Counted from the first letter of the stretch, positions 1-64,000 are shown. The stretch: DNA of 64,000 nucleotides from Oscillospiraceae bacterium (GCA_017515345.1 JAFWFZ010000015.1:1-64000), one strand, 5' to 3'. Notes: a model not told the origin generated them from the sequence alone. Program-made: numbers and translations.

Positions 1-42
1 GCCCGAGCACTTCGCAACGTCGATCACAAATACTTTTGCCAT
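1..42 (-). CDS. Iron-sulfur (beta-type) subunit of a transhydroxylase-like molybdenum enzyme, N-terminal 14 codons only
   Basis: The left edge cuts this gene after 14 codons. The peptide reads MAKVFVIDVAKCSG, which is how polyferredoxin subunits of molybdopterin enzymes begin; the complete homologue at 9016-9855 starts MARYGFVFNVERCNGC. The Cys begins a likely C-x2-C cluster motif. The start has a GGGAGG Shine-Dalgarno sequence 8 bases upstream and lies 24 bases after the stop of the large-subunit gene at 67-2895, so the two probably form an alpha-beta pair in one transcript. Only the first cysteine is visible; the rest is inferred. Confidence 0.75.
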   Translation of the reverse strand, partial: MAKVFVIDVAKCSG

Positions 43-66
43 TAGTACATCCTCCCGTATCGTAAA

Positions 67-2895
67 TTATCGGATCATCCAGCCGTCCAGGCAGACGCCG
101 CAGGCCTCGTCGACCTTGCGGGCGAACGCCTCGGGATACTGCTTCTTCCAGGCGTCCATCTCCTCGTCCGTGACCTTCTCGCACTGAACGAGGAAGCCGG
201 AGACCACCATGCCGGTGGCGTTCTGGGAGATGTTGGCGTGGGGGGTGATCAGGTTGATGGCTCCGCCGCGGTCCAGTTTCTCCGCGTCGATGGGGTCGAA
301 GCGGGAGCCGTGATCCACGTACACCACGCCGGGCATCAGACGCTGGGTCACATAGGCGGCGCAGAGAACGGTGCCGCGCTCGTTGTAGACCTTGACGATG
401 TCGCCGTGCTCAATGCCCCGCTCCTTCGCGGTATCGGGATGCAGCCACGCGGGCTCATACTGATAGCCGTCCTTGCCGCGAATCTTCATGGTCTCGACCT
501 CGCGGTTCCAGGTGATGTCGTCCAGATTGGCGTGGAAGCGCCAGCGGCCGTGGTTGGACATGCACAGCAGCGGGAACTTCTTCGCCCGCTCGCTGGACAG
601 GCGCTCATCGTGATTCGCGCTGGCCTCGATCCACTTGGGGAACGGCGGGCGCTCAGGATCGTCGGGGAAGTACTCCTTCAGCTTGGTCGAGGTGAACTCC
701 AGCTTGCCGGTGGGAGTGGACAGCGGGTGATTCTCGGGATCCTCGTAGAAGGTGCGCAGTCCCGGGGGATGGAGCTTGAAGTCCTGGATGTCGGGATCGC
801 AGGGGAGCACGAAGATGTCCTTCTTGTGGAAGTCATCGTTCACGTCGAGATGAGCAACGCCGGAGCCCAGCCAGAACAGCTCGATGCAGCGCTGAGTGGA
901 GGTATCGTTGCCGGTGTAGGCCATGTAGAGATCCTGATTCTCGTTGCCCATCAGTTCGTCGACCTTCTTGGCGACGGCCGCGACGCAGTAGAAGTCATCC
1001 AGGCTCTCGCCCACGGGCGGGCATGCGGCATACTCATGGAACACGGAGGTGAAGTTGCCGCCGCCGCCGTCCTCGCAGATATCCTCCAGCTCGAACTTGG
1101 TCTGCACGGGCAGTACGATGTCCGCCAGCAGGCAGTCGTTCTCCAGCCAGGGCTGCTGAGCGACCATGAACTCGATCTCAGGGGAACGGACGGCCTTCAC
1201 GAAGTTGAAGCTGTCGTTCCAGCAGGTGACCATACAGGGGGAGTCGGTCCAGATAGCATGGAGGCGCGAACAGCCGGGGGCCGGGAACTCGTGCTTCTCC
1301 CACTGCTCCTCAGCGGGGCCGCAGAAGCTGTACAGCCCGTACCACTCGATGTGATCCTTCAGGATCGCGTCGTGGATCATGCACTTGGGGATCGACTGCT
1401 GGGGCGGGATATCCGTCACCTTGCAGAGCTCAGCCAGCTCTGCCACGGAGGCGGCCGCCTTGTTCAGGCGGTAGCGGCCCTGATCCTTGCCCTTGGTGAA
1501 GAACTGGGCAGCGTCGGAGCCGGCGTCCTTCCCGCCGTCCTCCGGGCGGCGCTTGCCGAGGCCGGCGTTGGAGCCGCGCATACCACCGGAGTTCATATCC
1601 AGCGCCGCGCCGGCGGGCCGCACGATCTCGCAGCGGTGAGGCACATCGATGATGGCCTTGCCCTGGTGAGGCATGGGGTAGATGTCGGTGTGCAGGTTCC
1701 ACTCGATCCACTTGGCATGGTGGACGCCGGGCTTGCCCAGGCCCTGCATGCCGAGGCAGATGGACTGGAGACGGGCAGGCTCAGTGGAGAAGGGGCCGCG
1801 GATACCGGGGCCGCCGTTGCCGATGGTCAGGGACGTGACCTTATTGGCCCAGTCGCGGGCCACGGCCTTGATGGTCCACTCCGGCACGCCGCACTTTTCG
1901 CTGGCCCACGCGGGGGTCTTGGGCTCGCCGTCGTCCTTGCCCAGGACATAGTCGAAGAACTCCTGCGCACCTACAGCGTGGGTGGCCACGTACTCCTTGT
2001 CATAGGTGTCCTCGGTGAGCCAGGTGTAGATGATGGCCAGGAACATGGCCGCGTCCGTGTTGGGCAGGATGGGGATCCACTTGTCTGCCATGTAGCAGCC
2101 GGAGAAGTTCAGCGCCGGGTCGATGTAGACATATTTAAGGCCGATGGAGTGGAGCCACTGGTTGAGGCGGGAGGCCATGTAGCCGTCGAAGCCCACAGCC
2201 GTGGTCTCGGGATCGGCCGCCCAGAACAGCAGCAGCTCGGAATGCTTGGCGATATCCGGCCACAGGTTCGCGGAGGGCTGCATCTCGCCCACAGGCTCGC
2301 CGCCCCAGACGTTCTTGGAGCCCCAGGAATACCCCTCCCAGGAGTCCTGGTTGCGCATCTGGATCGTATAGCCGCCCATGAGGGAGAGGAGACGGTTCAT
2401 GCAGCCGTGGGAGGGGGCGGCGTGCTTGCCCTCGCCGTGCATATCGCCCTCGGCCAGGATGCAGCTCATACCGTATTTCTCTCTCAGGCGCAGAAGCTCC
2501 TTGGCGATGTAGGTGGTGGCCTCATCCCAGGAGATCCGCTCATACTGGCTCTTGCCGCGGGTCTCGGGATGGCGGTCGCCGTCGGGATCCCAGTCGATCC
2601 GCTTCAGGGGATAGCGGACGCGGTTGTTGGAGTATACGCGCTTTTTATAGGTGAGGTAGTAGGAAGCGGGCAGGGAGTGCCTCGGCGCGCTGAACGTCGA
2701 GCCTCTCGCCTCGATCTTCCAGGGATTCAGATCGTCCCAGTTATTATGCTCCTCGTAATAATAGGGGCGAATGCGGGTGATCTTTCCGTCCTTGTCGGAT
2801 TCGACCATGGTGGGCAGGCCGCTGCGCGGGCCCATAAGGCTGGCGGCCTTGAACACGCGTTTATCTGCTCTGATGTCGATTGGTTTTTTCTCCAT
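67..2895 (-). CDS. Transhydroxylase-like molybdopterin oxidoreductase, large subunit (alpha1)
   Basis: 942 residues of the DMSO-reductase superfamily, closest in plan to the alpha subunit of pyrogallol-phloroglucinol transhydroxylase. Like that protein it has no N-terminal Cys motif for a Fe-S cluster. The probable molybdenum ligand is Ser185 in the motif QDSWEGY, preceded by Asp184; a His in DMHGEGK lies 32 residues before the Ser. The residue aligning with the active-site Tyr of the transhydroxylase (FPGY) is His410 (PMPHQG), unlike the other copies here. It carries about 35 extra residues in the middle (around 420-455, Gly/Lys/Asp-rich) and the tail AFARKVDEACGVCLDGW shared with alpha2 and alpha3. 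Start chosen at the ATG behind GGAGGAG. It has its own promoter and is followed by a Fe-S subunit. The substrate is unknown; dehydroxylation or hydroxyl transfer on a phenol is an inference. Confidence 0.85.
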   Translation of the reverse strand: MEKKPIDIRADKRVFKAASLMGPRSGLPTMVESDKDGKITRIRPYYYEEHNNWDDLNPWKIEARGSTFSAPRHSLPASYYLTYKKRVYSNNRVRYPLKRIDWDPDGDRHPETRGKSQYERISWDEATTYIAKELLRLREKYGMSCILAEGDMHGEGKHAAPSHGCMNRLLSLMGGYTIQMRNQDSWEGYSWGSKNVWGGEPVGEMQPSANLWPDIAKHSELLLFWAADPETTAVGFDGYMASRLNQWLHSIGLKYVYIDPALNFSGCYMADKWIPILPNTDAAMFLAIIYTWLTEDTYDKEYVATHAVGAQEFFDYVLGKDDGEPKTPAWASEKCGVPEWTIKAVARDWANKVTSLTIGNGGPGIRGPFSTEPARLQSICLGMQGLGKPGVHHAKWIEWNLHTDIYPMPHQGKAIIDVPHRCEIVRPAGAALDMNSGGMRGSNAGLGKRRPEDGGKDAGSDAAQFFTKGKDQGRYRLNKAAASVAELAELCKVTDIPPQQSIPKCMIHDAILKDHIEWYGLYSFCGPAEEQWEKHEFPAPGCSRLHAIWTDSPCMVTCWNDSFNFVKAVRSPEIEFMVAQQPWLENDCLLADIVLPVQTKFELEDICEDGGGGNFTSVFHEYAACPPVGESLDDFYCVAAVAKKVDELMGNENQDLYMAYTGNDTSTQRCIELFWLGSGVAHLDVNDDFHKKDIFVLPCDPDIQDFKLHPPGLRTFYEDPENHPLSTPTGKLEFTSTKLKEYFPDDPERPPFPKWIEASANHDERLSSERAKKFPLLCMSNHGRWRFHANLDDITWNREVETMKIRGKDGYQYEPAWLHPDTAKERGIEHGDIVKVYNERGTVLCAAYVTQRLMPGVVYVDHGSRFDPIDAEKLDRGGAINLITPHANISQNATGMVVSGFLVQCEKVTDEEMDAWKKQYPEAFARKVDEACGVCLDGWMIR

Positions 2896-3033
2896 TCCGT
2901 GCTCCTCCTTTTCTTTATTTACCTTTAAATGAGTTTTGCTCTCATTGCCCGTCGGGCAGCGCCGATTTGCCGCCGCAACGGTCCATACAGTTCCGCAGCG
3001 CATGGTGGGGTACGCCACGGCATTTTACATTTT

Positions 3034-3062
3034 ATTATCTTTAGGGCAAAAACGCAATGCAA
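3034..3062 (-). promoter_or_regulatory. Sigma-A promoter for the alpha1-Fe-S operon
   Basis: On the minus strand TTGCAT (3057-3062) and GATAAT (3034-3039) are separated by exactly 17 bases. The transcript would start near 3027, giving a leader of about 130 bases before the alpha1 start. Confidence 0.55.
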
Positions 3063-3189
3063 AACCGCACATTTTCGCAAGTTTATTTTAGAAAAAACCG
3101 CAGTCCATATGCAAAGTTTACAAAAGGCATGTTATATTTTGTTAAAGACCCAAAACGCAGGAAAACCTGCGCGCCGCATGTCTTTCCGG

Positions 3190-3220
3190 CACAAAGAAAA
3201 GGGGGCCGTTCGGCCCCCTT
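3190..3220 (-). terminator. Rho-independent terminator of alpha2
   Basis: A 10-bp stem AAGGGGGCCG / CGGCCCCCTT with a 2-base loop (3199-3220), followed on the minus strand by TTTTCTTT. It lies 63 bases past the alpha2 stop and separates alpha2 from alpha1. Confidence 0.85.
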
Positions 3221-3282
3221 AAACGCGGCGATTCACTACGCTATTCTTCACGATCCGGCAAAGCGCCTGCGGTCCGGGATCG

Positions 3283-6006
3283 TCAAAGCAGCCACCCCTC
3301 CAGGCAGACGCCGGCAGCGGGATCCAGCTTGCGGGCGAACGCCTCGGGGTAATCCCGCTTCCACTGTGCCATCTCCTCGTCTGTCACCTTCTCCACCTCC
3401 ACCAGGAAGCCGGAGGTCGCCATGCCGGAGCAGTTTTTGGAGATCTGGGAGGTGGGCGTGATCAGGTTGATGGCGCCGCCCCGGTCCAGCTCGCCGGGTA
3501 TGATGGGATCGCAGCGGGAGCCGTGGTCCACGGAACAGGCGCCGGGGATCAGCCGCTGGGACACGTAGGCGCCGCAGAGCACCGTGCCCCGCTCGTTGTA
3601 GACCTTCACGATATCGCCGTGGCGTATGCCGCGCTTCTCCGCCTCCACGGTGCTGATCCAGCAGGGCTCATACAGGTAGCCGTCCCTGCCCCGCACCTTC
3701 ATGGTGCCGATCTCCCGGTTCCAGACGATGTCGTCGCACTGGGAGTGCATCCTCCAACGGCCGTGATTTGACATGCACAGAAGCGGGTACTTTTTTGCCC
3801 GCTCGCCGCCTAGGCGCTCGTCGTGGCTCTCGCTCTTCTCGATCCAGTGGGCAACGGGGGGACGCTCAGGATCGTCGGGCATATACTTTTGTATTTCGGT
3901 GGAGAGGTACTCCAGCTTGCCCGTGGGGGTGGTCAGGGGATGCCCCTCCGGATCCTCATAGAACGTGCGGAGCCCGGGCGGGATGGAGGGCAGATCGTCC
4001 CGGATGGGGCAGACGAATATCCGCCGCTCGTTGAACTCCTCCCAGCTCATGTGCTCCTCTACGCCGGAGGCTTTGTAGAAGAGGCGGATGCGCTGATCCT
4101 CCGTGAGCCTGCCTGTGTAGGCGTCGTAGTAGTCGGGCCCCAGCTTCTCCGCCACCCTGGCACAGGCGTCGAAGTCGTTCAGGGACTCGCCCTGGGGCGG
4201 GCAGGCCGGCCATTCCCGGTAGATGGAGGTGAACACGCCGCTGATGCGGTCGTTGGAAATGTCCTGCATCTCGTGCTTGGAGGCAATGGGCAGGACGATA
4301 TCGGCGTAGTAGCAGTCGTTCTCCAGCCAGGGATGCTGGGCAACGATACACTCGATCTCCGGGCTCTGCATGGCCCTGGCAAACAGGTTGCCGTCGTTCC
4401 AGCAGGTCTGCTGGCAGGGGGCGTCGGTCCAGATCATATGGAGCCGGGACTGGCCGGGCCGGGGGAAGTGCATTTTCTGGAACTGGTACTTCGTGGTGGA
4501 TTTCCGGTTGCCGTTGGCGTCCGGGATCTGACTGGTGGAGAAGACCTGCATGCCGTACCACTCGATCTCCGGCTCCAGGATAGCCCGGTGGATCAGCGTC
4601 CTCGGGATGCACTGGGTGGGCGCAGGCCACGGCTTGAACAGCTCCTCAAGCTCCGGCGCTTTCCGCTTCTGCTCCTCCGAGAGCGCGAAGCGGCCGAAGA
4701 CGATCCCCTCCTCGGGGGCGGGCAGATCCTCGTCCACCGGGCGGAGAGCGTCGCAGATATGGGGCACGTTGGGGACGATCTTACTGGAGTAGGGGAGCTG
4801 GAAATTCGTGTTCCACAGGTGGAATTCCAGCATCTTCGCCTGCTGCACGCCGGGCTTGCCCAGGCCGCGCATACCCAGGAGCATAGCCTCCATCCTCGCG
4901 GGCTCGGAGGAGTAGGGGCCGCGGATATAGGACCCGCCGTTGCCGTGGACCAGGGAGGTTACCTTTTTCGCCCAGTCCCGCGCCAGGGCCTTGATGGTCC
5001 AAACGGGCACGGCGCATTTTTCACTGGCCCACTCCGGCGTTTTGGGCACGCCGTCCTCTTTTCCCATGACGTAATCCGCGAAGGCGTCGAAGCCGTAGGC
5101 GTGGGAGTCGATATACTCCTTCTCGTAGGTGCCCTCAGTGAGCCATATATAGGCGATGGCGAGCTGGAGGGCCACGTCCGTGTTCGGCAGGATGGGGATC
5201 CACTTGTCCCCATGGACGGCGGCGCCGTAGTTCAGATCGGGGCAGATGTAGATCTGGCGCATGCCGATGCTCGTCAGCCAGAAGAACAGCCGGCTCGTGA
5301 TGTTGATGCCGAAGCCCAGGGGCGTCGTCTCCGGATCGCAGCCCCAGCAGAGGATCTGATCGGCATTCGCCACGATATCGGGCCATATGTTCGCCATGGG
5401 CATCATCTCACCCACGGGCTCGCAGCCCCACACGTGCTTGGCGCCCCAGAACCAGCCCTCCCAGGAGTCCATGTTCCGGATCTGGATGGTGTAGCCTCCC
5501 AGGATGGACAGCAGCCGGTTCGGACAGCCGTGGCTGGGGGCGATGTTCTTGCCCTCGCCGTGCATGTCTGCCTGGCACAGGACGGCGGACATGCCGTATT
5601 TTTCCTTCACGCGCAGAAGCTCGTCCGCGATGAGCTGCGCAGCCTCATCCCAGGAGATGCGCACAAATTTGCTCTTGCCGCGGTTCTGGGGATTGCGCTC
5701 GCCCTTGGGGTCCCAGTCCACCCGCTTCAGGGGCCAGCGGACCCGGTTCGGGGAGTAGACCCGGCTCTTGTAGCCCACGCCGAAGGGCGTCAGCGTCACC
5801 TTCATGGGGGGGCGGAACGTCCGTCCCCTCCCGCTCATGGACCAGGGGTTGCAGTGCCTGTCAGTGTATTCGGTATCGTAGCAGTAGGGGCGCGTGCGGA
5901 TCATCCTGTCGCCGGTGGATTCCACGAGGCAGGGGCCGCCGCTCTCCGGCCCCATGAGGCCGAAGCATTTGAGTGTACTGCGATCGGGCTTGAATTTGCT
6001 GTTCAT
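3283..6006 (-). CDS. Transhydroxylase-like molybdopterin oxidoreductase, large subunit (alpha2), no Fe-S partner nearby
   Basis: 907 residues, same family as alpha1 and closely similar over its whole length to alpha3 (23095-25818), which is also 907 residues. No N-terminal Fe-S motif. Asp180-Ser181 (MDSWEGW) supply the expected molybdenum ligand and its neighbour, DMHGEGK the His, and Tyr406 (QLPYSS) aligns without gaps with the active-site Tyr of the neighbouring transhydroxylase. The C-terminus ends AFARKLDPAAGVCLEGWLL. Start chosen at the ATG with GGAGGAG four bases upstream. A terminator follows, so no downstream gene is co-transcribed, and no polyferredoxin gene is adjacent. It may use another gene's Fe-S subunit, or act without one (hydroxyl transfer needs no net electrons). 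Substrate unknown. Confidence 0.85.
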   Translation of the reverse strand: MNSKFKPDRSTLKCFGLMGPESGGPCLVESTGDRMIRTRPYCYDTEYTDRHCNPWSMSGRGRTFRPPMKVTLTPFGVGYKSRVYSPNRVRWPLKRVDWDPKGERNPQNRGKSKFVRISWDEAAQLIADELLRVKEKYGMSAVLCQADMHGEGKNIAPSHGCPNRLLSILGGYTIQIRNMDSWEGWFWGAKHVWGCEPVGEMMPMANIWPDIVANADQILCWGCDPETTPLGFGINITSRLFFWLTSIGMRQIYICPDLNYGAAVHGDKWIPILPNTDVALQLAIAYIWLTEGTYEKEYIDSHAYGFDAFADYVMGKEDGVPKTPEWASEKCAVPVWTIKALARDWAKKVTSLVHGNGGSYIRGPYSSEPARMEAMLLGMRGLGKPGVQQAKMLEFHLWNTNFQLPYSSKIVPNVPHICDALRPVDEDLPAPEEGIVFGRFALSEEQKRKAPELEELFKPWPAPTQCIPRTLIHRAILEPEIEWYGMQVFSTSQIPDANGNRKSTTKYQFQKMHFPRPGQSRLHMIWTDAPCQQTCWNDGNLFARAMQSPEIECIVAQHPWLENDCYYADIVLPIASKHEMQDISNDRISGVFTSIYREWPACPPQGESLNDFDACARVAEKLGPDYYDAYTGRLTEDQRIRLFYKASGVEEHMSWEEFNERRIFVCPIRDDLPSIPPGLRTFYEDPEGHPLTTPTGKLEYLSTEIQKYMPDDPERPPVAHWIEKSESHDERLGGERAKKYPLLCMSNHGRWRMHSQCDDIVWNREIGTMKVRGRDGYLYEPCWISTVEAEKRGIRHGDIVKVYNERGTVLCGAYVSQRLIPGACSVDHGSRCDPIIPGELDRGGAINLITPTSQISKNCSGMATSGFLVEVEKVTDEEMAQWKRDYPEAFARKLDPAAGVCLEGWLL

Positions 6007-6114
6007 TCCGCTCCTCCTCCGTTTGCGCCGCACAGCCGGACAGATCCCGCGTTTTCAGCCGGATTCATACGGACGGCGAAAGCAACTTCACATAGTATGA
6101 TCACTCTTTGCTTT

Positions 6115-6120
6115 ATTATA
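6115..6120 (-). promoter_or_regulatory. -10 element of the alpha2 promoter
   Basis: TATAAT on the minus strand, 109 bases upstream of the alpha2 start. No consensus -35 is found 16-19 bases upstream, which suggests an activator is needed. Confidence 0.45.
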
Positions 6121-6158
6121 ATACCTCCGGAGAACAAAGGGAAACGCACAAAAGTATC

Positions 6159-6186
6159 GCCGTAACAGCCAATCAGTTGTTACGGC
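6159..6186. promoter_or_regulatory. Inverted repeat, candidate operator
   Basis: Perfect 9-bp arms GCCGTAACA and TGTTACGGC with a 10-base spacer. It lies about 40 bases upstream of the alpha2 -10, where an activator such as a LysR-type protein would bind. No regulator gene is adjacent. Confidence 0.4.
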
Positions 6187-6271
6187 CGATTTGCCAGTTT
6201 GTCACGAAGGCAAACAGCGCCCCGCACGGCCCGGCAAAAGCGCTGTTTTTCATGAAAAATCGAAGGTTTGC

Positions 6272-6302
6272 TTGACATTGGAATAATTCCAAGGTTTATA
6301 AT
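6272..6302 (+). promoter_or_regulatory. athL promoter with MerR-type 19-bp spacer and palindromic operator
   Basis: TTGACA (6272-6277) and TATAAT (6297-6302) are separated by 19 bases, and the spacer holds the perfect palindrome TTGGAAT-A-ATTCCAA (6278-6292). An overlong spacer filled by a dyad is the hallmark of promoters activated by MerR-family proteins. An alternative -10, TTTATA at 6295-6300, would give a normal 17-base spacer, in which case the palindrome would be a repressor site. Confidence 0.65.
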
Positions 6303-6445
6303 TTAAAAACAGCATAGCGCCCTTTTTTCTGAGGTTTCCCCTATTCGCGGCGCAGATGCGAATTGAGATGCAGGAACAGCGTCAATCCGTCATATCCGTC
6401 AGCTTACAGGAGTCAAAAATATTTCACAGGAGGAGTGAAAAGGAA

Positions 6446-9013
6446 TTGGAAAAAGTATATGTCAACATGACGACAGGCGGCCCTATTTCCGTCTACGTCG
6501 AGGACGGTAAGATCACGCGTATCCGTCCTATCCAGATCCCCGCCGAGGATTATCCGGAGCCCTGGAAGATCACGGCGCAGGATGGCAAGACCTATCAGCC
6601 CCCCAAGGCCGTGAGAGTCTCCCAGACCATCATGACCGAGCGCAACAGACTCTATTCGGAAGACCGCATCCTCTACCCCATGAAGCGTGTCGACTGGGAC
6701 CCCAAGGGCGAGCGCAATCCCCAGAACCGCGGCAAGTCCGGTTATGAGCGCATCTCCTGGGACGAGGCTGCCACCATCATCGCAGACGAGATCAAGCGCA
6801 TCTCCCCCAAGCGCGAGGACGGCATGTATGACGGCCACGCCATCACCGCCATCACCGGCTCCCACCACAACTGGGGCATCGTCGGCTACAAGATGGCTCC
6901 CTTCGGCCGTTTCTTCGGCATGCTCAACTACACCCCCATCCTGGACAACCCCGACTCCTGGGAAGGCTGGATGTGGGGCGCCCCCCATATGTACGGCTTC
7001 TACTGGCGTCTCGGCCAGCCCGAGCAGTTCGACCTGCTTGAGGATGCCCTGAAGTACACCGACATGGTGGTGTTCTGGTCCAACGACCCCGACTCCACTC
7101 ACGGCATCTACTCCGGCCAGGAGTCCAACATCTGGCGTGTCTGGATCAAGGAGATGGGCATCAAGACCGTCTTCATCGATCCCTTCTACAACTACACCAA
7201 CGCCGTTATGGACGGCACCTGGTTCGCTCCCCGGCCCGGCACCGACACCGCTCTCGCGGCTGCCATCTGCTATCAGTGGTTCGTGGACGACACCTATGAC
7301 CACGACTTCGTGGAGCGGAAGACCATCGGCATCGAGGAATTCAAGGCCTATATCATGGGCGACGAGGACGGTATCCCCAAGACGCCCGAGTGGGCCGCCG
7401 AGAAGACCGGCCTCCAGGCCCGCCGCATCCGCGCCCTGGCCCGCGAGTGGGCCTCCAAGCGCGTCGCGCTGGGCGGCGGCGTCCGCGGCGGCGAGGGTTC
7501 TGCCTGCCGCGCTGCCTACGCCACCGAGATCGCCCGCTATATCATCGCTCTCCAGGCCATGCAGGGCCTGGGCAAGCCCGGCGTCTCCATCTGGGGCGCC
7601 TGCATGGGCGCGCCCTGCGACTTCACCTGGTTCCCCGGCTATGCCGAGCCTGACTCTCAGATGGGCAAGAGCCGCGCTGCCGAGCACAAGTTCGCGCTCA
7701 CGAACCCCACCCAGCAGCGTCTGTACCGCCTGACCTATCCCGAGGCGATCCCCGCCGGCCACGGCGAGTTCATCGGCGACGGCTTCTGCGGTCAGTCCAT
7801 CGAGCAGCAGTTCAACCATCACGAGTATCCCATCGAGGGCAAGATCAAGATGTTCTGGCGTTACGGCGGCGCCTTCATGGGCACCATGACCGACACCAAC
7901 CGCTACGCCGCCCTCTATCAGTACGCCGGTGAGAACGCCCTTGAGTGCGTCATCAACCAGGACTGCTGGTTCAGCGGCGAGACCAAGTTCGCTGACCTGA
8001 TCCTCCCCGCCTGCACCAACCTGGAGCGCAACGACCTGGGTGAGTTCTCCGTTTCCGGCGGCTACACCACCCACGCCTGCATCGGCAACAACTGGCGTAT
8101 CATCGTCCGCGAGCAGAAGGCCGTGGAGCCCCTGGGCGAGTCCAAGTCCGACTACGATATCTTCACCCTCGTGGCGGAGAAGCTGGGCCTCGGCGATGTG
8201 TACACCGAGGGCAAGGACGAGAACGACTGGGCGAGAGAGTACTGGAACCTCTCCGAGCTGTCTCAGCGCATGAGCTGGGAGGAGTTCGAGAAGAAGGGCT
8301 ACTACATCGTCCCCGTTCCCGAGAACTACGAGTCCCACCCCGCGTTCAGATGGTATTATGAGGACCGCGACTGCGACACCCAGGACTACCTGAACCCGAA
8401 GATCAAGGCCGCCAACAACATGAACACCCTGGAGCCCACCGAGCACTCCAAGGAGCTGGGCTCCTACTCCGGCAAGATCGAGTTCGCTTCCGAGTCCCTG
8501 AAGAAGCTCTCTCCCGACGATCAGGAGCGTCCCGCGGTGCCGAAGTACATTCCCTCCTGGGAGGGCCACGAGTCTGAGCTGTACGAGAAGTATCCGCTCC
8601 AGATGATCAGCCCCCACCCGCGTTTCTCCTTCCACACCCACTACGACAAGCACGCCAGCTGGCTGAACCAGGTGCCGGTGCACCGCGTCATGGTGAACGG
8701 CTACGCTTACTGGACCGTCCGCATCAATCCCAACGACGCTGTGGCCCGCGACATCCAGAACGGCGATCTGGTCGAGCTCTACAACGACCGCGGCAGCGTT
8801 ATCTGCGCGGCTGAGGTCACCTATCGCGTGCCCAAGGGTGTTGTGCACAGCTACGGCTGCTGCGCGAAATACGATCCTCTCACCAATGAGGTGGGCGCCA
8901 CGGACAAGGGCGGCTGCGTCAACCTGCTGACGAATGCCCGCTTCCTGTCCCAGAACGTGCCGGGCATGGCCCCGAACTCCTGCCTCATTGAGATCAGAAA
9001 GTGGGGTAACTAA
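6446..9013 (+). CDS. athL: Pyrogallol-phloroglucinol transhydroxylase, alpha (molybdopterin) subunit
   Basis: 855 residues. It transfers a hydroxyl between polyhydroxybenzenes, turning pyrogallol into phloroglucinol with 1,2,3,5-tetrahydroxybenzene as cosubstrate, using bis-MGD molybdenum in the cytoplasm. As in the Pelobacter acidigallici enzyme there is no Fe-S motif in this subunit. Residues recalled as catalytic there are all present at matching spacing: His140 (GSHHNWG), Asp170 and the Mo ligand Ser171 (NPDSWEGW), and Tyr399 (FPGY). The start is a TTG at 6446 with AGGAGGAG ten bases upstream; the in-frame ATG at 6467 and upstream ATGs lack a site. The beta gene follows after 2 bases. Arginine is written almost only CGC/CGT, as in the ribosomal genes nearby, so high expression is likely. 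Confidence 0.93.
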   Translation: MEKVYVNMTTGGPISVYVEDGKITRIRPIQIPAEDYPEPWKITAQDGKTYQPPKAVRVSQTIMTERNRLYSEDRILYPMKRVDWDPKGERNPQNRGKSGYERISWDEAATIIADEIKRISPKREDGMYDGHAITAITGSHHNWGIVGYKMAPFGRFFGMLNYTPILDNPDSWEGWMWGAPHMYGFYWRLGQPEQFDLLEDALKYTDMVVFWSNDPDSTHGIYSGQESNIWRVWIKEMGIKTVFIDPFYNYTNAVMDGTWFAPRPGTDTALAAAICYQWFVDDTYDHDFVERKTIGIEEFKAYIMGDEDGIPKTPEWAAEKTGLQARRIRALAREWASKRVALGGGVRGGEGSACRAAYATEIARYIIALQAMQGLGKPGVSIWGACMGAPCDFTWFPGYAEPDSQMGKSRAAEHKFALTNPTQQRLYRLTYPEAIPAGHGEFIGDGFCGQSIEQQFNHHEYPIEGKIKMFWRYGGAFMGTMTDTNRYAALYQYAGENALECVINQDCWFSGETKFADLILPACTNLERNDLGEFSVSGGYTTHACIGNNWRIIVREQKAVEPLGESKSDYDIFTLVAEKLGLGDVYTEGKDENDWAREYWNLSELSQRMSWEEFEKKGYYIVPVPENYESHPAFRWYYEDRDCDTQDYLNPKIKAANNMNTLEPTEHSKELGSYSGKIEFASESLKKLSPDDQERPAVPKYIPSWEGHESELYEKYPLQMISPHPRFSFHTHYDKHASWLNQVPVHRVMVNGYAYWTVRINPNDAVARDIQNGDLVELYNDRGSVICAAEVTYRVPKGVVHSYGCCAKYDPLTNEVGATDKGGCVNLLTNARFLSQNVPGMAPNSCLIEIRKWGN

Positions 9014-9015
9014 TT

Positions 9016-9855
9016 ATGGCAAGATACGGTTTTGTATTTAATGTTGAACGCTGCAATGGCTGTTTCTCCTGCTTCCTCGCCTGCAAGGACGAGCACACCG
9101 GCAACTGCCATTGCCCCACCTGCGCCGCCACCACCGAGTGCATCAATCTGAAGCGCATCGACGAGGTGCAGTACGGCTCAGATGACAAGGTCAAGGTCGA
9201 CTACATGCACTATGTGTGCCAGCAGTGCGCCGACCCTGCCTGCATGAAGAAATTCCCGAACGAGATCTACAAGAGGGACGACGGCATCGTCATCATCGAT
9301 CCCGAGAAGGCCAAGGGCAAGAAGGAGATCGTGGACGCCTGCCCCTACAACGCCATCGTGTGGAATCCCGAGGCTCAGCTCCCCCAGAAGTGCACCATGT
9401 GCGCCCACATGCTGGACGCCGGCGAGACCGTCACCCGCTGCTCCGAGGTCTGCCCCAACGCCGCGCTTCTGTTCGGCGATCTGGACGATCCCAACAGCGA
9501 GATCAGCAAGTACGTGGCCGAGCATAAGGACGAGCTGGAGAAGCTGCATCCCGAGTTCGGCACCGGTCCTGCTCACTGGTACCGCCACATCCCGAAGCCC
9601 TTCATCTGCGGCGAGGTCGTCTGCAAGGACACCGACGAGTGCTGCAAGGGCGCTAAGGTGACCCTCACCTGCGACGAGTGCGGCACCGCCAGGACTACGG
9701 AGACCGACTTCCTGGGCGACTTCGAGTTCCGCGGCCTGCCCACCAACAAGCCCTTCACCGTGAAGATCGAGGCTGACGGCTACAAGCCCTGCGAGCTCAA
9801 GGCCCGCACCAAGGCTTCCGTCAATCTCGGTGAGATCTTCATCGAGAAGGCGTAA
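9016..9855 (+). CDS. bthL: Pyrogallol-phloroglucinol transhydroxylase, beta (iron-sulfur) subunit
   Basis: 279 residues, partner of athL and only 2 bases downstream. The N-terminal two thirds is a polyferredoxin: CNGCFSCFLAC near residue 13, CQQCADPAC near 70, a CPYNA segment, then CTMCAHM and CSEVCPNA, enough cysteines for three [4Fe-4S] clusters. The last 80 or so residues (from about VTLTCDECG) form a beta-sandwich of the carboxypeptidase-regulatory/Cna-B type (FLGDFEFRGLP, IEADGYKP). A polyferredoxin followed by such a domain is the known plan of the Pelobacter beta subunit (274 residues). The clusters are thought to hold or transmit electrons although the net reaction is redox neutral. 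Confidence 0.93.
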   Translation: MARYGFVFNVERCNGCFSCFLACKDEHTGNCHCPTCAATTECINLKRIDEVQYGSDDKVKVDYMHYVCQQCADPACMKKFPNEIYKRDDGIVIIDPEKAKGKKEIVDACPYNAIVWNPEAQLPQKCTMCAHMLDAGETVTRCSEVCPNAALLFGDLDDPNSEISKYVAEHKDELEKLHPEFGTGPAHWYRHIPKPFICGEVVCKDTDECCKGAKVTLTCDECGTARTTETDFLGDFEFRGLPTNKPFTVKIEADGYKPCELKARTKASVNLGEIFIEKA

Positions 9856-9866
9856 GTGAATCAACA

Positions 9867-9898
9867 ATTCTGGGGTGGATGCTAATCCGCCCCAGAAT
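9867..9898 (+). other. Strong stem-loop without T-run between bthL and the thiolase gene
   Basis: ATTCTGGGGTGGAT and ATCCGCCCCAGAAT pair over 14 bp (one G-U) around a GCTA loop. No T-run follows, so it is more likely an mRNA-stabilising or processing element, or a partial attenuator, than a full terminator. It begins 11 bases past the bthL stop. Confidence 0.6.
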
Positions 9899-9979
9899 GC
9901 CGATGACCGCCAAAAGACGGCACGGCCAATAAAACCGGAGCCGTCTGAGCTCACGGAAAAATCGGAGGAAAGTATTATT

Positions 9980-11224
9980 ATGAGAGATGTAGTCATCACC
10001 GAAGCCTGCCGCACCGCAGTAGGCAAGATGGGCGGCTCCCTGAAGCCCCTCAGCGCCTATGATATGGCCTGCGTAGTCATGAAGGGTATCCTCGACCGCA
10101 GCGGCATCGACCCCGCCCAGATCGACGAGGTCATCATGGGCCAGTGCCGTCAGACCTCTGACGAGCCCAACCTGGCCAGAGTCGCCGCGCTGAAGGTCGG
10201 CATTCCCGCCGAGACCCCTGCCTACACCGTGATGCGCCAGTGCGCTTCCGGAATGACCGCCGTGCAGAACGGCGCCATGAGCATCATGTGCGGTCAGACC
10301 GACGTGGTCCTGGCCGGCGGAACCGAGAGCATGTCCAACGCCGTGTTCTATGTCCGCAACGCCCGCTGGGGCGTGGGCACCGGCAACACCGAGTTTGTGG
10401 ACGCGCTGACCGAGGGCCAGTTCAAGAGCCAGCCCGAGGAGATGTACGGCCGCTACAACATGGGCGTCACCGCTGAGAACATCGCCTATCAGATGGGCAT
10501 CACCCGCGAGGAGCAGGACGAGTTCTCCTTCGAGTCCCAGCGCAAGGCTGCCGAGGCTATCGCCTCCGGCCGCTTCAAGGACGAGATTGTGCCCGTCACC
10601 GTTCCCCAGGGCAAGAAAAAGCCCCCCATCGTCTTTGATACCGACGAGTTCCCCCGCGAGAGCACCATGGAGCAGCTCGCGAAGCTGAAGCCCTGCTTCA
10701 ACATGAAGCTCTCTGAGGACGGCCGCCTCTGGAATTCCTCCGAGCTCACCGGCACCGTGACCGCCGCCTCCTCCTCCGGCCGCAACGACGGCGCTTCCGC
10801 CATCCTGCTCATGTCCGCCGAGAAGGCGGAGGAGCTGGGCCAGAAGCCCATGGCCAAAATCATCGGCATGGGCACCGCCGGCTGCGATCCCCGCGTGATG
10901 GGTCTGGGCCCTGTGGGCGCCGTGCCCAAGGCGCTGAAGGACGCCGGCATCACCGCCGACGATCTGGGCCTCATTGAGCTGAACGAGGCCTTCGCCGCCC
11001 AGGCTTTGGGCTGCATCAAGCAGCTCCACTGGGAGGATAAGATGGACATCATCAACGTCAACGGCGGCGCTGTCGCCCTGGGGCACCCCGTCGGCTCCTC
11101 CGGCTGCCGCATCATCGTCACCCTGGTTCACGAGATGAAGAAGCGCAACGTGAAGTACGGCCTCGCCACCCTCTGTATCGCGGGCGGCATGGGTCAGGCT
11201 GTGGTTGTGGAGCTCTGCGACTGA
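9980..11224 (+). CDS. Thiolase (acetyl-CoA acetyltransferase family)
   Basis: 414 residues. Thiolases cleave 3-oxoacyl-CoA with CoA, or condense two acetyl-CoA. The catalytic set is intact: Cys88 (RQCASG), His369 (GHPVG) and Cys399 (CIAGG). The surroundings of the nucleophile and the CIAGGMG motif differ slightly from the usual CGSG and CIGGG forms. The place directly behind the transhydroxylase genes suggests it splits the 3-oxo or dioxo acid formed after phloroglucinol ring opening into acetyl-CoA units, rather than serving general acetoacetyl-CoA synthesis. Start ATG has GGAGGAA upstream. Codon use is strongly biased, as in athL. A second, more ordinary thiolase lies at 25899-27083. Confidence 0.9.
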   Translation: MRDVVITEACRTAVGKMGGSLKPLSAYDMACVVMKGILDRSGIDPAQIDEVIMGQCRQTSDEPNLARVAALKVGIPAETPAYTVMRQCASGMTAVQNGAMSIMCGQTDVVLAGGTESMSNAVFYVRNARWGVGTGNTEFVDALTEGQFKSQPEEMYGRYNMGVTAENIAYQMGITREEQDEFSFESQRKAAEAIASGRFKDEIVPVTVPQGKKKPPIVFDTDEFPRESTMEQLAKLKPCFNMKLSEDGRLWNSSELTGTVTAASSSGRNDGASAILLMSAEKAEELGQKPMAKIIGMGTAGCDPRVMGLGPVGAVPKALKDAGITADDLGLIELNEAFAAQALGCIKQLHWEDKMDIINVNGGAVALGHPVGSSGCRIIVTLVHEMKKRNVKYGLATLCIAGGMGQAVVVELCD

Positions 11225-11241
11225 GCTTAGCGCGGTATCTG

Positions 11242-11255
11242 ACGACTTCGGTCGT
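11242..11255 (+). other. UUCG tetraloop hairpin in the thiolase-reductase spacer
   Basis: ACGAC-TTCG-GTCGT, a 5-bp stem with a stable UUCG loop, in the 59-base spacer before the reductase gene. Small but of a type often seen as an mRNA processing or stabilising element. Confidence 0.35.
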
Positions 11256-11283
11256 AAATATATTGTAAAGGAGATATCATCTT

Positions 11284-12084
11284 ATGAAGAATCTGTTTGA
11301 TCTCACTGGTAAGAACGCGATGGTCGTCGGCGGCGCCGGCGGTCTCGGCAAGCTCGTTGCTCAGGCGTTCGCTGAGGCCGGCGCAGGCGTTTGCATCGCT
11401 TCCCGTACCGAGGAGAAGCTGAAGGCCGCCTGCGAGGATCTCAAGGCGCTCACCGGCAAGGAGTTCAAGTACTATGTCATGGACGCCGGCAAGGAGGAGA
11501 TGGTCGAGGCCGTCGCCAAGCAGGCGAACGAGGACTTCGGTCACATCGACATCCTTGTGAACTCCCAGGGCGTGAACAAAAAGTTCCCCGCTCTTGAGTT
11601 CCCCATGGACATCTTTGACAGCGTCATGCACGACGACGTGGCTTCCATCCTCATGACCTGCAAGCACTTCGGCAGGTACATGAAGGAGAACGGCTACGGC
11701 AAGATCGTGAACGTCTCCTCCGTCCGCGGCAAGATCGCCACCAAGGGCCCCGGCAACGCCGCTTATTGCGCCGCCAAGGGCGCTGTTGACATGCTGACGA
11801 AGCAGCTCGCCTCCGAGCTCGGCCCCTTCGGCATCACCGTCAACGCTTTCGGCCCCGACATCATGAAGACCCCGATGATGACCAAGGTCTTTGAGATGCG
11901 CGCCGCCGAGGCCGGCATCACTGTCGACGAGTACCTGAAGAACCAGGGCGCCGGTCTGCCCATGCGCAGGCTGAGCGATCCCGAGGACTGCGTGGGCACC
12001 GCCCTCTTCCTCGCCGCTCCCGCCTCTGACTTCATGACCGGCAACATCATCTATCCCGACGGCGGCCGCACCTGCATCGGCTGA
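11284..12084 (+). CDS. Short-chain dehydrogenase/reductase, candidate phloroglucinol reductase
   Basis: 266 residues, classical SDR fold: nucleotide-binding GGAGGLG near residue 17, NSQG near 90, Ser in NVSS and the active-site YCAAK. Known phloroglucinol reductases of anaerobes (Eubacterium oxidoreducens pathway) are NADPH-dependent SDRs making dihydrophloroglucinol, and this gene is the last of the operon athL-bthL-thiolase-SDR, so that role fits. Other possibilities are the 3-hydroxy-5-oxohexanoate dehydrogenase of the same pathway or a sugar-acid dehydrogenase (the sequence also resembles gluconate 5-dehydrogenases). Start ATG lies behind AAAGGAG; a terminator follows 16 bases past the stop. 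Family is certain, substrate is inferred from context. Confidence 0.85.
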   Translation: MKNLFDLTGKNAMVVGGAGGLGKLVAQAFAEAGAGVCIASRTEEKLKAACEDLKALTGKEFKYYVMDAGKEEMVEAVAKQANEDFGHIDILVNSQGVNKKFPALEFPMDIFDSVMHDDVASILMTCKHFGRYMKENGYGKIVNVSSVRGKIATKGPGNAAYCAAKGAVDMLTKQLASELGPFGITVNAFGPDIMKTPMMTKVFEMRAAEAGITVDEYLKNQGAGLPMRRLSDPEDCVGTALFLAAPASDFMTGNIIYPDGGRTCIG

Positions 12085-12100
12085 GTTTAAACGAAACAAA

Positions 12101-12139
12101 ACCGGGCCGGCTCACATGAGCCGGCCCGGTCTTTTGTTG
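12101..12139. terminator. Bidirectional terminator after the transhydroxylase operon
   Basis: ACCGGGCCGGCTCA / TGAGCCGGCCCGGT is a perfect hairpin (12101-12130) with CTTTTGTT after it on the plus strand and TTTTGTTT after it on the minus strand. It ends the SDR gene and the convergent acetyltransferase gene. Confidence 0.9.
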
Positions 12140-12144
12140 TAATC

Positions 12145-12663
12145 TCATTCCCTTCGCAGCACGCAGCAGTTCACGTTCCTCGTCCCCACGGGCCACTGTA
12201 CACCCTCCAGGGTGTGGTGGTATGTGAAGCCGCATTTCTCCGCCACGCGCTTCGATTTTTCGTTCGCGTCAAAATACCCGTACCAGACCGCTTTGCAGCC
12301 CAGCTCGCCGAAGCAGCGCCGGATCAGCGCCCGGATCGCCTCCGGTATGTATCCCCGGCCCCAGAACGGCTTCCCGATCCAGCAGCCCAGCTCCGCCTCA
12401 TCCTCCGGCAGGCCCATGGCGCTGGCAGCGCCGACCATGATCCCCACGCTGCCCACGGGCTCCGCCGTCTCCTTCAGGACCACGGCATAGGTCTCCGGCA
12501 GGGAGAAGACGGTCCGGATGATCATAAGGCTGTGCGCCGCGTCCGGGTGCGCCTCCCGGCCCGCCGAAGGGCCCACGTCCGGGTCCCGGGCATAGCGGAA
12601 GCAAGCGTCCGCGTCCTCATCGCGCCACGGCCGCAGCAGCAGGCGTTCCGTCTCGATGACCAT
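12145..12663 (-). CDS. GNAT-family N-acetyltransferase (RimJ/RimL type)
   Basis: 172 residues. Begins IETERLLLRPWRDEDA, the typical opening of the RimJ/RimL group that acetylates protein N-termini or small amines with acetyl-CoA. The acetyl-CoA pocket is at GKPFWGRGYIPEA (about residues 98-110) and the C-terminal NEKSKRVAEKCGF motif is present. Its ATG overlaps the TGA of the upstream aldo/keto reductase (TGATG), so the two are translationally coupled. The acceptor cannot be told from sequence. Confidence 0.85.
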   Translation of the reverse strand: MVIETERLLLRPWRDEDADACFRYARDPDVGPSAGREAHPDAAHSLMIIRTVFSLPETYAVVLKETAEPVGSVGIMVGAASAMGLPEDEAELGCWIGKPFWGRGYIPEAIRALIRRCFGELGCKAVWYGYFDANEKSKRVAEKCGFTYHHTLEGVQWPVGTRNVNCCVLRRE

Positions 12664-13691
12664 CAGGAAACGCTCACTTCTCCCGCGAGGATGCGCTTAT
12701 AATCCTCATAGTTCTTCTTCAGCAGCGCGGGCGTATCCAGACCGTAGGGACACCGGGCAGCGCACTGGCCGCAGTTGAGGCAGTCCTCGATCTTCTTCAT
12801 CTTGGCCTGGGACTCCGGGGTAAGCTGCATGGCCGAGGGCGCACGGCGGATCAGCAGCGACATACGGGCGCAGGTGAAGATCTCGATCCCCTGGGGACAG
12901 GGCAGGCAGTAGCCGCAGCCCCGGCAGAAATCGCCGCCCAGCTCCGCCCGGTCCTTCTCGATCACAGCCCGGAGCTCGTCGGTCATGGCGGGCGGTTCGT
13001 CGATGCAGGCGAGGAAGTCCTTCAACTCGCTCTCCCGCTGGACGCCCCAGATGGGCACCACGTTGTCGAACTGCGCGGCGAAGGCATAGGCGGCGGCAGC
13101 GTTGGTGATGAGCCCGCCGGAGAGGGACTTCATGGCGATAAATCCCATATTTGCCCTCCTGCACGCCTCCACCAGCTCCAGCTCCTTCTCCCCGGAGATG
13201 TAGCTGAATGGGAACTGCAGCGTTTCATACAGTCCGGACTCGATGGCTTCGCCGGCCACGGCCAGCCGATGATTTGTGATGCCTATGTGCCGGATCTTTC
13301 CCTGGCGTTTCGCCTCCAGCGCGGCGTCGTACAGGCCGCTCTCATCCCCGGGCTTTGGGACGAAGGGCGGGTTGTGGAACTGGTAAATGTCAATGTGATC
13401 GGTGCGCAGATTCCTGAGGGACGTTTCCAGATCCCGCCAGAACCCCTCCGCATTCGGGGCGCCGGTTTTGGTGGCAATCACGACCTTGTCCCGGATGCCG
13501 TCGAACGCTTCTCCCAGCTTTTCCTCGCTGTCCGTATACCCGCGGGCCGTGTCGTAAAAATCGACCCCGGCCTCATAGGCCATGCGCAGAAGGCGCACCG
13601 CTTCCTCCCGAGAGATCCGCTGGATCGGCAGCGCCCCGAATCCGTTTTTGCTGACGCACAGCCCCGTGCTTCCCAGTATGATCCTGTCCAT
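12663..13691 (-). CDS. Aldo/keto reductase with C-terminal 2[4Fe-4S] ferredoxin domain
   Basis: 342 residues. Residues 1-250 are an AKR barrel (LGSTGLCVSKNGFG opening, YDTARGY with the catalytic Tyr region, KTGAP, GITNH). The last 80 residues hold two cluster motifs, CRGCGYCLPCP and CLNCGQCAARCP. Such fusions are frequent in clostridia and are thought to couple carbonyl or alkene chemistry to ferredoxin, but few have known substrates. Three ATGs are close together; the third (13691) has AAGGAG seven bases upstream and was chosen. Coupled to the acetyltransferase gene. Lies next to the transhydroxylase operon, so a part in aromatic or ketone reduction is possible but unproven. Confidence 0.85.
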   Translation of the reverse strand: MDRIILGSTGLCVSKNGFGALPIQRISREEAVRLLRMAYEAGVDFYDTARGYTDSEEKLGEAFDGIRDKVVIATKTGAPNAEGFWRDLETSLRNLRTDHIDIYQFHNPPFVPKPGDESGLYDAALEAKRQGKIRHIGITNHRLAVAGEAIESGLYETLQFPFSYISGEKELELVEACRRANMGFIAMKSLSGGLITNAAAAYAFAAQFDNVVPIWGVQRESELKDFLACIDEPPAMTDELRAVIEKDRAELGGDFCRGCGYCLPCPQGIEIFTCARMSLLIRRAPSAMQLTPESQAKMKKIEDCLNCGQCAARCPYGLDTPALLKKNYEDYKRILAGEVSVS

Positions 13692-13877
13692 ATCCATTCT
13701 CCTTTTCATTTGCCTTCTGCTTGCGTTTTCTTCAATTACTACGTGTTTTTAGCGCCGATCGCCTGTTTTTGTGATTTGAAAATTAAAAATCGAAACCGAG
13801 CCTGAGCGAGATATTTAAAGATAATCGACGAAAATCGAAGCATGAAAAGTATAAGATCATTTTTTTGATTTTTGGTG

Positions 13878-13906
13878 TTGACACTCTCCCGCCGTTGTGC
13901 TATAAA
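13878..13906 (+). promoter_or_regulatory. Promoter of the rplM-rpsI operon
   Basis: TTGACA (13878-13883), 17-base spacer, TATAAA (13901-13906). The leader of about 77 bases before rplM has no structure I could assign to an L13 leader. Confidence 0.8.
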
Positions 13907-13989
13907 AGTAGGGCACGTTTTTAATTATTGTACGTGCGACCGTTTAACTTGTCAAAACTTATTTTCAATAAAGGCTGGAGGAAACCAAA

Positions 13990-14421
13990 ATGTCTACAAC
14001 GCTCGCAAAAAAGGAGACCGTTTCCCGCAAATGGTACATCCTTGACGCCGCCGGCAAGCCCATGGGCCGTACCGCCGCGCAGGCCGCGGTGCTGCTCCGC
14101 GGCAAGCATAAGCCCGATTACACGCCCAACGTGGATTGCGGCGACTTCGTCATCATCATCAACGCCGACAAGGCTGTGCTTACCGGCAAGAAGCTGGAGC
14201 AGAAGTACTACCGCACCCACAGCGGATGGGTGGGCGGCCTGAAGGAGACCCAGTATAAGCGCCTCATGGCCGAGCGCCCCGAGTTCGCCATGCAGCTCGC
14301 CGTCAAGGGCATGCTGGCCAAGAACAAGCTCAGCCGCAGCGCCATGACCCGCCTGCACATCTACAAGGGCAGCGAGCACAAGCACGCCGCCCAGAAGCCC
14401 GAAGCTTGGACCCAGGAATAA
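13990..14421 (+). CDS. rplM: 50S ribosomal protein L13
   Basis: 143 residues, normal length. Contains the family segments KWYILDAAGKPMGR near the start, GDFVIIINADK and the C-terminal RLHIYKGSEHKH. Assembly protein of the large subunit. First gene of the usual rplM-rpsI pair, with GGAGG upstream of ATG and rpsI 14 bases downstream. Confidence 0.98.
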   Translation: MSTTLAKKETVSRKWYILDAAGKPMGRTAAQAAVLLRGKHKPDYTPNVDCGDFVIIINADKAVLTGKKLEQKYYRTHSGWVGGLKETQYKRLMAERPEFAMQLAVKGMLAKNKLSRSAMTRLHIYKGSEHKHAAQKPEAWTQE

Positions 14422-14435
14422 GGAGGTAACACAGA

Positions 14436-14840
14436 ATGTATACGAGCAAAAAGCCCTATCTTTACGGCACAGGCCGCAGAAAGTCCTCCGTCGCCAGAGT
14501 GCATCTGTTCCAGGGCGGCACGGGCAGGATCACCATCAACGGCCGCGATATCGACGATTATTTCGGACTTGACTCCCTGAAGCTCATCGTCCGTCAGCCC
14601 CTGAACACCACCGGCACCCTCGACAAGGTGGACATCGACGCGACTGTCTCCGGCGGCGGCGTCACCGGCCAGGCCGGCGCCATCCGTCACGGCATCGCCC
14701 GCGCCCTGCTTCAGGCGGACGAGGCGTTCCGCGCCCCCCTGAAGGCCGCCGGTTTCCTCACCCGCGACCCCAGAATGAAAGAGCGCAAAAAATACGGCCT
14801 CAAAGCCGCCCGCCGCGCTCCCCAGTTCTCCAAGAGATAA
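14436..14840 (+). CDS. rpsI: 30S ribosomal protein S9
   Basis: 134 residues. Shows [13 protein letters not shown] at the N-terminus, GRDIDDYF, and the invariant basic tail [12 protein letters not shown] that reaches the ribosomal P site. Follows rplM with its own AAGGAGG site and is closed by a terminator. Confidence 0.98.
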
Positions 14841-14865
14841 TCGGTTCTTACAGGACCTCGAAAAG

Positions 14866-14895
14866 CCCCGGAAATTCAACGTTTCCGGGGTTTTT
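14866..14895 (+). terminator. Terminator of rplM-rpsI
   Basis: CCCCGGAAA / TTTCCGGGG, 9-bp stem with 7-base loop, followed by TTTTT. Confidence 0.9.
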
Positions 14896-14918
14896 CCCTA
14901 TACGGAAAGGAGAAGGCT

Positions 14919-15821
14919 ATGTACTATACGAACGTGCTGGATATGATCGGAAATACGCCGCTGATCAGTTTGCAGCAGACTACCGGACTGCAGATCTATG
15001 CCAAAGCAGAATTCCTGAACCCGGGCGGCAGCATCAAAGACCGTGTCGCGCTGAACATGATAGAGCAGGCCGAGAAGGACGGCCGGCTGAGGCCCGGGAT
15101 GACCATCATTGAGCCGACCTCCGGAAACACCGGCATCGGACTTGCGCTGTGCGGCGTCCGGAAAGGCTATCGCGTGATCATCGTCATGCCGGAAAACATG
15201 AGCGAAGAACGGAAAAAGATCATCCGTGCGCTGGGCGCGGAGCTTGTGCTGACCGATCCCGAACTGAGCATCGCGGGCTCCGTGGATAAAGCCGTAGAGA
15301 TGGCCGCCGCTTCACCGGACTTCTTTGTCCCTCAGCAGTTTCAGAATCCGGCCAATCCGGAGATGCATTACCGGACGACGGCGGTCGAGCTGGTCCGGCA
15401 GCTGGAGAAGAAAATAGACGTCTTCGTATCCGGCGTAGGAAGCGGCGGGACCCTGCAGGGCGTGGCACAGTATCTTCTGGAACAGAACCCGGATTGCAAG
15501 ATCGCCGCCGTTGAGCCGAAAAACGTCTCTGCCCTGCTGGGCGACGAACCGGGCCTGCACCAGATCCAGGGGATCGGAGACGGCTTTATACCGGATATTC
15601 TCGATACTTCGATCATTACGGACATCATCGAGGTCACGGATGACGATGCCATCAACTCTGCGCGGGAGCTGGCCAGAGTACAGGGCCTGCTGGTGGGTAC
15701 TTCCTCCGGCGCCAACGTGTGGGCGGCGAAACAGATGGCGGAAAAATACGGAAAGGACAAGATCATCGCCACGGTTTTGCCGGATCGCGCAGAAAGATAC
15801 TTCAGTACGGCATTGATCTGA
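14919..15821 (+). CDS. cysK: Cysteine synthase (O-acetylserine sulfhydrylase)
   Basis: 300 residues, PLP-dependent synthesis of cysteine from O-acetylserine and sulfide. The PLP lysine is in NPGGSIKDR (about residue 40), the substrate loop in EPTSGNTGIGLA, the phosphate-binding loop in GVGSGGTLQG, and GTSSGA is near the end. The start is behind AAAGGAGAAGG. It follows the rpsI terminator closely, so a promoter must lie within or before that short spacer, or read-through occurs. Its codon choice (more GGA, CGG, ATA) differs from the ribosomal and transhydroxylase genes. Confidence 0.95.
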   Translation: MYYTNVLDMIGNTPLISLQQTTGLQIYAKAEFLNPGGSIKDRVALNMIEQAEKDGRLRPGMTIIEPTSGNTGIGLALCGVRKGYRVIIVMPENMSEERKKIIRALGAELVLTDPELSIAGSVDKAVEMAAASPDFFVPQQFQNPANPEMHYRTTAVELVRQLEKKIDVFVSGVGSGGTLQGVAQYLLEQNPDCKIAAVEPKNVSALLGDEPGLHQIQGIGDGFIPDILDTSIITDIIEVTDDDAINSARELARVQGLLVGTSSGANVWAAKQMAEKYGKDKIIATVLPDRAERYFSTALI

Positions 15822-16110
15822 TCCTGAACCGCGGCGTAGATGCACATAATCGTCGTCCGCGGGTGCGCCCCGATTCAGAAGGCGCGGATCGCTATCTGAC
15901 ATTCGCAGTCCGCGGATGATCAGGCCGGTCTTTCAGCGCGGCGTTTCCCTCAGAAAACCGGCGGAAGACTGTCGCTTTCTGCTGATCTGCTGTTTGGATG
16001 GTCTGTTTGGGAGACCGTGCCCGGAGGGGCGGACTCACGCGGGCAGCCTTCTCTCCCGCCTGCCGCGGGGCGAGGATCGGCCTGGAAAACGATCGGGATC
16101 GGAGGATACT

Positions 16111-16443
16111 GTGAAGGATTATATCGCATACTGCGGGCTGGACTGCGAAACCTGCGAGGCCAGACTCGCCACGGTCAAGGACGCCGGCGAGCTGCGCCGA
16201 AAGGTCGCAGCGCTCTGGTCGGAGCTCAACGGCGCTGTGATCACGCCGGACATGATCAACTGCACCGGCTGCCGGACAGAAGGGGCTAAAACGCCCTACT
16301 GCGACTCGCTCTGCCCGATCAGACGGTGCGCGAGGAGCAGAAGCGAGGAGACATGCGGAAGCTGCGCTGAGATGGAGACCTGCGAAAAGCTCGCCATGAT
16401 CACCGGGAACAATCCGGATGCGCAGAAGAATCTGAGATCATAG
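16111..16443 (+). CDS. DUF3795-type cysteine-rich protein
   Basis: 110 residues starting at a GTG with GGAGG six bases upstream. The start YCGLDCETCEAR, then CTGCRTEG, CDSLCPIRRCA and CGSCAEMETC follow the pattern of DUF3795 proteins, whose function is unknown; the ten or more cysteines suggest a metal or Fe-S site. A longer frame upstream (from 15916) has no ribosome-binding site and no family likeness. The 289 bases between cysK and this gene hold nothing I recognise. Confidence 0.8.
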   Translation: MKDYIAYCGLDCETCEARLATVKDAGELRRKVAALWSELNGAVITPDMINCTGCRTEGAKTPYCDSLCPIRRCARSRSEETCGSCAEMETCEKLAMITGNNPDAQKNLRS

Positions 16444-16494
16444 ATGACGCCCGGATCGACCGCTTCCTCCTGTGCTCTGCCGACAATTTAAAAC

Positions 16495-16526
16495 AATACG
16501 CCGCGGGCTGATGCCCGCGGCGTATT
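16495..16526 (-). terminator. Terminator of the flavoprotein-ferredoxin-AKR operon
   Basis: Perfect 14-bp stem AATACGCCGCGGGC / GCCCGCGGCGTATT with a 4-base loop. The T-rich tail GTTTTAAATTG is on the minus strand, 31 bases past the AKR stop. Confidence 0.85.
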
Positions 16527-16556
16527 CTGTCGTTCATTCGGGTTCGGGGAAGGATC

Positions 16557-17693
16557 TTATTCCGCCGGCTCCCCGTTCTTCACGAGATCGGTGACCTGCC
16601 TCATCAGGCTGCTGATCTCCAGGTGCTGCGGGCAGTTGCGCTCGCAGGCGCCGCAGCCGATGCAGTCCTCCGCCTGTCCGCCCTCGCCGGAAAGCATAAA
16701 GTAGATATGCTGGAGGGGGTCAATGTTTTTGTAGATCAGATAGTTGTTGAGGATGCCGATATATCCGGGGATCATGATGTTCTTGGGGCAGTTGGGGAAA
16801 CAGTAGCCGCAGCGGGTGCAGGGGATGGACGGCGTATTGTTCAGGATATCGACAGCCTTGTCGATGAGCGCGTGCTCCTCCTTGGACAGGGGCTTGAAGT
16901 TCTGGAAGGTCTTGATGTTGTCCTCCAGCTCGGTCATGTTGCCCATGCCGGAGAGTACGGTGAGCAGCCCGTCCAGCTCCAGCACATAGCGGAACGCCCA
17001 GGAGGCCACAGAGGCGTCTGGGTTCGCTTTTTTCAGCATCATGCCCGCCTCGCTCTTCTCGCCGGCCAGCCAGCCGCCCTTGTTCGGCTCCATGATGGAG
17101 ACGAGCTTATCATATTTCCGCGCGATCTCATACAGCCTGCGGGACTGGACCTTGGGATTATCCCAGTCCAGATAGTTGATCTGGAGCTGCACGAATTCGA
17201 CCTCCGGGTGGTGGGCCAGGATCTCCTCCAGATCCTCCGGGGTGCTGTGGAAGGAGAAGCCGATGTGGCGGGCGATCCCGTCCGCCTTGAGCTTCTGCAG
17301 ATAGCCCCAGGCGTCGAAATCGTTGGCCTTTTTGATGGTTTCCTTGGTCAGGCCGTGGATCAGGTAGAAGTCCACATAGTCCGTGCAGAGGCGCTTCAGG
17401 GACGTCTCGATCTGGATGGGCATCTCCTCCGCGCTCTTGACGTTCGCCAGATTCATCTTTGTGGCGATGTTGAAGCTCTCCCTGGGGTGGCGCTTCACAA
17501 GGCACTCGCCCAGAACGTCCTCAGAGCCCTGATAGATATACGCCGTGTCAAAATAGGAGTAACCGCTCTCCAGGTACCGGTCGATCATCTTGTTGATAGT
17601 CTCGATGTCGATCTTGCCGTCCTCCGTCTTGGGAAGCCTCATGTTCCCGTAACCGAGCTTGCCGATGTGTTCGTCAATGATTCTTTCAGCCAT
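16557..17693 (-). CDS. Aldo/keto reductase with C-terminal 2[4Fe-4S] ferredoxin domain
   Basis: 378 residues. AKR barrel in residues 1-270 (KLGYGNMRLPK, YFDTAYIYQGSED with the catalytic Tyr, ATKMNL, GFSFHS) and two full C-x2-C-x2-C-x3-CP motifs, CTRCGYCFPNCP and CIGCGACERNCP, in the last 100. Last gene of a minus-strand operon behind the AprA-like flavoprotein and AprB-like ferredoxin. Of two adjacent ATGs the second (17693) has the better spacing to GAGAGAGG. The ferredoxin domains suggest direct electron exchange with its operon partners. Substrate unknown. Confidence 0.88.
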   Translation of the reverse strand: MAERIIDEHIGKLGYGNMRLPKTEDGKIDIETINKMIDRYLESGYSYFDTAYIYQGSEDVLGECLVKRHPRESFNIATKMNLANVKSAEEMPIQIETSLKRLCTDYVDFYLIHGLTKETIKKANDFDAWGYLQKLKADGIARHIGFSFHSTPEDLEEILAHHPEVEFVQLQINYLDWDNPKVQSRRLYEIARKYDKLVSIMEPNKGGWLAGEKSEAGMMLKKANPDASVASWAFRYVLELDGLLTVLSGMGNMTELEDNIKTFQNFKPLSKEEHALIDKAVDILNNTPSIPCTRCGYCFPNCPKNIMIPGYIGILNNYLIYKNIDPLQHIYFMLSGEGGQAEDCIGCGACERNCPQHLEISSLMRQVTDLVKNGEPAE

Positions 17694-17756
17694 TTTCATA
17701 CCTCTCTCTTTCGTGATTTATAGAGCATGCCGGCGATCCGGCCTGCGTGTTTTGAC

Positions 17757-18098
17757 TTATCTGTTGCCGGAGGGGGGCTTGGTGTTGGGCGGAAGCGGGT
17801 TTTTCATACCGACGCGGAACTCCTCGCCGGTCGCCTTCCGCTTCCAGACGGTGGAGACGCGCTGCTTCGCCGGGGTCACCAGGGTGAGCGCGCCGAAGGG
17901 GCACTCCTCCACGCAGCCGCCGCAGAACCAGCACTCCTCTGTGAAGAGGACGATGGGCTCCCTGCCCGGCTTCGGGTTGGGAATCATCACGTCGCAGGGA
18001 CAGACGTTGACGCATTTGTTGCAGCCGACGCACTTTTCCGCGTCAAAGGAAAGGATCCGGCTCGGCCCGTTGGGGTTGGGGATGGAATAAGCGTTCAT
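17757..18098 (-). CDS. AprB-like ferredoxin, electron-transfer subunit of the adjacent flavoprotein
   Basis: 113 residues with two cluster motifs, CVGCNKCVNVCP (near residue 25) and CWFCGGCVEECP (near 60), followed by a short beta-rich tail (STVWKRKATGEEFRVGMKNP) like that of the beta subunit of adenylylsulfate reductase, and a basic Pro/Asn-rich end. The gene begins 23 bases after the flavoprotein stop. The start at 18098 has AGGAG nine bases away; an ATG at 18104 is an alternative. It probably forms a heterodimer with the flavoprotein. No sulfate-reduction genes (sat, dsr) are present, so a true APS reductase is unlikely. Confidence 0.85.
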   Translation of the reverse strand: MNAYSIPNPNGPSRILSFDAEKCVGCNKCVNVCPCDVMIPNPKPGREPIVLFTEECWFCGGCVEECPFGALTLVTPAKQRVSTVWKRKATGEEFRVGMKNPLPPNTKPPSGNR

Positions 18099-18121
18099 GT
18101 TCATCGTCTCCTTTCCGCCGC

Positions 18122-20119
18122 TTAATCGAGCTCCGCATATTTCCGGTAGTTTTCCTCCAAAACCGGGGAATAGGGCTCCTGCAGGTAGTAATCGCAGGGC
18201 ACCTTGCGGGACTGGACCTCGCCGTCCTTCTGGCAGACGGCCACGAAGCAGTGCCACTCCTCCGGGCTGTCCGGATAATCGTTGCGGAAGAAGCCCAGCA
18301 CGGGGCAGCTCGCCTTGCGGGCCTTGGCGGCCTGCATATACGCGATACCCAGCTCCGCCAGGGACAGGCTCTCAATGGCTCGGGCCAGCTCGTGGGGGTT
18401 GGAGGCGTACATCCGCTCCCCCTCCGTTTCCATCAGGTCCTTCATCCGACGGATGCCCATATCCAGCGTGTACTCTGTCTTATAGTCGCCGCAGTAGTCC
18501 TGCATCAGCCGCGCCACGGCGGCGTTCATCTCCTTCCAGCTCACGTCGCCGCCCCGCTGGACGGGGCCCAGGACCCGTGCCTTCTCCTTCGCGATCTGCT
18601 CCGGATCCGGCTCCACCGCCTCATGCTTCAGGGCGAACACGGCGGCCTGCCGGCCGGCGTAGCGCCCGGCGGTGTGGGATTCCCCGTGGCAGCCCTGGCT
18701 TGGCAGGGGCCCGCAGCCTGCCGCGAAGAGCCCGGGAAGGGAGGTCATCAGCCTCCAGTCGGTCAGGAACCCGCCGCCGCCCATTTTCCACTTGGCAGGG
18801 GTCTGCCCGGCGCCGGCCCAGGAGGAGTCGATGAGTCCCTGGGGGCCGTAATCCGCGACGGGATACTGGAGCATGTCCTGATCGGGATCATAGCCCCAGG
18901 CGGTCAGCGTCTTGTAGACGGGAACGCGGCACTTGCCCTCGTTCGACAGCATCATGCCGAAGATCAGCCGGCGGGACTGCTCGCTGAGAAGGGTGAAATC
19001 CGTGTAGAAGGGTTGCTCATACTCCCCGCTGCGGAGCTTTTCTCCCAGCTTCGGATCGGTGACCGTGATCTTGTACTTGGGCATCTGCCCGTGGTCCAGC
19101 GCGATGCCGTGCCCGATGACGAAGGACCCCTCCTCACTGGGCATAAAGATGTCTTTTTCGTCATATACCAACTCGCCGAAGGCGGTGGCGTAGTGGACCT
19201 CCTTGCCGTTTTTGTCCACGGTGGGCGCGCCCTGATAGGTGTTGTTGTTGTTCCCGGTGCTGTAGGGAGCGTAGCCCATGCCGGAGAGCCGATGGGGCAC
19301 CACCTGCTCCATCATGATGAGCTCCGCGCCTGCCCGCCAGCCGATGGTGTGGCCCATGGCCGTCTGGTTGATGTTGCACATGGATTGGCTCTCTGTATAT
19401 TCAGGGGCAAAGCTCCAGAGCCGGACGGTGCGCCCCGAGCTGACAACGACGGCCCTGGCCTTGAAGATGTAGAACAGGCCAGTCCTGTCGCTGACGCCGG
19501 TGGCTCCGATGACGCGGGCCCCCTGCCTTCCTCCCTCGGTGAGCAGGGAGGTGATGCAGACCCGGTCGTACACGTCGGCGCCCAAGCGGCGCATCTCCTT
19601 ATCCACGGCCGGCTTGATGTTGTAGCCGTAGATCCTCAGGCAGTGCTTGTTCTCCAAATCGTAGGCGAACATCAGCTTCGTCTCGTCATCCCGGAAGATG
19701 CTGCCCTTGAATTCGTCATCCTCGTCCCGGATCTGCACGCCCATCTGCTCCACCTCAAGCAGGGTGTCATACCCCTCCTTGCCGATGATATAGCGGGCCA
19801 GGCCGTTGGTGTAGCCCTGGGTCGTCTCCATGGCGGCCTCGGAGTACCGCTCAGGGGTGATCTTGGAGCAGGGATTCGTCACAGCGCCATGCCAGTGGTC
19901 CACTCCTGCGCCGCCCTCGCCGCTCCTTTTTGAAAAGCCGCGGTCCGCAACGGCAACGGTGGCGCCCCGCTTGAGCGCGGCGATGGCCGCCCGGCAGCCG
20001 GCGACGCCGCCGCCGATGACCAGCACGTCAGATTCGATGACCTTCTCGTTTCCGTATTCCAGCGGGTATGGCCACGCCGGGATCTCGCCTGTCTCCGCCA
20101 CATACTCGTGCCAATTCAT
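18122..20119 (-). CDS. AprA/FrdA-type FAD-dependent reductase, catalytic subunit
   Basis: 665 residues of the fumarate reductase/succinate dehydrogenase/APS reductase flavoprotein group. The FAD dinucleotide motif GGGVAG lies at about residues 36-41, RDD and KHCLRIYG in the capping region, and the C-terminal FAD-contact segment LPGLFAAGCGPLPSQGCHGESHTAGR at about 475-500 (only part shown as motif: GLFAAGCG). A helical C-terminal domain follows, as in AprA. It has no signal peptide, so it is cytoplasmic. First gene of the operon with the ferredoxin and AKR genes, divergent from the SLC13 transporter. The likely role is ferredoxin-linked reduction (or oxidation) of an unsaturated or oxo substrate from the aromatic pathway; this is inference. 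Confidence 0.85.
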   Translation of the reverse strand: MNWHEYVAETGEIPAWPYPLEYGNEKVIESDVLVIGGGVAGCRAAIAALKRGATVAVADRGFSKRSGEGGAGVDHWHGAVTNPCSKITPERYSEAAMETTQGYTNGLARYIIGKEGYDTLLEVEQMGVQIRDEDDEFKGSIFRDDETKLMFAYDLENKHCLRIYGYNIKPAVDKEMRRLGADVYDRVCITSLLTEGGRQGARVIGATGVSDRTGLFYIFKARAVVVSSGRTVRLWSFAPEYTESQSMCNINQTAMGHTIGWRAGAELIMMEQVVPHRLSGMGYAPYSTGNNNNTYQGAPTVDKNGKEVHYATAFGELVYDEKDIFMPSEEGSFVIGHGIALDHGQMPKYKITVTDPKLGEKLRSGEYEQPFYTDFTLLSEQSRRLIFGMMLSNEGKCRVPVYKTLTAWGYDPDQDMLQYPVADYGPQGLIDSSWAGAGQTPAKWKMGGGGFLTDWRLMTSLPGLFAAGCGPLPSQGCHGESHTAGRYAGRQAAVFALKHEAVEPDPEQIAKEKARVLGPVQRGGDVSWKEMNAAVARLMQDYCGDYKTEYTLDMGIRRMKDLMETEGERMYASNPHELARAIESLSLAELGIAYMQAAKARKASCPVLGFFRNDYPDSPEEWHCFVAVCQKDGEVQSRKVPCDYYLQEPYSPVLEENYRKYAELD

Positions 20120-20258
20120 ACAATCACCTTAGCTTTCTTTTTAAAATCAGGCCGCGCTCGACGGCGCCTTTACGATACGCCCGTCTCCGGCGGCTGATCA
20201 TGCAAGCTGCCGCCGGATATCATCCCGGCGCAAAGGCCGGAATGCCCCTTATACATTG

Positions 20259-20264
20259 ATTATA
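20259..20264 (-). promoter_or_regulatory. -10 element of the flavoprotein operon promoter
   Basis: TATAAT on the minus strand, about 140 bases before the flavoprotein start. No -35 box at 16-19 bases; the first inverted repeat (20302-20322) ends up near position -45 to -65, where an activator would bind. Confidence 0.4.
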
Positions 20265-20301
20265 AAGGATGCGGGACAAAAGGGCACTGTACTAGCAGAC
20301 T

Positions 20302-20322
20302 GATAATGCGGGCTCCATTATC
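20302..20322. promoter_or_regulatory. Inverted repeat, candidate LysR-type site
   Basis: GATAATG-CGGGCTC-CATTATC, perfect 7-bp arms with 7-base spacer, including the T-N11-A pattern of LysR boxes. Confidence 0.4.
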
Positions 20323-20368
20323 GTCTCCCGGCCACCAGACGACGGAAAGGCCTGTCCCTGCGGCGGCC

Positions 20369-20389
20369 GTCACAACGGATAATTGTGAC
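20369..20389. promoter_or_regulatory. Inverted repeat, candidate operator
   Basis: GTCACAA-CGGATAA-TTGTGAC, same 7-N7-7 layout as the repeat 67 bases away but with another sequence. Confidence 0.4.
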
Positions 20390-20443
20390 AAATTAACTAA
20401 AAAGTTGTTATAGCCGAGACGTTCCCGGCGGGGATCGAGGCGA

Positions 20444-20466
20444 TTTGGACGCGTCCCGCGTCCAAA
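20444..20466. promoter_or_regulatory. Inverted repeat or hairpin
   Basis: TTTGGACGC-GTCCC-GCGTCCAAA, perfect 9-bp arms, followed by AAATTATTTT. It may be an operator or, in RNA, a weak terminator for antisense transcripts. Confidence 0.4.
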
Positions 20467-20690
20467 AATTATTTTACATATATGATTTATGGCAAATCAC
20501 AGCGGCTATAAAATATCTAAAATGACAACAATTTTGTTTGATTTGTGGCAAAATAACGATTCTGTCAGAATATCAATAGAAATATCAGTGCAAAAAGTAT
20601 ATGATGTTGAATGCAGGATGGCGAACTGCCCCCGGAAGCAAAGCAAGCATCGCCGCATGATACAGATCACTGCAAAGAGGAGGAGTAAAA

Positions 20691-22121
20691 ATGGCAACAA
20701 AAGTATCAAATCCCGGCGGGAAATCCGACAACAGCTTCAAAAAGCGTATCCTCGGATTCATCCTCGCCGCCGTCATCATCGCGTTTTTCACTATCTGCCC
20801 GCCCTTTGAGGGGCTGTCGGAGGAGGCGATGGCCTCCATCGGCATTTTCATCGGAGCCATCATCCTGTTCGTGCTGCAGGTGGCCCCCCTGGCCATCAGC
20901 TGTCTCACCCTCATGATGCTGCTGCCCTACTTCAAAATCACCGATCTGCCCACTATCTACAACCAGTTCGGCGGCACCTCGTTCTTCTTCGTGCTGTTCT
21001 GCTTCGGCGTCACGGGCGCCCTGTCGCAGACCACCATGCCCCTGCGCATCAGCGCAGCCATCACGAAAGTCTCCAAGGGCAACCCCAAGGTGATCGTATA
21101 CGGCTTCAACTTTGCCGCCTGCATCATCTCCGGCTTCCTGTCGAACTTCGGCACCCTGATCATGTTCTACGGCATCATCCTCATGTTCCTGACCCTCTCC
21201 GGCCGCAAGCCCGGCGAATCCGGCCTGGGGCGCTGCCTGATGATCGGTCTGCCCATGGCCTGCGGCACCGGCGGCTTCATCTCCCCCGCGGGCTCTCCCG
21301 GCAACCTGATCGCTCAGTCCCTGTTGGGAGCTGAGGGCATCAACATCACGTTCCTCAACTGGTTCCTCATGTGCACGCCCTTCGCCCTGCTGGCCGTGTT
21401 CTTCATGAGCTTCATGCTCATTCGGCTGTTCAAGCCGGAACCGCTGCCCCAGGAGGCGGCGGACGCCGTGAAAGACAAGCGCGATGAGCTTGGCCCCTGG
21501 GACAGGAAGGAAAAGCTCGCCATGATCATCATCGGCGTCACCATCATCCTCTGGTTCGTCAGCACCTGGGTCCCCATTCTGAACACCACCGTCATTGCCG
21601 GCCTGGCCTGCTTCCTCATGTTCATGCCCGGCATCGACCTGATGAACTGGAAGACTCTGGTCAAGGAGGCCGACTGGAATCTGCTGTTCATGGTGGGTTC
21701 CGTGGCCATCACCATGGGCTGCGTCAATTCCACCGGCGCCATGGGCTGGATCATGAACAAGCTCTTCTCCGGCGTGGGCGCGCTCTCCCCCTTCGTCCTC
21801 TTCCTGATCATCGGCGTGGTGGTCTGCTACCTGCGTGTGCTCATCCCCACCGCCCCCTCCGTGTCCGCCATCTTCGTGCCGGTCATGATCGGCATCGCGG
21901 CCGTCGCCGGCGGCCATACCACGGCCCTGAGCCTGATCCCCGTGTTCTGGTCCGGCGCCACGATGACCCTGCTGTACACCGAGCCCATTTACCTCTACAC
22001 CCACGGCTCCGGATACTACTCCGCGGGCGACCTGTTTAAGGCGGGCCTGCTGCCCACGATCCTGCTCATCGTGATCATGGCTGCCGTGTTCCCCGGCTGG
22101 GTCGGCCTGTTCGGCTATTGA
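20691..22121 (+). CDS. SLC13/DASS-family anion transporter
   Basis: 476 residues with about 11-12 hydrophobic segments and a hydrophilic central loop near residues 245-270. The repeated helix-break regions PAGSPGNLIAQS and the late PTAPSVSAIFVP resemble the SNT and TAP signature loops of divalent anion/sodium symporters, which carry dicarboxylates, sulfate or related anions across the cytoplasmic membrane. The start is behind AGAGGAGGAG. The position, divergent from the flavoprotein operon and upstream of alpha3, suggests uptake of an aromatic or aliphatic acid for this island; the actual substrate is unknown. Confidence 0.85.
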   Translation: MATKVSNPGGKSDNSFKKRILGFILAAVIIAFFTICPPFEGLSEEAMASIGIFIGAIILFVLQVAPLAISCLTLMMLLPYFKITDLPTIYNQFGGTSFFFVLFCFGVTGALSQTTMPLRISAAITKVSKGNPKVIVYGFNFAACIISGFLSNFGTLIMFYGIILMFLTLSGRKPGESGLGRCLMIGLPMACGTGGFISPAGSPGNLIAQSLLGAEGINITFLNWFLMCTPFALLAVFFMSFMLIRLFKPEPLPQEAADAVKDKRDELGPWDRKEKLAMIIIGVTIILWFVSTWVPILNTTVIAGLACFLMFMPGIDLMNWKTLVKEADWNLLFMVGSVAITMGCVNSTGAMGWIMNKLFSGVGALSPFVLFLIIGVVVCYLRVLIPTAPSVSAIFVPVMIGIAAVAGGHTTALSLIPVFWSGATMTLLYTEPIYLYTHGSGYYSAGDLFKAGLLPTILLIVIMAAVFPGWVGLFGY

Positions 22122-22176
22122 TCCCTTGCGGCGGATCTGAAATAGCGTTACAATATCGGCAAGGGAGGTTGATGCT

Positions 22177-22902
22177 ATGATCATTACATTCAGCGGATAC
22201 TACGGCTCCGGCGGCCACGATCTGGCTTATGCCCTGGCCAGCAGCTTCGGCATGTCCATTTACGGGCAGGAGCTGATCGCCGAGGCGGTCAAGGATGCCG
22301 GGATCGACCTGAAGGGCTCCACCTGGGAGTACTACGACGAGGCGGGCGGTCTTTTCGACAAAAAGGATCAGCAGCAGTATTCCCGCGCGCTGCTGAGTCT
22401 GGAGATGGACGTTCTGCCCATCGCCTCTTCCCGCGCGGCGGAGACCGTTACCGCCGCCCACACCGGCATCCTGGGCAGCTTTATGGACACCCTTCCCATC
22501 AGCTACCGGGAGGATCGCGGCGTTACAAAGATCGACGACGTGCAGAAGCTGGTGGATTCGCAGACCAGGATCGTCAAGGATCTGGCGACGGACAACTGCA
22601 TCTTCCTGGGCCGCTGCGCCAGCTATATCCTCCGGGACCGGGAGGATCTCGTCAGCATCTTTACCCACGCGCCCCTGGCGGTCTGCCGGGAGCGGATCTC
22701 GCGCGCCTTTGACATGAGCGATGAGAACATCGACGCTCTGATCAAGCGCACGAACCACCGCCGCGCCCTGTACTACAACACCTTCACAGGCGAGAGCTGG
22801 GACGATATCACCCACTATGACTACTGTCTCGACGTAAACGCCCTGGGCTATGACAAGACCCTGGAGCTGCTGAAAAAGCTGGTTGAGCTGAAGCTGCAAT
22901 AA
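22177..22902 (+). CDS. Cytidylate kinase-like family protein
   Basis: 241 residues. The N-terminal P-loop SGYYGSGGHDLA and GRCASYIL near residue 150 match the cytidylate kinase-like family (Pfam AAA_26/Cytidylate_kin2), which is common in clostridia beside transporters and lacks proven nucleotide substrates. It follows the transporter by 55 bases with GGGAGG before the ATG, and is closed by a hairpin, so it is likely co-transcribed with the transporter. Confidence 0.85.
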   Translation: MIITFSGYYGSGGHDLAYALASSFGMSIYGQELIAEAVKDAGIDLKGSTWEYYDEAGGLFDKKDQQQYSRALLSLEMDVLPIASSRAAETVTAAHTGILGSFMDTLPISYREDRGVTKIDDVQKLVDSQTRIVKDLATDNCIFLGRCASYILRDREDLVSIFTHAPLAVCRERISRAFDMSDENIDALIKRTNHRRALYYNTFTGESWDDITHYDYCLDVNALGYDKTLELLKKLVELKLQ

Positions 22903-22918
22903 CCGTCCAAAATACGAG

Positions 22919-22953
22919 ATCAGCCGCAAAGCATGGCGCTTTGCGGCTGATTT
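22919..22953 (+). terminator. Hairpin after the kinase-like gene
   Basis: Perfect 14-bp stem ATCAGCCGCAAAGC / GCTTTGCGGCTGAT with a 5-base loop; only TTT follows, so termination may be partial. Confidence 0.7.
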
Positions 22954-23045
22954 GCGCCCGGGACTCGGCAACCGCGGGTCCGGTCACACCTTTTTGGCTG
23001 TGGCCTGTCTTTTAACCCGCGTTTCACTTTTTCGTCCGACTGGTT

Positions 23046-23051
23046 TATAAT
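23046..23051 (+). promoter_or_regulatory. -10 element of the alpha3 promoter
   Basis: TATAAT 44 bases before the alpha3 start. The -35 region (TTTCAC/TTCACT) is poor. Confidence 0.5.
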
Positions 23052-23094
23052 AGAGGCGGAGAAAAAACATGGATTTCTCAAAGGAGGGAGCGCA

Positions 23095-25818
23095 GTGGAG
23101 AACAACTTCCTGCCCGACAAAAAGTGTCTTGTCAGCTTTAGCCTCATGGGGCCGGAGAGCGGCGGGCTCTGCCAGGTGGAGTCAAAGAACGACCGGATGG
23201 TGCGCATCCGTCCGTACCACTATGAGAGGGACACATTTCAAAACAGCAATCCCTGGGAGATCCGCGCCCGCGGGCGGACGTTCCGCGCGCCGGAGCGCGT
23301 GACCATCACGCCGCTCGGCCTGGGTTACCGGTCCAGGGTCTATTCCAAAAACCGCGTCCTCTACCCGCTGAAGCGGGTGGACTGGGACCCCCATGGGGAA
23401 CGCAATCCCCAGAACCGGGGCAAGAGCAAATATGTCCGCATCTCCTGGGACGAGGCCGCCCAAATCGTGGCGGTCGAGCTGAAGCGCCAGAAAGAGAAAT
23501 ACGGGCCGGAGGCGGTGCTCTGCCAGGCGGACATGCACGGCGAGGGAAAAAATGTCGCCCCCAGCCACGGCTGCCCCAACCGGCTCCTCTCCCTCATGGG
23601 GGGCTATACGCTGCAAATGCGGAATATGGACTCCTGGGAGGGGTGGTTCTGGGGCGCGAAGTACGTCTGGGGCTGTGAGCCCGTGGGGGAGATGGCGCCG
23701 CAGACGAACCTGTACCCGGATATTGCGAAAAACGCCGATCTGCTCCTGTTCTGGGGCTGCGATCCGGAAACTACGCCGCTGGGCGTCGTCAGCCACATGC
23801 CCTCCCGGCTATGCTCCTGGCTCACGGAGATCGGCCTGAAGTCCGTCTACGTGTGCCCGGATCTGAACTACGGCGCGGCGATCCACGGGGACAAGTGGAT
23901 CCCCGTGCTGCCCAACACGGATGTGGCGCTCCAGCTCGCCATTGCCTACCTCTGGATCACAGAGGGCACTTACGACAGGGATTATATCGCCACCCACGCC
24001 TACGGCTTCGACAAGTTTGAGGAGTACGTGCTTGGCCGGGAGGACGGGGAGCCCAAGACGCCGGAGTGGGCCAGCGAAAAATGCGGCGTGCCCGTCTGGA
24101 CGATCAAGGCGCTGGCGCGGGACTGGGCAAACAAGGCGGCATCCATCATCCATGGCAACGGCGGCTGCTATATCCGCGGCCCTTACTCCTCCGAGCCCGC
24201 CCGGCTGGAGGTGATGCTGCTGGGGATGCGCGGCCTGGGCAAGCCCGGCGTCCACCAGGCGAAGATGATCGAGTGGAACCTTTGGAACAAGGATTACCCC
24301 GTACCGTATCAGGGGCAGTTCGTCCCCAAGATCACCGCCATTGCGGACGCGCTGCGCCCTGTGGACGGGGACGTGGAGCCTCACATCAACATCGCCGGCC
24401 GGTTCCAGCTCAATCCCGCTCAGAAAGAGCGGGCGCCGGAGCTGATCCCCCTGTTCCAGCAGCTTCCCGCTCCGCTGCAGTTTATTCCCCGCTGCTGCAT
24501 CCACAAGGCGATCCTGGACGGCCACGCGGAGTGGCGCGGGCTTCAGTGCTTCTCCTCCTCCCAGCAGCCGGTGGGCGACAACTACCGCTATCCCACCCAG
24601 CAGTACCAGTTCAGGGAAATGCAGTATCCCCGGCCCGGACTCAGCCGGGTCCACATGATCTGGACCGACGCCCCCTGCCAGGTGACCTGCTGGAACGACG
24701 GGAACCTGACGGCCAGGGCGTATCAGGATGAGAGCATCGAGTGCATCGTGGCCCAGCATCCGTGGCTGGAGAACGACTGCTATTACGCCGATATCATCTT
24801 CCCCGTGGTGACGAAGCATGAGATGAACGACCTGGGCAACAACATGTCCTCCGGCGAGTTCACCTCCATCTACCTGGAGGAGCCCTGCTGCCCGCCCCAG
24901 GGGGAGAGCGTCTCCGATTTCGACGTCTGCGCGAGGGTGGCGGAGAAGCTGGGGCCTGAGTATCTGGCGGCGTATACCGGGAATCTCTCGGAGGCGGAGC
25001 GGGTGCGCTTCTTCTACAAGGCCACCGGCTGCGAGGATTATATGACCTGGGAGGAATTCCGGGAGAAGAAGATCTTCGTGGTCCCCTGCAAGGAGCAGGA
25101 GGTGCACGAAAATCTCCCCGCCGGGCTGTACGGCTTCTGGCGGGACCCGGAGGCGAACCCCCTGTCCACCCCAACGGGCAAGCTGGAATTCTACTCCACG
25201 GAGATCGCGAAATACACGCCCGATGACCCGGAACGGCCGCCCGTGCCCCACTGGATCGAGAAGGGCGTGAGCCACGACGAACGGCTGAGCAGCGAGCGGG
25301 CGGAGAAGTACCCGCTCCTGTGCATGTCGAACCACGGCCGCTGGCGGATGCACGCCCAATGCGACGACATCGTCTGGAACCGGGAGGTGGAGACCATGAA
25401 GATCCGGGGAAATGACGGTTACCAGTATGAGCCCGTCTGGCTCCATCCCTCCGAGGCGGAAAAGCGCGGCATCAAGCACGGCGATATCGTGAAGGTCTTC
25501 AACGAGCGGGGCGTGGTGCTCTGCGGCGCCTATGTCACCGAGCGGCTGATGCCCCGCACCTGTTACGTGGACCATGGCGCCCGCCTCGATCCCATCATTC
25601 CCGGCTGGCTGGACCGGGGCGGCGACATCAACACCATCACCCCCACGTCCACCACCTCCAAAAACGCCACCGGCATGGCCGTTTCCGGCTTCCTGGCGCA
25701 GGTGGAGAAGGTCACGGACGAGGAGATGGCGCAGTGGAAGCGGGACTATCCCGAGGCGTTCGCCCGGAAGCTGGATCCCGCCTGCGGCGTCTGCCTGGAG
25801 GGTTGGCTCGCCGACTGA
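23095..25818 (+). CDS. Transhydroxylase-like molybdopterin oxidoreductase, large subunit (alpha3), no Fe-S partner nearby
   Basis: 907 residues, near twin of alpha2. No N-terminal Fe-S motif; Asp179-Ser180 (MDSWEGW) give the likely molybdenum ligand, DMHGEGK the His, and Tyr405 (PVPYQG) aligns with the transhydroxylase active-site Tyr. The tail AFARKLDPACGVCLEGWL is shared. The start is a GTG with AAGGAGGG six bases upstream; the ATG at 23069 is in another frame. It has its own promoter and ends at a convergent terminator, so it is monocistronic with no polyferredoxin gene on either side. Codon use is less biased (CGG, CCG frequent) than in athL. Activity unknown; a catechol or pyrogallol dehydroxylase or transhydroxylase is the best guess from family. 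Confidence 0.85.
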   Translation: MENNFLPDKKCLVSFSLMGPESGGLCQVESKNDRMVRIRPYHYERDTFQNSNPWEIRARGRTFRAPERVTITPLGLGYRSRVYSKNRVLYPLKRVDWDPHGERNPQNRGKSKYVRISWDEAAQIVAVELKRQKEKYGPEAVLCQADMHGEGKNVAPSHGCPNRLLSLMGGYTLQMRNMDSWEGWFWGAKYVWGCEPVGEMAPQTNLYPDIAKNADLLLFWGCDPETTPLGVVSHMPSRLCSWLTEIGLKSVYVCPDLNYGAAIHGDKWIPVLPNTDVALQLAIAYLWITEGTYDRDYIATHAYGFDKFEEYVLGREDGEPKTPEWASEKCGVPVWTIKALARDWANKAASIIHGNGGCYIRGPYSSEPARLEVMLLGMRGLGKPGVHQAKMIEWNLWNKDYPVPYQGQFVPKITAIADALRPVDGDVEPHINIAGRFQLNPAQKERAPELIPLFQQLPAPLQFIPRCCIHKAILDGHAEWRGLQCFSSSQQPVGDNYRYPTQQYQFREMQYPRPGLSRVHMIWTDAPCQVTCWNDGNLTARAYQDESIECIVAQHPWLENDCYYADIIFPVVTKHEMNDLGNNMSSGEFTSIYLEEPCCPPQGESVSDFDVCARVAEKLGPEYLAAYTGNLSEAERVRFFYKATGCEDYMTWEEFREKKIFVVPCKEQEVHENLPAGLYGFWRDPEANPLSTPTGKLEFYSTEIAKYTPDDPERPPVPHWIEKGVSHDERLSSERAEKYPLLCMSNHGRWRMHAQCDDIVWNREVETMKIRGNDGYQYEPVWLHPSEAEKRGIKHGDIVKVFNERGVVLCGAYVTERLMPRTCYVDHGARLDPIIPGWLDRGGDINTITPTSTTSKNATGMAVSGFLAQVEKVTDEEMAQWKRDYPEAFARKLDPACGVCLEGWLAD

Positions 25819-25837
25819 CGGGTGACCTGAATATAAA

Positions 25838-25866
25838 AACAGAGGCTGTCACGGACAGCCTCTGTT
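25838..25866. terminator. Bidirectional terminator between alpha3 and thiolase 2
   Basis: AACAGAGGCTGTC / GACAGCCTCTGTT, perfect 13-bp stem with a 3-base loop; the minus side continues TTTTTATA, the plus side is only weakly T-rich. Confidence 0.85.
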
Positions 25867-25898
25867 ATGTTCATGCGGTTTTATGCGCGGTCAGCGGT

Positions 25899-27083
25899 TC
25901 ACACCTTTTCCCAGATGGTGGCAACACCCATGCCGCCGCCGATGCACAGGGTGGAGAGGCCAAGCTTGGCGTCGGGACGCTTGAGCATCTCGTGGATCAG
26001 GGTAACGATGATCCTGGCGCCGGAGCAGCCCACGGGGTGGCCCAGAGAGAGCGCGCCGCCGTTGACGTTGACCTTGGACATATCGAAGCCCAGCTCACGG
26101 GCCACGGCGATAGACTGAGCGGCAAACGCCTCGTTGGCCTCGATGAGGTCGAAGTCCTCGATCTTCAGGCCGGTCTTCTTCATGGCGTCGCGGGAAGCGG
26201 CCACAGGGCCGACGCCCATGATCTTGGGATCCACGCCGCCCTGGCCCCAGCCGACGAGCTTGGCCATGGGCTTCAGGCCGTATTTCTCCACAGCCTCGCC
26301 GGAGGCGAGAACGATAGCGGCAGCGCCGTCGTTGATGCCGGAGGAGTTGCCGGCGGTGCAGCGGCCGCCGTCGGGCTTGAAGGCGGGCTTCAGCTTGGCA
26401 AGGCCCTCCATATTGGTGCCGGCTCTGGGGAACTCGTCCACCTTGAAGTCCTTGATCTCCTTCTTCACCTTCACGGGCACGGGAACGATCTCATCGTCAA
26501 AGCGGCCGGACTGCTGCGCGGCGGCGCACTTGGCCTGAGAGCTGCAGGCGAACTCATCCAGCTCCTCGCGGGTGATGCCCCACTGGTCGCAGATGTTCTC
26601 AGCGGTCATGCCCATGTGGTAGTTGTTGAAGACCTCCCACAGGCCGTCGTTCACCATGGTGTCGATGATCTTGGAGTTGTTCATGCGGGCGCCCCAGCGG
26701 GCAGCGGGAATGGCATAGGGAGCGGCGGACATATTCTCGGTGCCGCCGGCAAGGATGACCTCGGCGTCGCCGGCCGCGATGGCGCGGGCGCCCTCGATCA
26801 CAGCCTTCATGCCGGAGCCGCAGACCATGCCGATGGTGTAGGCGGGGACCTCCACGGGGAGGCCGGCGCCGATGGCCACCTGGCGGGCCACGTTCTGCCC
26901 CTGGGCAGCGGTGAGCACGCAGCCGAACATGACCTCGTCAATGTTCTCGGGAGCGATACCCGCGCGGGCAATGGCTTCCTTGGCGACGATCTCACCCAGC
27001 TTGGCGGCGGGAACGTCCTTCAGGCTGCCGCCGAAGGATCCGATGGCGGTACGGCAGCAGTTTACAAGATAAATATCTCTCAT
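25899..27083 (-). CDS. Acetyl-CoA C-acetyltransferase (thiolase)
   Basis: 394 residues, the usual length of biosynthetic/degradative acetoacetyl-CoA thiolases. All three catalytic motifs are canonical: MVCGSGMKA with the nucleophilic Cys near residue 88, NVNGGALSLGHPVG with the His, and CIGGGMG with the second Cys. Start ATG behind AAGGAG, with a strong own promoter. It may finish acetoacetyl-CoA breakdown or feed butyrate synthesis; no other butyrate genes are adjacent. It is distinct from the operon thiolase at 9980-11224, whose motifs deviate. Confidence 0.95.
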   Translation of the reverse strand: MRDIYLVNCCRTAIGSFGGSLKDVPAAKLGEIVAKEAIARAGIAPENIDEVMFGCVLTAAQGQNVARQVAIGAGLPVEVPAYTIGMVCGSGMKAVIEGARAIAAGDAEVILAGGTENMSAAPYAIPAARWGARMNNSKIIDTMVNDGLWEVFNNYHMGMTAENICDQWGITREELDEFACSSQAKCAAAQQSGRFDDEIVPVPVKVKKEIKDFKVDEFPRAGTNMEGLAKLKPAFKPDGGRCTAGNSSGINDGAAAIVLASGEAVEKYGLKPMAKLVGWGQGGVDPKIMGVGPVAASRDAMKKTGLKIEDFDLIEANEAFAAQSIAVARELGFDMSKVNVNGGALSLGHPVGCSGARIIVTLIHEMLKRPDAKLGLSTLCIGGGMGVATIWEKV

Positions 27084-27134
27084 TGCTGATACTCCTTTTT
27101 CGCCTTAGAAAGGCATCTGTTTTTTATCATGGTT

Positions 27135-27163
27135 ACTATATAACACCCATTTGCAAAAGTCAA
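27135..27163 (-). promoter_or_regulatory. Promoter of thiolase 2
   Basis: On the minus strand TTGACT (27158-27163), 17-base spacer, TATAGT (27135-27140). Confidence 0.7.
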
Positions 27164-27271
27164 CCTCGCAGCCGCGCAAATGCGGATGCTTCCGCGTTTT
27201 TCGCTTTTCTCCGCACTTTCTTTTTGGGGGGGAATGTGGTAGACTCTTAAAAAAGCGCGGAGGAAACGACA

Positions 27272-27850
27272 ATGACCTCGATCATCATACTCGCCGGGGG
27301 CAAAAGCTCCCGAATGGGGCGGGACAAGCTGATGCTGGAGCTGGGAGGGGAGACGTTCCTGGGCTCTCTTGCCAGGCGGTTTTCTGAAAAATACGATCAT
27401 GTGTATGTGAGCCTTGCCCGGCCGGAGAAGTATCCGGAGATCACGCTGCCCCGCATCGCGGATATCCATCCCGGCCTCGGCCCCATCGGCGGGCTCCACG
27501 CGGCCCTCTCCGTGACGGGGGGCGACGTGTTCCTGGTGGCGGCGGATCTGCCGCTCTCCACGCCGGAGGCCGCGGAACGGGTCATGGAATTCGCCTCCCC
27601 GGAGCTGGACGCCGTGGCGCCCACGACGTCGGACGGCCGTTACGAGCCGCTCTTCGCCTGGTACTCCCGGAAATGCCTTCCGGAGGTGGAGCGGGCGATC
27701 CGGGAGGGACGGTACAAAATGGCGGCGCTCCTGGACCTGCTGGACGTGCGCTTCCTCAGGCCGGAGGAGCTGGGGGACGCATGGCGCGAGGGGCTGCTCA
27801 GCAATATCAACCGGCCGGAGGAGTACGAAAAGCTCAAAAAATCGCTGTAA
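27272..27850 (+). CDS. mobA: Molybdenum cofactor guanylyltransferase
   Basis: 192 residues. The N-terminal LAGGKSSRMGRDK nucleotide-binding motif, VAADLPLSTP with the metal-binding Asp and the PTTSDGRYEPL segment are those of MobA, which joins GMP to molybdopterin to give MGD. Bis-MGD is the cofactor of the DMSO-reductase superfamily, so the gene serves the four molybdenum enzymes of this window. No other moa/moe/mod genes are here. The start has GGAGG upstream. MocA-type cytidylyltransferases share the fold but the neighbours favour MobA. Confidence 0.88.
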   Translation: MTSIIILAGGKSSRMGRDKLMLELGGETFLGSLARRFSEKYDHVYVSLARPEKYPEITLPRIADIHPGLGPIGGLHAALSVTGGDVFLVAADLPLSTPEAAERVMEFASPELDAVAPTTSDGRYEPLFAWYSRKCLPEVERAIREGRYKMAALLDLLDVRFLRPEELGDAWREGLLSNINRPEEYEKLKKSL

Positions 27851-27864
27851 CGCCTGTTATTGAC

Positions 27865-27893
27865 TTGAAATCCGCGGAGAACCGTGCTAAAAT
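27865..27893 (+). promoter_or_regulatory. Promoter of the cupin gene
   Basis: TTGAAA (27865-27870), 17-base spacer, TAAAAT (27888-27893). Confidence 0.6.
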
Positions 27894-27982
27894 CAAGTGG
27901 TAACAATAAAAGAGCTGCGCGGTAACAGCAAAGCATATTCCATACCGCGAGCGCGGCAATAATGATCGAAAGGATGTTGAGC

Positions 27983-28351
27983 ATGAGCTACAAGATCACC
28001 AGAAAAGACGGGACTTACAACTATACGGCGAAGGGCCACTTTGACTGCCGCACCACCCGCGTGTGCGACGCTGTCGACGTGAATCAGGGCAGCGTGACCC
28101 TGGGCCTCACCCACTTCCTCCCCGGCGGCGGCTGCGAGTACGGCTCCAACGCCAAGGAGTCCATCTACTACATCATGGAAGGCCAGATGTATCTTGAGAG
28201 CGAGGTCGGCACGCCTGACGAGGTCAAGACCACCCTGTACGCCGGCGACTGCTTCCACTGCGGCCCCGGCACCAAGAAGTCCGTCGTCAACAACGGCACC
28301 GTCTCCAGCCAGATGCTGGTCGTCCTTGTGACTCCCCCCGAGGAGAAATAA
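27983..28351 (+). CDS. Cupin-fold protein with altered metal site
   Basis: 122 residues, a single cupin barrel. Motif 1 would read G-LTHFLPGGGCEYGSNAKES, where the usual HxH is replaced by C-E-Y, and motif 2, GDCFHCGPGTKKSVVNN, has Ser in place of the conserved His. The normal metal ligands are therefore largely missing, so the protein either uses other ligands (His and Cys are nearby) or binds a ligand without metal. Codon use is strongly biased to CGC/ACC/AAG, suggesting high expression. Of three in-frame ATGs the third (27983) has AAAGGA at proper distance. Beside mobA at the edge of the aromatic island; function unknown. Confidence 0.8.
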   Translation: MSYKITRKDGTYNYTAKGHFDCRTTRVCDAVDVNQGSVTLGLTHFLPGGGCEYGSNAKESIYYIMEGQMYLESEVGTPDEVKTTLYAGDCFHCGPGTKKSVVNNGTVSSQMLVVLVTPPEEK

Positions 28352-28370
28352 GCTGCTATTGCGCATAACG

Positions 28371-28399
28371 AAAGCGGTCCGCGTCAGCGGGCCGCTTTT
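28371..28399. terminator. Bidirectional terminator between cupin and MATE genes
   Basis: AAAGCGGTCCGC / GCGGGCCGCTTT, 12-bp stem with one wobble pair and a 4-base loop, T-run on the plus side. Confidence 0.75.
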
Positions 28400-28403
28400 C
28401 AAA

Positions 28404-29729
28404 TTATATGAGACTGTGGCTGTGCCACTTGTCGCTCCGGAAGCGGAGGTGGAAGCAGATCGTCCGGCACGTCCAGTCCGCGAAGTAGCCGCACCAGATC
28501 CCGATGAGGCCCACGCCGCACACCCGGCACAGCACCGTGCTGAGCCCCACCCGGAAGATCCACATGGACACGGTGGACAGGATCATGCTGTACCGCACGT
28601 CGCCTGCGGCGCGCATGCCGTTGCCCGGCGTGAAGGCGATGTTCCAGATAAAGGGCTTCACCAGACTGATGATGAACACCGTGTGCAGGGTCAGCTTCGC
28701 CACCTCCGGCTCGGCGCCGGCCGCCTTTGTCACCAGGGGCGTGGCGAAATACAGCGCCCAGTTGGCGATGAGCAGGACGATCCCGCTCCACAGGGTGAGC
28801 TTTTTGATATAGCCCCGCGCCTCGTCGATCCGGCCCGCACCCACGCACTGGCCCGCGACGGTGACCAGTCCCTGGCCGATAGCCATGGACGGCATGGAGG
28901 AAAACAGCTCCACCGTGACGACCAGCGCGTTGGAGGCCATGGCCACGGTCCCCAGGGTGGAAACGGTGCTCTGCACGATGAGCTTGCCGAACTGGAACAT
29001 GGCATTCTCCACGCCGGTGGGGATGCCCACGCACAGCACACGCCAGATCACATTGAGATCGGGCCGGATCCGCAGATAGGGCCCCACGTCGATGACCTGC
29101 CCCGGGCGCCGGAGACAGACAAGGATGACCACGGCGGAGATGAACTGGGAGAACACAGTGGCAATAGCCGCTCCCGCCGCGCCGAGATGGAACACGAAGA
29201 TCAGCAGCGCGTTGCCGGCGATGTTGATGGCGTTGGAAACGATGGAGACGATCATGGGCAGCCGGGAATTTCCCCCCGCCCGGTACAGCGCCGCTCCGGC
29301 GGAGAACAGCGTCAGAAACGGATAACCCAGGACGACGATGGAGAAGTAGGAGACGGCGTTCGCCATTACGTCGGCTTCCACCGTACCGAAGATGAGCTTC
29401 AGAAGGAACCGGCGCAGGAGGAAGCAGAGCACCGCCACGATCACGGACAGGGCCAGGGAGGAGAGGAGCACCTGCCGCCCCGCGTTGTTGGCCGCCTGCC
29501 GGTCCCGGTGCCCGATGTACTGAGAACAGATAATGGTGCCGCCGGTGGCCATTGCTCCGAAAAGGAAGATCACCAGCTTGTTGATGGAATCCACGATCGA
29601 CACGCCGGATATGGCGGCAGAGCTCACCCGGGCCACCATCATCGTATCCATGGTGCCCATGAGCGCTGTCAGTATTTGCTCCACCACCAGGGGGATGAGG
29701 AGCTTTTTCAGATCCCGGTTTGAAAACAC
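28404..29729 (-). CDS. MATE-family multidrug exporter
   Basis: 441 residues with 12 hydrophobic segments in two homologous halves. The first half has the typical LIPLVVEQILTALMGTMDTMMV opening helix and the AISGVS motif. It exports cationic drugs or metabolites driven by Na+ or H+. The start is a GTG at 29729 with GAGGG eight bases upstream; the reading frame stays open far upstream across neighbouring genes, but that part is antisense to them. Convergent with the cupin gene. Confidence 0.88.
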   Translation of the reverse strand: MFSNRDLKKLLIPLVVEQILTALMGTMDTMMVARVSSAAISGVSIVDSINKLVIFLFGAMATGGTIICSQYIGHRDRQAANNAGRQVLLSSLALSVIVAVLCFLLRRFLLKLIFGTVEADVMANAVSYFSIVVLGYPFLTLFSAGAALYRAGGNSRLPMIVSIVSNAINIAGNALLIFVFHLGAAGAAIATVFSQFISAVVILVCLRRPGQVIDVGPYLRIRPDLNVIWRVLCVGIPTGVENAMFQFGKLIVQSTVSTLGTVAMASNALVVTVELFSSMPSMAIGQGLVTVAGQCVGAGRIDEARGYIKKLTLWSGIVLLIANWALYFATPLVTKAAGAEPEVAKLTLHTVFIISLVKPFIWNIAFTPGNGMRAAGDVRYSMILSTVSMWIFRVGLSTVLCRVCGVGLIGIWCGYFADWTCRTICFHLRFRSDKWHSHSLI

Positions 29730-29823
29730 GCGTATCCCTCGATTCCACTTATCCGAAACAGGATAGCACCGTTGGAGCGGCTTCGCAAGTGGTTTATCTG
29801 CAAGGATTCCAGGCCGGCGGCTC

Positions 29824-29852
29824 TTGATAAACTGGTAAAAATGTGATAATAT
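29824..29852 (+). promoter_or_regulatory. Promoter of the 81-residue protein gene
   Basis: TTGATA (29824-29829), 17-base spacer, TAATAT (29847-29852). Confidence 0.5.
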
Positions 29853-29891
29853 GGCAGCAGCTTTCAAATACGGAACAGGAGGGACCATCGG

Positions 29892-30137
29892 ATGGCTCTT
29901 GAGATCAAGGAAAAAATCGAGGAACTCGTCAATAAAATCAAAAACGACAAGGACCTGGGCGCCAAGTTCGCCAAGGACCCCATCGCCACGGTGGAGGGCC
30001 TGCTGGGTGTGGATCTGCCCGATGAGCAGATGAAGGCCATTGTGGAAGGCATCAAGGCCAAGCTCGGCGGCGAAGGCGGCGTCATCGGCAAGATCGGTGA
30101 GAAGATCGGTGGGATCTTCGGCAAGGAAAAGGAATAA
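29892..30137 (+). CDS. Small Lys/Glu/Gly-rich helical protein of unknown function
   Basis: 81 residues, ATG with AGGAGG nine bases upstream. Two helical parts (residues 1-30 and 41-55) flank KDPIATVEGLLGVDLPDEQM, which resembles the helix-P-helix centre of Nif11/NHLP-type RiPP leader peptides, and the end is a glycine-spaced amphipathic stretch (GVIGKIGEKIGGIFG). There is no RiPP-modifying enzyme nearby, and the ABC exporter downstream lacks a peptidase domain, so a peptide precursor role is only a possibility. The gene has its own promoter and terminator and strongly biased codons, suggesting an abundant protein. Confidence 0.7.
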   Translation: MALEIKEKIEELVNKIKNDKDLGAKFAKDPIATVEGLLGVDLPDEQMKAIVEGIKAKLGGEGGVIGKIGEKIGGIFGKEKE

Positions 30138-30146
30138 GCTCTTTTT

Positions 30147-30179
30147 TCGGGCGCCCGCCTCACCGGGCGCCCGATTTTT
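30147..30179 (+). terminator. Terminator of the small protein gene
   Basis: TCGGGCGCCCG / CGGGCGCCCGA, 11-bp stem with a 6-base loop, followed by TTTTTA. Confidence 0.9.
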
Positions 30180-30200
30180 ATACCCGGACGGAGGAAAACC

Positions 30201-31916
30201 ATGATCAAACGATTCATACGCTACTACAGACCGCATAAAACGATCTTCACGCTGGATATGCTGGCGTCGCTGCTGGTGGCGCTCATCAGCGCCCTGTATC
30301 CCATGCTGACCCGCAGGGCGCTTCACGACCTGATCCCCAGCAGGAACTACCGCATGATCGTCGTATTCGGCGCGGCCCTGCTGGCGCTGTATTTTATCCG
30401 GATGCTGCTGAACTACTTTATCCAGTATCAGGGGCACCTGATGGGCGTTCGGATGCAGGCGCAGATGCGCAGCGAGCTCTTCGCCCATCTGGAGAAGCTG
30501 CCCTTCTCCTTCTTCGATGCCCACGAGACCGGCAAGATCATGTCCCGGCTGACGAGCGATCTGATGGACATCACGGAGCTGGCGCACCATGGGCCGGAGA
30601 ATATGATCATCGCCACCATCTCGGTGATCGTCTCCTTCGTCTATCTCTCCACCATCAACATCTGGCTGAGCCTGATCATCTTCTTCTGCGTGCCGCTGCT
30701 CATCATCGTGGCCGTCTTTACCCGTGGAAAAATGCGCAGCGCATTCCAGCGCAGCAGGCAGGCGACCGCCAGGATCAACGCGGATATCCAGAGCAGCATT
30801 TCCGGCATCCGGGTCACCAAGGCGTTCACCAACGCGGAGAAGGAGCAGGAGAAATTCGAGATCGGCAACGCCCAGTTCCGCAACGCAAGCCGCTCCGCCT
30901 ATAGGGCCATGGGCATATTCCACTCCTCCACGACCTTCATCACGGATGTGTTCAATGTGGTGGTGCTCATCGCGGGCGGCCTGTTCATGTACCGGGGCGC
31001 CATCGACTTTGCGGATTACTCCGCGTTCATCGTATCCATCAACCTGTTCCTCACGCCCATCAACGCACTCATCCGGTTCATGGAACAGTTCCAGAACGGC
31101 GCCACCGGGTTTGAGCGGTTCGTGGAGATCATGGATCTGCCCGAAGAGCAGGACTCCCCCGGCGCCGCGGACGTGGGCCGCCTCTCCGGGGAGATCGAGC
31201 TGAAAAGCGTCAGCTACGGCTATGACCGGGATCGGGACGTGCTCCACGGAGTGGACCTGCACATCCCCAGGGGCAGCACCTTCGCCCTGGTGGGGCCCAG
31301 CGGCGGCGGCAAGACCACCATCTGCCACCTGATCCCCCACTTTTACGAAGTGGAAAGCGGGTCGATCCTGATGGACGGAACGGACATCCGGAGCATCACC
31401 CGGAGCTCCCTGCGGAAAAACATCGGCATCGTGCAGCAGGACGTATACCTGTTCAATGCCAGCGTGCGGGACAATATCCTCTACGGCAAGCTGGACGCCA
31501 CGGAGGACGAGGTGGTGGAGGCGGCAAAGCGCGCCAACATCCACGACTTCATCCTCACCATGAAGGACGGGTACGACACGGTCATCGGTGAGCGGGGCGT
31601 CACCCTCTCCGGCGGGCAGAAGCAGCGCCTCTGCATTGCCAGGGTCTTTTTGAAAAACCCGCCTATCCTTATCCTCGATGAGGCGACCAGCGCCCTGGAC
31701 ACCGCCACGGAGATGCAGATCCAGCGCTCCCTTGACGAGCTGTGCAGGGGCCGCACCACCATCGTCGTCGCCCATCGGCTCTCGACCATCAAGAGCGCGG
31801 ACGAGATCGCCGTCATCTCCGAGGGGCAGATCGTTGAGCAGGGCACCCACGACGAGCTCATGGCGCGGCGCGGCGCATACGCCTCTCTCTACGAGCAGCA
31901 GTTCCGCAGCCTCTGA
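30201..31916 (+). CDS. ABC exporter, fused permease and ATPase (MsbA/LmrA type)
   Basis: 571 residues. Residues 1-310 carry six membrane helices; the ATPase domain has Walker A GPSGGGKTT, the signature LSGGQKQR, Walker B ILILDEATSALD and the switch His in VVAHRLST. One polypeptide works as a homodimer or with another half-transporter. It is followed by a two-component system whose promoter looks response-regulator dependent, so the two may be functionally linked (for example antimicrobial peptide or lipid export), but substrate is unknown. Confidence 0.93.
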   Translation: MIKRFIRYYRPHKTIFTLDMLASLLVALISALYPMLTRRALHDLIPSRNYRMIVVFGAALLALYFIRMLLNYFIQYQGHLMGVRMQAQMRSELFAHLEKLPFSFFDAHETGKIMSRLTSDLMDITELAHHGPENMIIATISVIVSFVYLSTINIWLSLIIFFCVPLLIIVAVFTRGKMRSAFQRSRQATARINADIQSSISGIRVTKAFTNAEKEQEKFEIGNAQFRNASRSAYRAMGIFHSSTTFITDVFNVVVLIAGGLFMYRGAIDFADYSAFIVSINLFLTPINALIRFMEQFQNGATGFERFVEIMDLPEEQDSPGAADVGRLSGEIELKSVSYGYDRDRDVLHGVDLHIPRGSTFALVGPSGGGKTTICHLIPHFYEVESGSILMDGTDIRSITRSSLRKNIGIVQQDVYLFNASVRDNILYGKLDATEDEVVEAAKRANIHDFILTMKDGYDTVIGERGVTLSGGQKQRLCIARVFLKNPPILILDEATSALDTATEMQIQRSLDELCRGRTTIVVAHRLSTIKSADEIAVISEGQIVEQGTHDELMARRGAYASLYEQQFRSL

Positions 31917-31949
31917 GCATCGGCTCATTTTAATCTATCTCAGAGTTTT

Positions 31950-32001
31950 TTCAGGATTTCTCCCTGTTTTTCAGGATGTATTCAGGATACGAGTGTATAA
32001 T
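31950..32001 (+). promoter_or_regulatory. Phased direct repeats and -10 of the two-component operon
   Basis: TTCAGGAT occurs three times (31950-31957, 31970-31977, 31981-31988), at steps of 20 and 11 bases, that is about two and one helical turns. TATAAT follows at 31996-32001 with no -35 box; the repeats cover the -35 region. This is how OmpR-family regulators bind and activate, so the operon probably controls itself. Confidence 0.6.
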
Positions 32002-32077
32002 GCAGAAAATGCGGATCGTATGCTGATTCCGACCGGGATTTTTGTCACCGTGTATCCCGGAGAAGCGGGGGAACAAC

Positions 32078-32749
32078 ATGAAAATACTGATCATTGAAGA
32101 CGAAAAGCTGCTGGCGGACTCCATGAAGGTCCTGCTGGAGAAAAAGGGATTCACCGTGGAGACCGTTTACGACGGGCTGGCCGGCATGGAATATGCGGAG
32201 CTGGGGATCTATGATCTGCTCATCGTGGATGTGATGATCCCCGGCATCAATGGGCTGGAGCTTGTGCGGCGGGTGCGGGCAAAGCGGTTTGCCACCCCTA
32301 TCCTGATGCTCTCCGCCCGTTCCTCGCTGGAGGATCGCGTGGCCGGGCTGAACGCAGGCGCGGACTACTATCTCACCAAGCCCTTTGACGCCAAGGAGCT
32401 CTCGGCGTGCATGAACGCCCTGCTGCGCCGCAACGGCAACCAGATCGACGAGCTTGTTTTCGGCAACACGTCGCTGGATCTCAATTCCGGCACCCTCATC
32501 TGCAGGGAAAAGCGGATCCGCCTCTCCGCCAAGGAGTTCGACGTGATGCGGATCCTGATGCAGTACGGGGAGAACAACCTCCCCAAAAGCGTGATATTGT
32601 CCCGCGTCTGGGGCTATGAGTCCAACGCGGTGGAAAACCATGTGGAGGTCTACGTCGGGTTCCTCAGAAAGAAACTCGCCAGCATCGGCTCCAATGTCCG
32701 GATCGAGGCGATCCGGCGGCTGGGCTATCATCTGGAGGTAAAAACGTAA
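32078..32749 (+). CDS. OmpR-family response regulator
   Basis: 223 residues. Receiver domain 1-115 with the acidic pocket (IIEDE), phosphorylation site Asp51 (IVDVMIPG) and Lys in YLTKPF; winged-helix DNA-binding domain 125-220 (LSAKEFDVMRIL, ENHVEVYVGFLRKKL, RLGYHLE). The chosen ATG has GGGG nine bases upstream; an in-frame TTG at 32042 is less likely. Stop and the kinase start overlap as TAATG. Confidence 0.93.
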   Translation: MKILIIEDEKLLADSMKVLLEKKGFTVETVYDGLAGMEYAELGIYDLLIVDVMIPGINGLELVRRVRAKRFATPILMLSARSSLEDRVAGLNAGADYYLTKPFDAKELSACMNALLRRNGNQIDELVFGNTSLDLNSGTLICREKRIRLSAKEFDVMRILMQYGENNLPKSVILSRVWGYESNAVENHVEVYVGFLRKKLASIGSNVRIEAIRRLGYHLEVKT

Positions 32750-33954
32750 TGCTGAACAAGCTGCGCGCCAAATTCATCCTTATCATCATGATCATCTCGG
32801 TGACCATGATCGGAGCGCTGGTCGTCCTGTTGGGTGCAAACGCTTCCCGGAGTATTGGGCGCGAAAGCCTCGGTCATCTGAGCGGCCGTTCCATCATCTT
32901 TAACATGGCGACTACCATGAATCCTGCCCTGCAGGAGATGTACAGCCGCGTCTATCCCTCCTACTTTGCCCTGTCCTCGGCGGAGGATGCGCCCGTGTTC
33001 TCCTACGGTGAGGTGACCGTAGACCTGAACGACAGCGCCGTGCGGGCGGATATCTATAACTCCGCCGCAAACAGCTCGAAGAATGACGGCATCCTGGGCA
33101 AATACCGGCTCCGATTCCTCAAGAGGGAGCTCTCCGGTTATATCATATTCTCGGACGCGGCGGACGAGCTGTCCGCACGTACACACGTGTGGCTGAACAG
33201 CATCCTGCTGGGCCTGGCCAGCATCCTGATCCTGTTCGTCATCAGCCTGCTGGTATCCAAAGCGGCGATCAGGCCTGCGATGGACGCTCTGTCACAGCAG
33301 AAGCAGTTCATCGCCGACGTATCCCACGAGCTGAAAACGCCTGTCACCGTGATGCTCACCAATGCGGAGCTGCTGTCGTCGGACGGGGCGGATCGGGCGT
33401 CCCAAAAGCAGTATTCCGACAATATCCTCGTCACAGCGAAACAGATGCGCACTCTGGTGGAGCAGCTCCTGGAGCTGGCTCGCATCGACAGCAGCGGCGC
33501 CGCCCTCAATTTGGAGCCGTTGGATCTCAGCGTGCTCGTGTCAGATACCATGCTTCCCTTCGACCCGGTATTCTATGAAAACGGGCGCTCTCTGAGCTCC
33601 GACATCGAGCCGGGCGTCGTCGTCAAGGGCAGCGCGGAGCATCTGGCCCAGGTGCTGGATATCCTGCTGGACAACGCGCTGAAATACGCAGACCCCGGAA
33701 CCGAAGTAACGGTACGGCTGAAAAGCGCCTCCAGGTCCTGCCTCCTGTCGGTGGAGAGCCGCGGGGCGGAAATCGGGCCGGAGGAGCGGAAGAATATCTT
33801 CAAACGCTTCTATACCGCGGACAAGGCCCGCACCTCCGGCAGCTACGGCCTGGGTCTTGCCATTGCGGACGGGATCGTGGAGATGCACCACGGAAAGATC
33901 TGGGCGGAGAGCGAAGGCGGGCTCAACACCTTCACCGTGCAGCTCCCTTTATAA
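32749..33954 (+). CDS. Sensor histidine kinase
   Basis: 401 residues. Membrane helices at about 8-29 and 147-166 bracket an extracellular sensor of about 115 residues with no known domain; there is no clear HAMP. The dimerisation helix has His193 in DVSHELKTPVTV, then the N box (LDNALKYAD), and G boxes (SYGLGLAIADGIV, GLNTFTV). Translationally coupled to its regulator. The ligand is unknown; the upstream ABC exporter suggests a stress or antibiotic signal. Confidence 0.92.
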   Translation: MLNKLRAKFILIIMIISVTMIGALVVLLGANASRSIGRESLGHLSGRSIIFNMATTMNPALQEMYSRVYPSYFALSSAEDAPVFSYGEVTVDLNDSAVRADIYNSAANSSKNDGILGKYRLRFLKRELSGYIIFSDAADELSARTHVWLNSILLGLASILILFVISLLVSKAAIRPAMDALSQQKQFIADVSHELKTPVTVMLTNAELLSSDGADRASQKQYSDNILVTAKQMRTLVEQLLELARIDSSGAALNLEPLDLSVLVSDTMLPFDPVFYENGRSLSSDIEPGVVVKGSAEHLAQVLDILLDNALKYADPGTEVTVRLKSASRSCLLSVESRGAEIGPEERKNIFKRFYTADKARTSGSYGLGLAIADGIVEMHHGKIWAESEGGLNTFTVQLPL

Positions 33955-33969
33955 ACCCCAATCATAACA

Positions 33970-34001
33970 AAAGCTCCGGGCGCATTTGCGCCCGGAGCTT
34001 T
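33970..34001. terminator. Bidirectional terminator between the kinase gene and rlmH
   Basis: AAAGCTCCGGGCGCA / TGCGCCCGGAGCTTT, perfect 15-bp stem with a 2-base core loop and flanking A and T runs. Confidence 0.88.
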
Positions 34002-34032
34002 CTGCGCCTCGCCTGCGGCGGGCGCTCCGTCT

Positions 34033-34515
34033 TCACTTGTGGTATTTTCCGCCCTCCGCGATCTGGAAGCTGCGGTAGAGCTGTTCCAAAAGCATTACCC
34101 GCGCCAGGTGGTGGGGGAACGTCATTTTCGAGAGGGAGAGCCGCAGTCCGGCCTCAGCCTTCACCGAATCGTGGAGGCCATAGGAACCGCCGATGATGAA
34201 GCAGAGCTTTGACCCTCCGGCGACGGCCAGCCGCTGCACCTCCCCGGAAAAGCGGACGCTGTCCAGCTCATTTCCCTCCACACACATGGCGATCACCGCG
34301 GCGCCCCGGGGGATCTTCGCCGTAATGGCCGCCGCTTCCCGCTTCATGGCCGCTTCCCGCTGGGCGTCAGACGGGGCCTCCGGCAGCCGGACCTCCGGCA
34401 GCTCACAGACCTCGACCCGGCACCACGCCCCCAGCCGCTTGATATACTCCTCAGCGGCGGCGATGTAGTGCTTCTCCTTCATTTTTCCGATACAGATCAG
34501 CGTGATGCTTGTCAT
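34033..34515 (-). CDS. rlmH: 23S rRNA pseudouridine-1915 N3-methyltransferase
   Basis: 160 residues, a SPOUT-class methyltransferase acting on helix 69 of 23S rRNA with SAM. Hallmarks are ICIGKMKEKHY at the N-terminus, the knot region FIIGGSYGL, LSLSKMTFPHHLARVMLLEQLYR and the invariant C-terminal YHK. Its ATG overlaps the stop of the upstream yycJ gene by one base (TAATG). The yycJ-rlmH order is the same as in many Bacillota. Confidence 0.97.
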   Translation of the reverse strand: MTSITLICIGKMKEKHYIAAAEEYIKRLGAWCRVEVCELPEVRLPEAPSDAQREAAMKREAAAITAKIPRGAAVIAMCVEGNELDSVRFSGEVQRLAVAGGSKLCFIIGGSYGLHDSVKAEAGLRLSLSKMTFPHHLARVMLLEQLYRSFQIAEGGKYHK

Positions 34516-35288
34516 TATATTATGTAAACCTCCCCGGCACACCGGGCAGGGGCTACGGCCAGCTCCGTCTCCGCCCCCAGCTCGCGGAGGGCGGCGGAAA
34601 CCGTGTCCCGCGCCAGGCGGGGCGTATTGTTTTGTTCGCTCAAGTGGGCCAGCACGATCCTGCGCGCGCCGCCGTCGGCGATGGCGCGGGCAAGGGCGGC
34701 AGACGCGTCGTTGGAGAGATGACCGCGATCGGAGAGGATGCGCCGCTTCAGCGGGTAGGGATAGGGGCCGGTGCGGAGCAGCTCTACGTCGTGGTTAGCC
34801 TCGATCACGGCCATGTCCACACCCCGCGCGGCCTCCGCCACCTCCCGGGTGACACAGCCCAGGTCCGTGGCAAACAGCAGGGCCTTTCCTCCGCCCTCGA
34901 TCCGGTAGCCAACGCTCTCCGGCGCGTCATGCATGGTGCGGAAGCTCCTGATCTCCAGCGGTCCGATCCGGATGGCGCCGGAGGCGTCGAACAGCGTCAT
35001 GCACTTCTCCAGCTCCGGTGTGGCCTCGCAGAGGATCTCTCCGGTGATCCGGGTGGCAAAAACGCGGGCAGCGTGATATTTCGCCATCATCTTAAGTCCG
35101 CAGATGTGGTCGGCGTGCGCATGGGTCATGACGATCCCGCTGAGATCACCCGGCGTCAGATCCAGCGCGCGGAGAGCTCCCGTGACGCGGCGCATGGAGA
35201 TGCCGCAGTCGATAAGGATGTGCGTATCATCTTGGGATACGAGGGTGCAGTTCCCGGACGAGGAGCTGGCCAGGGTACGAATTCTCAT
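34515..35288 (-). CDS. walJ: Metallo-beta-lactamase-fold hydrolase of the WalJ/YycJ type
   Basis: 257 residues. Opens ASSSSGNCTLV, has the metal motif HAHADH (near 58-63) and later His/Asp ligands (ATDLG, NHD). YycJ/WalJ proteins belong to the WalRK neighbourhood and have been linked to DNA exonuclease activity and cell wall-replication coordination; the exact role is not settled. Of two ATGs the second (35288) has GGGAG five bases upstream. A 10-bp hairpin lies just before its site (35310-35334). Confidence 0.9.
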   Translation of the reverse strand: MRIRTLASSSSGNCTLVSQDDTHILIDCGISMRRVTGALRALDLTPGDLSGIVMTHAHADHICGLKMMAKYHAARVFATRITGEILCEATPELEKCMTLFDASGAIRIGPLEIRSFRTMHDAPESVGYRIEGGGKALLFATDLGCVTREVAEAARGVDMAVIEANHDVELLRTGPYPYPLKRRILSDRGHLSNDASAALARAIADGGARRIVLAHLSEQNNTPRLARDTVSAALRELGAETELAVAPARCAGEVYII

Positions 35289-35309
35289 ACTGACTCCCAT
35301 GAATCGTCA

Positions 35310-35334
35310 CAGGCGGCGGATAAACCGCCGCCTG
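35310..35334. other. GC-rich hairpin in the murA-walJ spacer
   Basis: CAGGCGGCGG / CCGCCGCCTG with a 5-base loop. On the minus strand no T-run follows, so it may cut expression of walJ-rlmH only partly; on the plus strand it is followed by ATTTTTT but no plus-strand gene precedes it. Confidence 0.5.
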
Positions 35335-35377
35335 CGTATTTTTTCGGTTTTCAGTCAACTTAAATAGAGGCGCCGGA

Positions 35378-36673
35378 TCACGATACCTGCTCCTGCCGCT
35401 GAGGCTCGTCGGGCATATCCACGCAGCGGATATCCGCGCCCAGGGAGCGCAGCTTTTCCACGATGTCCTCGTAGCCGCGCTCGATATAGCTGATCCCCTC
35501 GATCATCGTGGTGCCCCTGGCGGCGAGGCCTGCGATCACGCAGGCGGCGCCGGCGCGCAGGTCGCACGCCTTGATGGTGGCCCCTGTCAGCGCATCTACC
35601 CCTTCGATGATAGCGGTGCGGCCGCTGACCTGGATGCGGGCGCCCATCTTCGCCAGCTCATCCACGTATTTATACCGATTGTCCCATACGCCCTCGGTCA
35701 CCACGCTGGTCCCCTCCGCCAGGCAGAGGACGGTGGAGATCTGCGGCTGCATATCGGTGGGGAACCCGGGATAGGGCATGGTCTTGATATTGGTGCGCTT
35801 CAGGCTGTCCCGGCGCACGATGCGGACGGCGTCGTCCATCTCCGTGACCTCAACGCCCATCTCCTGGAGCTTGCCGGTGATGCAGTCCAGATGCTTGGGG
35901 ATCACGTTTTTCACCGTGACGTCGCCGCCGGTGGCCGCCGCCGCCGCGATGTAGGTCCCCGCCTCGATCTGATCCGGGATGATCGAGTAAAAGCCGCCGT
36001 GCAGGTGACTGACGCCGTTGACCTTGATGACATTGGTGCCCGCACCGCGGACGTCCGCCCCCATGGAGTTCAGGAAGTTCGCCAGGTCCACGATGTGGGG
36101 CTCCCGCGCGGCATTCTCAATCACCGTTTTTCCCTTGGCCAGAACGGCCGCCAGCATCAGGTTGATGGTAGCCCCCACAGACACCACGTCCAGCAGGATG
36201 TTCGCCCCGTGGAGCCGACCCGAAGTTTCGGCGCAAACGATGCCGTTCTTCACCTCCACCGATGCGCCCATGGCGGTAAAGCCCTTGACGTGCTGGTCAA
36301 TGGGCCGCACGCCGCCGAAATTGCACCCGCCGGGCATGGAGACGGTCGCCTTTCCATAGCGGCCGAGCATGGCGCCGATCAGGTAATAGGACGCGCGCAG
36401 ACGGCGCATCATATCAAATGTCGCTTCAGCCTGGGTAATGGCGGAGCAGTCGATGTCCATGGTGTGCTTGTTGACTGTTTTGATCTCCGCGCCCATTTCC
36501 TGAAGGATATTCAGCATCATGGTCACATCGGAGATCTGGGGGATATTCTCAATCCTGCACGGTCCGTTTACCAGAAGGACCGCAGGTATGATGGCAACAG
36601 CTGCATTCTTCGCGCCGCTGATGGTGACCTCACCATTCAGCTCCCGGCCGCCATTTATGACGTATTTAGTCAT
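35378..36673 (-). CDS. murA: UDP-N-acetylglucosamine 1-carboxyvinyltransferase
   Basis: 431 residues. First committed step of peptidoglycan synthesis: transfer of enolpyruvate from PEP to UDP-GlcNAc in the cytoplasm. GAKNAA near residue 20 holds the active-site Lys, and the catalytic loop GGCNFGGVRPIDQH carries the Cys attacked by fosfomycin. It sits between yycI and yycJ, which links wall synthesis with the WalRK regulon, and has its own promoter. Confidence 0.97.
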   Translation of the reverse strand: MTKYVINGGRELNGEVTISGAKNAAVAIIPAVLLVNGPCRIENIPQISDVTMMLNILQEMGAEIKTVNKHTMDIDCSAITQAEATFDMMRRLRASYYLIGAMLGRYGKATVSMPGGCNFGGVRPIDQHVKGFTAMGASVEVKNGIVCAETSGRLHGANILLDVVSVGATINLMLAAVLAKGKTVIENAAREPHIVDLANFLNSMGADVRGAGTNVIKVNGVSHLHGGFYSIIPDQIEAGTYIAAAAATGGDVTVKNVIPKHLDCITGKLQEMGVEVTEMDDAVRIVRRDSLKRTNIKTMPYPGFPTDMQPQISTVLCLAEGTSVVTEGVWDNRYKYVDELAKMGARIQVSGRTAIIEGVDALTGATIKACDLRAGAACVIAGLAARGTTMIEGISYIERGYEDIVEKLRSLGADIRCVDMPDEPQRQEQVS

Positions 36674-36738
36674 TGTCCTGTCCTTTCAGGGTTTGGTATT
36701 TGTTGGAAATTGTGCCTTATTTACGAAAGATCGTATAG

Positions 36739-36767
36739 ATTATACTATCAAAGCGCCAATATTGCAA
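36739..36767 (-). promoter_or_regulatory. Promoter of murA
   Basis: On the minus strand TTGCAA (36762-36767), 17-base spacer, TATAAT (36739-36744). Confidence 0.75.
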
Positions 36768-36804
36768 GTATACATATTGCTTTTTTTCTGTGATTATGAA
36801 AACC

Positions 36805-37599
36805 TTACGTGAGCTGGACCCCGCTGACGGCACTGATCTGGTATTCTCCCGTGTCGGTGACGAGCTTCCATGCCGGCTGCAGCTCCACCGCGCCGAATAC
36901 GGAGGTGTTCATCACGTATCCCGGAAAGATGTCGTACACATGGGTACAGGCCACGTCGCCGGAGAGGACCAGGGACAGGAACCGCATCAACGCGGAGGCG
37001 CAGGTCATGCCGCCGCTGCCCGCCGGGGCGCCCCCGGAGGCCGCCAGCCGCCCGGAAATGCGGAGGAGGCTGCCCTCCTGAAAACTCAATTCCAGTATAC
37101 AGTTGAAGATTGGGACGTCCTGCACGGTCTGCACCGCCCGCGCCGTATCGCCGGTGATCACCGCCGTTTCCGCCGTTAGGCCGAGCTGGTGCATGAGCCG
37201 CTTCACCGCGGCCTCGGTACATTCGGCGGGATACGCTCCGGGCTCCAGACCGACCTCGAATTCGCCCCCGCTCCGGAACAGGGCAGTGCCCTGCTCCGAC
37301 GTATATAAGTATATGCTGCCGCCCTGGTCGGATACGCTGGTCTCGCCCAGGAGCCGCCGGGCAAGCTCCTCCTCTGCCTGAATGCTGCGGGGCCAGGAGC
37401 GGCCTGCCGGTGTATCGCTGAGCTTCAGATCGCGGGAGAGGAACACGCCGTTTTTCGTGTAGAGCTCCGTGATGCGCTGCAGCTCCTCCGCCCGGGCACG
37501 GTTCTCGGCCGTGTGGTCGATGGCGATAAACGTCAGAAACAGCAGATTGATAATAACCAGTACGCCGATGATGATGGATTTGATCCTTGAAACGGGCAT
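36805..37599 (-). CDS. yycI: YycI-like membrane-anchored regulator of WalK
   Basis: 264 residues. One N-terminal membrane helix (about 8-27) and an extracellular domain. Sequence likeness to Bacillus YycI is weak; the call rests on topology, length and the order walR-walK-yycH-yycI. In Bacillus, YycH and YycI contact WalK in the membrane and set its activity. Start ATG follows GGAGGG and lies 15 bases after the yycH stop. Confidence 0.7.
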   Translation of the reverse strand: MPVSRIKSIIIGVLVIINLLFLTFIAIDHTAENRARAEELQRITELYTKNGVFLSRDLKLSDTPAGRSWPRSIQAEEELARRLLGETSVSDQGGSIYLYTSEQGTALFRSGGEFEVGLEPGAYPAECTEAAVKRLMHQLGLTAETAVITGDTARAVQTVQDVPIFNCILELSFQEGSLLRISGRLAASGGAPAGSGGMTCASALMRFLSLVLSGDVACTHVYDIFPGYVMNTSVFGAVELQPAWKLVTDTGEYQISAVSGVQLT

Positions 37600-37614
37600 G
37601 TCGTTCCCTCCGTT

Positions 37615-38847
37615 TCATTCCGCTGCGGTCAGCAGCGTCCACCGGGGGACATAGTCCCCCGCCGCACCGTCGTAGACGAGCCGGAACCCGCCCGGGGATG
37701 CGGCAGCGGCCTGGATCTCCGGCAGCAGCTCCCGCTCCTCTTCCACCAGGGAGAATCGGTAGAGCCGGAGGTCCATCTCTGTGACAACGCCCCCCTCCAG
37801 GGTGATCGAGGCGGCGTGCGCCCCGTCGGGCAGGGACAGGAGCCCGCCCGCGATGCAGTAGTCAAATGCCGTCACGGTCACGCTGCCGGCGGTCACGGTC
37901 CCGGCATAGCAGTAGTCCGCGTCCCCGGCAAAGAGGGGCAGGAGCTTGCTGCAAATACGTTCTGCCTGCTCGATATCGCCGAAGAAGGTGCTCTGCCTGC
38001 GCTTGGCCTCGCCGCTGAAGCGGTAAGCCACGGCGCCGTCCGGGGAGATGCGCAGGGTAAAGTCCGTCGCCACGTAAACGTAGGTGCCGTCACCCTCCAT
38101 ATATCCGGATCTTTCAAACACGGCGGCATCCAGCGCCTCCAGCAGCTCATAGCGCGCCTCCTGCCCGATCATGGGCTCGGAGGAAACGGCCAGCCGATGG
38201 GCGGCCGAATCCGGGAAAAGGAGCTGGCTGCCGCAGCCGAACGCCTCCAGCGTGTCCAGTTCAAAGGCAAACACCGCCCGCTCTGAACAGAGCTCCCCCA
38301 GTCCCTGCACCGCATCCGCGGGCACGGCCGTAGCGCACTCGAAGCACGCCCCCGTTCCGTCTCGGAAACAGAGCCGATCGCTGGAAAGGCACAGGGCGGC
38401 CACATTGCTGGACTCCATGGCGCCGGCCTCCGTGCCCAGCCATGCGCAGAGCACCGCCATGGGCACAGGCTCGTAGTATTCATAATAGACACCAGGAGAG
38501 AGGAGGAATTCCCGCCATCTGGCCTCGTCCACAGCCGTAGGCTCACCTGCGGAGCCCAGCGCCTCAGAAAACAGCTTCACCGTTTTTTCAAAGACGGAGG
38601 TAAGCTCCTCTCCGTCGTATTTGGCGGCCGTATGTGTTCCGTCCTGCCCCGTCACGGCGATGCACATGGGCTTTGCCGCGCCGCGGGACTCGCCGAACGT
38701 CTGCGACGGATCGCCCGACGTACCGCTCTGGCTCCCGGCTCCGCCGGGGATGGGAAAGATGCGGGAATACAGCCCCAGGGCAACGGCGGAGATCACCAGC
38801 AGCACGATGACCGCTGTCTTGACCGCTTCGATGACCCGCCTGCTCAT
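37615..38847 (-). CDS. yycH: YycH-like membrane-anchored regulator of WalK
   Basis: 410 residues, one N-terminal membrane helix (about 10-28) followed by a Ser/Gly-rich linker and a large extracellular part. Its start overlaps the walK stop (ATGA), so it is translationally coupled to the kinase. As for yycI, identity to Bacillus YycH is low and the call rests on position and topology. Confidence 0.7.
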   Translation of the reverse strand: MSRRVIEAVKTAVIVLLVISAVALGLYSRIFPIPGGAGSQSGTSGDPSQTFGESRGAAKPMCIAVTGQDGTHTAAKYDGEELTSVFEKTVKLFSEALGSAGEPTAVDEARWREFLLSPGVYYEYYEPVPMAVLCAWLGTEAGAMESSNVAALCLSSDRLCFRDGTGACFECATAVPADAVQGLGELCSERAVFAFELDTLEAFGCGSQLLFPDSAAHRLAVSSEPMIGQEARYELLEALDAAVFERSGYMEGDGTYVYVATDFTLRISPDGAVAYRFSGEAKRRQSTFFGDIEQAERICSKLLPLFAGDADYCYAGTVTAGSVTVTAFDYCIAGGLLSLPDGAHAASITLEGGVVTEMDLRLYRFSLVEEERELLPEIQAAAASPGGFRLVYDGAAGDYVPRWTLLTAAE

Positions 38848-40310
38848 AGCGATTCCGCTCCGGGGGCGTCGGCCGGCCCGTTGACGGGCAGGTACACAGT
38901 GACCGTGGTGCCCTCTCCCTCCCGACTCTCGATGACCATTTTCCCACCGTGCCGCTCCACGATCTCATGGGCAATGGAGAGGCCCAGTCCCGTTCCGCCG
39001 GAGGCGCGGGAACGCGCCTTATCCACCCGGTAGAAGCGGTCGAATACCCGGGGCAGGTCTGCCTCCGGGATCCCGATGCCGGAATCCTGCACCCGGATCC
39101 AGACCTGCCCATCCAGTGCGCCGCTGGAGATTTCGATGGTGCCGCCCTCCGGCGTGTATTTCACTGCGTTGGAGAGGATGTTCATGAGCACCTGCTCGAT
39201 GCGGGAGCGATCGCCCACTACGTAGGGCATGCGCCACTCCAGCTCGAGATTTACGATGTGGCCGCGTTTCTTCGCGTCCAGCGCCACGGCGGCATATACG
39301 TCCCGCACGGACCGCTCCAAATCAAACCGCTCGAAATTCAACGCCCAGCTGCCGGAGTCGAATTTTGAGAGATCCAGCAGGTCCTGCACGATCTTCGTCA
39401 TCCGGTCGCTCTCGTTGACGATGACGCCCAGAAATTCCTTCTGCATCTCCGGCGGCATATCTCCTCCGTCGGAGAGCGTCTCCGCGTAGCTGCGGATGCT
39501 CGTCAGGGGCGTTCTCAGCTCGTGGGAGACGTTTGCCACAAATTCCCGCCGGAGCGTCTCGGCATTTTTCAGCTCCTCCAGCGTCGTCTCCAGCCGCTGG
39601 GCCATCTCGTTGAACGTGGCGGCCAGGTTGCCCACCTCGTCCCCCGACTCCACCGTGATCTTTCGGGAGAAATCGCCCCCCGCCATGGCGTCGGCCGCCT
39701 TCGTCATATCCAGGATTGGCCGCAGCAGCGTTCTCGCCAGGATCACGCTCAGCGCGGCGGAGATGACGAAGCCCACGGCCACGGACTGGAGGATGAGCCG
39801 GATGAGCTCCCAGCTCAGGTCCTGCGCGGTCTGGCGGTTGTCCTTCACATAGATGATGTAGTCGCCCACAGGCACGGCCACGTCCATCAGGTCGCCGTAA
39901 CCGGGCTCCGCCCCCTCACTGCCGGTCATGGCGGTAAGGATGTTGTTCGTAAACTCCAGCTCGGTGACGCCGTCGGACCCCGCCATCACCCGGCCGTCAG
40001 ACATGCGGAGGATGTAGAAGTTCCGCGTGTCCGCGTCAATGCCCAGCTTGCCCGAATAGGCGGACAGGATATCATTCAGCTTCTCGGGCGCGTCCTCCTC
40101 CCGGGCAGCGCTGTAGAGGGACGCCGCCATCTGTTCATTGGCGAAGGCGGCGCTCATCTCCTTATAGAATGCGCTGGTAAAAAAGGTCTGCACGCCGCGC
40201 ACAAGGAACACGCATACTACGGCCATGAGCAGCAGTATGAGCAGCAGCATAATGAAAATGAGCTTCGTCCGAAGGCTGCGAAGGGCCCCGGGCTGGACAT
40301 CAGTTTTCAA
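38844..40310 (-). CDS. walK: Cell-wall sensor histidine kinase WalK
   Basis: 488 residues. Membrane helices at about 17-38 and 174-195 flank an extracellular sensor (about 135 residues); a HAMP linker follows (LRPILDMTKAADAMAGGDFSRKI), then the His box VSHELRTPLTS, N box NILSNAVKYTPEG and G boxes (DSGIGIPE, GGTGLGLSIAHEIV). The cytoplasmic PAS domain of Bacillus WalK is absent. The start appears to be TTG at 40310, inside the last codons of walR (11-base overlap); no ATG is available before the first membrane helix. Confidence 0.9.
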   Translation of the reverse strand: MKTDVQPGALRSLRTKLIFIMLLLILLLMAVVCVFLVRGVQTFFTSAFYKEMSAAFANEQMAASLYSAAREEDAPEKLNDILSAYSGKLGIDADTRNFYILRMSDGRVMAGSDGVTELEFTNNILTAMTGSEGAEPGYGDLMDVAVPVGDYIIYVKDNRQTAQDLSWELIRLILQSVAVGFVISAALSVILARTLLRPILDMTKAADAMAGGDFSRKITVESGDEVGNLAATFNEMAQRLETTLEELKNAETLRREFVANVSHELRTPLTSIRSYAETLSDGGDMPPEMQKEFLGVIVNESDRMTKIVQDLLDLSKFDSGSWALNFERFDLERSVRDVYAAVALDAKKRGHIVNLELEWRMPYVVGDRSRIEQVLMNILSNAVKYTPEGGTIEISSGALDGQVWIRVQDSGIGIPEADLPRVFDRFYRVDKARSRASGGTGLGLSIAHEIVERHGGKMVIESREGEGTTVTVYLPVNGPADAPGAESL

Positions 40311-40977
40311 AGTAATAACCTACTCCCCGTTTTGTCATCACATGGGCAGGGTTGGCGGAGTCGTCCTCCACCTTCTCCCGCAGGCGCCGCACGGCAACGT
40401 CCACCGCCCGGAGATCGCCCAGGAAGTCGTACTGCCACACCTCGCGCAGCAGCTCCTCCCGGGAGAATACCTTTCCCGGCGCGGCGGCCAGGTATCTGAG
40501 CAGCTCGAATTCCCGCTGGGTCAGCTCCAGCGGCTGTCCATCCTTGTAGGCGGTGTAGCGTTCCCCGTCGATGACGATCCCTTTCGTGACGCCGGGAACC
40601 GCCTCGATGGCCCCGGTGCGGCGAATGTTGGCCTTCACCCGGGCGGAAACCTCCCGGATGGAGAAGGGCTTCGTGATGTAGTCGTCCGCGCCCAGCTCAA
40701 GTCCGAGGACTTTGTCCGTCTCCTCCTCCCGGGCCGTCAGCATGATAATGGGGATGGTGAGGTTGTGCCGCCGGATGTGGCGGCAGACCTCGAACCCGTC
40801 CATCTCCGGCAGCATCACGTCCAGCAGCACCAGATCGGGGTTTTCGCTCTCCACCAGCCGGAGGGCGCTTTTCCCGTCGTATGCCTCCAGGGTGTCATAG
40901 CCCTCCTTCCGCATATTGAAGCGGAGGATATCGACGATGTTTTTCTCGTCGTCGACGATCAGAATGGTCTTTCCCAT
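40300..40977 (-). CDS. walR: Cell-wall response regulator WalR
   Basis: 225 residues, OmpR family. Phosphoacceptor Asp53 in LLDVMLPEMDG, Lys in YITKPFS, and a winged helix ending KRGVGYYFEN, very typical of WalR. It controls wall hydrolases and is essential in many Bacillota. The start follows GAGGTG; only 18 bases separate it from the upstream NUDIX gene, so it is transcribed within a longer run. Confidence 0.92.
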   Translation of the reverse strand: MGKTILIVDDEKNIVDILRFNMRKEGYDTLEAYDGKSALRLVESENPDLVLLDVMLPEMDGFEVCRHIRRHNLTIPIIMLTAREEETDKVLGLELGADDYITKPFSIREVSARVKANIRRTGAIEAVPGVTKGIVIDGERYTAYKDGQPLELTQREFELLRYLAAAPGKVFSREELLREVWQYDFLGDLRAVDVAVRRLREKVEDDSANPAHVMTKRGVGYYFEN

Positions 40978-40995
40978 GTTTCACCTCGCCAGGAA

Positions 40996-41535
40996 TCACT
41001 GTCTGTCCAGCAGCAGCCTCGCCTTCAGGACGCCGAATACCGTCTTGCCGTCCGGCACCTTGTTCTCCATGATCTGACTGCATATCTCGTCCAGGGGATA
41101 CCGCTCCACGCTCAAAAACTCATCCTCATCCGGGTGACTCTCGCCGAAAACGAGATCGGTGGCGAGATACACGTACAGAATCTCCTCGCAGAAGCCGGGG
41201 GAGGGATACATGGCTCCCAGGTCGATGAGCCGCCCCGCGCGGCAGCCGGTCTCCTCGCTGAGCTCGCGTCTCGCGCACGCCTCCGGCGACTCACCGGGCT
41301 CCAGCTTCCCTGCGGGGATCTCCAGCAGCTCGCAGCTGAAGGGATAGCGGAACTGCCGCACCATGAGTACGTTCCCGTCCGCGTCCACCGGCACGACGGC
41401 CACGCCGCCGGGATGCTCCACCACCTCGCGCACCACCCGGTGCCCGTTCTGGACCTCCGCGATGTCCTTCCTCACGTTCACGATAAAGCCGGAGTATTTT
41501 CTCTCTCCGCTGATCTTTTTCTCAAAAAAGCTCAT
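40996..41535 (-). CDS. NUDIX hydrolase, ADP-ribose pyrophosphatase type
   Basis: 179 residues. The Nudix box is intact: G-KLEPGESPEACARRELSEETG (about 85-107), preceded by RQFRYP, typical of ADP-ribose pyrophosphatases, which hydrolyse ADP-ribose to AMP and ribose 5-phosphate. The start at 41535 has GGGGGAAG upstream; a longer frame has no site. Follows nadE by 16 bases, consistent with NAD turnover. Confidence 0.92.
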   Translation of the reverse strand: MSFFEKKISGERKYSGFIVNVRKDIAEVQNGHRVVREVVEHPGGVAVVPVDADGNVLMVRQFRYPFSCELLEIPAGKLEPGESPEACARRELSEETGCRAGRLIDLGAMYPSPGFCEEILYVYLATDLVFGESHPDEDEFLSVERYPLDEICSQIMENKVPDGKTVFGVLKARLLLDRQ

Positions 41536-41551
41536 GTCTTCCCCCTGTTGC

Positions 41552-42283
41552 TCACACTTTTTTATAAACTGCCGCCCCGGTGCGCTTGTGCTCGCTGGCG
41601 GCATGGTACCGGTCGATGATCGCCCTGTCGCGCTCCGACGCCTCGCCGGTGAGGATATAGGTGTCTATGGCTTTGTAGGTAACGCCCATATCCGCCTCGT
41701 CCGTCTGCCCTTCGTAGAGACCGGCGGAGGGGGCCTTTTTGATGATGTTCTCCGGCGCGTTCAGGTACGCCAGGAATTCAAAAACCTCTGTGGCGGTCAG
41801 GTCGATGATGGGATTGAAGTCATAGGCCCCGTCGCCCCATTTGGTGAAGTAGCCCATATAGTATTCGCTGCGGTTGCCGGTGCCGGCCACAAGGCGCCCC
41901 TCCCCGGCAGCGATGGTGTAAAGGGTCAGCATCCTGAGTCTCGGCGCGATGTTGGATATGGCCGAGTCGGTGAGCTTGGCGGTTTTGCCGATCGTCTCCA
42001 CCGCCAGCTCCTTCTGGGCCGTCAGGTCAACCACCCGGGTCTCGATGCCGAACTGGGCGGCCACGCTGTTGCCGTCGTCCATATCCTCCCCGTAATTGCG
42101 CTTTGAGGAGCATGGCATGATGACGCCCACCGTATTCTCGCAGGCGGCCTTGCACAGGATGCCCACCAGGGCGGAGTCCTTCCCGCCGGAGTTGCCGAAT
42201 ACGATGCCCTTTGCGCCGCTGCTTGCCAGAAGCTCGCGGATAAACGCGACTCGTCCCTCGAATTCCGCTTTGTAATCTCTCAT
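41552..42283 (-). CDS. nadE: NAD synthetase (ammonia-dependent)
   Basis: 243 residues, the short NH3-dependent type without glutaminase domain. The PP-loop SGGKDSALV (about 32-40) binds [21 protein letters not shown] and [11 protein letters not shown] are typical. Converts nicotinate adenine dinucleotide to NAD. Its ATG overlaps the uvrA stop by four bases. Confidence 0.95.
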
Positions 42284-45126
42284 TTTGCCGCCTCCAAATT
42301 CAGAATTTTCTTCAGAAACTGTCCCGTATAGCTGGCGTCGCAGGCCGCGACCTCCTCCGGCGTGCCGGTGCAGACCACCGTGCCGCCGTCATCGCCGCCC
42401 TCCGGCCCCAGGTCTATGATATAGTCGGCTGTTTTGATCACATCCAGGTTGTGCTCGATGACCACCACCGTATTGCCCGCGTCGGTCAGACGGCTCAGCA
42501 CCTCGATGAGCTTGTGCACGTCCGCGGCATGGAGGCCGGTGGTGGGTTCGTCCAGCACATAGAGCGTTCTGCCGGTGGATCGCTTGGAGAGCTCTGTGGC
42601 CAGCTTCACCCGCTGGGCTTCGCCCCCGGACAGGGTGGTGGAGGACTGCCCCAGCTTGATGTAGCCCAGCCCCACGTCGGACAGGGTCTGCAGCCGGTCC
42701 CGCAGTTTGGGCAGATTTTCGAAGAAGACCACCGCCTCGTCCACAGTCATATCCAGCACTTCAAAGATATTTTTGTTCTTGTACCGTACCTCCAGCGTCT
42801 CGCGATTGTACCGCTTGCCGCCGCAGACCTCGCAGGGCACGTAGATATCCGGCAGGAAGTGCATCTCGATCTTCAAAAGGCCGTCCCCGGCGCAGGCCTC
42901 GCATCGGCCGCCCCGGGTATTGAAGGAAAACCGGCCCGGACCGTAGCCTCTGGCCTTGGCGTCCTGGGTGGAGGCAAACAGGTCGCGGATATCGTTGAAA
43001 AGCCCCGTATAGGTGGCGGGATTGGAACGGGGCGTCCGCCCGATGGGGGACTGGTCGATGCTGATGACCTTGTCCAGCTCCCGTATCCCTTCAAAGCCGT
43101 CATGCTTCCCCGCGTGGATCTTGGCGCGGTTCAGCTCCGCCGCCAGCTTTTTGTAGACCACCTCGTTCACCAGGGAGGATTTGCCGCTTCCGGACACGCC
43201 GGTGACGCAGGTCATGACTCCCAGAGGGAAGGACACGTCGATATGCTTCAGGTTGTTCTCCGCCGCGCCCAGGACAGTGAGGACCTTGCCGCTGCCTTTC
43301 CGCCGGGTCTCCGGCACGGGGATCTTTTTTCTCCCGCTGAGATACTGCCCCGTGACGGACTCCTCGCAGGCCATGATCTCCTCCGCCGTACCGGCGCAGA
43401 CCACATGTCCGCCGGAAACGCCAGCGCCGGGGCCGATATCCACGATATAGTCCGCCTCGCGCATGGTGTCCTCGTCGTGCTCCACCACCAGGAGTGTGTT
43501 GCCCAGGTCCCTGAGGCGCTTCAGGGTATCCAGCAGCTTCGCGTTGTCCCGCTGGTGAAGGCCGATGGAGGGCTCGTCCAGGATATACAGCACCCCCATG
43601 AGGGAGGAGCCGATCTGAGTAGCCAGCCGGATGCGCTGAGCCTCGCCCCCGGAGAGGGAGCCCGCATGGCGGCTCATGGTCAGGTAATCGAGGCCGACGC
43701 TCTGCAAAAACGTCATGCGGCTGCGGATCTCCTTGATGATACTGTCCCCGATCATATGCTCCTTCTCCGTGAGGGTCGCCGGGAGCGCTTCAATGAAGCT
43801 CAGCGCAGCCTTGATGGGCATATCGGTGAAATCCGCGATATTCATACCCCCCACGGTGACGGCCAGCACCTCCGGCTTCAGCCGCCGCCCGTGGCAGTCG
43901 GGACACGGGTTTTCGGACATATACTGCTCCAACTCGCTGCGCATGGCGGGGCTCTGGGTCTCCCGGTAGCGCCGCTCCAGGTTGTTCACGATCCCCTCAA
44001 ATGGCTGAGAAAGGGTCCCCTTGCCCCTGGGCTGGTCGTAGTGGAGGGTGAGCTTTTCCCCCTTTGTGCCGTAGAGGATGATGTCCATCACCTCCGGCGG
44101 CAGATCCTTGATGGGCGTGGTGAGCCTGAATCTGTATTTTTTCGACAGGGCGTCAAAATACATACGGGCGATGCTGTCGTCCTTGATGCTGCCCCAGCCG
44201 GAGGCGGATACGGCCCCGTCCGCGATGGAGAGCGCGTCGTTCGGTATGATGATCGACGGATCCACCCGCAGAAGCGAGCCGAGTCCCATGCAGGTGGGGC
44301 AGGCGCCGTATGGATTGTTGAAGGAGAACATCCTGGGCGTCAGCTCCTCGATGGAGATGCCGCAGTCCTCGCAGGCGTAGTTCTGGGAGAACATCAGCTC
44401 CCGTTCTTCGCCCACCAGGTCGATCACCACGATGCCCCCTGCCAGGGCGGAGGCCGTCTCCACCGAGTCGGTGAGCCGCCGCGCAATGTCGGATTTTATC
44501 ACGAGCCGATCCACGATGACCTCGATGGTGTGCTTTTTGTTCTTGTCGAGCCTGATCTCCTCCGTGAGGTCATAGATGCTGCCGTCCACCCGGACACGGA
44601 CATAGCCGCTGCGGCGGGCGTCGTCGAACACTTTGGCGTATTCGCCCTTCCGGGCCCGTACCACCGGGGCCAGCACCTGGATGCGGGTGGCCTCCGGCAG
44701 GGCCATCACCTGGTCGATGATCTGATCCACCGTCTGCTGGCGGATCTCCTTGCCGCACCTGGGGCAGTGGGGAACGCCGATACGCGCCCATAAAAGGCGC
44801 AGGTAGTCGTATATCTCCGTCACCGTGCCCACGGTGGAGCGGGGGTTGCGGCTGGTCGTCTTCTGGTCGATGGAAATGGAGGGGGACAGGCCGTCAATGC
44901 TGTCCACATCCGGTTTCTCCATCTGGCCCAGAAACTGTCTGGCATAGGAGGACAGAGACTCCACATAGCGCCGCTGTCCCTCCGCATAGATCGTCTCGAA
45001 CGCCAGGGAGGATTTGCCGCTGCCGGAGACGCCGGTCATGACCACCAGCTTGTCCCGGGGGATATCCAGGTCGATGTTCTTCAGGTTGTTTTCCCTGGCT
45101 CCGCGAATTCTGATATATTCCTGCAT
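42280..45126 (-). CDS. uvrA: Excinuclease ABC subunit A
   Basis: 948 residues, full length. Two ABC ATPase domains with Walker [10 protein letters not shown] near residues 31 and 635, zinc fingers CEDCG/CPTC and CEAC/CEVCG, and signature LSGGEAQR twice. Damage recognition in nucleotide excision repair. The true start is ATG 45126 behind AGGAG; upstream codons in frame lack a site. It is not paired with uvrB here. Confidence 0.97.
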
Positions 45127-45145
45127 AAATCTCCTTACGGGGCGG

Positions 45146-46432
45146 TCACTCGCCCGATGCACTGCGGGTAATGGGATTCTGCGCATTGGACAGCATCAGC
45201 TTGATGCGGTTCTCCTGATTGATCCGGGTGGCCCCGGGGTCGTAGTCGATGGCCACGATGTTGGAGTCTGGAAAGTCGTCCTTGAGCCGCCGGATCATGC
45301 CCTTGCCCACCACATGGTTGGGCAGGCAACCGAAGGGCTGGGTGCAGACGATATTTTTCGTGCCCGTGTGGATAAGCTCCAGCATCTCCGCCGTGAGGAG
45401 CCAGCCCTCGCCCATTTTATTGCCGTAGCCCAGGTAGCCGCGGATCAGCTCCTGCAGGTCGGAAAACCTGCCCATGGGGCGGAAGCAGGGCCGGGTCTTC
45501 ACCGCGTCGATCATGGCGCTCTGCAGCCCCTCGATATAGCGCTGGAAAACGGTGACCACCAGCTTCTTCAGCTTTGAGCCGCGGTACAGGTCCACGTCCA
45601 CGGCGCGGTTGTTGATCTTGAAGATCATAAAATCCGTCAGGCCGGGGACCACAGGCTCGCAGTCCTCGCTCAGGAGGAACTCCTCCAGATGGTTGTTGCC
45701 CAGCGGCGCGAATTTCACATAGATCTCGCCCACGATGCCCACGCGCACCTTGGGCGCGCCCTGCCGGGGGATGTCGGCAAAGTCGGCGGTGATCTGCGGC
45801 ATGATCCGCTTCATGGCGCGCCTGCCCATGCCCCTGCCCTCTCCAAACAAGGCCACGAGCCGATTCGTCCAGCTCTCAATAAGAGAATCTGTCGCGCCCT
45901 TCTCCGTCTCATAAGGGCGGCACTGGTTGCCCAGCCACACCAGCAGATCGCCGTAGATCATGCCCACGGCCAGCTTCATGATGGTGGGGATGGAAAGGGA
46001 GAAGCCCGGGTTCTTCTCCAGCCCGCTCAGGTTCACCGAAACCACGGGGATATATTCGAGCCCCGCCTTTTTCAGCGCCTTCCTCAGCAGATGGATGTAG
46101 TTGGAGGCGCGGCAGCCGCCGCCGGTCTGGGTGATGAGCAGGCCGACCTTATGCCTGTCGTACCGTCCGCTGTTCACCGCGTCGATAAGCTGCCCGATCA
46201 CCAGCAGCGCGGGATAACAGGTATCGTTGTGCACATATTTGAGGCCGGTATCCACGATCTGCCGCCGATTCTCCGGCATGAGCATGTCGATCCGGTATCC
46301 GTCCAGTTCCAGCACCTTTTTCAGCATGGTGAAGGTCACCGGGAGCATCTGGGGCATGAGAAGGGTATAGTCCCTCTTCATCTCTTTTGTGAAAATAAGC
46401 CGGCCCGTGCTGTCATAGATGAGCTCTGCCAT
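45146..46432 (-). CDS. Acyl-CoA dehydratase activase-related protein (C-terminal part as separate gene)
   Basis: 428 residues. Contains [35 protein letters not shown] and [11 protein letters not shown], cysteine motifs of the DUF2229/HgdB-like part found at the C-terminus of the large (about 1,400-residue) activase-type proteins of clostridia. Here this part is a gene of its own whose ATG overlaps the stop of the upstream gene by one base (TAATG). It likely forms one complex with the preceding product. Substrate unknown; no dehydratase genes (hgdAB, hadBC) are adjacent. Confidence 0.82.
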
Positions 46433-49368
46433 TACGCGATCTCCTCCCTGGCCTCGATGGCCGCCAGCAGGCTCCGCAGCCGGATGCGGACGGTGCCCAG
46501 ATTCGTGATCTCGTCGATCTTGAGCTGGGTGTAGATCTTGCCCCCGTCCTCCAGGATGCTGCGCAGCTCGTCGGTGGTGATGGCGTCGGTGCCGCAGCCG
46601 AAGGATACGAGCTGCACCATCTGCATGTCCGGCTGGGTGGTCACATACCGCGCGGCGGAGTACATCCGCGCCTGATACGTCCACTGGTTCAGCACCTTCC
46701 GCGGCTCCTTCTCCATGATGTGGGACACGGCGTCCTCGGTGATGAGGGCCAGCCCGAAGGAGGTGATCAGCTCGTCGATGCCGTGGTTGATCTCCGGGTC
46801 GATGTGGTACGGCCGCCCGGCCGCCACGATGATGCGCCGACCGTTCTGCCTTGCCCAGGCAACGTACTCCTCCGCCGTTTTCCGCACGTCTTCCTTATAG
46901 GCGGCGTACGCTTCATAGGCGCGTTTCGCCGCCCGCTTCGTCTCCGCTTTGGGAACGCCGAAGTGTTCCTCAAAGAACTCGGCGGAACGGATGAGAAACC
47001 CCTTCTTATTCGCCAGGGCGAAGTAGGGGCAGAGGTACTTTTTGCCCCGCAGCCCGGGCATGTTGGCCCCCAGCAGCTCGGGGTAGTATGCCACCACGGG
47101 GCAGTTGTAGTTGTTGTCGCCCTTGCCCTCGTCGAAGTTGTAGGGCATGCAGGGATAGAGGATCGCGTCCACGCCCTTCTCCAGCAGGCTCTCCATGTGC
47201 CCGTGGGTCAGCTTGGCGGGATAGCACACCGTGTCCGAGGGGATGGTGCGCTGCCCCTTCGTATACAGGACGCGGGAGGATTCGTCGGAGAGGACCACTT
47301 CAAAGTCCAGCGCCGTAAGAAGCTCGAACCAGAAGGGCAGGTTCTCGTACATATTCAGCACGAAGGGAATGCCGATGCGCCCCCGCGCGCCCGTGCCGCT
47401 CCCCCTGCCGCAGAGGGCGCGGAGCTTATCGTATTTATACCGCATCAGGTCGTGGCCGGTGGTCTTTTCGCCCCCCAGCGGTTTGGAGCAGCGGTTGCCG
47501 GAGATAAAGCGCCGCCCCCCGTCGAAGGTGTTCACCGTGAGGCTGCAGCGGTTGGTGCAGCCCCTGCAGGTGACGGGCCGCGCGGCGTGGGTGAAACGCT
47601 CCAGCGCCTCCGGCCCCAGAAGCGCCGTGCTCTTGAGCTTTTTGTCCATGGCGGTCAGCGCGGCGCCGTAGGCGCCCATGAGGCCGGCTATGGTGGGCCG
47701 GGTGACGTTCCGGCCGATCTCCTGCTCGAAGCCCCGGAGCACGGCGTCGTTCAGAAACGTGCCGCCCTGCACCACGATATTCTGCCCCAGATCGTCGGCG
47801 GAGGCCGCGCGGATAACCTTGTAGACCGCGTTCTTCACGATGGAGATGGACAGCCCCGCGGAGATGGATGCCACGGTGGCCCCCTCCTTCTGAGCCTGCT
47901 TCACGCTGGAGTTCATGAAAACGGTGCAGCGGGAGCCCAGATTCACCGGGGTGGGATCGAAAAGCCCCAGCTTCGCAAAATCCGCGATGTCATAGCCCAG
48001 GGCGGAGGCAAAAGTCTCGATAAAGCTGCCGCAGCCGGAGGAACACGCCTCGTTCAGGAGGATACTGTCCACCGCGCCGCCGCGGATCTTGAAGCACTTC
48101 ATGTCCTGGCCGCCGATGTCGATAATGAAATCCACGCTCGGATCAAAGTGCCGCGCCGCCCGGAAGTGGGCCATGGTCTCCACGATGCCCAGGTCGGCGG
48201 AAAAGGCGTTTTTGATCAGGTCCTCCCCGTAGCCGGTGACGGCGCTGCCGCGGATGGTGATCCGGTCCCCGAAGCGGCCGTAGATCTCTTTTAACTGCTG
48301 GAGGACGATGGAAACCGGGTCGCCCCGGTTGGGACCGTAGTAGCTGTAGAGGATGCCGCCGTCCGGCGCGATGAGGGTGAGCTTTGTAGTGGTGCTGCCG
48401 GCGTCGATGCCCAGATACGCGTCGCCGGAATAGCCGTCCGGATCGGTGAGGGCCGGGGCGGCCTTCCGGTGGCGGGCCGCGAATTCCTCATATTCCTCCT
48501 CTGAAGTGAAGAGGGGCGGGCAGGCGTCGGTGACGCCGGAGACGTCCGCCGCGCTTTCAAGCTGCTCCAGCAGCGCCTCATAGGTGGTCTCCTTCTCATT
48601 TCCCGCGCAGATGGCTGCGCCGATAGCGGCAAAGCAGTCGGCGTTTTCCGGGAACACGGCGTGCTCCTCGTCCAGCTCCAGCGTCTCCATGAACCGCTGC
48701 CGCAGTCCCCGGAGGAAAAACAGCGGGCCGCCCAGGAAGACGATCTTCCCCTTCAGTTCCCGGCCCTGGGTGAGCCCGGCGACGGTCTGATCCACCACCG
48801 CCTGGAAAATGGAGGCCGCCACATCCTCCCGGCGTCCGCCCTGGTTCAGAATGGGCTGGATGTCCGACTTCGCGAACACGCCGCAGCGGGAGGCGATAGG
48901 GTAGATTTTTTCATGCTTCAGGGAAAGCCTGTCCAGCTCCCCGGCGTCCACGTTCAGAAGCGTGGCCATCTGGTCAATAAAGGCTCCTGTGCCCCCGGCG
49001 CAGGAGCCGTTCATTCGCTCCTCGATGCTGTTTCCGAAGAAGATGATCTTGGCGTCCTCTCCGCCCAGCTCGATGACCGCGTCCGTATCGGGGATAAAGC
49101 GCCCCACGGCGGCGGCGGTAGCATAGACCTCCTGAGAAAAGGGGATGCCCGCCGCTTTGGCCACACCCAGCCCCGCAGAGCCGGTGACGGCGGCGCGCAC
49201 GGTCTGCCCGCGCAGCACATCCGCGGCGGAGCGGAGCTGCTCGGCCGCTTTATCCCGCACCCGGGAATAGTGCCGCTCATAGGAACGGAAAAGAAGCGTC
49301 CCGCCCTGATCCAGCACGACGGTCTTCACCGTGGTGCTGCCTATATCGATACCGATCTGCAAACTCAT
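46432..49368 (-). CDS. BadF/BadG/BcrA/BcrD-type acyl-CoA dehydratase activase (tandem ATPase domains)
   Basis: 978 residues. Two actin-like ATPase domains, at about 1-260 (IGIDIGSTTVK, GGEDAKI, CAGGTGAFIDQ) and 310-580 (LGIDAGSTTTK, DIGGQDMK, CSSGCGSFIETF), then a DUF2229 region with CRGCTNRCSL and several more cysteines. Such proteins hydrolyse ATP to push an electron from ferredoxin onto 2-hydroxyacyl-CoA dehydratases or benzoyl-CoA reductases; this large variant is widespread as an orphan. Start chosen at the second ATG with GAGG nine bases upstream. It has its own promoter (49405-49433). Confidence 0.88.
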   Translation of the reverse strand: MSLQIGIDIGSTTVKTVVLDQGGTLLFRSYERHYSRVRDKAAEQLRSAADVLRGQTVRAAVTGSAGLGVAKAAGIPFSQEVYATAAAVGRFIPDTDAVIELGGEDAKIIFFGNSIEERMNGSCAGGTGAFIDQMATLLNVDAGELDRLSLKHEKIYPIASRCGVFAKSDIQPILNQGGRREDVAASIFQAVVDQTVAGLTQGRELKGKIVFLGGPLFFLRGLRQRFMETLELDEEHAVFPENADCFAAIGAAICAGNEKETTYEALLEQLESAADVSGVTDACPPLFTSEEEYEEFAARHRKAAPALTDPDGYSGDAYLGIDAGSTTTKLTLIAPDGGILYSYYGPNRGDPVSIVLQQLKEIYGRFGDRITIRGSAVTGYGEDLIKNAFSADLGIVETMAHFRAARHFDPSVDFIIDIGGQDMKCFKIRGGAVDSILLNEACSSGCGSFIETFASALGYDIADFAKLGLFDPTPVNLGSRCTVFMNSSVKQAQKEGATVASISAGLSISIVKNAVYKVIRAASADDLGQNIVVQGGTFLNDAVLRGFEQEIGRNVTRPTIAGLMGAYGAALTAMDKKLKSTALLGPEALERFTHAARPVTCRGCTNRCSLTVNTFDGGRRFISGNRCSKPLGGEKTTGHDLMRYKYDKLRALCGRGSGTGARGRIGIPFVLNMYENLPFWFELLTALDFEVVLSDESSRVLYTKGQRTIPSDTVCYPAKLTHGHMESLLEKGVDAILYPCMPYNFDEGKGDNNYNCPVVAYYPELLGANMPGLRGKKYLCPYFALANKKGFLIRSAEFFEEHFGVPKAETKRAAKRAYEAYAAYKEDVRKTAEEYVAWARQNGRRIIVAAGRPYHIDPEINHGIDELITSFGLALITEDAVSHIMEKEPRKVLNQWTYQARMYSAARYVTTQPDMQMVQLVSFGCGTDAITTDELRSILEDGGKIYTQLKIDEITNLGTVRIRLRSLLAAIEAREEIA

Positions 49369-49404
49369 TTCGGAAATCCTCATTCTGTAAATAGGTTATC
49401 GTTT

Positions 49405-49433
49405 ATTTTATCATTTTTCTGTGTGGATTACAA
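49405..49433 (-). promoter_or_regulatory. Promoter of the activase-uvrA-nadE-walRK run
   Basis: On the minus strand TTGTAA (49428-49433), 17-base spacer, TAAAAT (49405-49410). Confidence 0.6.
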
Positions 49434-49514
49434 GGCTTTGTGTCATCCGCGCCGCCCTGAAGATAAAACGGCGGAGCAGCGCGGGCCCGGCGCGCCGCCG
49501 TCGCCGCGGCGCTG

Positions 49515-49543
49515 TTGCAATCCCGCGGAAAAAGGGATATAAT
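49515..49543 (+). promoter_or_regulatory. Promoter of mnmG
   Basis: TTGCAA (49515-49520), 17-base spacer, TATAAT (49538-49543). Confidence 0.7.
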
Positions 49544-49637
49544 TCATGCGCTGCGTAACGGAGCGGACGCGTTTTCCCGTGTCCCGGCATCCGTTTCCGC
49601 TTTGGGACAGGGACAAAAGAACCGAAGGGGCATGGAC

Positions 49638-51509
49638 ATGGAGTTTTCTGCAGGCACATTTGATATAGCGGTCATCGGGGCCGGACACGCGGGGATCGAG
49701 GCGGCGCTGGCCGCAGCGCGGATGGGGATGCGGGTGGTCTGCTTCACCATTAACCTGGATGCGGTGGGCAATATGCCCTGCAATCCCGCCATCGGCGGCA
49801 CGGGGAAGGGCCATCTTGTGCGGGAGCTGGACGCTCTCGGCGGGCAGATGGCCAAAACCGCGGATCGGGCCTGCATCCAGTATCGGCTCCTGAACAGGGG
49901 CAAGGGCCCTGCCGTCCACTCCCTCCGGGCCCAGGCGGACCGCAGGGAATACCAGAAGCTCATGAAGCACGAGCTGGAAATGTGTGAAAACCTCTCCGTC
50001 AAGCAGGCGGAGATCACGGATATCGGCGTGGAGGACGGACATGTGGCCTGGGTGCGCACCCACACGGGGGCAACCTATGCCTGCCGCGCGGCGGTCATCG
50101 CCTCAGGCACTTATCTCTCCGGCCGCACCATCGTAGGGGAGGCCGTGCGGGAGGGCGGGCCGGACGGGATGTTCGCCGCCACGGCGCTGGGCGGCCAGCT
50201 CAAGGAGCTGGGGCTGGACATGCGCCGCTTCAAGACCGGTACGCCGCCCCGGATCAACGCCAGGAGCGTGGACTTCTCCAAAATGGAGCTCCAGCCCGGC
50301 GATGAGGAGCCGGAGCCCTTCTCCTTTGAGACGGATACGCCGCCGGAAAACCGGGCGGTTTGCTACCTCACCTACACAAACGAGGAGACCCACCGGGTCA
50401 TCCGGGAAAACCTCCACCGGAGCCCCCTGTTCTCCGGCGTCATCGAGGGCGTGGGCCCCCGCTACTGTCCGTCCATTGAGGACAAGGTGGTGAAATTCGC
50501 GGATAAAAAGCGTCATCAGCTTTTTATCGAGCCCATGGGCCTTGGCACGGAGGAGCTCTATATCCAGGGCTTTTCCTCCTCCCTGCCGGAGGACGTGCAG
50601 CTTGAGATGATGCACACCGTTCCGGGGCTGGAGCACGCCGAGATGATGCGCTGCGCCTATGCCATCGAATACGACTGCATCAACCCCCTGGAGCTGAAGC
50701 CCACTCTGGAGACGAAGAAGATCGCCGGGCTCTACGGCGCGGGACAGTTCAACGGCTCCTCCGGCTATGAGGAGGCGGCGGTGCAGGGCTTCGTGGCCGG
50801 GGTCAACGCGGTACTGAAGCTGAGGGGGGCGGAGCCCCTGATCATCGGCCGGGATGAGGGCTACATCGGCACGCTCATTGACGATCTTGTGACAAAGGGC
50901 ACCAATGAGCCCTACCGCATGATGACCTCCCGCTCCGAATACCGGCTGCTCCACCGGCAGGACAACGCCGATCTGCGCATGGCGCGCCACGGGCTGAGGA
51001 TCGGCCTCATCTCCCGGGCGCGGTACGACCGGATCATGGAAAAATACGCCGCCGTGGATCGGGAGCTCCAAAGGCTGGAGCGCACCCATCTCGCTCCTAC
51101 GGAGGCGCTGAACGGATTCCTTGCGCTGCGCGGCACCACGCCGCCGCCCTCCGGCGTATCCCTGGCGGCGCTCATCCGGCGGCCTCAGGTGGATTATGAC
51201 AGTCTGGCGCCCTTCGATCCGGACCGTCCGGCGCTTCCCCGGGTCGTCGCCCGGGAGGTGGAGATCTCCCTGAAATACGCGGGCTACATTCAGCGGCAGA
51301 ATCGCCAGGTGGAGGACTTCCGCAGAATGGAGGGGCGTCTCATCCCGGAGGATACGGATTATGACTCCATCCTGGGCCTGCGGATCGAAGCGCGGCAGAA
51401 GCTCAGCCGCATCCGCCCGCGCAGCATCGGCCAGGCGGGGCGCATCTCCGGCGTCTCTCCGGCGGATATCGCCGCATTGATGATCTGGCTCGAAAAGAAC
51501 GGCGTCTGA
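49638..51509 (+). CDS. mnmG: tRNA uridine-5-carboxymethylaminomethyl modification enzyme MnmG (GidA)
   Basis: 623 residues, FAD- and NADH-dependent partner of MnmE that modifies the wobble uridine of several tRNAs. FAD motif VIGAGHAG at about 10-17, [34 protein letters not shown] and the C-terminal KYAGYIQRQ all match. The second of two near ATGs (49638) has AAGGGG seven bases upstream. No mnmE or rsmG lies adjacent. Confidence 0.97.
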
Positions 51510-51515
51510 AAAACG

Positions 51516-51542
51516 AACGCCCTCCGTTTGGAGGGCGTTTTT
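51516..51542. terminator. Terminator between mnmG and the TIM-barrel gene
   Basis: AACGCCCTCC / GGAGGGCGTT, 10-bp stem, GTTT loop, then TTTT on the plus strand; the minus strand also ends in GTTTTT after the stem with a small offset. Confidence 0.85.
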
Positions 51543-51554
51543 GCGTCATAACGC

Positions 51555-52370
51555 TCAGATAAATCCCTTTTCCCGCAGCCAGGCCGCGCTGCTCTCGGGA
51601 TCGTAGCTCTCGATGGCGGCGGTGGCGTCCGGCGTCAGCTCCTCTGCCGTGCGCAGCAGCGTCAGCATATCGATGTTCCCCTTGTCCAGCGCCGCATGCC
51701 GGTCGCCCCAGCTCCTGCGTCCCTGGGCGGGGGGGCCGTCGTTATTATGAAGGTGGTAGTGGGAGATCTGCGGCGCGCAGGCCCGAAGCCAGTCGATGGG
51801 CGCAAGAGGCGTCAGATTCGCGTGACCCACGTCCAGGCACATCTTCAAGCGGGGATCGTCCACCTTTTTGATGATACTCAGGATCACCTCCGGATCAAGC
51901 TCCATGACGTTCTCCAGGCAGACCGTCACATTCTGCGGATGCTCGGAGAGAAAGCGGCTCCAAAACTCCGCCTGGCGGTTTATCGTCCACTGGGGGTAGT
52001 AGGACTCCTCGTTGTAGTTTGCGTGGACGATCATTTTGTCGGCGCCGAAGCGGACGCAGTAATCCATGGTCATATCGTAGCGGTCATAGGCCACTTGGAC
52101 GATCTTCGGGTCGATGGCCATGGGAAACAGCTCGTTGTACGGGGCGTGGAGGACCTTCCGCTCCACGGCCCGGGCGCATGCCTCTACGTGCGGCAGAACG
52201 GTGCCGAAGCTGTTTTCCATGTTGTCCGTGATGCAGAACTCCGCAAGCTCCAGCCCGAGGCCGTACTCCTGCGCCAGCGGCGCGGTCCGGTCCGTATATG
52301 TGAGCTTTTCCCAGTCGCCGTCCGCCTCCTCGCAGATCACGTCGGCAATGGTCGAAATGAGATACTCCAT
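51555..52370 (-). CDS. Sugar phosphate isomerase/epimerase-like TIM-barrel protein
   Basis: 271 residues of the xylose isomerase-like superfamily. Metal-binding positions are visible as CLENVMELDP (Glu), CLDVGHAN (Asp/His) and HYHLHNNDG (His), and a final AIESYDP (Glu). Members isomerise or epimerise sugars, or act as endonuclease IV-like or inosose enzymes. Start ATG at 52370 follows GGAAGGAG. It stands alone between two terminators, so the substrate cannot be deduced. Confidence 0.82.
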   Translation of the reverse strand: MEYLISTIADVICEEADGDWEKLTYTDRTAPLAQEYGLGLELAEFCITDNMENSFGTVLPHVEACARAVERKVLHAPYNELFPMAIDPKIVQVAYDRYDMTMDYCVRFGADKMIVHANYNEESYYPQWTINRQAEFWSRFLSEHPQNVTVCLENVMELDPEVILSIIKKVDDPRLKMCLDVGHANLTPLAPIDWLRACAPQISHYHLHNNDGPPAQGRRSWGDRHAALDKGNIDMLTLLRTAEELTPDATAAIESYDPESSAAWLREKGFI

Positions 52371-52460
52371 GCTTTCTCCTTCCTTAAACCCTCTGCGGGG
52401 TATCGTTTCCATAATTATACACCCGCTTCAGCGCCGACGCCAGTCCTTTCGTGTAGAATT

Positions 52461-52493
52461 AGCTCCTCCGCCGCATTTCGCGGCGGAGGAGCT
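52461..52493. terminator. Hairpin downstream of htrA
   Basis: AGCTCCTCCGCCGC / GCGGCGGAGGAGCT, perfect 14-bp stem with a 5-base loop; the T-tract is better on the plus strand (CGTTTTA) than on the minus strand, where it would end htrA. Confidence 0.65.
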
Positions 52494-52536
52494 CGTTTTA
52501 GGAAACACCTGCTGCAAATCTGTTATCTATCTAAAC

Positions 52537-54192
52537 TCAGCCCTCGGACGGGTTGGTGCCAAAGCTGCCGAAGTTCCCGAAGTCGCCCCAGTCGCCCCAA
52601 CCGTTCTGAGGCTGGGAGTTCTGCTGCTGCTGCTGCTGGGTCTCGGTGTTGACAGTAGTGGCCGGAGCCTCGTCGAAGGTGAGGATAAACTCAAGGTATT
52701 CGCCGTTGCGGAAAGCGGTCACGCTCACCACATCGCCCGCACGGAAGTTCTTCTTGGCGGAAAGCAGCGCGTCGCGGCTGTCGATCTCATAATCGCCCAG
52801 CTTGGTGATGATATCGCCGGGCTGGAGGCCGGCGGTGGCGGCGCAGGAATCGTCGGCCACGCTCTCCACCAGCGCGCCGGGGACGAGCCCGTAATACTGG
52901 GCATAGCTGGCTGTCATGGTGGAAACGGTGATTCCGAAGTAGGCTTTGCCGGTGACATAGCCGTTTTCAATCAGGTCGGAGGCGATGGTCAGCGCGTCGT
53001 CGATGGGGATGGCGAAGCCCAGCCCCTCCACGCCGGTGCTGGAGTATTTGGCGGAGACGATGCCGATGACCTCACCGTACTGGTTGTAAACGGGGCCGCC
53101 GGAGTTGCCGGAGTTGACGGACGCGTCGATCTGGAACATATTGATGCTCTCTTTGACCTTGGTGTCGGGATCCGTGGTGGTGATAACACGGTCCAGAGCG
53201 GAGACGATACCGCTGGTCATGGTGTATTCCAGCTCACCCAGGGGATTGCCCACGGCGTAGACCGTTTCGCCCACGATCATGTCGGCGGATTTGCCCAGGG
53301 TCGCGGCATTCAGCCCGGAGGCGTCGATCTTGATGACCGCCACGTCGTTCTCCGCCTCATAGCCCACGATGGAGGCCGTATGCTCGCTGCCGTCCCGGAG
53401 GATCACGGTGAGATCATAGCCATACTGGGCAGAATACTTGATCACATGATAGTTCGTAAGGATATAGCCGTCTGCGGAGATGATGAACCCGGAGCCGGAC
53501 ACGGCGCCGGAGGTGGTCTGTCCGAAGATGTTGGTGGTGGTGACGGGGGTCCGGATGCCCACGACCTGCTCACAGGCCATGGCATAGATATCCTGGGCGC
53601 TCATGATGCTGCCGTTGGCGGATATCGTCTTGGCAGGGGCGGTGTCGCCCGTATCCGCGGTCGCTGCAGGGGCGGAGTTGAGCACCACGGTGGTGGGGCC
53701 GCTGCTGCCGCCTTCGGCGGTGTTGGAAGCGGCAAGCTCCTTGGAACGAAGGTTCACCACACCGTAGGAAACAATGGAGCTGACGATGGCGCATGCCAGC
53801 ACCAGGCAGACTGCCTTCAGGAAGCCGTGGCTCTTGCGGGGCTTCTCCGTCTCCTGGGCGCGCTGGGTCGCGCCGCGCTGGTAGGAGTAGGCGCCGATGC
53901 CGGGGGTGTAGGCCCGCTCCTCGGGCTCCTTGTAGACCGGCTCACGCCAGGGCTCATAATACGTTCTGCCGGAGCCGTATCTTCCGCCGTAGTTGTTGGC
54001 CGGCTCAGAAGCGGGCACAGCCTGCGGCGCAGGCGATTCGCCTGCCGGGGCGGAAGCAGTCTCCGTCATATCGGGCGTTTCGTCAGCAGCCTCGTAAGTC
54101 TCCGGCTCCTCCGTCTCGTCCGCATCCCAGGCAGCCTGGGTATCGTCCGGCTCGCGCCAGGACCTGTCTTCATTTTCATGATCGGTATACAT
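52537..54192 (-). CDS. htrA: HtrA/DegP-type membrane-anchored serine protease with PDZ domain
   Basis: 551 residues. A long acidic, Pro/Glu-rich cytoplasmic N-terminus (1-125), one membrane helix (about 130-150), then a trypsin-like S1C domain with His in TNYHVI, Asp in ENDVAVI and Ser in NSGNSGGPV, a PDZ domain (about 410-500, LQPGDIITKLG), and a tail of six Gln followed by a Trp/Phe/Gly repeat (GWGDWGDFGNFGSFG). It degrades or refolds damaged envelope proteins. Start behind AGGAGG. The tail is unusual for the family. Confidence 0.94.
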   Translation of the reverse strand: MYTDHENEDRSWREPDDTQAAWDADETEEPETYEAADETPDMTETASAPAGESPAPQAVPASEPANNYGGRYGSGRTYYEPWREPVYKEPEERAYTPGIGAYSYQRGATQRAQETEKPRKSHGFLKAVCLVLACAIVSSIVSYGVVNLRSKELAASNTAEGGSSGPTTVVLNSAPAATADTGDTAPAKTISANGSIMSAQDIYAMACEQVVGIRTPVTTTNIFGQTTSGAVSGSGFIISADGYILTNYHVIKYSAQYGYDLTVILRDGSEHTASIVGYEAENDVAVIKIDASGLNAATLGKSADMIVGETVYAVGNPLGELEYTMTSGIVSALDRVITTTDPDTKVKESINMFQIDASVNSGNSGGPVYNQYGEVIGIVSAKYSSTGVEGLGFAIPIDDALTIASDLIENGYVTGKAYFGITVSTMTASYAQYYGLVPGALVESVADDSCAATAGLQPGDIITKLGDYEIDSRDALLSAKKNFRAGDVVSVTAFRNGEYLEFILTFDEAPATTVNTETQQQQQQNSQPQNGWGDWGDFGNFGSFGTNPSEG

Positions 54193-54364
54193 AAACAGTC
54201 CTCCTAACTGATCGGTACGCATCTTGGCCGGGACCGCCGTCGTCGGCTCTTCCCGACTGCATTTTTAAGATAACACCAGTTTATGACAAAAGCGTGAACA
54301 GGATTTGAAATAATTTTGGAAATCCTGAGACGATTTTTTGAACAGCGCGCCTCTTCCGGGCGTC

Positions 54365-54393
54365 TTGACACTTTTTCTCAACCATGGTATTCT
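54365..54393 (+). promoter_or_regulatory. Promoter of thrS
   Basis: TTGACA (54365-54370), 17-base spacer, TATTCT (54388-54393). The leader is about 80 bases and has no T-box (no specifier stem and no AGGGTGG-type antiterminator), so tRNA-sensing control is not seen. Confidence 0.75.
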
Positions 54394-54480
54394 ATTGTTT
54401 CACAGGGATATTGATTTATGAATACATTAACGCCCGCCGACAGGCGGTAATATATGCTTCTGGCGAAAGGATGATAGTAA

Positions 54481-56235
54481 ATGGCCGACAATCAGTATAC
54501 GTTCGAGAACGAGGTATTCCGCAACACCTACCGGCACACTACCTCCCATATTCTGGCCCAGGCCGTCAAGCGTTTGTTTCCCGAGACGAAGCTCGCCATC
54601 GGCCCCGCCATTGCCGATGGCTTCTACTATGATTTCGACACCGAACGTCCCTTCACTCCGGAGGATCTGGAGGCGCTGGAGGCGGAGATGCGCAAAATCT
54701 GCAAGGAAAAGCTCCCGCTGGAGCGGTTTGAGCTCCCCAGGGATGAGGCTATCGCCTTCATGGAGGAGCGGGGCGAGCCCTACAAGGTTCAGCTCATCAG
54801 GGATCTGCCGGAGGACGCCGTCATCAGCTTTTACCGTCAGGGCGACTTCACCGACCTGTGCGCCGGTCCCCACCTCGACAGCACCGGGCGTGTCAAGGGA
54901 AACGCCATCAAGCTCACGAGCTGCACCGGCGCCTACTGGCGCGGCGATTCCAACAACAAGATGCTCCAGCGCATTTATGGCACCTGCTTCCAGAAAAAAG
55001 AGGAGCTGGACGCTTATCTCCAGCGCATTGAAGAGGCCAAGCGCCGCGATCACCGCAAGCTCGGCCGCGAGCTGGGGCTCTTCGCCTTCCGGGACGAGGC
55101 CCCCGGTATGCCCTTCTATCTGCCCAAGGGCATGATCCTCAAAAATACGCTGCTGGAATACTGGCACGAGGTACACGATCGGTGGGACTATGACGAGATC
55201 TCCACACCCCAGATCATGCGCCGCTCCCTGTGGGAGACGTCCGGCCACTGGGATCACTACAAGGAGAACATGTACACCACCGTCATCGACGATGAGGATT
55301 TTGCCATCAAGCCCATGAACTGCCCCGGCAGCATCCTGGTTTACGAGCTGGAGGGTCACTCCTACAAGGATCTCCCCCTGCGCTACCGGGAACTGGGCAA
55401 GGTGCATCGCCATGAACTCTCCGGCGCGCTCCACGGCATGTTCCGCGTCCGCTGCTTTACCCAGGACGATGCCCACATCCTCCTGGCTCCGGAGCAGATC
55501 AAGGATGAGGTCGTCCGCATCGCACAGCTCTTCGACGAGGTCTACGGCCTGTTCGAGCTGCCCTACACCATTGAGCTCTCCACCATGCCGGAGGATCACA
55601 TCGGCACCGAGGAGGACTGGGCTGTTGCGGAAAAGACCCTGTCCGATGCCATCGAGAGCATCGGCAAGACCTATGTCATCAACAAGGGCGACGGCGCTTT
55701 CTACGGACCGAAGCTCGACTTCCACATTGAGGACTGCCTCGGCCGCACCTGGCAGTGCGGTACCATCCAGCTCGACTATCAGCTCCCCGGCCGGTTCGAT
55801 CTGGAATATATCGGCTCCGACGGCGCAAAGCATACCCCGGTTATGATCCACCGGGTGGTATTCGGCTCCGTGGAGCGGTTTATCGGCGTGCTTACCGAGC
55901 ACTACGCCGGCGCATTCCCCCTGTGGCTGGCTCCGGAGCAGATCCGCGTCATGCCCATTACCGACCGCACCAACGACTATGCCGAGAAGATCCGGGCCGC
56001 GTTGGCGGCAAAGGGCTTCCGGGCCAAGACTGACCTGCGCAACGAGAAGATCGGCTATAAGATCCGCGAAGCCCAGGCCCAGAAGATCCCCTACATGATC
56101 GTTCTGGGCGACAAGGAGGCGGAGAGCGGCCTCATCACCGTGCGCACCCGCACCGGCGGCGACCAGGGCCAGATGACGCTGGATGCGCTGCTGGAAAAGA
56201 TCGTTCCCGAGCGGGATGAGCGGAGAAACGGCTGA
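54481..56235 (+). CDS. thrS: Threonyl-tRNA synthetase lacking the TGS domain
   Basis: 584 residues against about 640 in E. coli. It begins directly in the editing (SAD) domain (RHTTSHILAQAV near residue 18); the N-terminal ubiquitin-like TGS domain is missing. The editing-domain HxxxH (RHTTSH) and C-x3-H-type (CAGPH) motifs are present, RDHRKLGRELGLF links to the class II core, MNCPG holds the zinc Cys, and the anticodon-binding domain closes the protein. Start ATG is preceded by GAAAGGATGATAGTAA; no in-frame upstream start exists that could restore TGS. Confidence 0.96.
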   Translation: MADNQYTFENEVFRNTYRHTTSHILAQAVKRLFPETKLAIGPAIADGFYYDFDTERPFTPEDLEALEAEMRKICKEKLPLERFELPRDEAIAFMEERGEPYKVQLIRDLPEDAVISFYRQGDFTDLCAGPHLDSTGRVKGNAIKLTSCTGAYWRGDSNNKMLQRIYGTCFQKKEELDAYLQRIEEAKRRDHRKLGRELGLFAFRDEAPGMPFYLPKGMILKNTLLEYWHEVHDRWDYDEISTPQIMRRSLWETSGHWDHYKENMYTTVIDDEDFAIKPMNCPGSILVYELEGHSYKDLPLRYRELGKVHRHELSGALHGMFRVRCFTQDDAHILLAPEQIKDEVVRIAQLFDEVYGLFELPYTIELSTMPEDHIGTEEDWAVAEKTLSDAIESIGKTYVINKGDGAFYGPKLDFHIEDCLGRTWQCGTIQLDYQLPGRFDLEYIGSDGAKHTPVMIHRVVFGSVERFIGVLTEHYAGAFPLWLAPEQIRVMPITDRTNDYAEKIRAALAAKGFRAKTDLRNEKIGYKIREAQAQKIPYMIVLGDKEAESGLITVRTRTGGDQGQMTLDALLEKIVPERDERRNG

Positions 56236-56299
56236 CGCTCCGGCTCCGCCCGGCGGCACTTTGAAAAAACGAGCTAAATTTTACATGGCATAACGGCAC

Positions 56300-56347
56300 A
56301 TGCTCCTTCGTAAAATAGGGACAAACCTCTGTTTTGCGAAGGAGCAT
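56300..56347 (+). promoter_or_regulatory. Hairpin that can mask the ribosome-binding site of the sleB-like gene
   Basis: ATGCTCCTTCGTAAAA (56300-56315) pairs with TTTTGCGAAGGAGCAT (56332-56347) over 16 bp with one G-U, loop of 16. The right arm contains the AGGAG of the following gene. No T-run follows, so it is not a terminator. Confidence 0.6.
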
Positions 56348-56351
56348 TATT

Positions 56352-57023
56352 ATGCGCAGAAAGAAAACGATCCTCGCGCTTTGCGCAGTTTTTCTCGTCA
56401 ACGTCCTCCTGATTCTGCTGTTCCAGACGCTGCCCGCGGCGAAGGCCGCCGTCTACCGGCGGGGCTCCACTGGCTCCGGCGTCACGGAGCTGCAGGAGAA
56501 GCTCCAGGGCTGGGGATACTATTCCGGGGAGGCGGACGGCATTTACGGCAGCCGCACGGAAGCGGCGGTCAAGTCCTTCCAGCGGAAAAACGGACTCAGC
56601 GTGGACGGCGTCGCCGGTCCCGCCACCCTGGCCGCCATGGGCATCTCCGGCGACGGCGGGGCCAGCGCCAGGGGAAATGACACGGCGCTGCTGGCGCGGC
56701 TCATCTCCGCGGAGGCCAGGGGAGAGCCCTATGTGGGCCAGGTGGCCGTGGGCGCGGTGGTGCTGAACCGGGTGGAGCATCCCTCGTTTCCCGGCACCCT
56801 CTCCGGCGTCATCTACCAGTCCGGGGCGTTCTCCTGTCTGCAGGACGGGCAGTGGGACCAGCCGGTATCCGACAGCGCCTACTCCGCCGCCCGGGACGCC
56901 CTGAACGGCTGGGACCCCACCGGCGGCGCCATCTACTACTTCAACCCCGCCACCGCCACCAGTTCCTGGATCTGGTCCAGGCCGCTGATTATCACCATCG
57001 GGAAGCACCGCTTCTGTGCGTGA
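56352..57023 (+). CDS. sleB: SleB-like spore cortex-lytic enzyme
   Basis: 223 residues. Signal peptide or anchor at 1-33, a peptidoglycan-binding domain at 34-95 (GVTELQEKLQGWGYYSGEADGIYG pattern, only part needed: LQEKLQ, GIYG, VKSFQ), and a Hydrolase_2 lytic transglycosylase domain at 110-223 with the catalytic Glu in ISAEARGE. SleB depolymerises cortex peptidoglycan during germination, so the organism probably forms spores. The usual partner ypeB is not adjacent. Start is ATG 56352 with AGGAG six bases upstream. Confidence 0.92.
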   Translation: MRRKKTILALCAVFLVNVLLILLFQTLPAAKAAVYRRGSTGSGVTELQEKLQGWGYYSGEADGIYGSRTEAAVKSFQRKNGLSVDGVAGPATLAAMGISGDGGASARGNDTALLARLISAEARGEPYVGQVAVGAVVLNRVEHPSFPGTLSGVIYQSGAFSCLQDGQWDQPVSDSAYSAARDALNGWDPTGGAIYYFNPATATSSWIWSRPLIITIGKHRFCA

Positions 57024-57074
57024 GCGGAGTGGCGATGCGGCCTGCGCTTTTTCCCGTATTTTCTTAAATGCTAC

Positions 57075-57103
57075 TTGCTTAATCGGTAAATAAATGGTAC
57101 AAT
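57075..57103 (+). promoter_or_regulatory. Promoter of the FrdA-like gene
   Basis: TTGCTT (57075-57080), 17-base spacer, TACAAT (57098-57103), 62 bases before the start codon. Confidence 0.6.
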
Positions 57104-57165
57104 TTGTGCAATTCGATCTGTTTGCCGGGAAGCAGCCGGCAGCAATTCTGGAAAGAGGTGCTACT

Positions 57166-58845
57166 ATGGAGGAAAAAACTGAGATGAGGATCCCCGGGCC
57201 GAACGATCCCGACTACGAGGGCCCCGATTTTCTCTGGATGACGGAGCAGGAGGAGAAAAAGCCCGCAAAAAGGCTGTACGACGACTGCGCCTGGGCCAAG
57301 GAGCCCGATAAGATCCCGGAGGATCAGATCGCGGAGACGCTGGAGACCGAGGTGCTGATCGTGGGCGGCGGCATCGCCGGACTCGCCGCCGGCGCGCGGT
57401 GCACGGACCTGGGTCTGAAGTGCATCGTCATCGAGAAATACCACGGCATCGTGTCCCGCGGCGCGCACATCGCCTGCGTGGACTCGCCCGTGATGCGCAA
57501 GCTGGGCGTTTCCATCGACAAAAAGCAGTTCGCCCGTGACTGGATGCACATCTGCGGCAGCCGCGTCAACGAGGATCTGCTCTGGCTGTATCTGAACAAC
57601 TGCTCCGACGCGGTGCAGTGGCTGGTGGATCTGGGCGGCGACGCCGTGGAGCTCAAGCTGTTTGGCGGCCGGTACAGGGGCCCCGACTTCACCGAGTACG
57701 ACGGCACCCACTATCTGATCCAGAAGCCGGAGGCTACCCGGTACAAGAATTATGCCGGCGCCCGCCTCATGTGCGAGATCCTTCAGGACCACTGCCTGGA
57801 GGGGGAGGGCAACCAGATCATCCGCAAGACGAAGGCCCAGTACCTGGAGAAGGACGACTCGGGCCGCGTGGTGAGCTGCATCGCCCAGGGAGAGGACGGC
57901 AAGTACCGCCGCTTCCGGGGCACCCGCGCCGTGGTCCTCGCCACCGGCGACATCGGCTCCAACAAGGACATGATGCGCACCTTCGCCCCCATCGGCCTGG
58001 TGCCCAAGGTGAACTTCTACTTCCCCCAGGTGCCCGATCCCGATAATCCCGGCCACAGGACCGGCCTGAACCAGGGCGACGGCCACAGGATGGCCTACTG
58101 GATGGGCGCGAAGTTCGAGACGCCCTCCTGGGCGCTGTCCATGCACCTGCAGGCATACGCCTTCTTCGTGTTCTTCTTCCTCTTCGTCAACCGGGACGGC
58201 AAGCGCTTCATGAACGAGGACACCTGGGTGCAGGCCAAGTCCATCCGCTGCGCCATGCAGCCGCGCGGCGACTACGCCTTCACCATCTTCGACAAGAAGT
58301 GGTTCGATGAGCTGGGCGACCTGGCGGACATCACCGGCGGCCAGTTCGTGGGTCCGATGATGATGGACTACGGCGAGAAGTGGAGCCGGGCGAACGGCAT
58401 CGACAAGGCCATTGAGCAGTATGTGGAGCGCGGCTTCTGCTTCAAGGCAGACACCCTTGATGAGCTGGCGGACAAGATGGGCGTTCCCAAGGACACATTC
58501 CTGGCCACCGTCGCCCGCTACAACGAGCTGTACGAGCTGGGCGAGGATCTGGACTACGGCAAGCGGAGCGAGCTGCTCACCAGCATCTCCGAGCCTCCGT
58601 TCTACGCCCTCAAGTGGGGCCCCGCCCTGTGCAACGTCCACGGCGGCGTGATCACCGACACGGAAATGCACATTCTGGACGACGACTACAACATCATCCC
58701 CGGCCTCTATGCCGTGGGCAACGTGGCCGGCGGCCTGTACGGCGTGGACTATCCGCTGCTCTGGAACGGCAACAGCCACTCCCGCGCCCTCACCTGGGCC
58801 CGCGCCGCTATTGCGGACATCGCAAAAAACAAAGAAAACGATTAA
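57166..58845 (+). CDS. Soluble fumarate reductase-like FAD flavoprotein
   Basis: 559 residues of the FAD_binding_2 family. FAD motif GGGIAGLAAG at about 68-77, EKYHGIVSRGAH, the capping domain with FVNRDGKRFMNED, and the C-terminal NVHGGVITD and GLYAVGNVAGGLYG segments. It lacks a signal peptide, FMN-binding or cytochrome domain, so it must take electrons from a soluble donor. Relatives reduce enoates (fumarate, urocanate, cinnamate-like acids) or oxidise sterols and amines. An unusually Phe-rich piece (AYAFFVFFFLFVN, about 327-339) lies in the capping region. Start behind AGAGG. Monocistronic. Substrate unknown. Confidence 0.87.
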   Translation: MEEKTEMRIPGPNDPDYEGPDFLWMTEQEEKKPAKRLYDDCAWAKEPDKIPEDQIAETLETEVLIVGGGIAGLAAGARCTDLGLKCIVIEKYHGIVSRGAHIACVDSPVMRKLGVSIDKKQFARDWMHICGSRVNEDLLWLYLNNCSDAVQWLVDLGGDAVELKLFGGRYRGPDFTEYDGTHYLIQKPEATRYKNYAGARLMCEILQDHCLEGEGNQIIRKTKAQYLEKDDSGRVVSCIAQGEDGKYRRFRGTRAVVLATGDIGSNKDMMRTFAPIGLVPKVNFYFPQVPDPDNPGHRTGLNQGDGHRMAYWMGAKFETPSWALSMHLQAYAFFVFFFLFVNRDGKRFMNEDTWVQAKSIRCAMQPRGDYAFTIFDKKWFDELGDLADITGGQFVGPMMMDYGEKWSRANGIDKAIEQYVERGFCFKADTLDELADKMGVPKDTFLATVARYNELYELGEDLDYGKRSELLTSISEPPFYALKWGPALCNVHGGVITDTEMHILDDDYNIIPGLYAVGNVAGGLYGVDYPLLWNGNSHSRALTWARAAIADIAKNKEND

Positions 58846-58864
58846 CGCGCAATAATACATAACA

Positions 58865-58906
58865 GCGCCGCCGCATCCTCTCGGATGCGGCGGCGCGTTC
58901 TTTTTT
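58865..58906. terminator. Bidirectional terminator between the flavoprotein and nitroreductase genes
   Basis: GCGCCGCCGCATCC / GGATGCGGCGGCGC, perfect 14-bp stem with TCTC loop, then TTCTTTTTT on the plus strand. Confidence 0.92.
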
Positions 58907-58907
58907 A

Positions 58908-59435
58908 TTATTCCACCCAGAATACCCGGTCCGGCTTGCGGTGAGGCGCACGCGGCGGATCCCCGGCGGGATGGCCCACGATGCAGTGTCCGATCCCCTC
59001 CCAGTCGCCCTGGATGCCCAGGTCGCGCAGGAGCTGTTTGAACTCCTCCGCCTCAAAGACCTGGCGCGCCCGGTGGATCCAGCAGCTTCCCAGTCCCAGG
59101 GAGTGGGCTGCCAGCATCATGTTGCCGATGACAAGGCTGCCGTCGTAGACGTGGTTGGGGCACTGCTTGTCCGCCAGCACCACCAGTACCGCCGGCGCGC
59201 CGAAGAAGGGGTCTGCGCTCTCCGTCCAGCCGCCGATCTCGCAGTTTGCTCGGCTCAGCCGGTCCCGCAGCTCTTTGTCCGTCACCGCCAGGATGATCAC
59301 GTCCTGCCTGTTCCGGCCGCTGGCCGCCCAGAGCCCCGCCTCGACGATCTGGTCCAGGTCCTCCCTGGATACGGGCTCCTCCGTGAATTTGCGTACGCTC
59401 CGGCGCTCTAAAATGGCTTTCATGACCTCGTTCAT
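58908..59435 (-). CDS. Nitroreductase-family FMN oxidoreductase
   Basis: 175 residues. The FMN-binding ERRSVRKFTEEPV near the start and the C-terminal GLGSCWIHRA and VGHPAGDPPR are typical. These enzymes reduce nitro groups, quinones or flavins with NAD(P)H. Its ATG overlaps the stop of the upstream ABC exporter gene (ATGA). Last gene of the minus-strand run. Confidence 0.92.
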   Translation of the reverse strand: MNEVMKAILERRSVRKFTEEPVSREDLDQIVEAGLWAASGRNRQDVIILAVTDKELRDRLSRANCEIGGWTESADPFFGAPAVLVVLADKQCPNHVYDGSLVIGNMMLAAHSLGLGSCWIHRARQVFEAEEFKQLLRDLGIQGDWEGIGHCIVGHPAGDPPRAPHRKPDRVFWVE

Positions 59436-61282
59436 TCTTCTTCCTCCTTTGTCAGTTCGTTCTCCACGGCGATCGCCTTGGAGAACTGGGTCTCATACAG
59501 CTCCGTATAGGTGCCGCCCGCCTTCACCAGGTCGGCGTGGACGCCCCGCTCCACGATCTCCCCGTCCTTCACCACCAGGATCTCGTCCGCCGCCAGGATG
59601 GTGGAGAGCCGGTGGGCGATGAGGATGCTGGTGCGGGATTCGATGATGGGGTCGATGGCGTCCTGTATCTTCCGCTCGGAGATGGAGTCCAGGGCGCTGG
59701 TGGCCTCGTCGAAGATGAGGAGTGCCGGGTCCTTCAGCAGCACCCGGGCGATGGAGATGCGCTGCTTCTCCCCGCCGGAGAGCTTCAGGCCCCGGTTGCC
59801 CACCATGGCGTCCAGCCCCAGCTCCTGCTTCTCGATGAAGTCGTAGATATTGGCCTTTCTGCACGCCTCGATCATCTGCTCCTCCGTGGCGTCCGGCCGG
59901 GCATAGAGCAGGTTCTCCCGGATGGTCCCGTTGAAGAGATATGTCTCCTGGCTGACGATGCCCACGCTGGAGCGGAGGAAATTCAGGTCGAGCTGCCGCA
60001 CGTCGAAGCCGTCGAATTTCACCATGCCGCCGGTCACGTCGTAGAGCCGGGGGATCAGGTTGATCATGGTGGATTTGCCGGAGCCGGACGGGCCCACGAT
60101 GGCGACGGAATGTCCGCTCTCCAGCTTGAAGTTCACGTCCTTCAGGATCTGGCGCTCCTTGTCGTAGGAGAAGGACACGTGCTTGAATTCCACCTCGCCG
60201 GAAGCCTTTTTGGGGATCGAGGGCCGGGTGGGATTCTTGATGTCCACCGGCATGTCGAAATACTCGAAGATGCGGGTGAACAGCGCCATGGACCGGATCC
60301 ACTCCACCTGGATGTTCAGAAGGGAGTTCACCGGTCCGTACATCCTGCCCAGGAGGGCGACCATCACGGTGATATCGCCCACGGTGAGGCGGGAGTCGTA
60401 TTTCATCATCAGGATGCCGCCCACCAGATACAGCAGCATGGGCCCCACACTGGAAAACGTGTTGATGATGACCATGAACCAGCGGCCGGCCATGCTCTCC
60501 CTGATATTGAGGCCGATCATCCGCTTGTTCACGTCCCGGTAGCGGCCGTACTCATAGTCCTCCCTGCCGAAGAGCTTTACCAGGAGCTGGCCGCTGACGG
60601 ACATGGTCTCGTTCAGGATGCCGTTGATCTCGTCGTTGCACTCCTGCGCCTGGCTCGTCAGCGTCCAGCGGGTCTTGCCCGCCCAGCGGGTCGGGATGGT
60701 GAACAGCGGGATCACCAATACGCCCACCGTGGCCAGCACCCAGCTCTGGCGGTACATGATGATCACGGCGGAGATCAGGGTGATGGCGTTGGACAGGATG
60801 GAGGAGAACGTGTTCGTCACCACCCGCTGCACCCCGTCGATATCGCTGGTCATGCGGGTGATGATGTCCCCCTGGCTGGCGGTGGTGAAAAACCGCTGGC
60901 CCATACGCTGGAGATGGCGGTACATGCTGTTGCGCATGTCGAAGGTGATGTGCTGGGCGATCCAGTTGTTCAGATAGCTCTCCGCCACCTTGATGAGGTT
61001 GGAGCCGAGGGTCACCGCCAGGGAAACCACGATCAGGATGATGAGCAGCCTCAAATTGCGCCCGATAAGTCCGTCGTCGATGATGCGCCCCGTGAGCACC
61101 GAGGGCAGCAGCCCCAGCACCGATGAGATCACGATGCACAGCAGCGCCAGCGCCATTTGCTTCCAGTAAGGCTTCAGGTAGGAGAAGACCCGCTTTAAGA
61201 GCGGAAGCGTCACCTTCGGCCGGTTGGCCTTCTCCTCCTCTGTCAGAAATCCACGTGCTCCGTGTCCGCCGCGCGGCGGCAT
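59432..61282 (-). CDS. ABC exporter, fused permease and ATPase
   Basis: 616 residues: a short basic Gly/Pro-rich N-terminus, six membrane helices (about 40-330), then the ATPase domain with GPSGSGKST, LSGGEKQR, LLIFDEATSALD and AHRLST. Of two ATGs (61288 and 61282) the second is better spaced from GGGAGG. It lies between msrA and a nitroreductase in an apparent stress-related run. Substrate unknown. Confidence 0.93.
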   Translation of the reverse strand: MPPRGGHGARGFLTEEEKANRPKVTLPLLKRVFSYLKPYWKQMALALLCIVISSVLGLLPSVLTGRIIDDGLIGRNLRLLIILIVVSLAVTLGSNLIKVAESYLNNWIAQHITFDMRNSMYRHLQRMGQRFFTTASQGDIITRMTSDIDGVQRVVTNTFSSILSNAITLISAVIIMYRQSWVLATVGVLVIPLFTIPTRWAGKTRWTLTSQAQECNDEINGILNETMSVSGQLLVKLFGREDYEYGRYRDVNKRMIGLNIRESMAGRWFMVIINTFSSVGPMLLYLVGGILMMKYDSRLTVGDITVMVALLGRMYGPVNSLLNIQVEWIRSMALFTRIFEYFDMPVDIKNPTRPSIPKKASGEVEFKHVSFSYDKERQILKDVNFKLESGHSVAIVGPSGSGKSTMINLIPRLYDVTGGMVKFDGFDVRQLDLNFLRSSVGIVSQETYLFNGTIRENLLYARPDATEEQMIEACRKANIYDFIEKQELGLDAMVGNRGLKLSGGEKQRISIARVLLKDPALLIFDEATSALDSISERKIQDAIDPIIESRTSILIAHRLSTILAADEILVVKDGEIVERGVHADLVKAGGTYTELYETQFSKAIAVENELTKEEEE

Positions 61283-61314
61283 AGGCATCCCTCCCTGTGT
61301 AATCGCGAAAACGC

Positions 61315-61803
61315 TTATCTCTCTGTCAGATGGAACTTCTCTTCCCCGATATGGCAGTAGCCGCCGGGGTTTTTCTCCAGATATTTCTGATGGTATTCCT
61401 CCGCGGGCCAAAAGCCCTCCAGCGGCTTCAGCTCCACGGCCAGGGGCGATGAGTATTTCGCCTGCTCCCGGTCGAAGGCCGCGCGGACGGCGGGCAGGAG
61501 CGACCGGTCGTCGTAATAGATCCCCGTGCGGTACTGAACGCCCCGGTCGTTTCCCTGCCGGTTCACGGACAGCGGATCAATGGCCATGAAATAGAAATCC
61601 AGCAGGGCGCCCGGCTCCAGGATCGCTTCGTCGAAGTCCACCCGGACCGTCTCCGCGTGGCCGCTGGACCGGCACACCTCCTCATAGGACGCGGGGCCGG
61701 GCCCGTTGGCGTAGCCCACCTGCGTACGCAGGACGCCGGGGAACTGGTCCAGGAATCTCTGCATCCCCCAGAAGCAGCCCCCGGCGAGATAGATCGTTTT
61801 CAC
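61315..61803 (-). CDS. msrA: Peptide methionine (S)-S-oxide reductase
   Basis: 162 residues. The catalytic GGCFWG is at about residues 8-13, followed by SGHAETVRVDFD and DRGVQYRTGIYY, all diagnostic of MsrA, which repairs oxidised methionine. The start is GTG 61803 with AGGAGG seven bases upstream, overlapping the phosphatase stop as GTGA. No msrB is fused or adjacent. Confidence 0.96.
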   Translation of the reverse strand: MKTIYLAGGCFWGMQRFLDQFPGVLRTQVGYANGPGPASYEEVCRSSGHAETVRVDFDEAILEPGALLDFYFMAIDPLSVNRQGNDRGVQYRTGIYYDDRSLLPAVRAAFDREQAKYSSPLAVELKPLEGFWPAEEYHQKYLEKNPGGYCHIGEEKFHLTER

Positions 61804-62297
61804 GGGTTTTCCTCCTTTTTCACGATGACCTTGCCGGATGCGCGGCGACGGCGCTCCAGTGTTTCCTTCAGCGTGTCGTAGACCACCTGGTTCGGGTGCC
61901 CTGTTTTGAAGAACTCCTCTCCGTCGCCGCCCAGGAGCTCCGACGCGAAAGCCGCCACGGCACGGGAGCGGGACTCTCCGCCGTAGCAATGGACGAGGAG
62001 GGTGTCCACGCCCCTGTTTTTCAGGATAAAGTCGATGATCTCCTCCGCCATCTCCCGGGAAAACAGCACGGCGCCCGGCACGTCCCGGACAATGTCGTCA
62101 AAATAGAGCGTCAGCACGTCCCGGCACGACATGCTCCGCTGAAAGGTAAAGCCGAAGCCGCCCGTGTGGGTATCCTGGATGGAGATGACGGCATAGGCGT
62201 CCTTCCGCGGCGCCTCGTTCTCCATCCCCGCCGGGAAGTAGTGATCCATCACATAGTCAAAGGCGTCGTACACCGACCGCAGCAGAATGTTCTTCAT
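61800..62297 (-). CDS. Protein tyrosine/dual-specificity phosphatase-like protein
   Basis: 165 residues. VHCYGGESRSRAVA (about 102-115) fits the HC-x5-R phosphatase loop, and the segment before it (DTLLVHC) is the usual strand. An Asp-rich stretch near 68-73 (FDDIVRD) could hold the general acid. The end is basic. Coupled to msrA by GTGA. Substrate, protein or small molecule, is unknown. Confidence 0.75.
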   Translation of the reverse strand: MKNILLRSVYDAFDYVMDHYFPAGMENEAPRKDAYAVISIQDTHTGGFGFTFQRSMSCRDVLTLYFDDIVRDVPGAVLFSREMAEEIIDFILKNRGVDTLLVHCYGGESRSRAVAAFASELLGGDGEEFFKTGHPNQVVYDTLKETLERRRRASGKVIVKKEENP

Positions 62298-62307
62298 ATC
62301 TTTCTCC

Positions 62308-63141
62308 TCATCTTTTCAGCTCCGGCGCCTGCTCCATCGCGTAATCCATAAGCAGGGGGAGGTCAAAGGGGCATTCCGCCGCCGCGTCGCCTGCCGCCCG
62401 GAGGCTGAGCGTCTCGCCCGATGCGTAATCCGCATACAGGGACCAGCCGAATGCCTGCATGTTGTTTTTCCTGTAATACCCGTTCAGGGCGACGATCCCC
62501 GCGTCCTCCAGAAGCCGCGCGAGCCCCTCAGCATATTCCGCGGTCACGTCCTCTTCAAAATCGAAGGCCACATAACTCTGGCCCATGACGCGGAGGGACA
62601 TGGTATAGCCGCCTTCCTCCCGGCGCTCCAGCGTCCAGGAGTAATCCCCGGTCACCAGCGCAGGGTCCAGTCCGTAGGAGCCTCCGCTGTTGCGGAATAC
62701 AAGGGAAAAGCTCTCCAGCTCCTTCGATTCGATCTGCTTCGGCGCGTCCGTGGAAAGATCGCGGATCTCCCTGTACGCGGCCACGTCCTCCTCCCGCACG
62801 AAATGATAGATGTGGCCCTCTGCGTCCAGCACCTGTTCATAGGCAATCAGACCGTCTTCCCGGATCTCCAGCCGGGACATCACGCCGAAGCTGCCTCCGT
62901 CCTTCGTATTGGCAAGGTAGGTGACCCCGCTCTCTGTCTCCGTTTTGATCTGGTAGATATTGTTCCAGCCGCCGGTCACGGTCATTTTGCTGCTCCGGAT
63001 GTCCAGGACCGTGATCCCGTTCGCATCCACCCAATGCCCGAGTATCTCGCGGGGGGCGCCCTCGCGGCTGCAGCCAAAGCCGCTCACAGCCAGCGCCGCC
63101 GCCAGGATGACGAGCCCCAGCCGCCTCAAGTGTCTCCGCAT
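62308..63141 (-). CDS. Predicted lipoprotein of unknown function
   Basis: 277 residues. The N-terminus RRHLRRLGLVILAAALAVSGFGCSR is a signal peptide ending in Cys; the lipobox (GFGC) is imperfect but acceptable. The rest is a soluble extracellular domain rich in beta-strand with no family I recognise. The gene lies 15 bases after the carboxypeptidase and 10 bases before the phosphatase gene. Confidence 0.75.
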   Translation of the reverse strand: MRRHLRRLGLVILAAALAVSGFGCSREGAPREILGHWVDANGITVLDIRSSKMTVTGGWNNIYQIKTETESGVTYLANTKDGGSFGVMSRLEIREDGLIAYEQVLDAEGHIYHFVREEDVAAYREIRDLSTDAPKQIESKELESFSLVFRNSGGSYGLDPALVTGDYSWTLERREEGGYTMSLRVMGQSYVAFDFEEDVTAEYAEGLARLLEDAGIVALNGYYRKNNMQAFGWSLYADYASGETLSLRAAGDAAAECPFDLPLLMDYAMEQAPELKR

Positions 63142-63156
63142 TTGCGTCTCCTCCCG

Positions 63157-64000
63157 CTATTTGTAAACGTCGGCGCATTTCCCCCGCAGATACGCGATGT
63201 AGTAACTCGGATCAAAGGGGCCGCCCAGCACCCGGTCCAGCAGCTCCGCCGGGGTGTAGAGCGCGCCGTGCCGCCAGATATGCTCCCTGTTCCAGTCGTT
63301 GATGGGCGAAAAGTCGCCCCGTTCCACGCAGCCGTCCACATCCACCGTCTCCTTCATCTTCGCCAGGAACTGGGCACCGTAGGCGCTGCCCAGGGCGTAG
63401 GAGGGGAAGTAGCCCACCGACCCTCCGGACCAGTGGCTGTCCTGCAGTACGCCGCTTCTGTCATCGGGCACGTCAAGGCCCAGGTATTCCTTATAGAGCC
63501 TGTTCCACTCGCCGGGCAGGTCCTTCACCGCCAGCTCGCCGGCCATGACCCGCTTTTCCAGCTCATAGCGCACCATGATGTGCAGGCAGTAGGTGACCTC
63601 GTCTGCCTCCGTGCGGATGAGGGAGGGCTCCGCCCGGTTGACGGCGCGGTACAGCTCCTCGGGCGTTCTGCCCGCCATGTCGGCGGGGAACAGCTCCCGC
63701 AGCTTGGGGAAAATCAGGCGGCAGAACCCCCGGCTGCGGCCGATGATATTCTCGTAAAACCGGCTCTGGCTCTCGTGGATGCTCATGGATACGCCGCCGT
63801 CCAGCACGGTATAGGCAAGCTCCTCCGCCGAACCGGTGTCGTACAGGGCGTGGCCCCCCTCGTGGACCACGCTGTAGAGGGAACAAACGAAATCGTCCCG
63901 GTGATAGTTGGTCGTGATGCGCTCGTCAAAATGGGAGCCCAGACTGATGGTGAAGGGGTGCTCCGTAGTGGAGAGGCCAACGTGAGCCCGGTCCAGTCCA
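63157..64000 (-). CDS. M32-family metallocarboxypeptidase (Taq carboxypeptidase type), 5' end beyond the window
   Basis: The last 280 codons are present; the gene runs off the right edge. Visible hallmarks are HPFTISLGSHFDERITTNY, the zinc motif HEGGH in VVHEGGHALYD, HESQSRFYENIIGRS with the third zinc ligand, and DSHWSGGSVGYFPSYALG. M32 enzymes remove C-terminal residues from peptides in the cytoplasm. First visible gene of the minus-strand run to the nitroreductase. Confidence 0.95.
   Translation of the reverse strand, partial: GLDRAHVGLSTTEHPFTISLGSHFDERITTNYHRDDFVCSLYSVVHEGGHALYDTGSAEELAYTVLDGGVSMSIHESQSRFYENIIGRSRGFCRLIFPKLRELFPADMAGRTPEELYRAVNRAEPSLIRTEADEVTYCLHIMVRYELEKRVMAGELAVKDLPGEWNRLYKEYLGLDVPDDRSGVLQDSHWSGGSVGYFPSYALGSAYGAQFLAKMKETVDVDGCVERGDFSPINDWNREHIWRHGALYTPAELLDRVLGGPFDPSYYIAYLRGKCADVYK

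Follow-up and report, generated by a model that had tools for sequence, protein, structure and literature searches.

Three open reading frames, all on the minus strand, occupy positions 16557–20119 of the 64,000-nucleotide stretch of Oscillospiraceae DNA analysed here (the window) and form one operon, as the initial annotation had proposed. The first gene (A, 18122..20119) encodes a 665-aa FAD subunit resembling AprA and the alpha subunit of PAPS reductase, an assignment drawn from Pfam, PDB profile matches and an AF2 model. The second (B, 17757..18104) encodes a 115-aa 2[4Fe-4S] subunit, recognised by its Fer4 matches and by alignment, and the third (16557..17699) encodes a 380-aa aldo/keto reductase (AKR) with a C-terminal 2[4Fe-4S] dicluster domain (Pfam Aldo_ket_red plus Fer4_9/Fer4_17). 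Because the E-values are tiny, these family matches are not chance matches. B could start at the ATG at 18098 or 18104, and AKR at that at 17693 or 17699; the inner ATGs have the better Shine–Dalgarno spacing, shorten B to 113 aa, and yield intergenic gaps of 23 and 63 bases, the very values annotated before. The gene set is closed, again as annotated, by a single intrinsic terminator (16526–16495, minus strand), which consists of a GC-rich hairpin with a 14-bp stem (10 GC pairs) and a T-rich run. Upstream, a candidate sigma-70-like promoter (20468..20495, minus strand) is proposed from its agreement with the consensus at 10 of 12 positions. A gene for a DASS-family sodium:anion symporter (20691..22121, plus strand; Pfam Na_sulph_symp, with NCBIfam dass just under its cut-off) is divergent to the operon and could be its substrate importer, and cysK lies about 1 kb past the terminator. 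A search of a viral collection returned no relatives.

Subunit A combines the Pfam domains FAD_binding_2 and Succ_DH_flav_C, and its best PDB profile matches are 8a8o (alpha subunit of MtPAPSR, from Methanothermococcus thermolithotrophicus) and 1jnr (AprA). The AF2 model of A, built from 36 sequences (pLDDT 89, pTM 0.92), found MtPAPSR alpha as its best structural match by both Foldseek and VIA, with Z 42 over 511 residues; Z was 36 against AprA and 36–39 against fumarate reductases and succinate dehydrogenases (FrdA/SdhA), scores that fail to separate AprA from FrdA/SdhA as matches of the model. The curated models for AprA, FrdA and SdhA all scored A far below their cut-offs, with 91.1 against 641.75 for TIGR02061 (AprA), 165.7 against 587 for PRK08275, the best of the FrdA/SdhA models, and 69.8 against 567.3 for sdhA_frdA. 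Across 36 relatives, Asp74-His75-Trp76, Tyr372, Asp374, Arg383, Glu394, His478 and Arg486 never vary and, judged by this conservation, are candidate active-site or FAD residues. The conserved motifs GAGVDHW and CHGE are peculiar to A, the latter lying near the flavin and being clade-specific.

Subunit B contains two Fer4 motifs (Pfam), which correspond to its two Cys motifs, and among PDB subunits of similar size it is closest to 8a8o_C, the beta subunit of MtPAPSR. Its score against TIGR02060 (AprB) is below the cut-off (29.4 against 135.65). The C-terminal tail is highly conserved in the alignment (WKRKxTGE-F-R-G), which we take to be reminiscent of the AprB tail. In 50 of 53 B proteins, the first Cys of motif 2 is immediately followed by a Trp (Trp59 of B). 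Counted by offsets, Trp59 would align with MtPAPSR beta Trp42, a proposed electron relay (PMC10322725), and with the analogous Trp48 of AprB (PMC2211403). The AprAB-like architecture described earlier for the flavoprotein and its 2[4Fe-4S] partner is therefore borne out by domains, PDB profiles and the AF2 model (Z 42/36) alike. MtPAPSR and the AB pair share a fumarate-reductase-family FAD alpha subunit with a small 2[4Fe-4S] beta subunit and, apparently, the relay Trp, MtPAPSR being the best match in both profile and structure; with AprAB (PDB 1jnr, 2fja, 3gyx), AB shares the fold, the subunit plan and the cluster-to-FAD architecture.

This likeness raises the reading that AB is an assimilatory-type APS/PAPS reductase, supplied with sulfate by the neighbouring DASS transporter. 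PAPS and APS reductases are its closest solved homologs, and both the divergent transporter and the nearby cysK would suit such a role. However, of the four residues that contact APS in A. fulgidus, Asn74, Trp234, Arg265 and His398 (PMC2211403), the first two are not conserved: the position of Asn74 is His77 in A (column H28 L5 Q2 N1) and that of Trp234 is Met247 (column M24 F9 H2 W1), while the equivalent of Arg265 falls in a variable stretch that aligns poorly and the His398 region likewise resists secure alignment. PAPS reductase, unlike AB, keeps the catalytic residues (PMC10322725). Moreover, the window genome (81.6% complete) gave zero matches to ATP sulfurylase (PF01747), to PAPS_reduct of the CysD/CysH type (PF01507) and to APS kinase (PF01583), for all of which the control genomes were positive, and held no true DsrA above the cut-off, only a weak sulfite-reductase-like match (64.7 vs 392.85 bits). 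At this completeness each lone absence is soft; combined, they are convincing, and the earlier statement that AB occurs away from sulfate-reduction genes extends to the genome. AB also departs from MtPAPSR in its identity of only about 20–23%, its differing aligned FAD/substrate residues, an A subunit about 95 aa longer with conserved motifs of its own, and the lack of sulfate-activation genes; from AprAB it departs in its curated scores far under the cut-offs and the lack of sat or dsr. We therefore rejected AB as an APS or PAPS reductase on its residues and the missing sulfate-activation genes, and regard that function as highly improbable; the initial annotation had likewise kept AB apart from APS reductase and had named the APS-binding residues as a point to check. 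With key residues and partner genes missing, AB probably reduces an organic compound. AprA-like proteins without AprA-typical residues have been described in Diaforarchaea that have no sulfate activation, as a divergent paralogous family (PMC7174415); A resembles these paralogs in such general traits, and the general phenomenon is to that extent already known.

An organic substrate could also be an ordinary dicarboxylate, such as fumarate or one of its methylated or aryl analogues, reduced by a fumarate-reductase-type enzyme. The same fold family, the Z of 36–39 to FrdA/SdhA, a dicarboxylate-type transporter adjoining the operon and the invariance of His478 and Arg383 all speak for such an enzyme. 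Nevertheless, the scores of A against the NCBIfam FrdA/SdhA models are far under cut-off, and the segment of A aligned with the substrate Arg of FrdA, presumably Arg390 (FrdA numbering), reads CHGE or variants and has no Arg, although the exact column is unsure. We judge a dicarboxylate reductase to be rather unlikely.

The pair of A and B, rather than the three genes, is the conserved unit. A GTDB genome search gave 69 loci, which come from Oscillospiraceae of a termite-gut type (isolate names point to this host), rumen and other Clostridiales, Chloroflexota, Acidobacteriota, Actinomycetota, Pseudomonadota, deltaproteobacterial MAGs, Spirochaetota and one archaeon; the source of the window is itself a gut bacterium, probably from a termite. 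A ferredoxin adjoins A in 64 of 81 relatives: the two-cluster ferredoxin lies downstream in 52 and upstream in 12, three further contigs end there, and 14 have none within 700 bases of A by a strict motif. The ferredoxin-linked relatives of A span Bacillota, Chloroflexota, Acidobacteriota, Pseudomonadota, Actinomycetota and an archaeon, and the A protein of the window belongs to a fully supported 11-row clade in the tree. Beyond the operon, the window genome contains three A genes, of which two are paired with an intact B. One of the three is part of a further AB pair on contig C3; the 5-kb contig C49 carries the other two, one followed by an intact B and the other at the edge, with no room for B. 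No characterised member of the AB clade was found in the papers searched.

The third gene is, as annotated before, an AKR with two clusters of its own. It combines Aldo_ket_red (Pfam, 153.6 bits) with a C-terminal Fer4 dicluster, and its tetrad Asp51, Tyr56, Lys81 and His115 is intact and invariant in the aligned paralogs and relatives; in the structure model, pLDDT is below 50 over 290–363, the cluster domain, so the placement of the clusters is unreadable. A TIM barrel with the tetrad and a C-terminal two-cluster domain is shared with other ferredoxin-fused aldo/keto reductases, which we take to be of the COG1453 type, but the window copy adjoins AB whereas its nearest relatives mostly do not. 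A second ferredoxin-fused AKR lies in the window at 12663–13709, beside a GNAT gene, and is 28% identical to the operon AKR. For an AprAB–AKR system or an iron–sulfur AKR, nothing relevant appeared in the literature searched, which covered few subscription journals.

The initial annotation had treated A, B and AKR as one set and suggested a survey of its conservation. The AKR adjoins AB in only 3 of about 79 loci, namely the window, L047 and L050 (the last two from related MAGs, with the order A-B-AKR-SDR), and from two AKR clades, so that a conserved three-gene set was rejected and AB alone is conserved. At L051 an AKR is near AB but divergent. In another genus, locus L146 (1–5778) has an AKR in an AB-type cluster, together with a contig-edge B of another AB clade, two URO-D-like genes and OppB/OppC; the contig begins at this point and would hide any adjacent A. 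The AKR tree places the window copy with those of genomes G110, G081 and G028 and the L047/L050 copies with other paralogs, each grouping well supported; AKR has therefore joined AB at least twice. Of 150 same-family genomes, 38 encode close AKR homologs (E at most 1e-100), mostly without AB nearby. Each of the six sampled genomes that carry a close A also has a close AKR, against 32 of the 144 others (Fisher p=0.0002, uncorrected for relatedness).

How AKR relates to AB can be read in several ways. Gene order and spacing, the clusters in both B and AKR, the recruitment of AKR beside AB twice independently and the co-occurrence with A in six of six genomes could all reflect a dedicated three-protein complex, in which AKR would hand electrons from NAD(P)H through its clusters to B. 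Against it, most AB pairs have no adjoining AKR and most close AKRs no adjoining AB, no AKR can be seen beside the three other A genes of the window genome (two sit on a short contig that soon ends), and the same genome has AKR paralogs without AB. To our knowledge AKRs also carry no flavin, leaving no obvious cofactor that would split a hydride into single electrons, and we hold such a complex to be unlikely. That AKR is an unrelated gene, co-transcribed by happenstance, would accord with the numerous AKR-Fd paralogs (about 3–15 candidates per genome in the window's family of genomes) and the sporadic A-B-AKR layout, but sits poorly with two independent same-strand adjacencies plus L146, given a rough binomial chance of 0.002–0.04 for at least two adjacency events; we give this reading slightly more weight than the complex, still as a minor one. 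We read AKR instead as a functional link to AB that is recurrent and not obligatory.

Four AthL-like molybdenum large subunits (transhydroxylase/catechol-dehydroxylase-like) lie around the operon at 67–9855 and 23095–25818, one of them paired with a BthL-like partner that bears a CarboxypepD_reg domain, and the window also holds two thiolases and one SDR, a gene content that would suit the breakdown of phenols, for instance along the phloroglucinol route (PMC10470551). The window genome also has two cyclase-family genes. AthL-like enzymes were found in 8 of 10 AB-bearing genomes against 40 of 140 others (Fisher p=0.002, uncorrected for phylogeny), and AB and AthL share a contig in two genomes only, the window genome and G015. 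The association with transhydroxylases that had been suggested thus stands as an enriched co-occurrence, whereas a fixed AB–transhydroxylase link was rejected. Likewise, of the earlier proposal of an electron-transfer reductase for an aromatic intermediate, the soluble reductase is probably correct and the aromatic part is correlative only; aromatic catabolism is a plausible role for AB. Contig L009 opens with a BthL-like C-terminal domain (2–337) and carries another AB pair, with A at 5584.

Elsewhere the neighbours of AB include URO-D-like proteins, oligopeptide-type ABC transporters, glycyl radical enzymes, uronate isomerase, mannonate dehydratase and, by sequence inspection, AOR-like proteins. 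They differ widely across relatives and hence indicate no one pathway, and AB clades may differ in substrate, as may be read from the clade-specific CHGE motif. At locus L046 (1–9734) the order OYE-A-B-UROD continues with uronate isomerase, two oxidoreductase-like genes and mannonate dehydratase, which suggests a sugar-acid link in that genome. Glycyl radical enzymes lie near AB pairs at L045 (3154–5595), L050 (7490–9973) and L035, those of L045 and L050 being far under the cut-offs of every named GRE family. At L036 (3527–8605), L037 and L040 (1201–6268), AprAB-like genes are followed by NuoF-like and HndD/[FeFe]-hydrogenase-like genes, whose H-cluster motifs look degenerate. AB, NuoF and the HndD-like protein could here form an NADH-fed reductase complex, and it is the NuoF partner that most clearly hints at NADH as a possible source of electrons for AB.

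Taken together, the reading we favour, at a probability of roughly 0.5, is that AB reduces an organic substrate with electrons from ferredoxin or NADH and is tied in some lineages to the chemistry of an AKR. The two subunits would form a soluble heteromeric reductase on the plan of APS/PAPS reductase, in which electrons would enter the two [4Fe-4S] clusters of B and travel via Trp59 to the FAD of A. Once reduced, this FAD would in turn reduce a small organic molecule bound in the pocket that lies between the FAD domain and the capping domain. For the substrate, predicted to be neither APS nor PAPS, the likeliest candidate is an unsaturated or oxo-acid intermediate in the catabolism of plant-derived material, aromatic or sugar-acid. 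Electrons would probably come from reduced ferredoxin, or from NADH by way of a partner, since NuoF-like genes follow AB in related genomes. AKR is predicted to be a separate NAD(P)H-type enzyme, placed beside AB in some lineages, which could either act on the pathway of AB or swap electrons with B through its own clusters.

More broadly, and as a tentative extension, AB may represent a widespread class of soluble enzymes, similar to APS reductase, that act in many anaerobes as reductases of organic compounds, dearomatised phenolics being one possibility, with ferredoxin, a NuoF/HndD-like unit or an iron–sulfur AKR as interchangeable inputs. AprA-like genes serve as markers of sulfate reduction in metagenomes, and the AB family, of which gut and sediment anaerobes have several copies and which in the one genome checked is unaccompanied by sulfate-activation genes, would yield false positives. 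Its recurring partners are direct leads to the electron donor and the substrate. If AB reduces organic substrates, it would constitute a class of reductases that has been overlooked in the anaerobic turnover of carbon.
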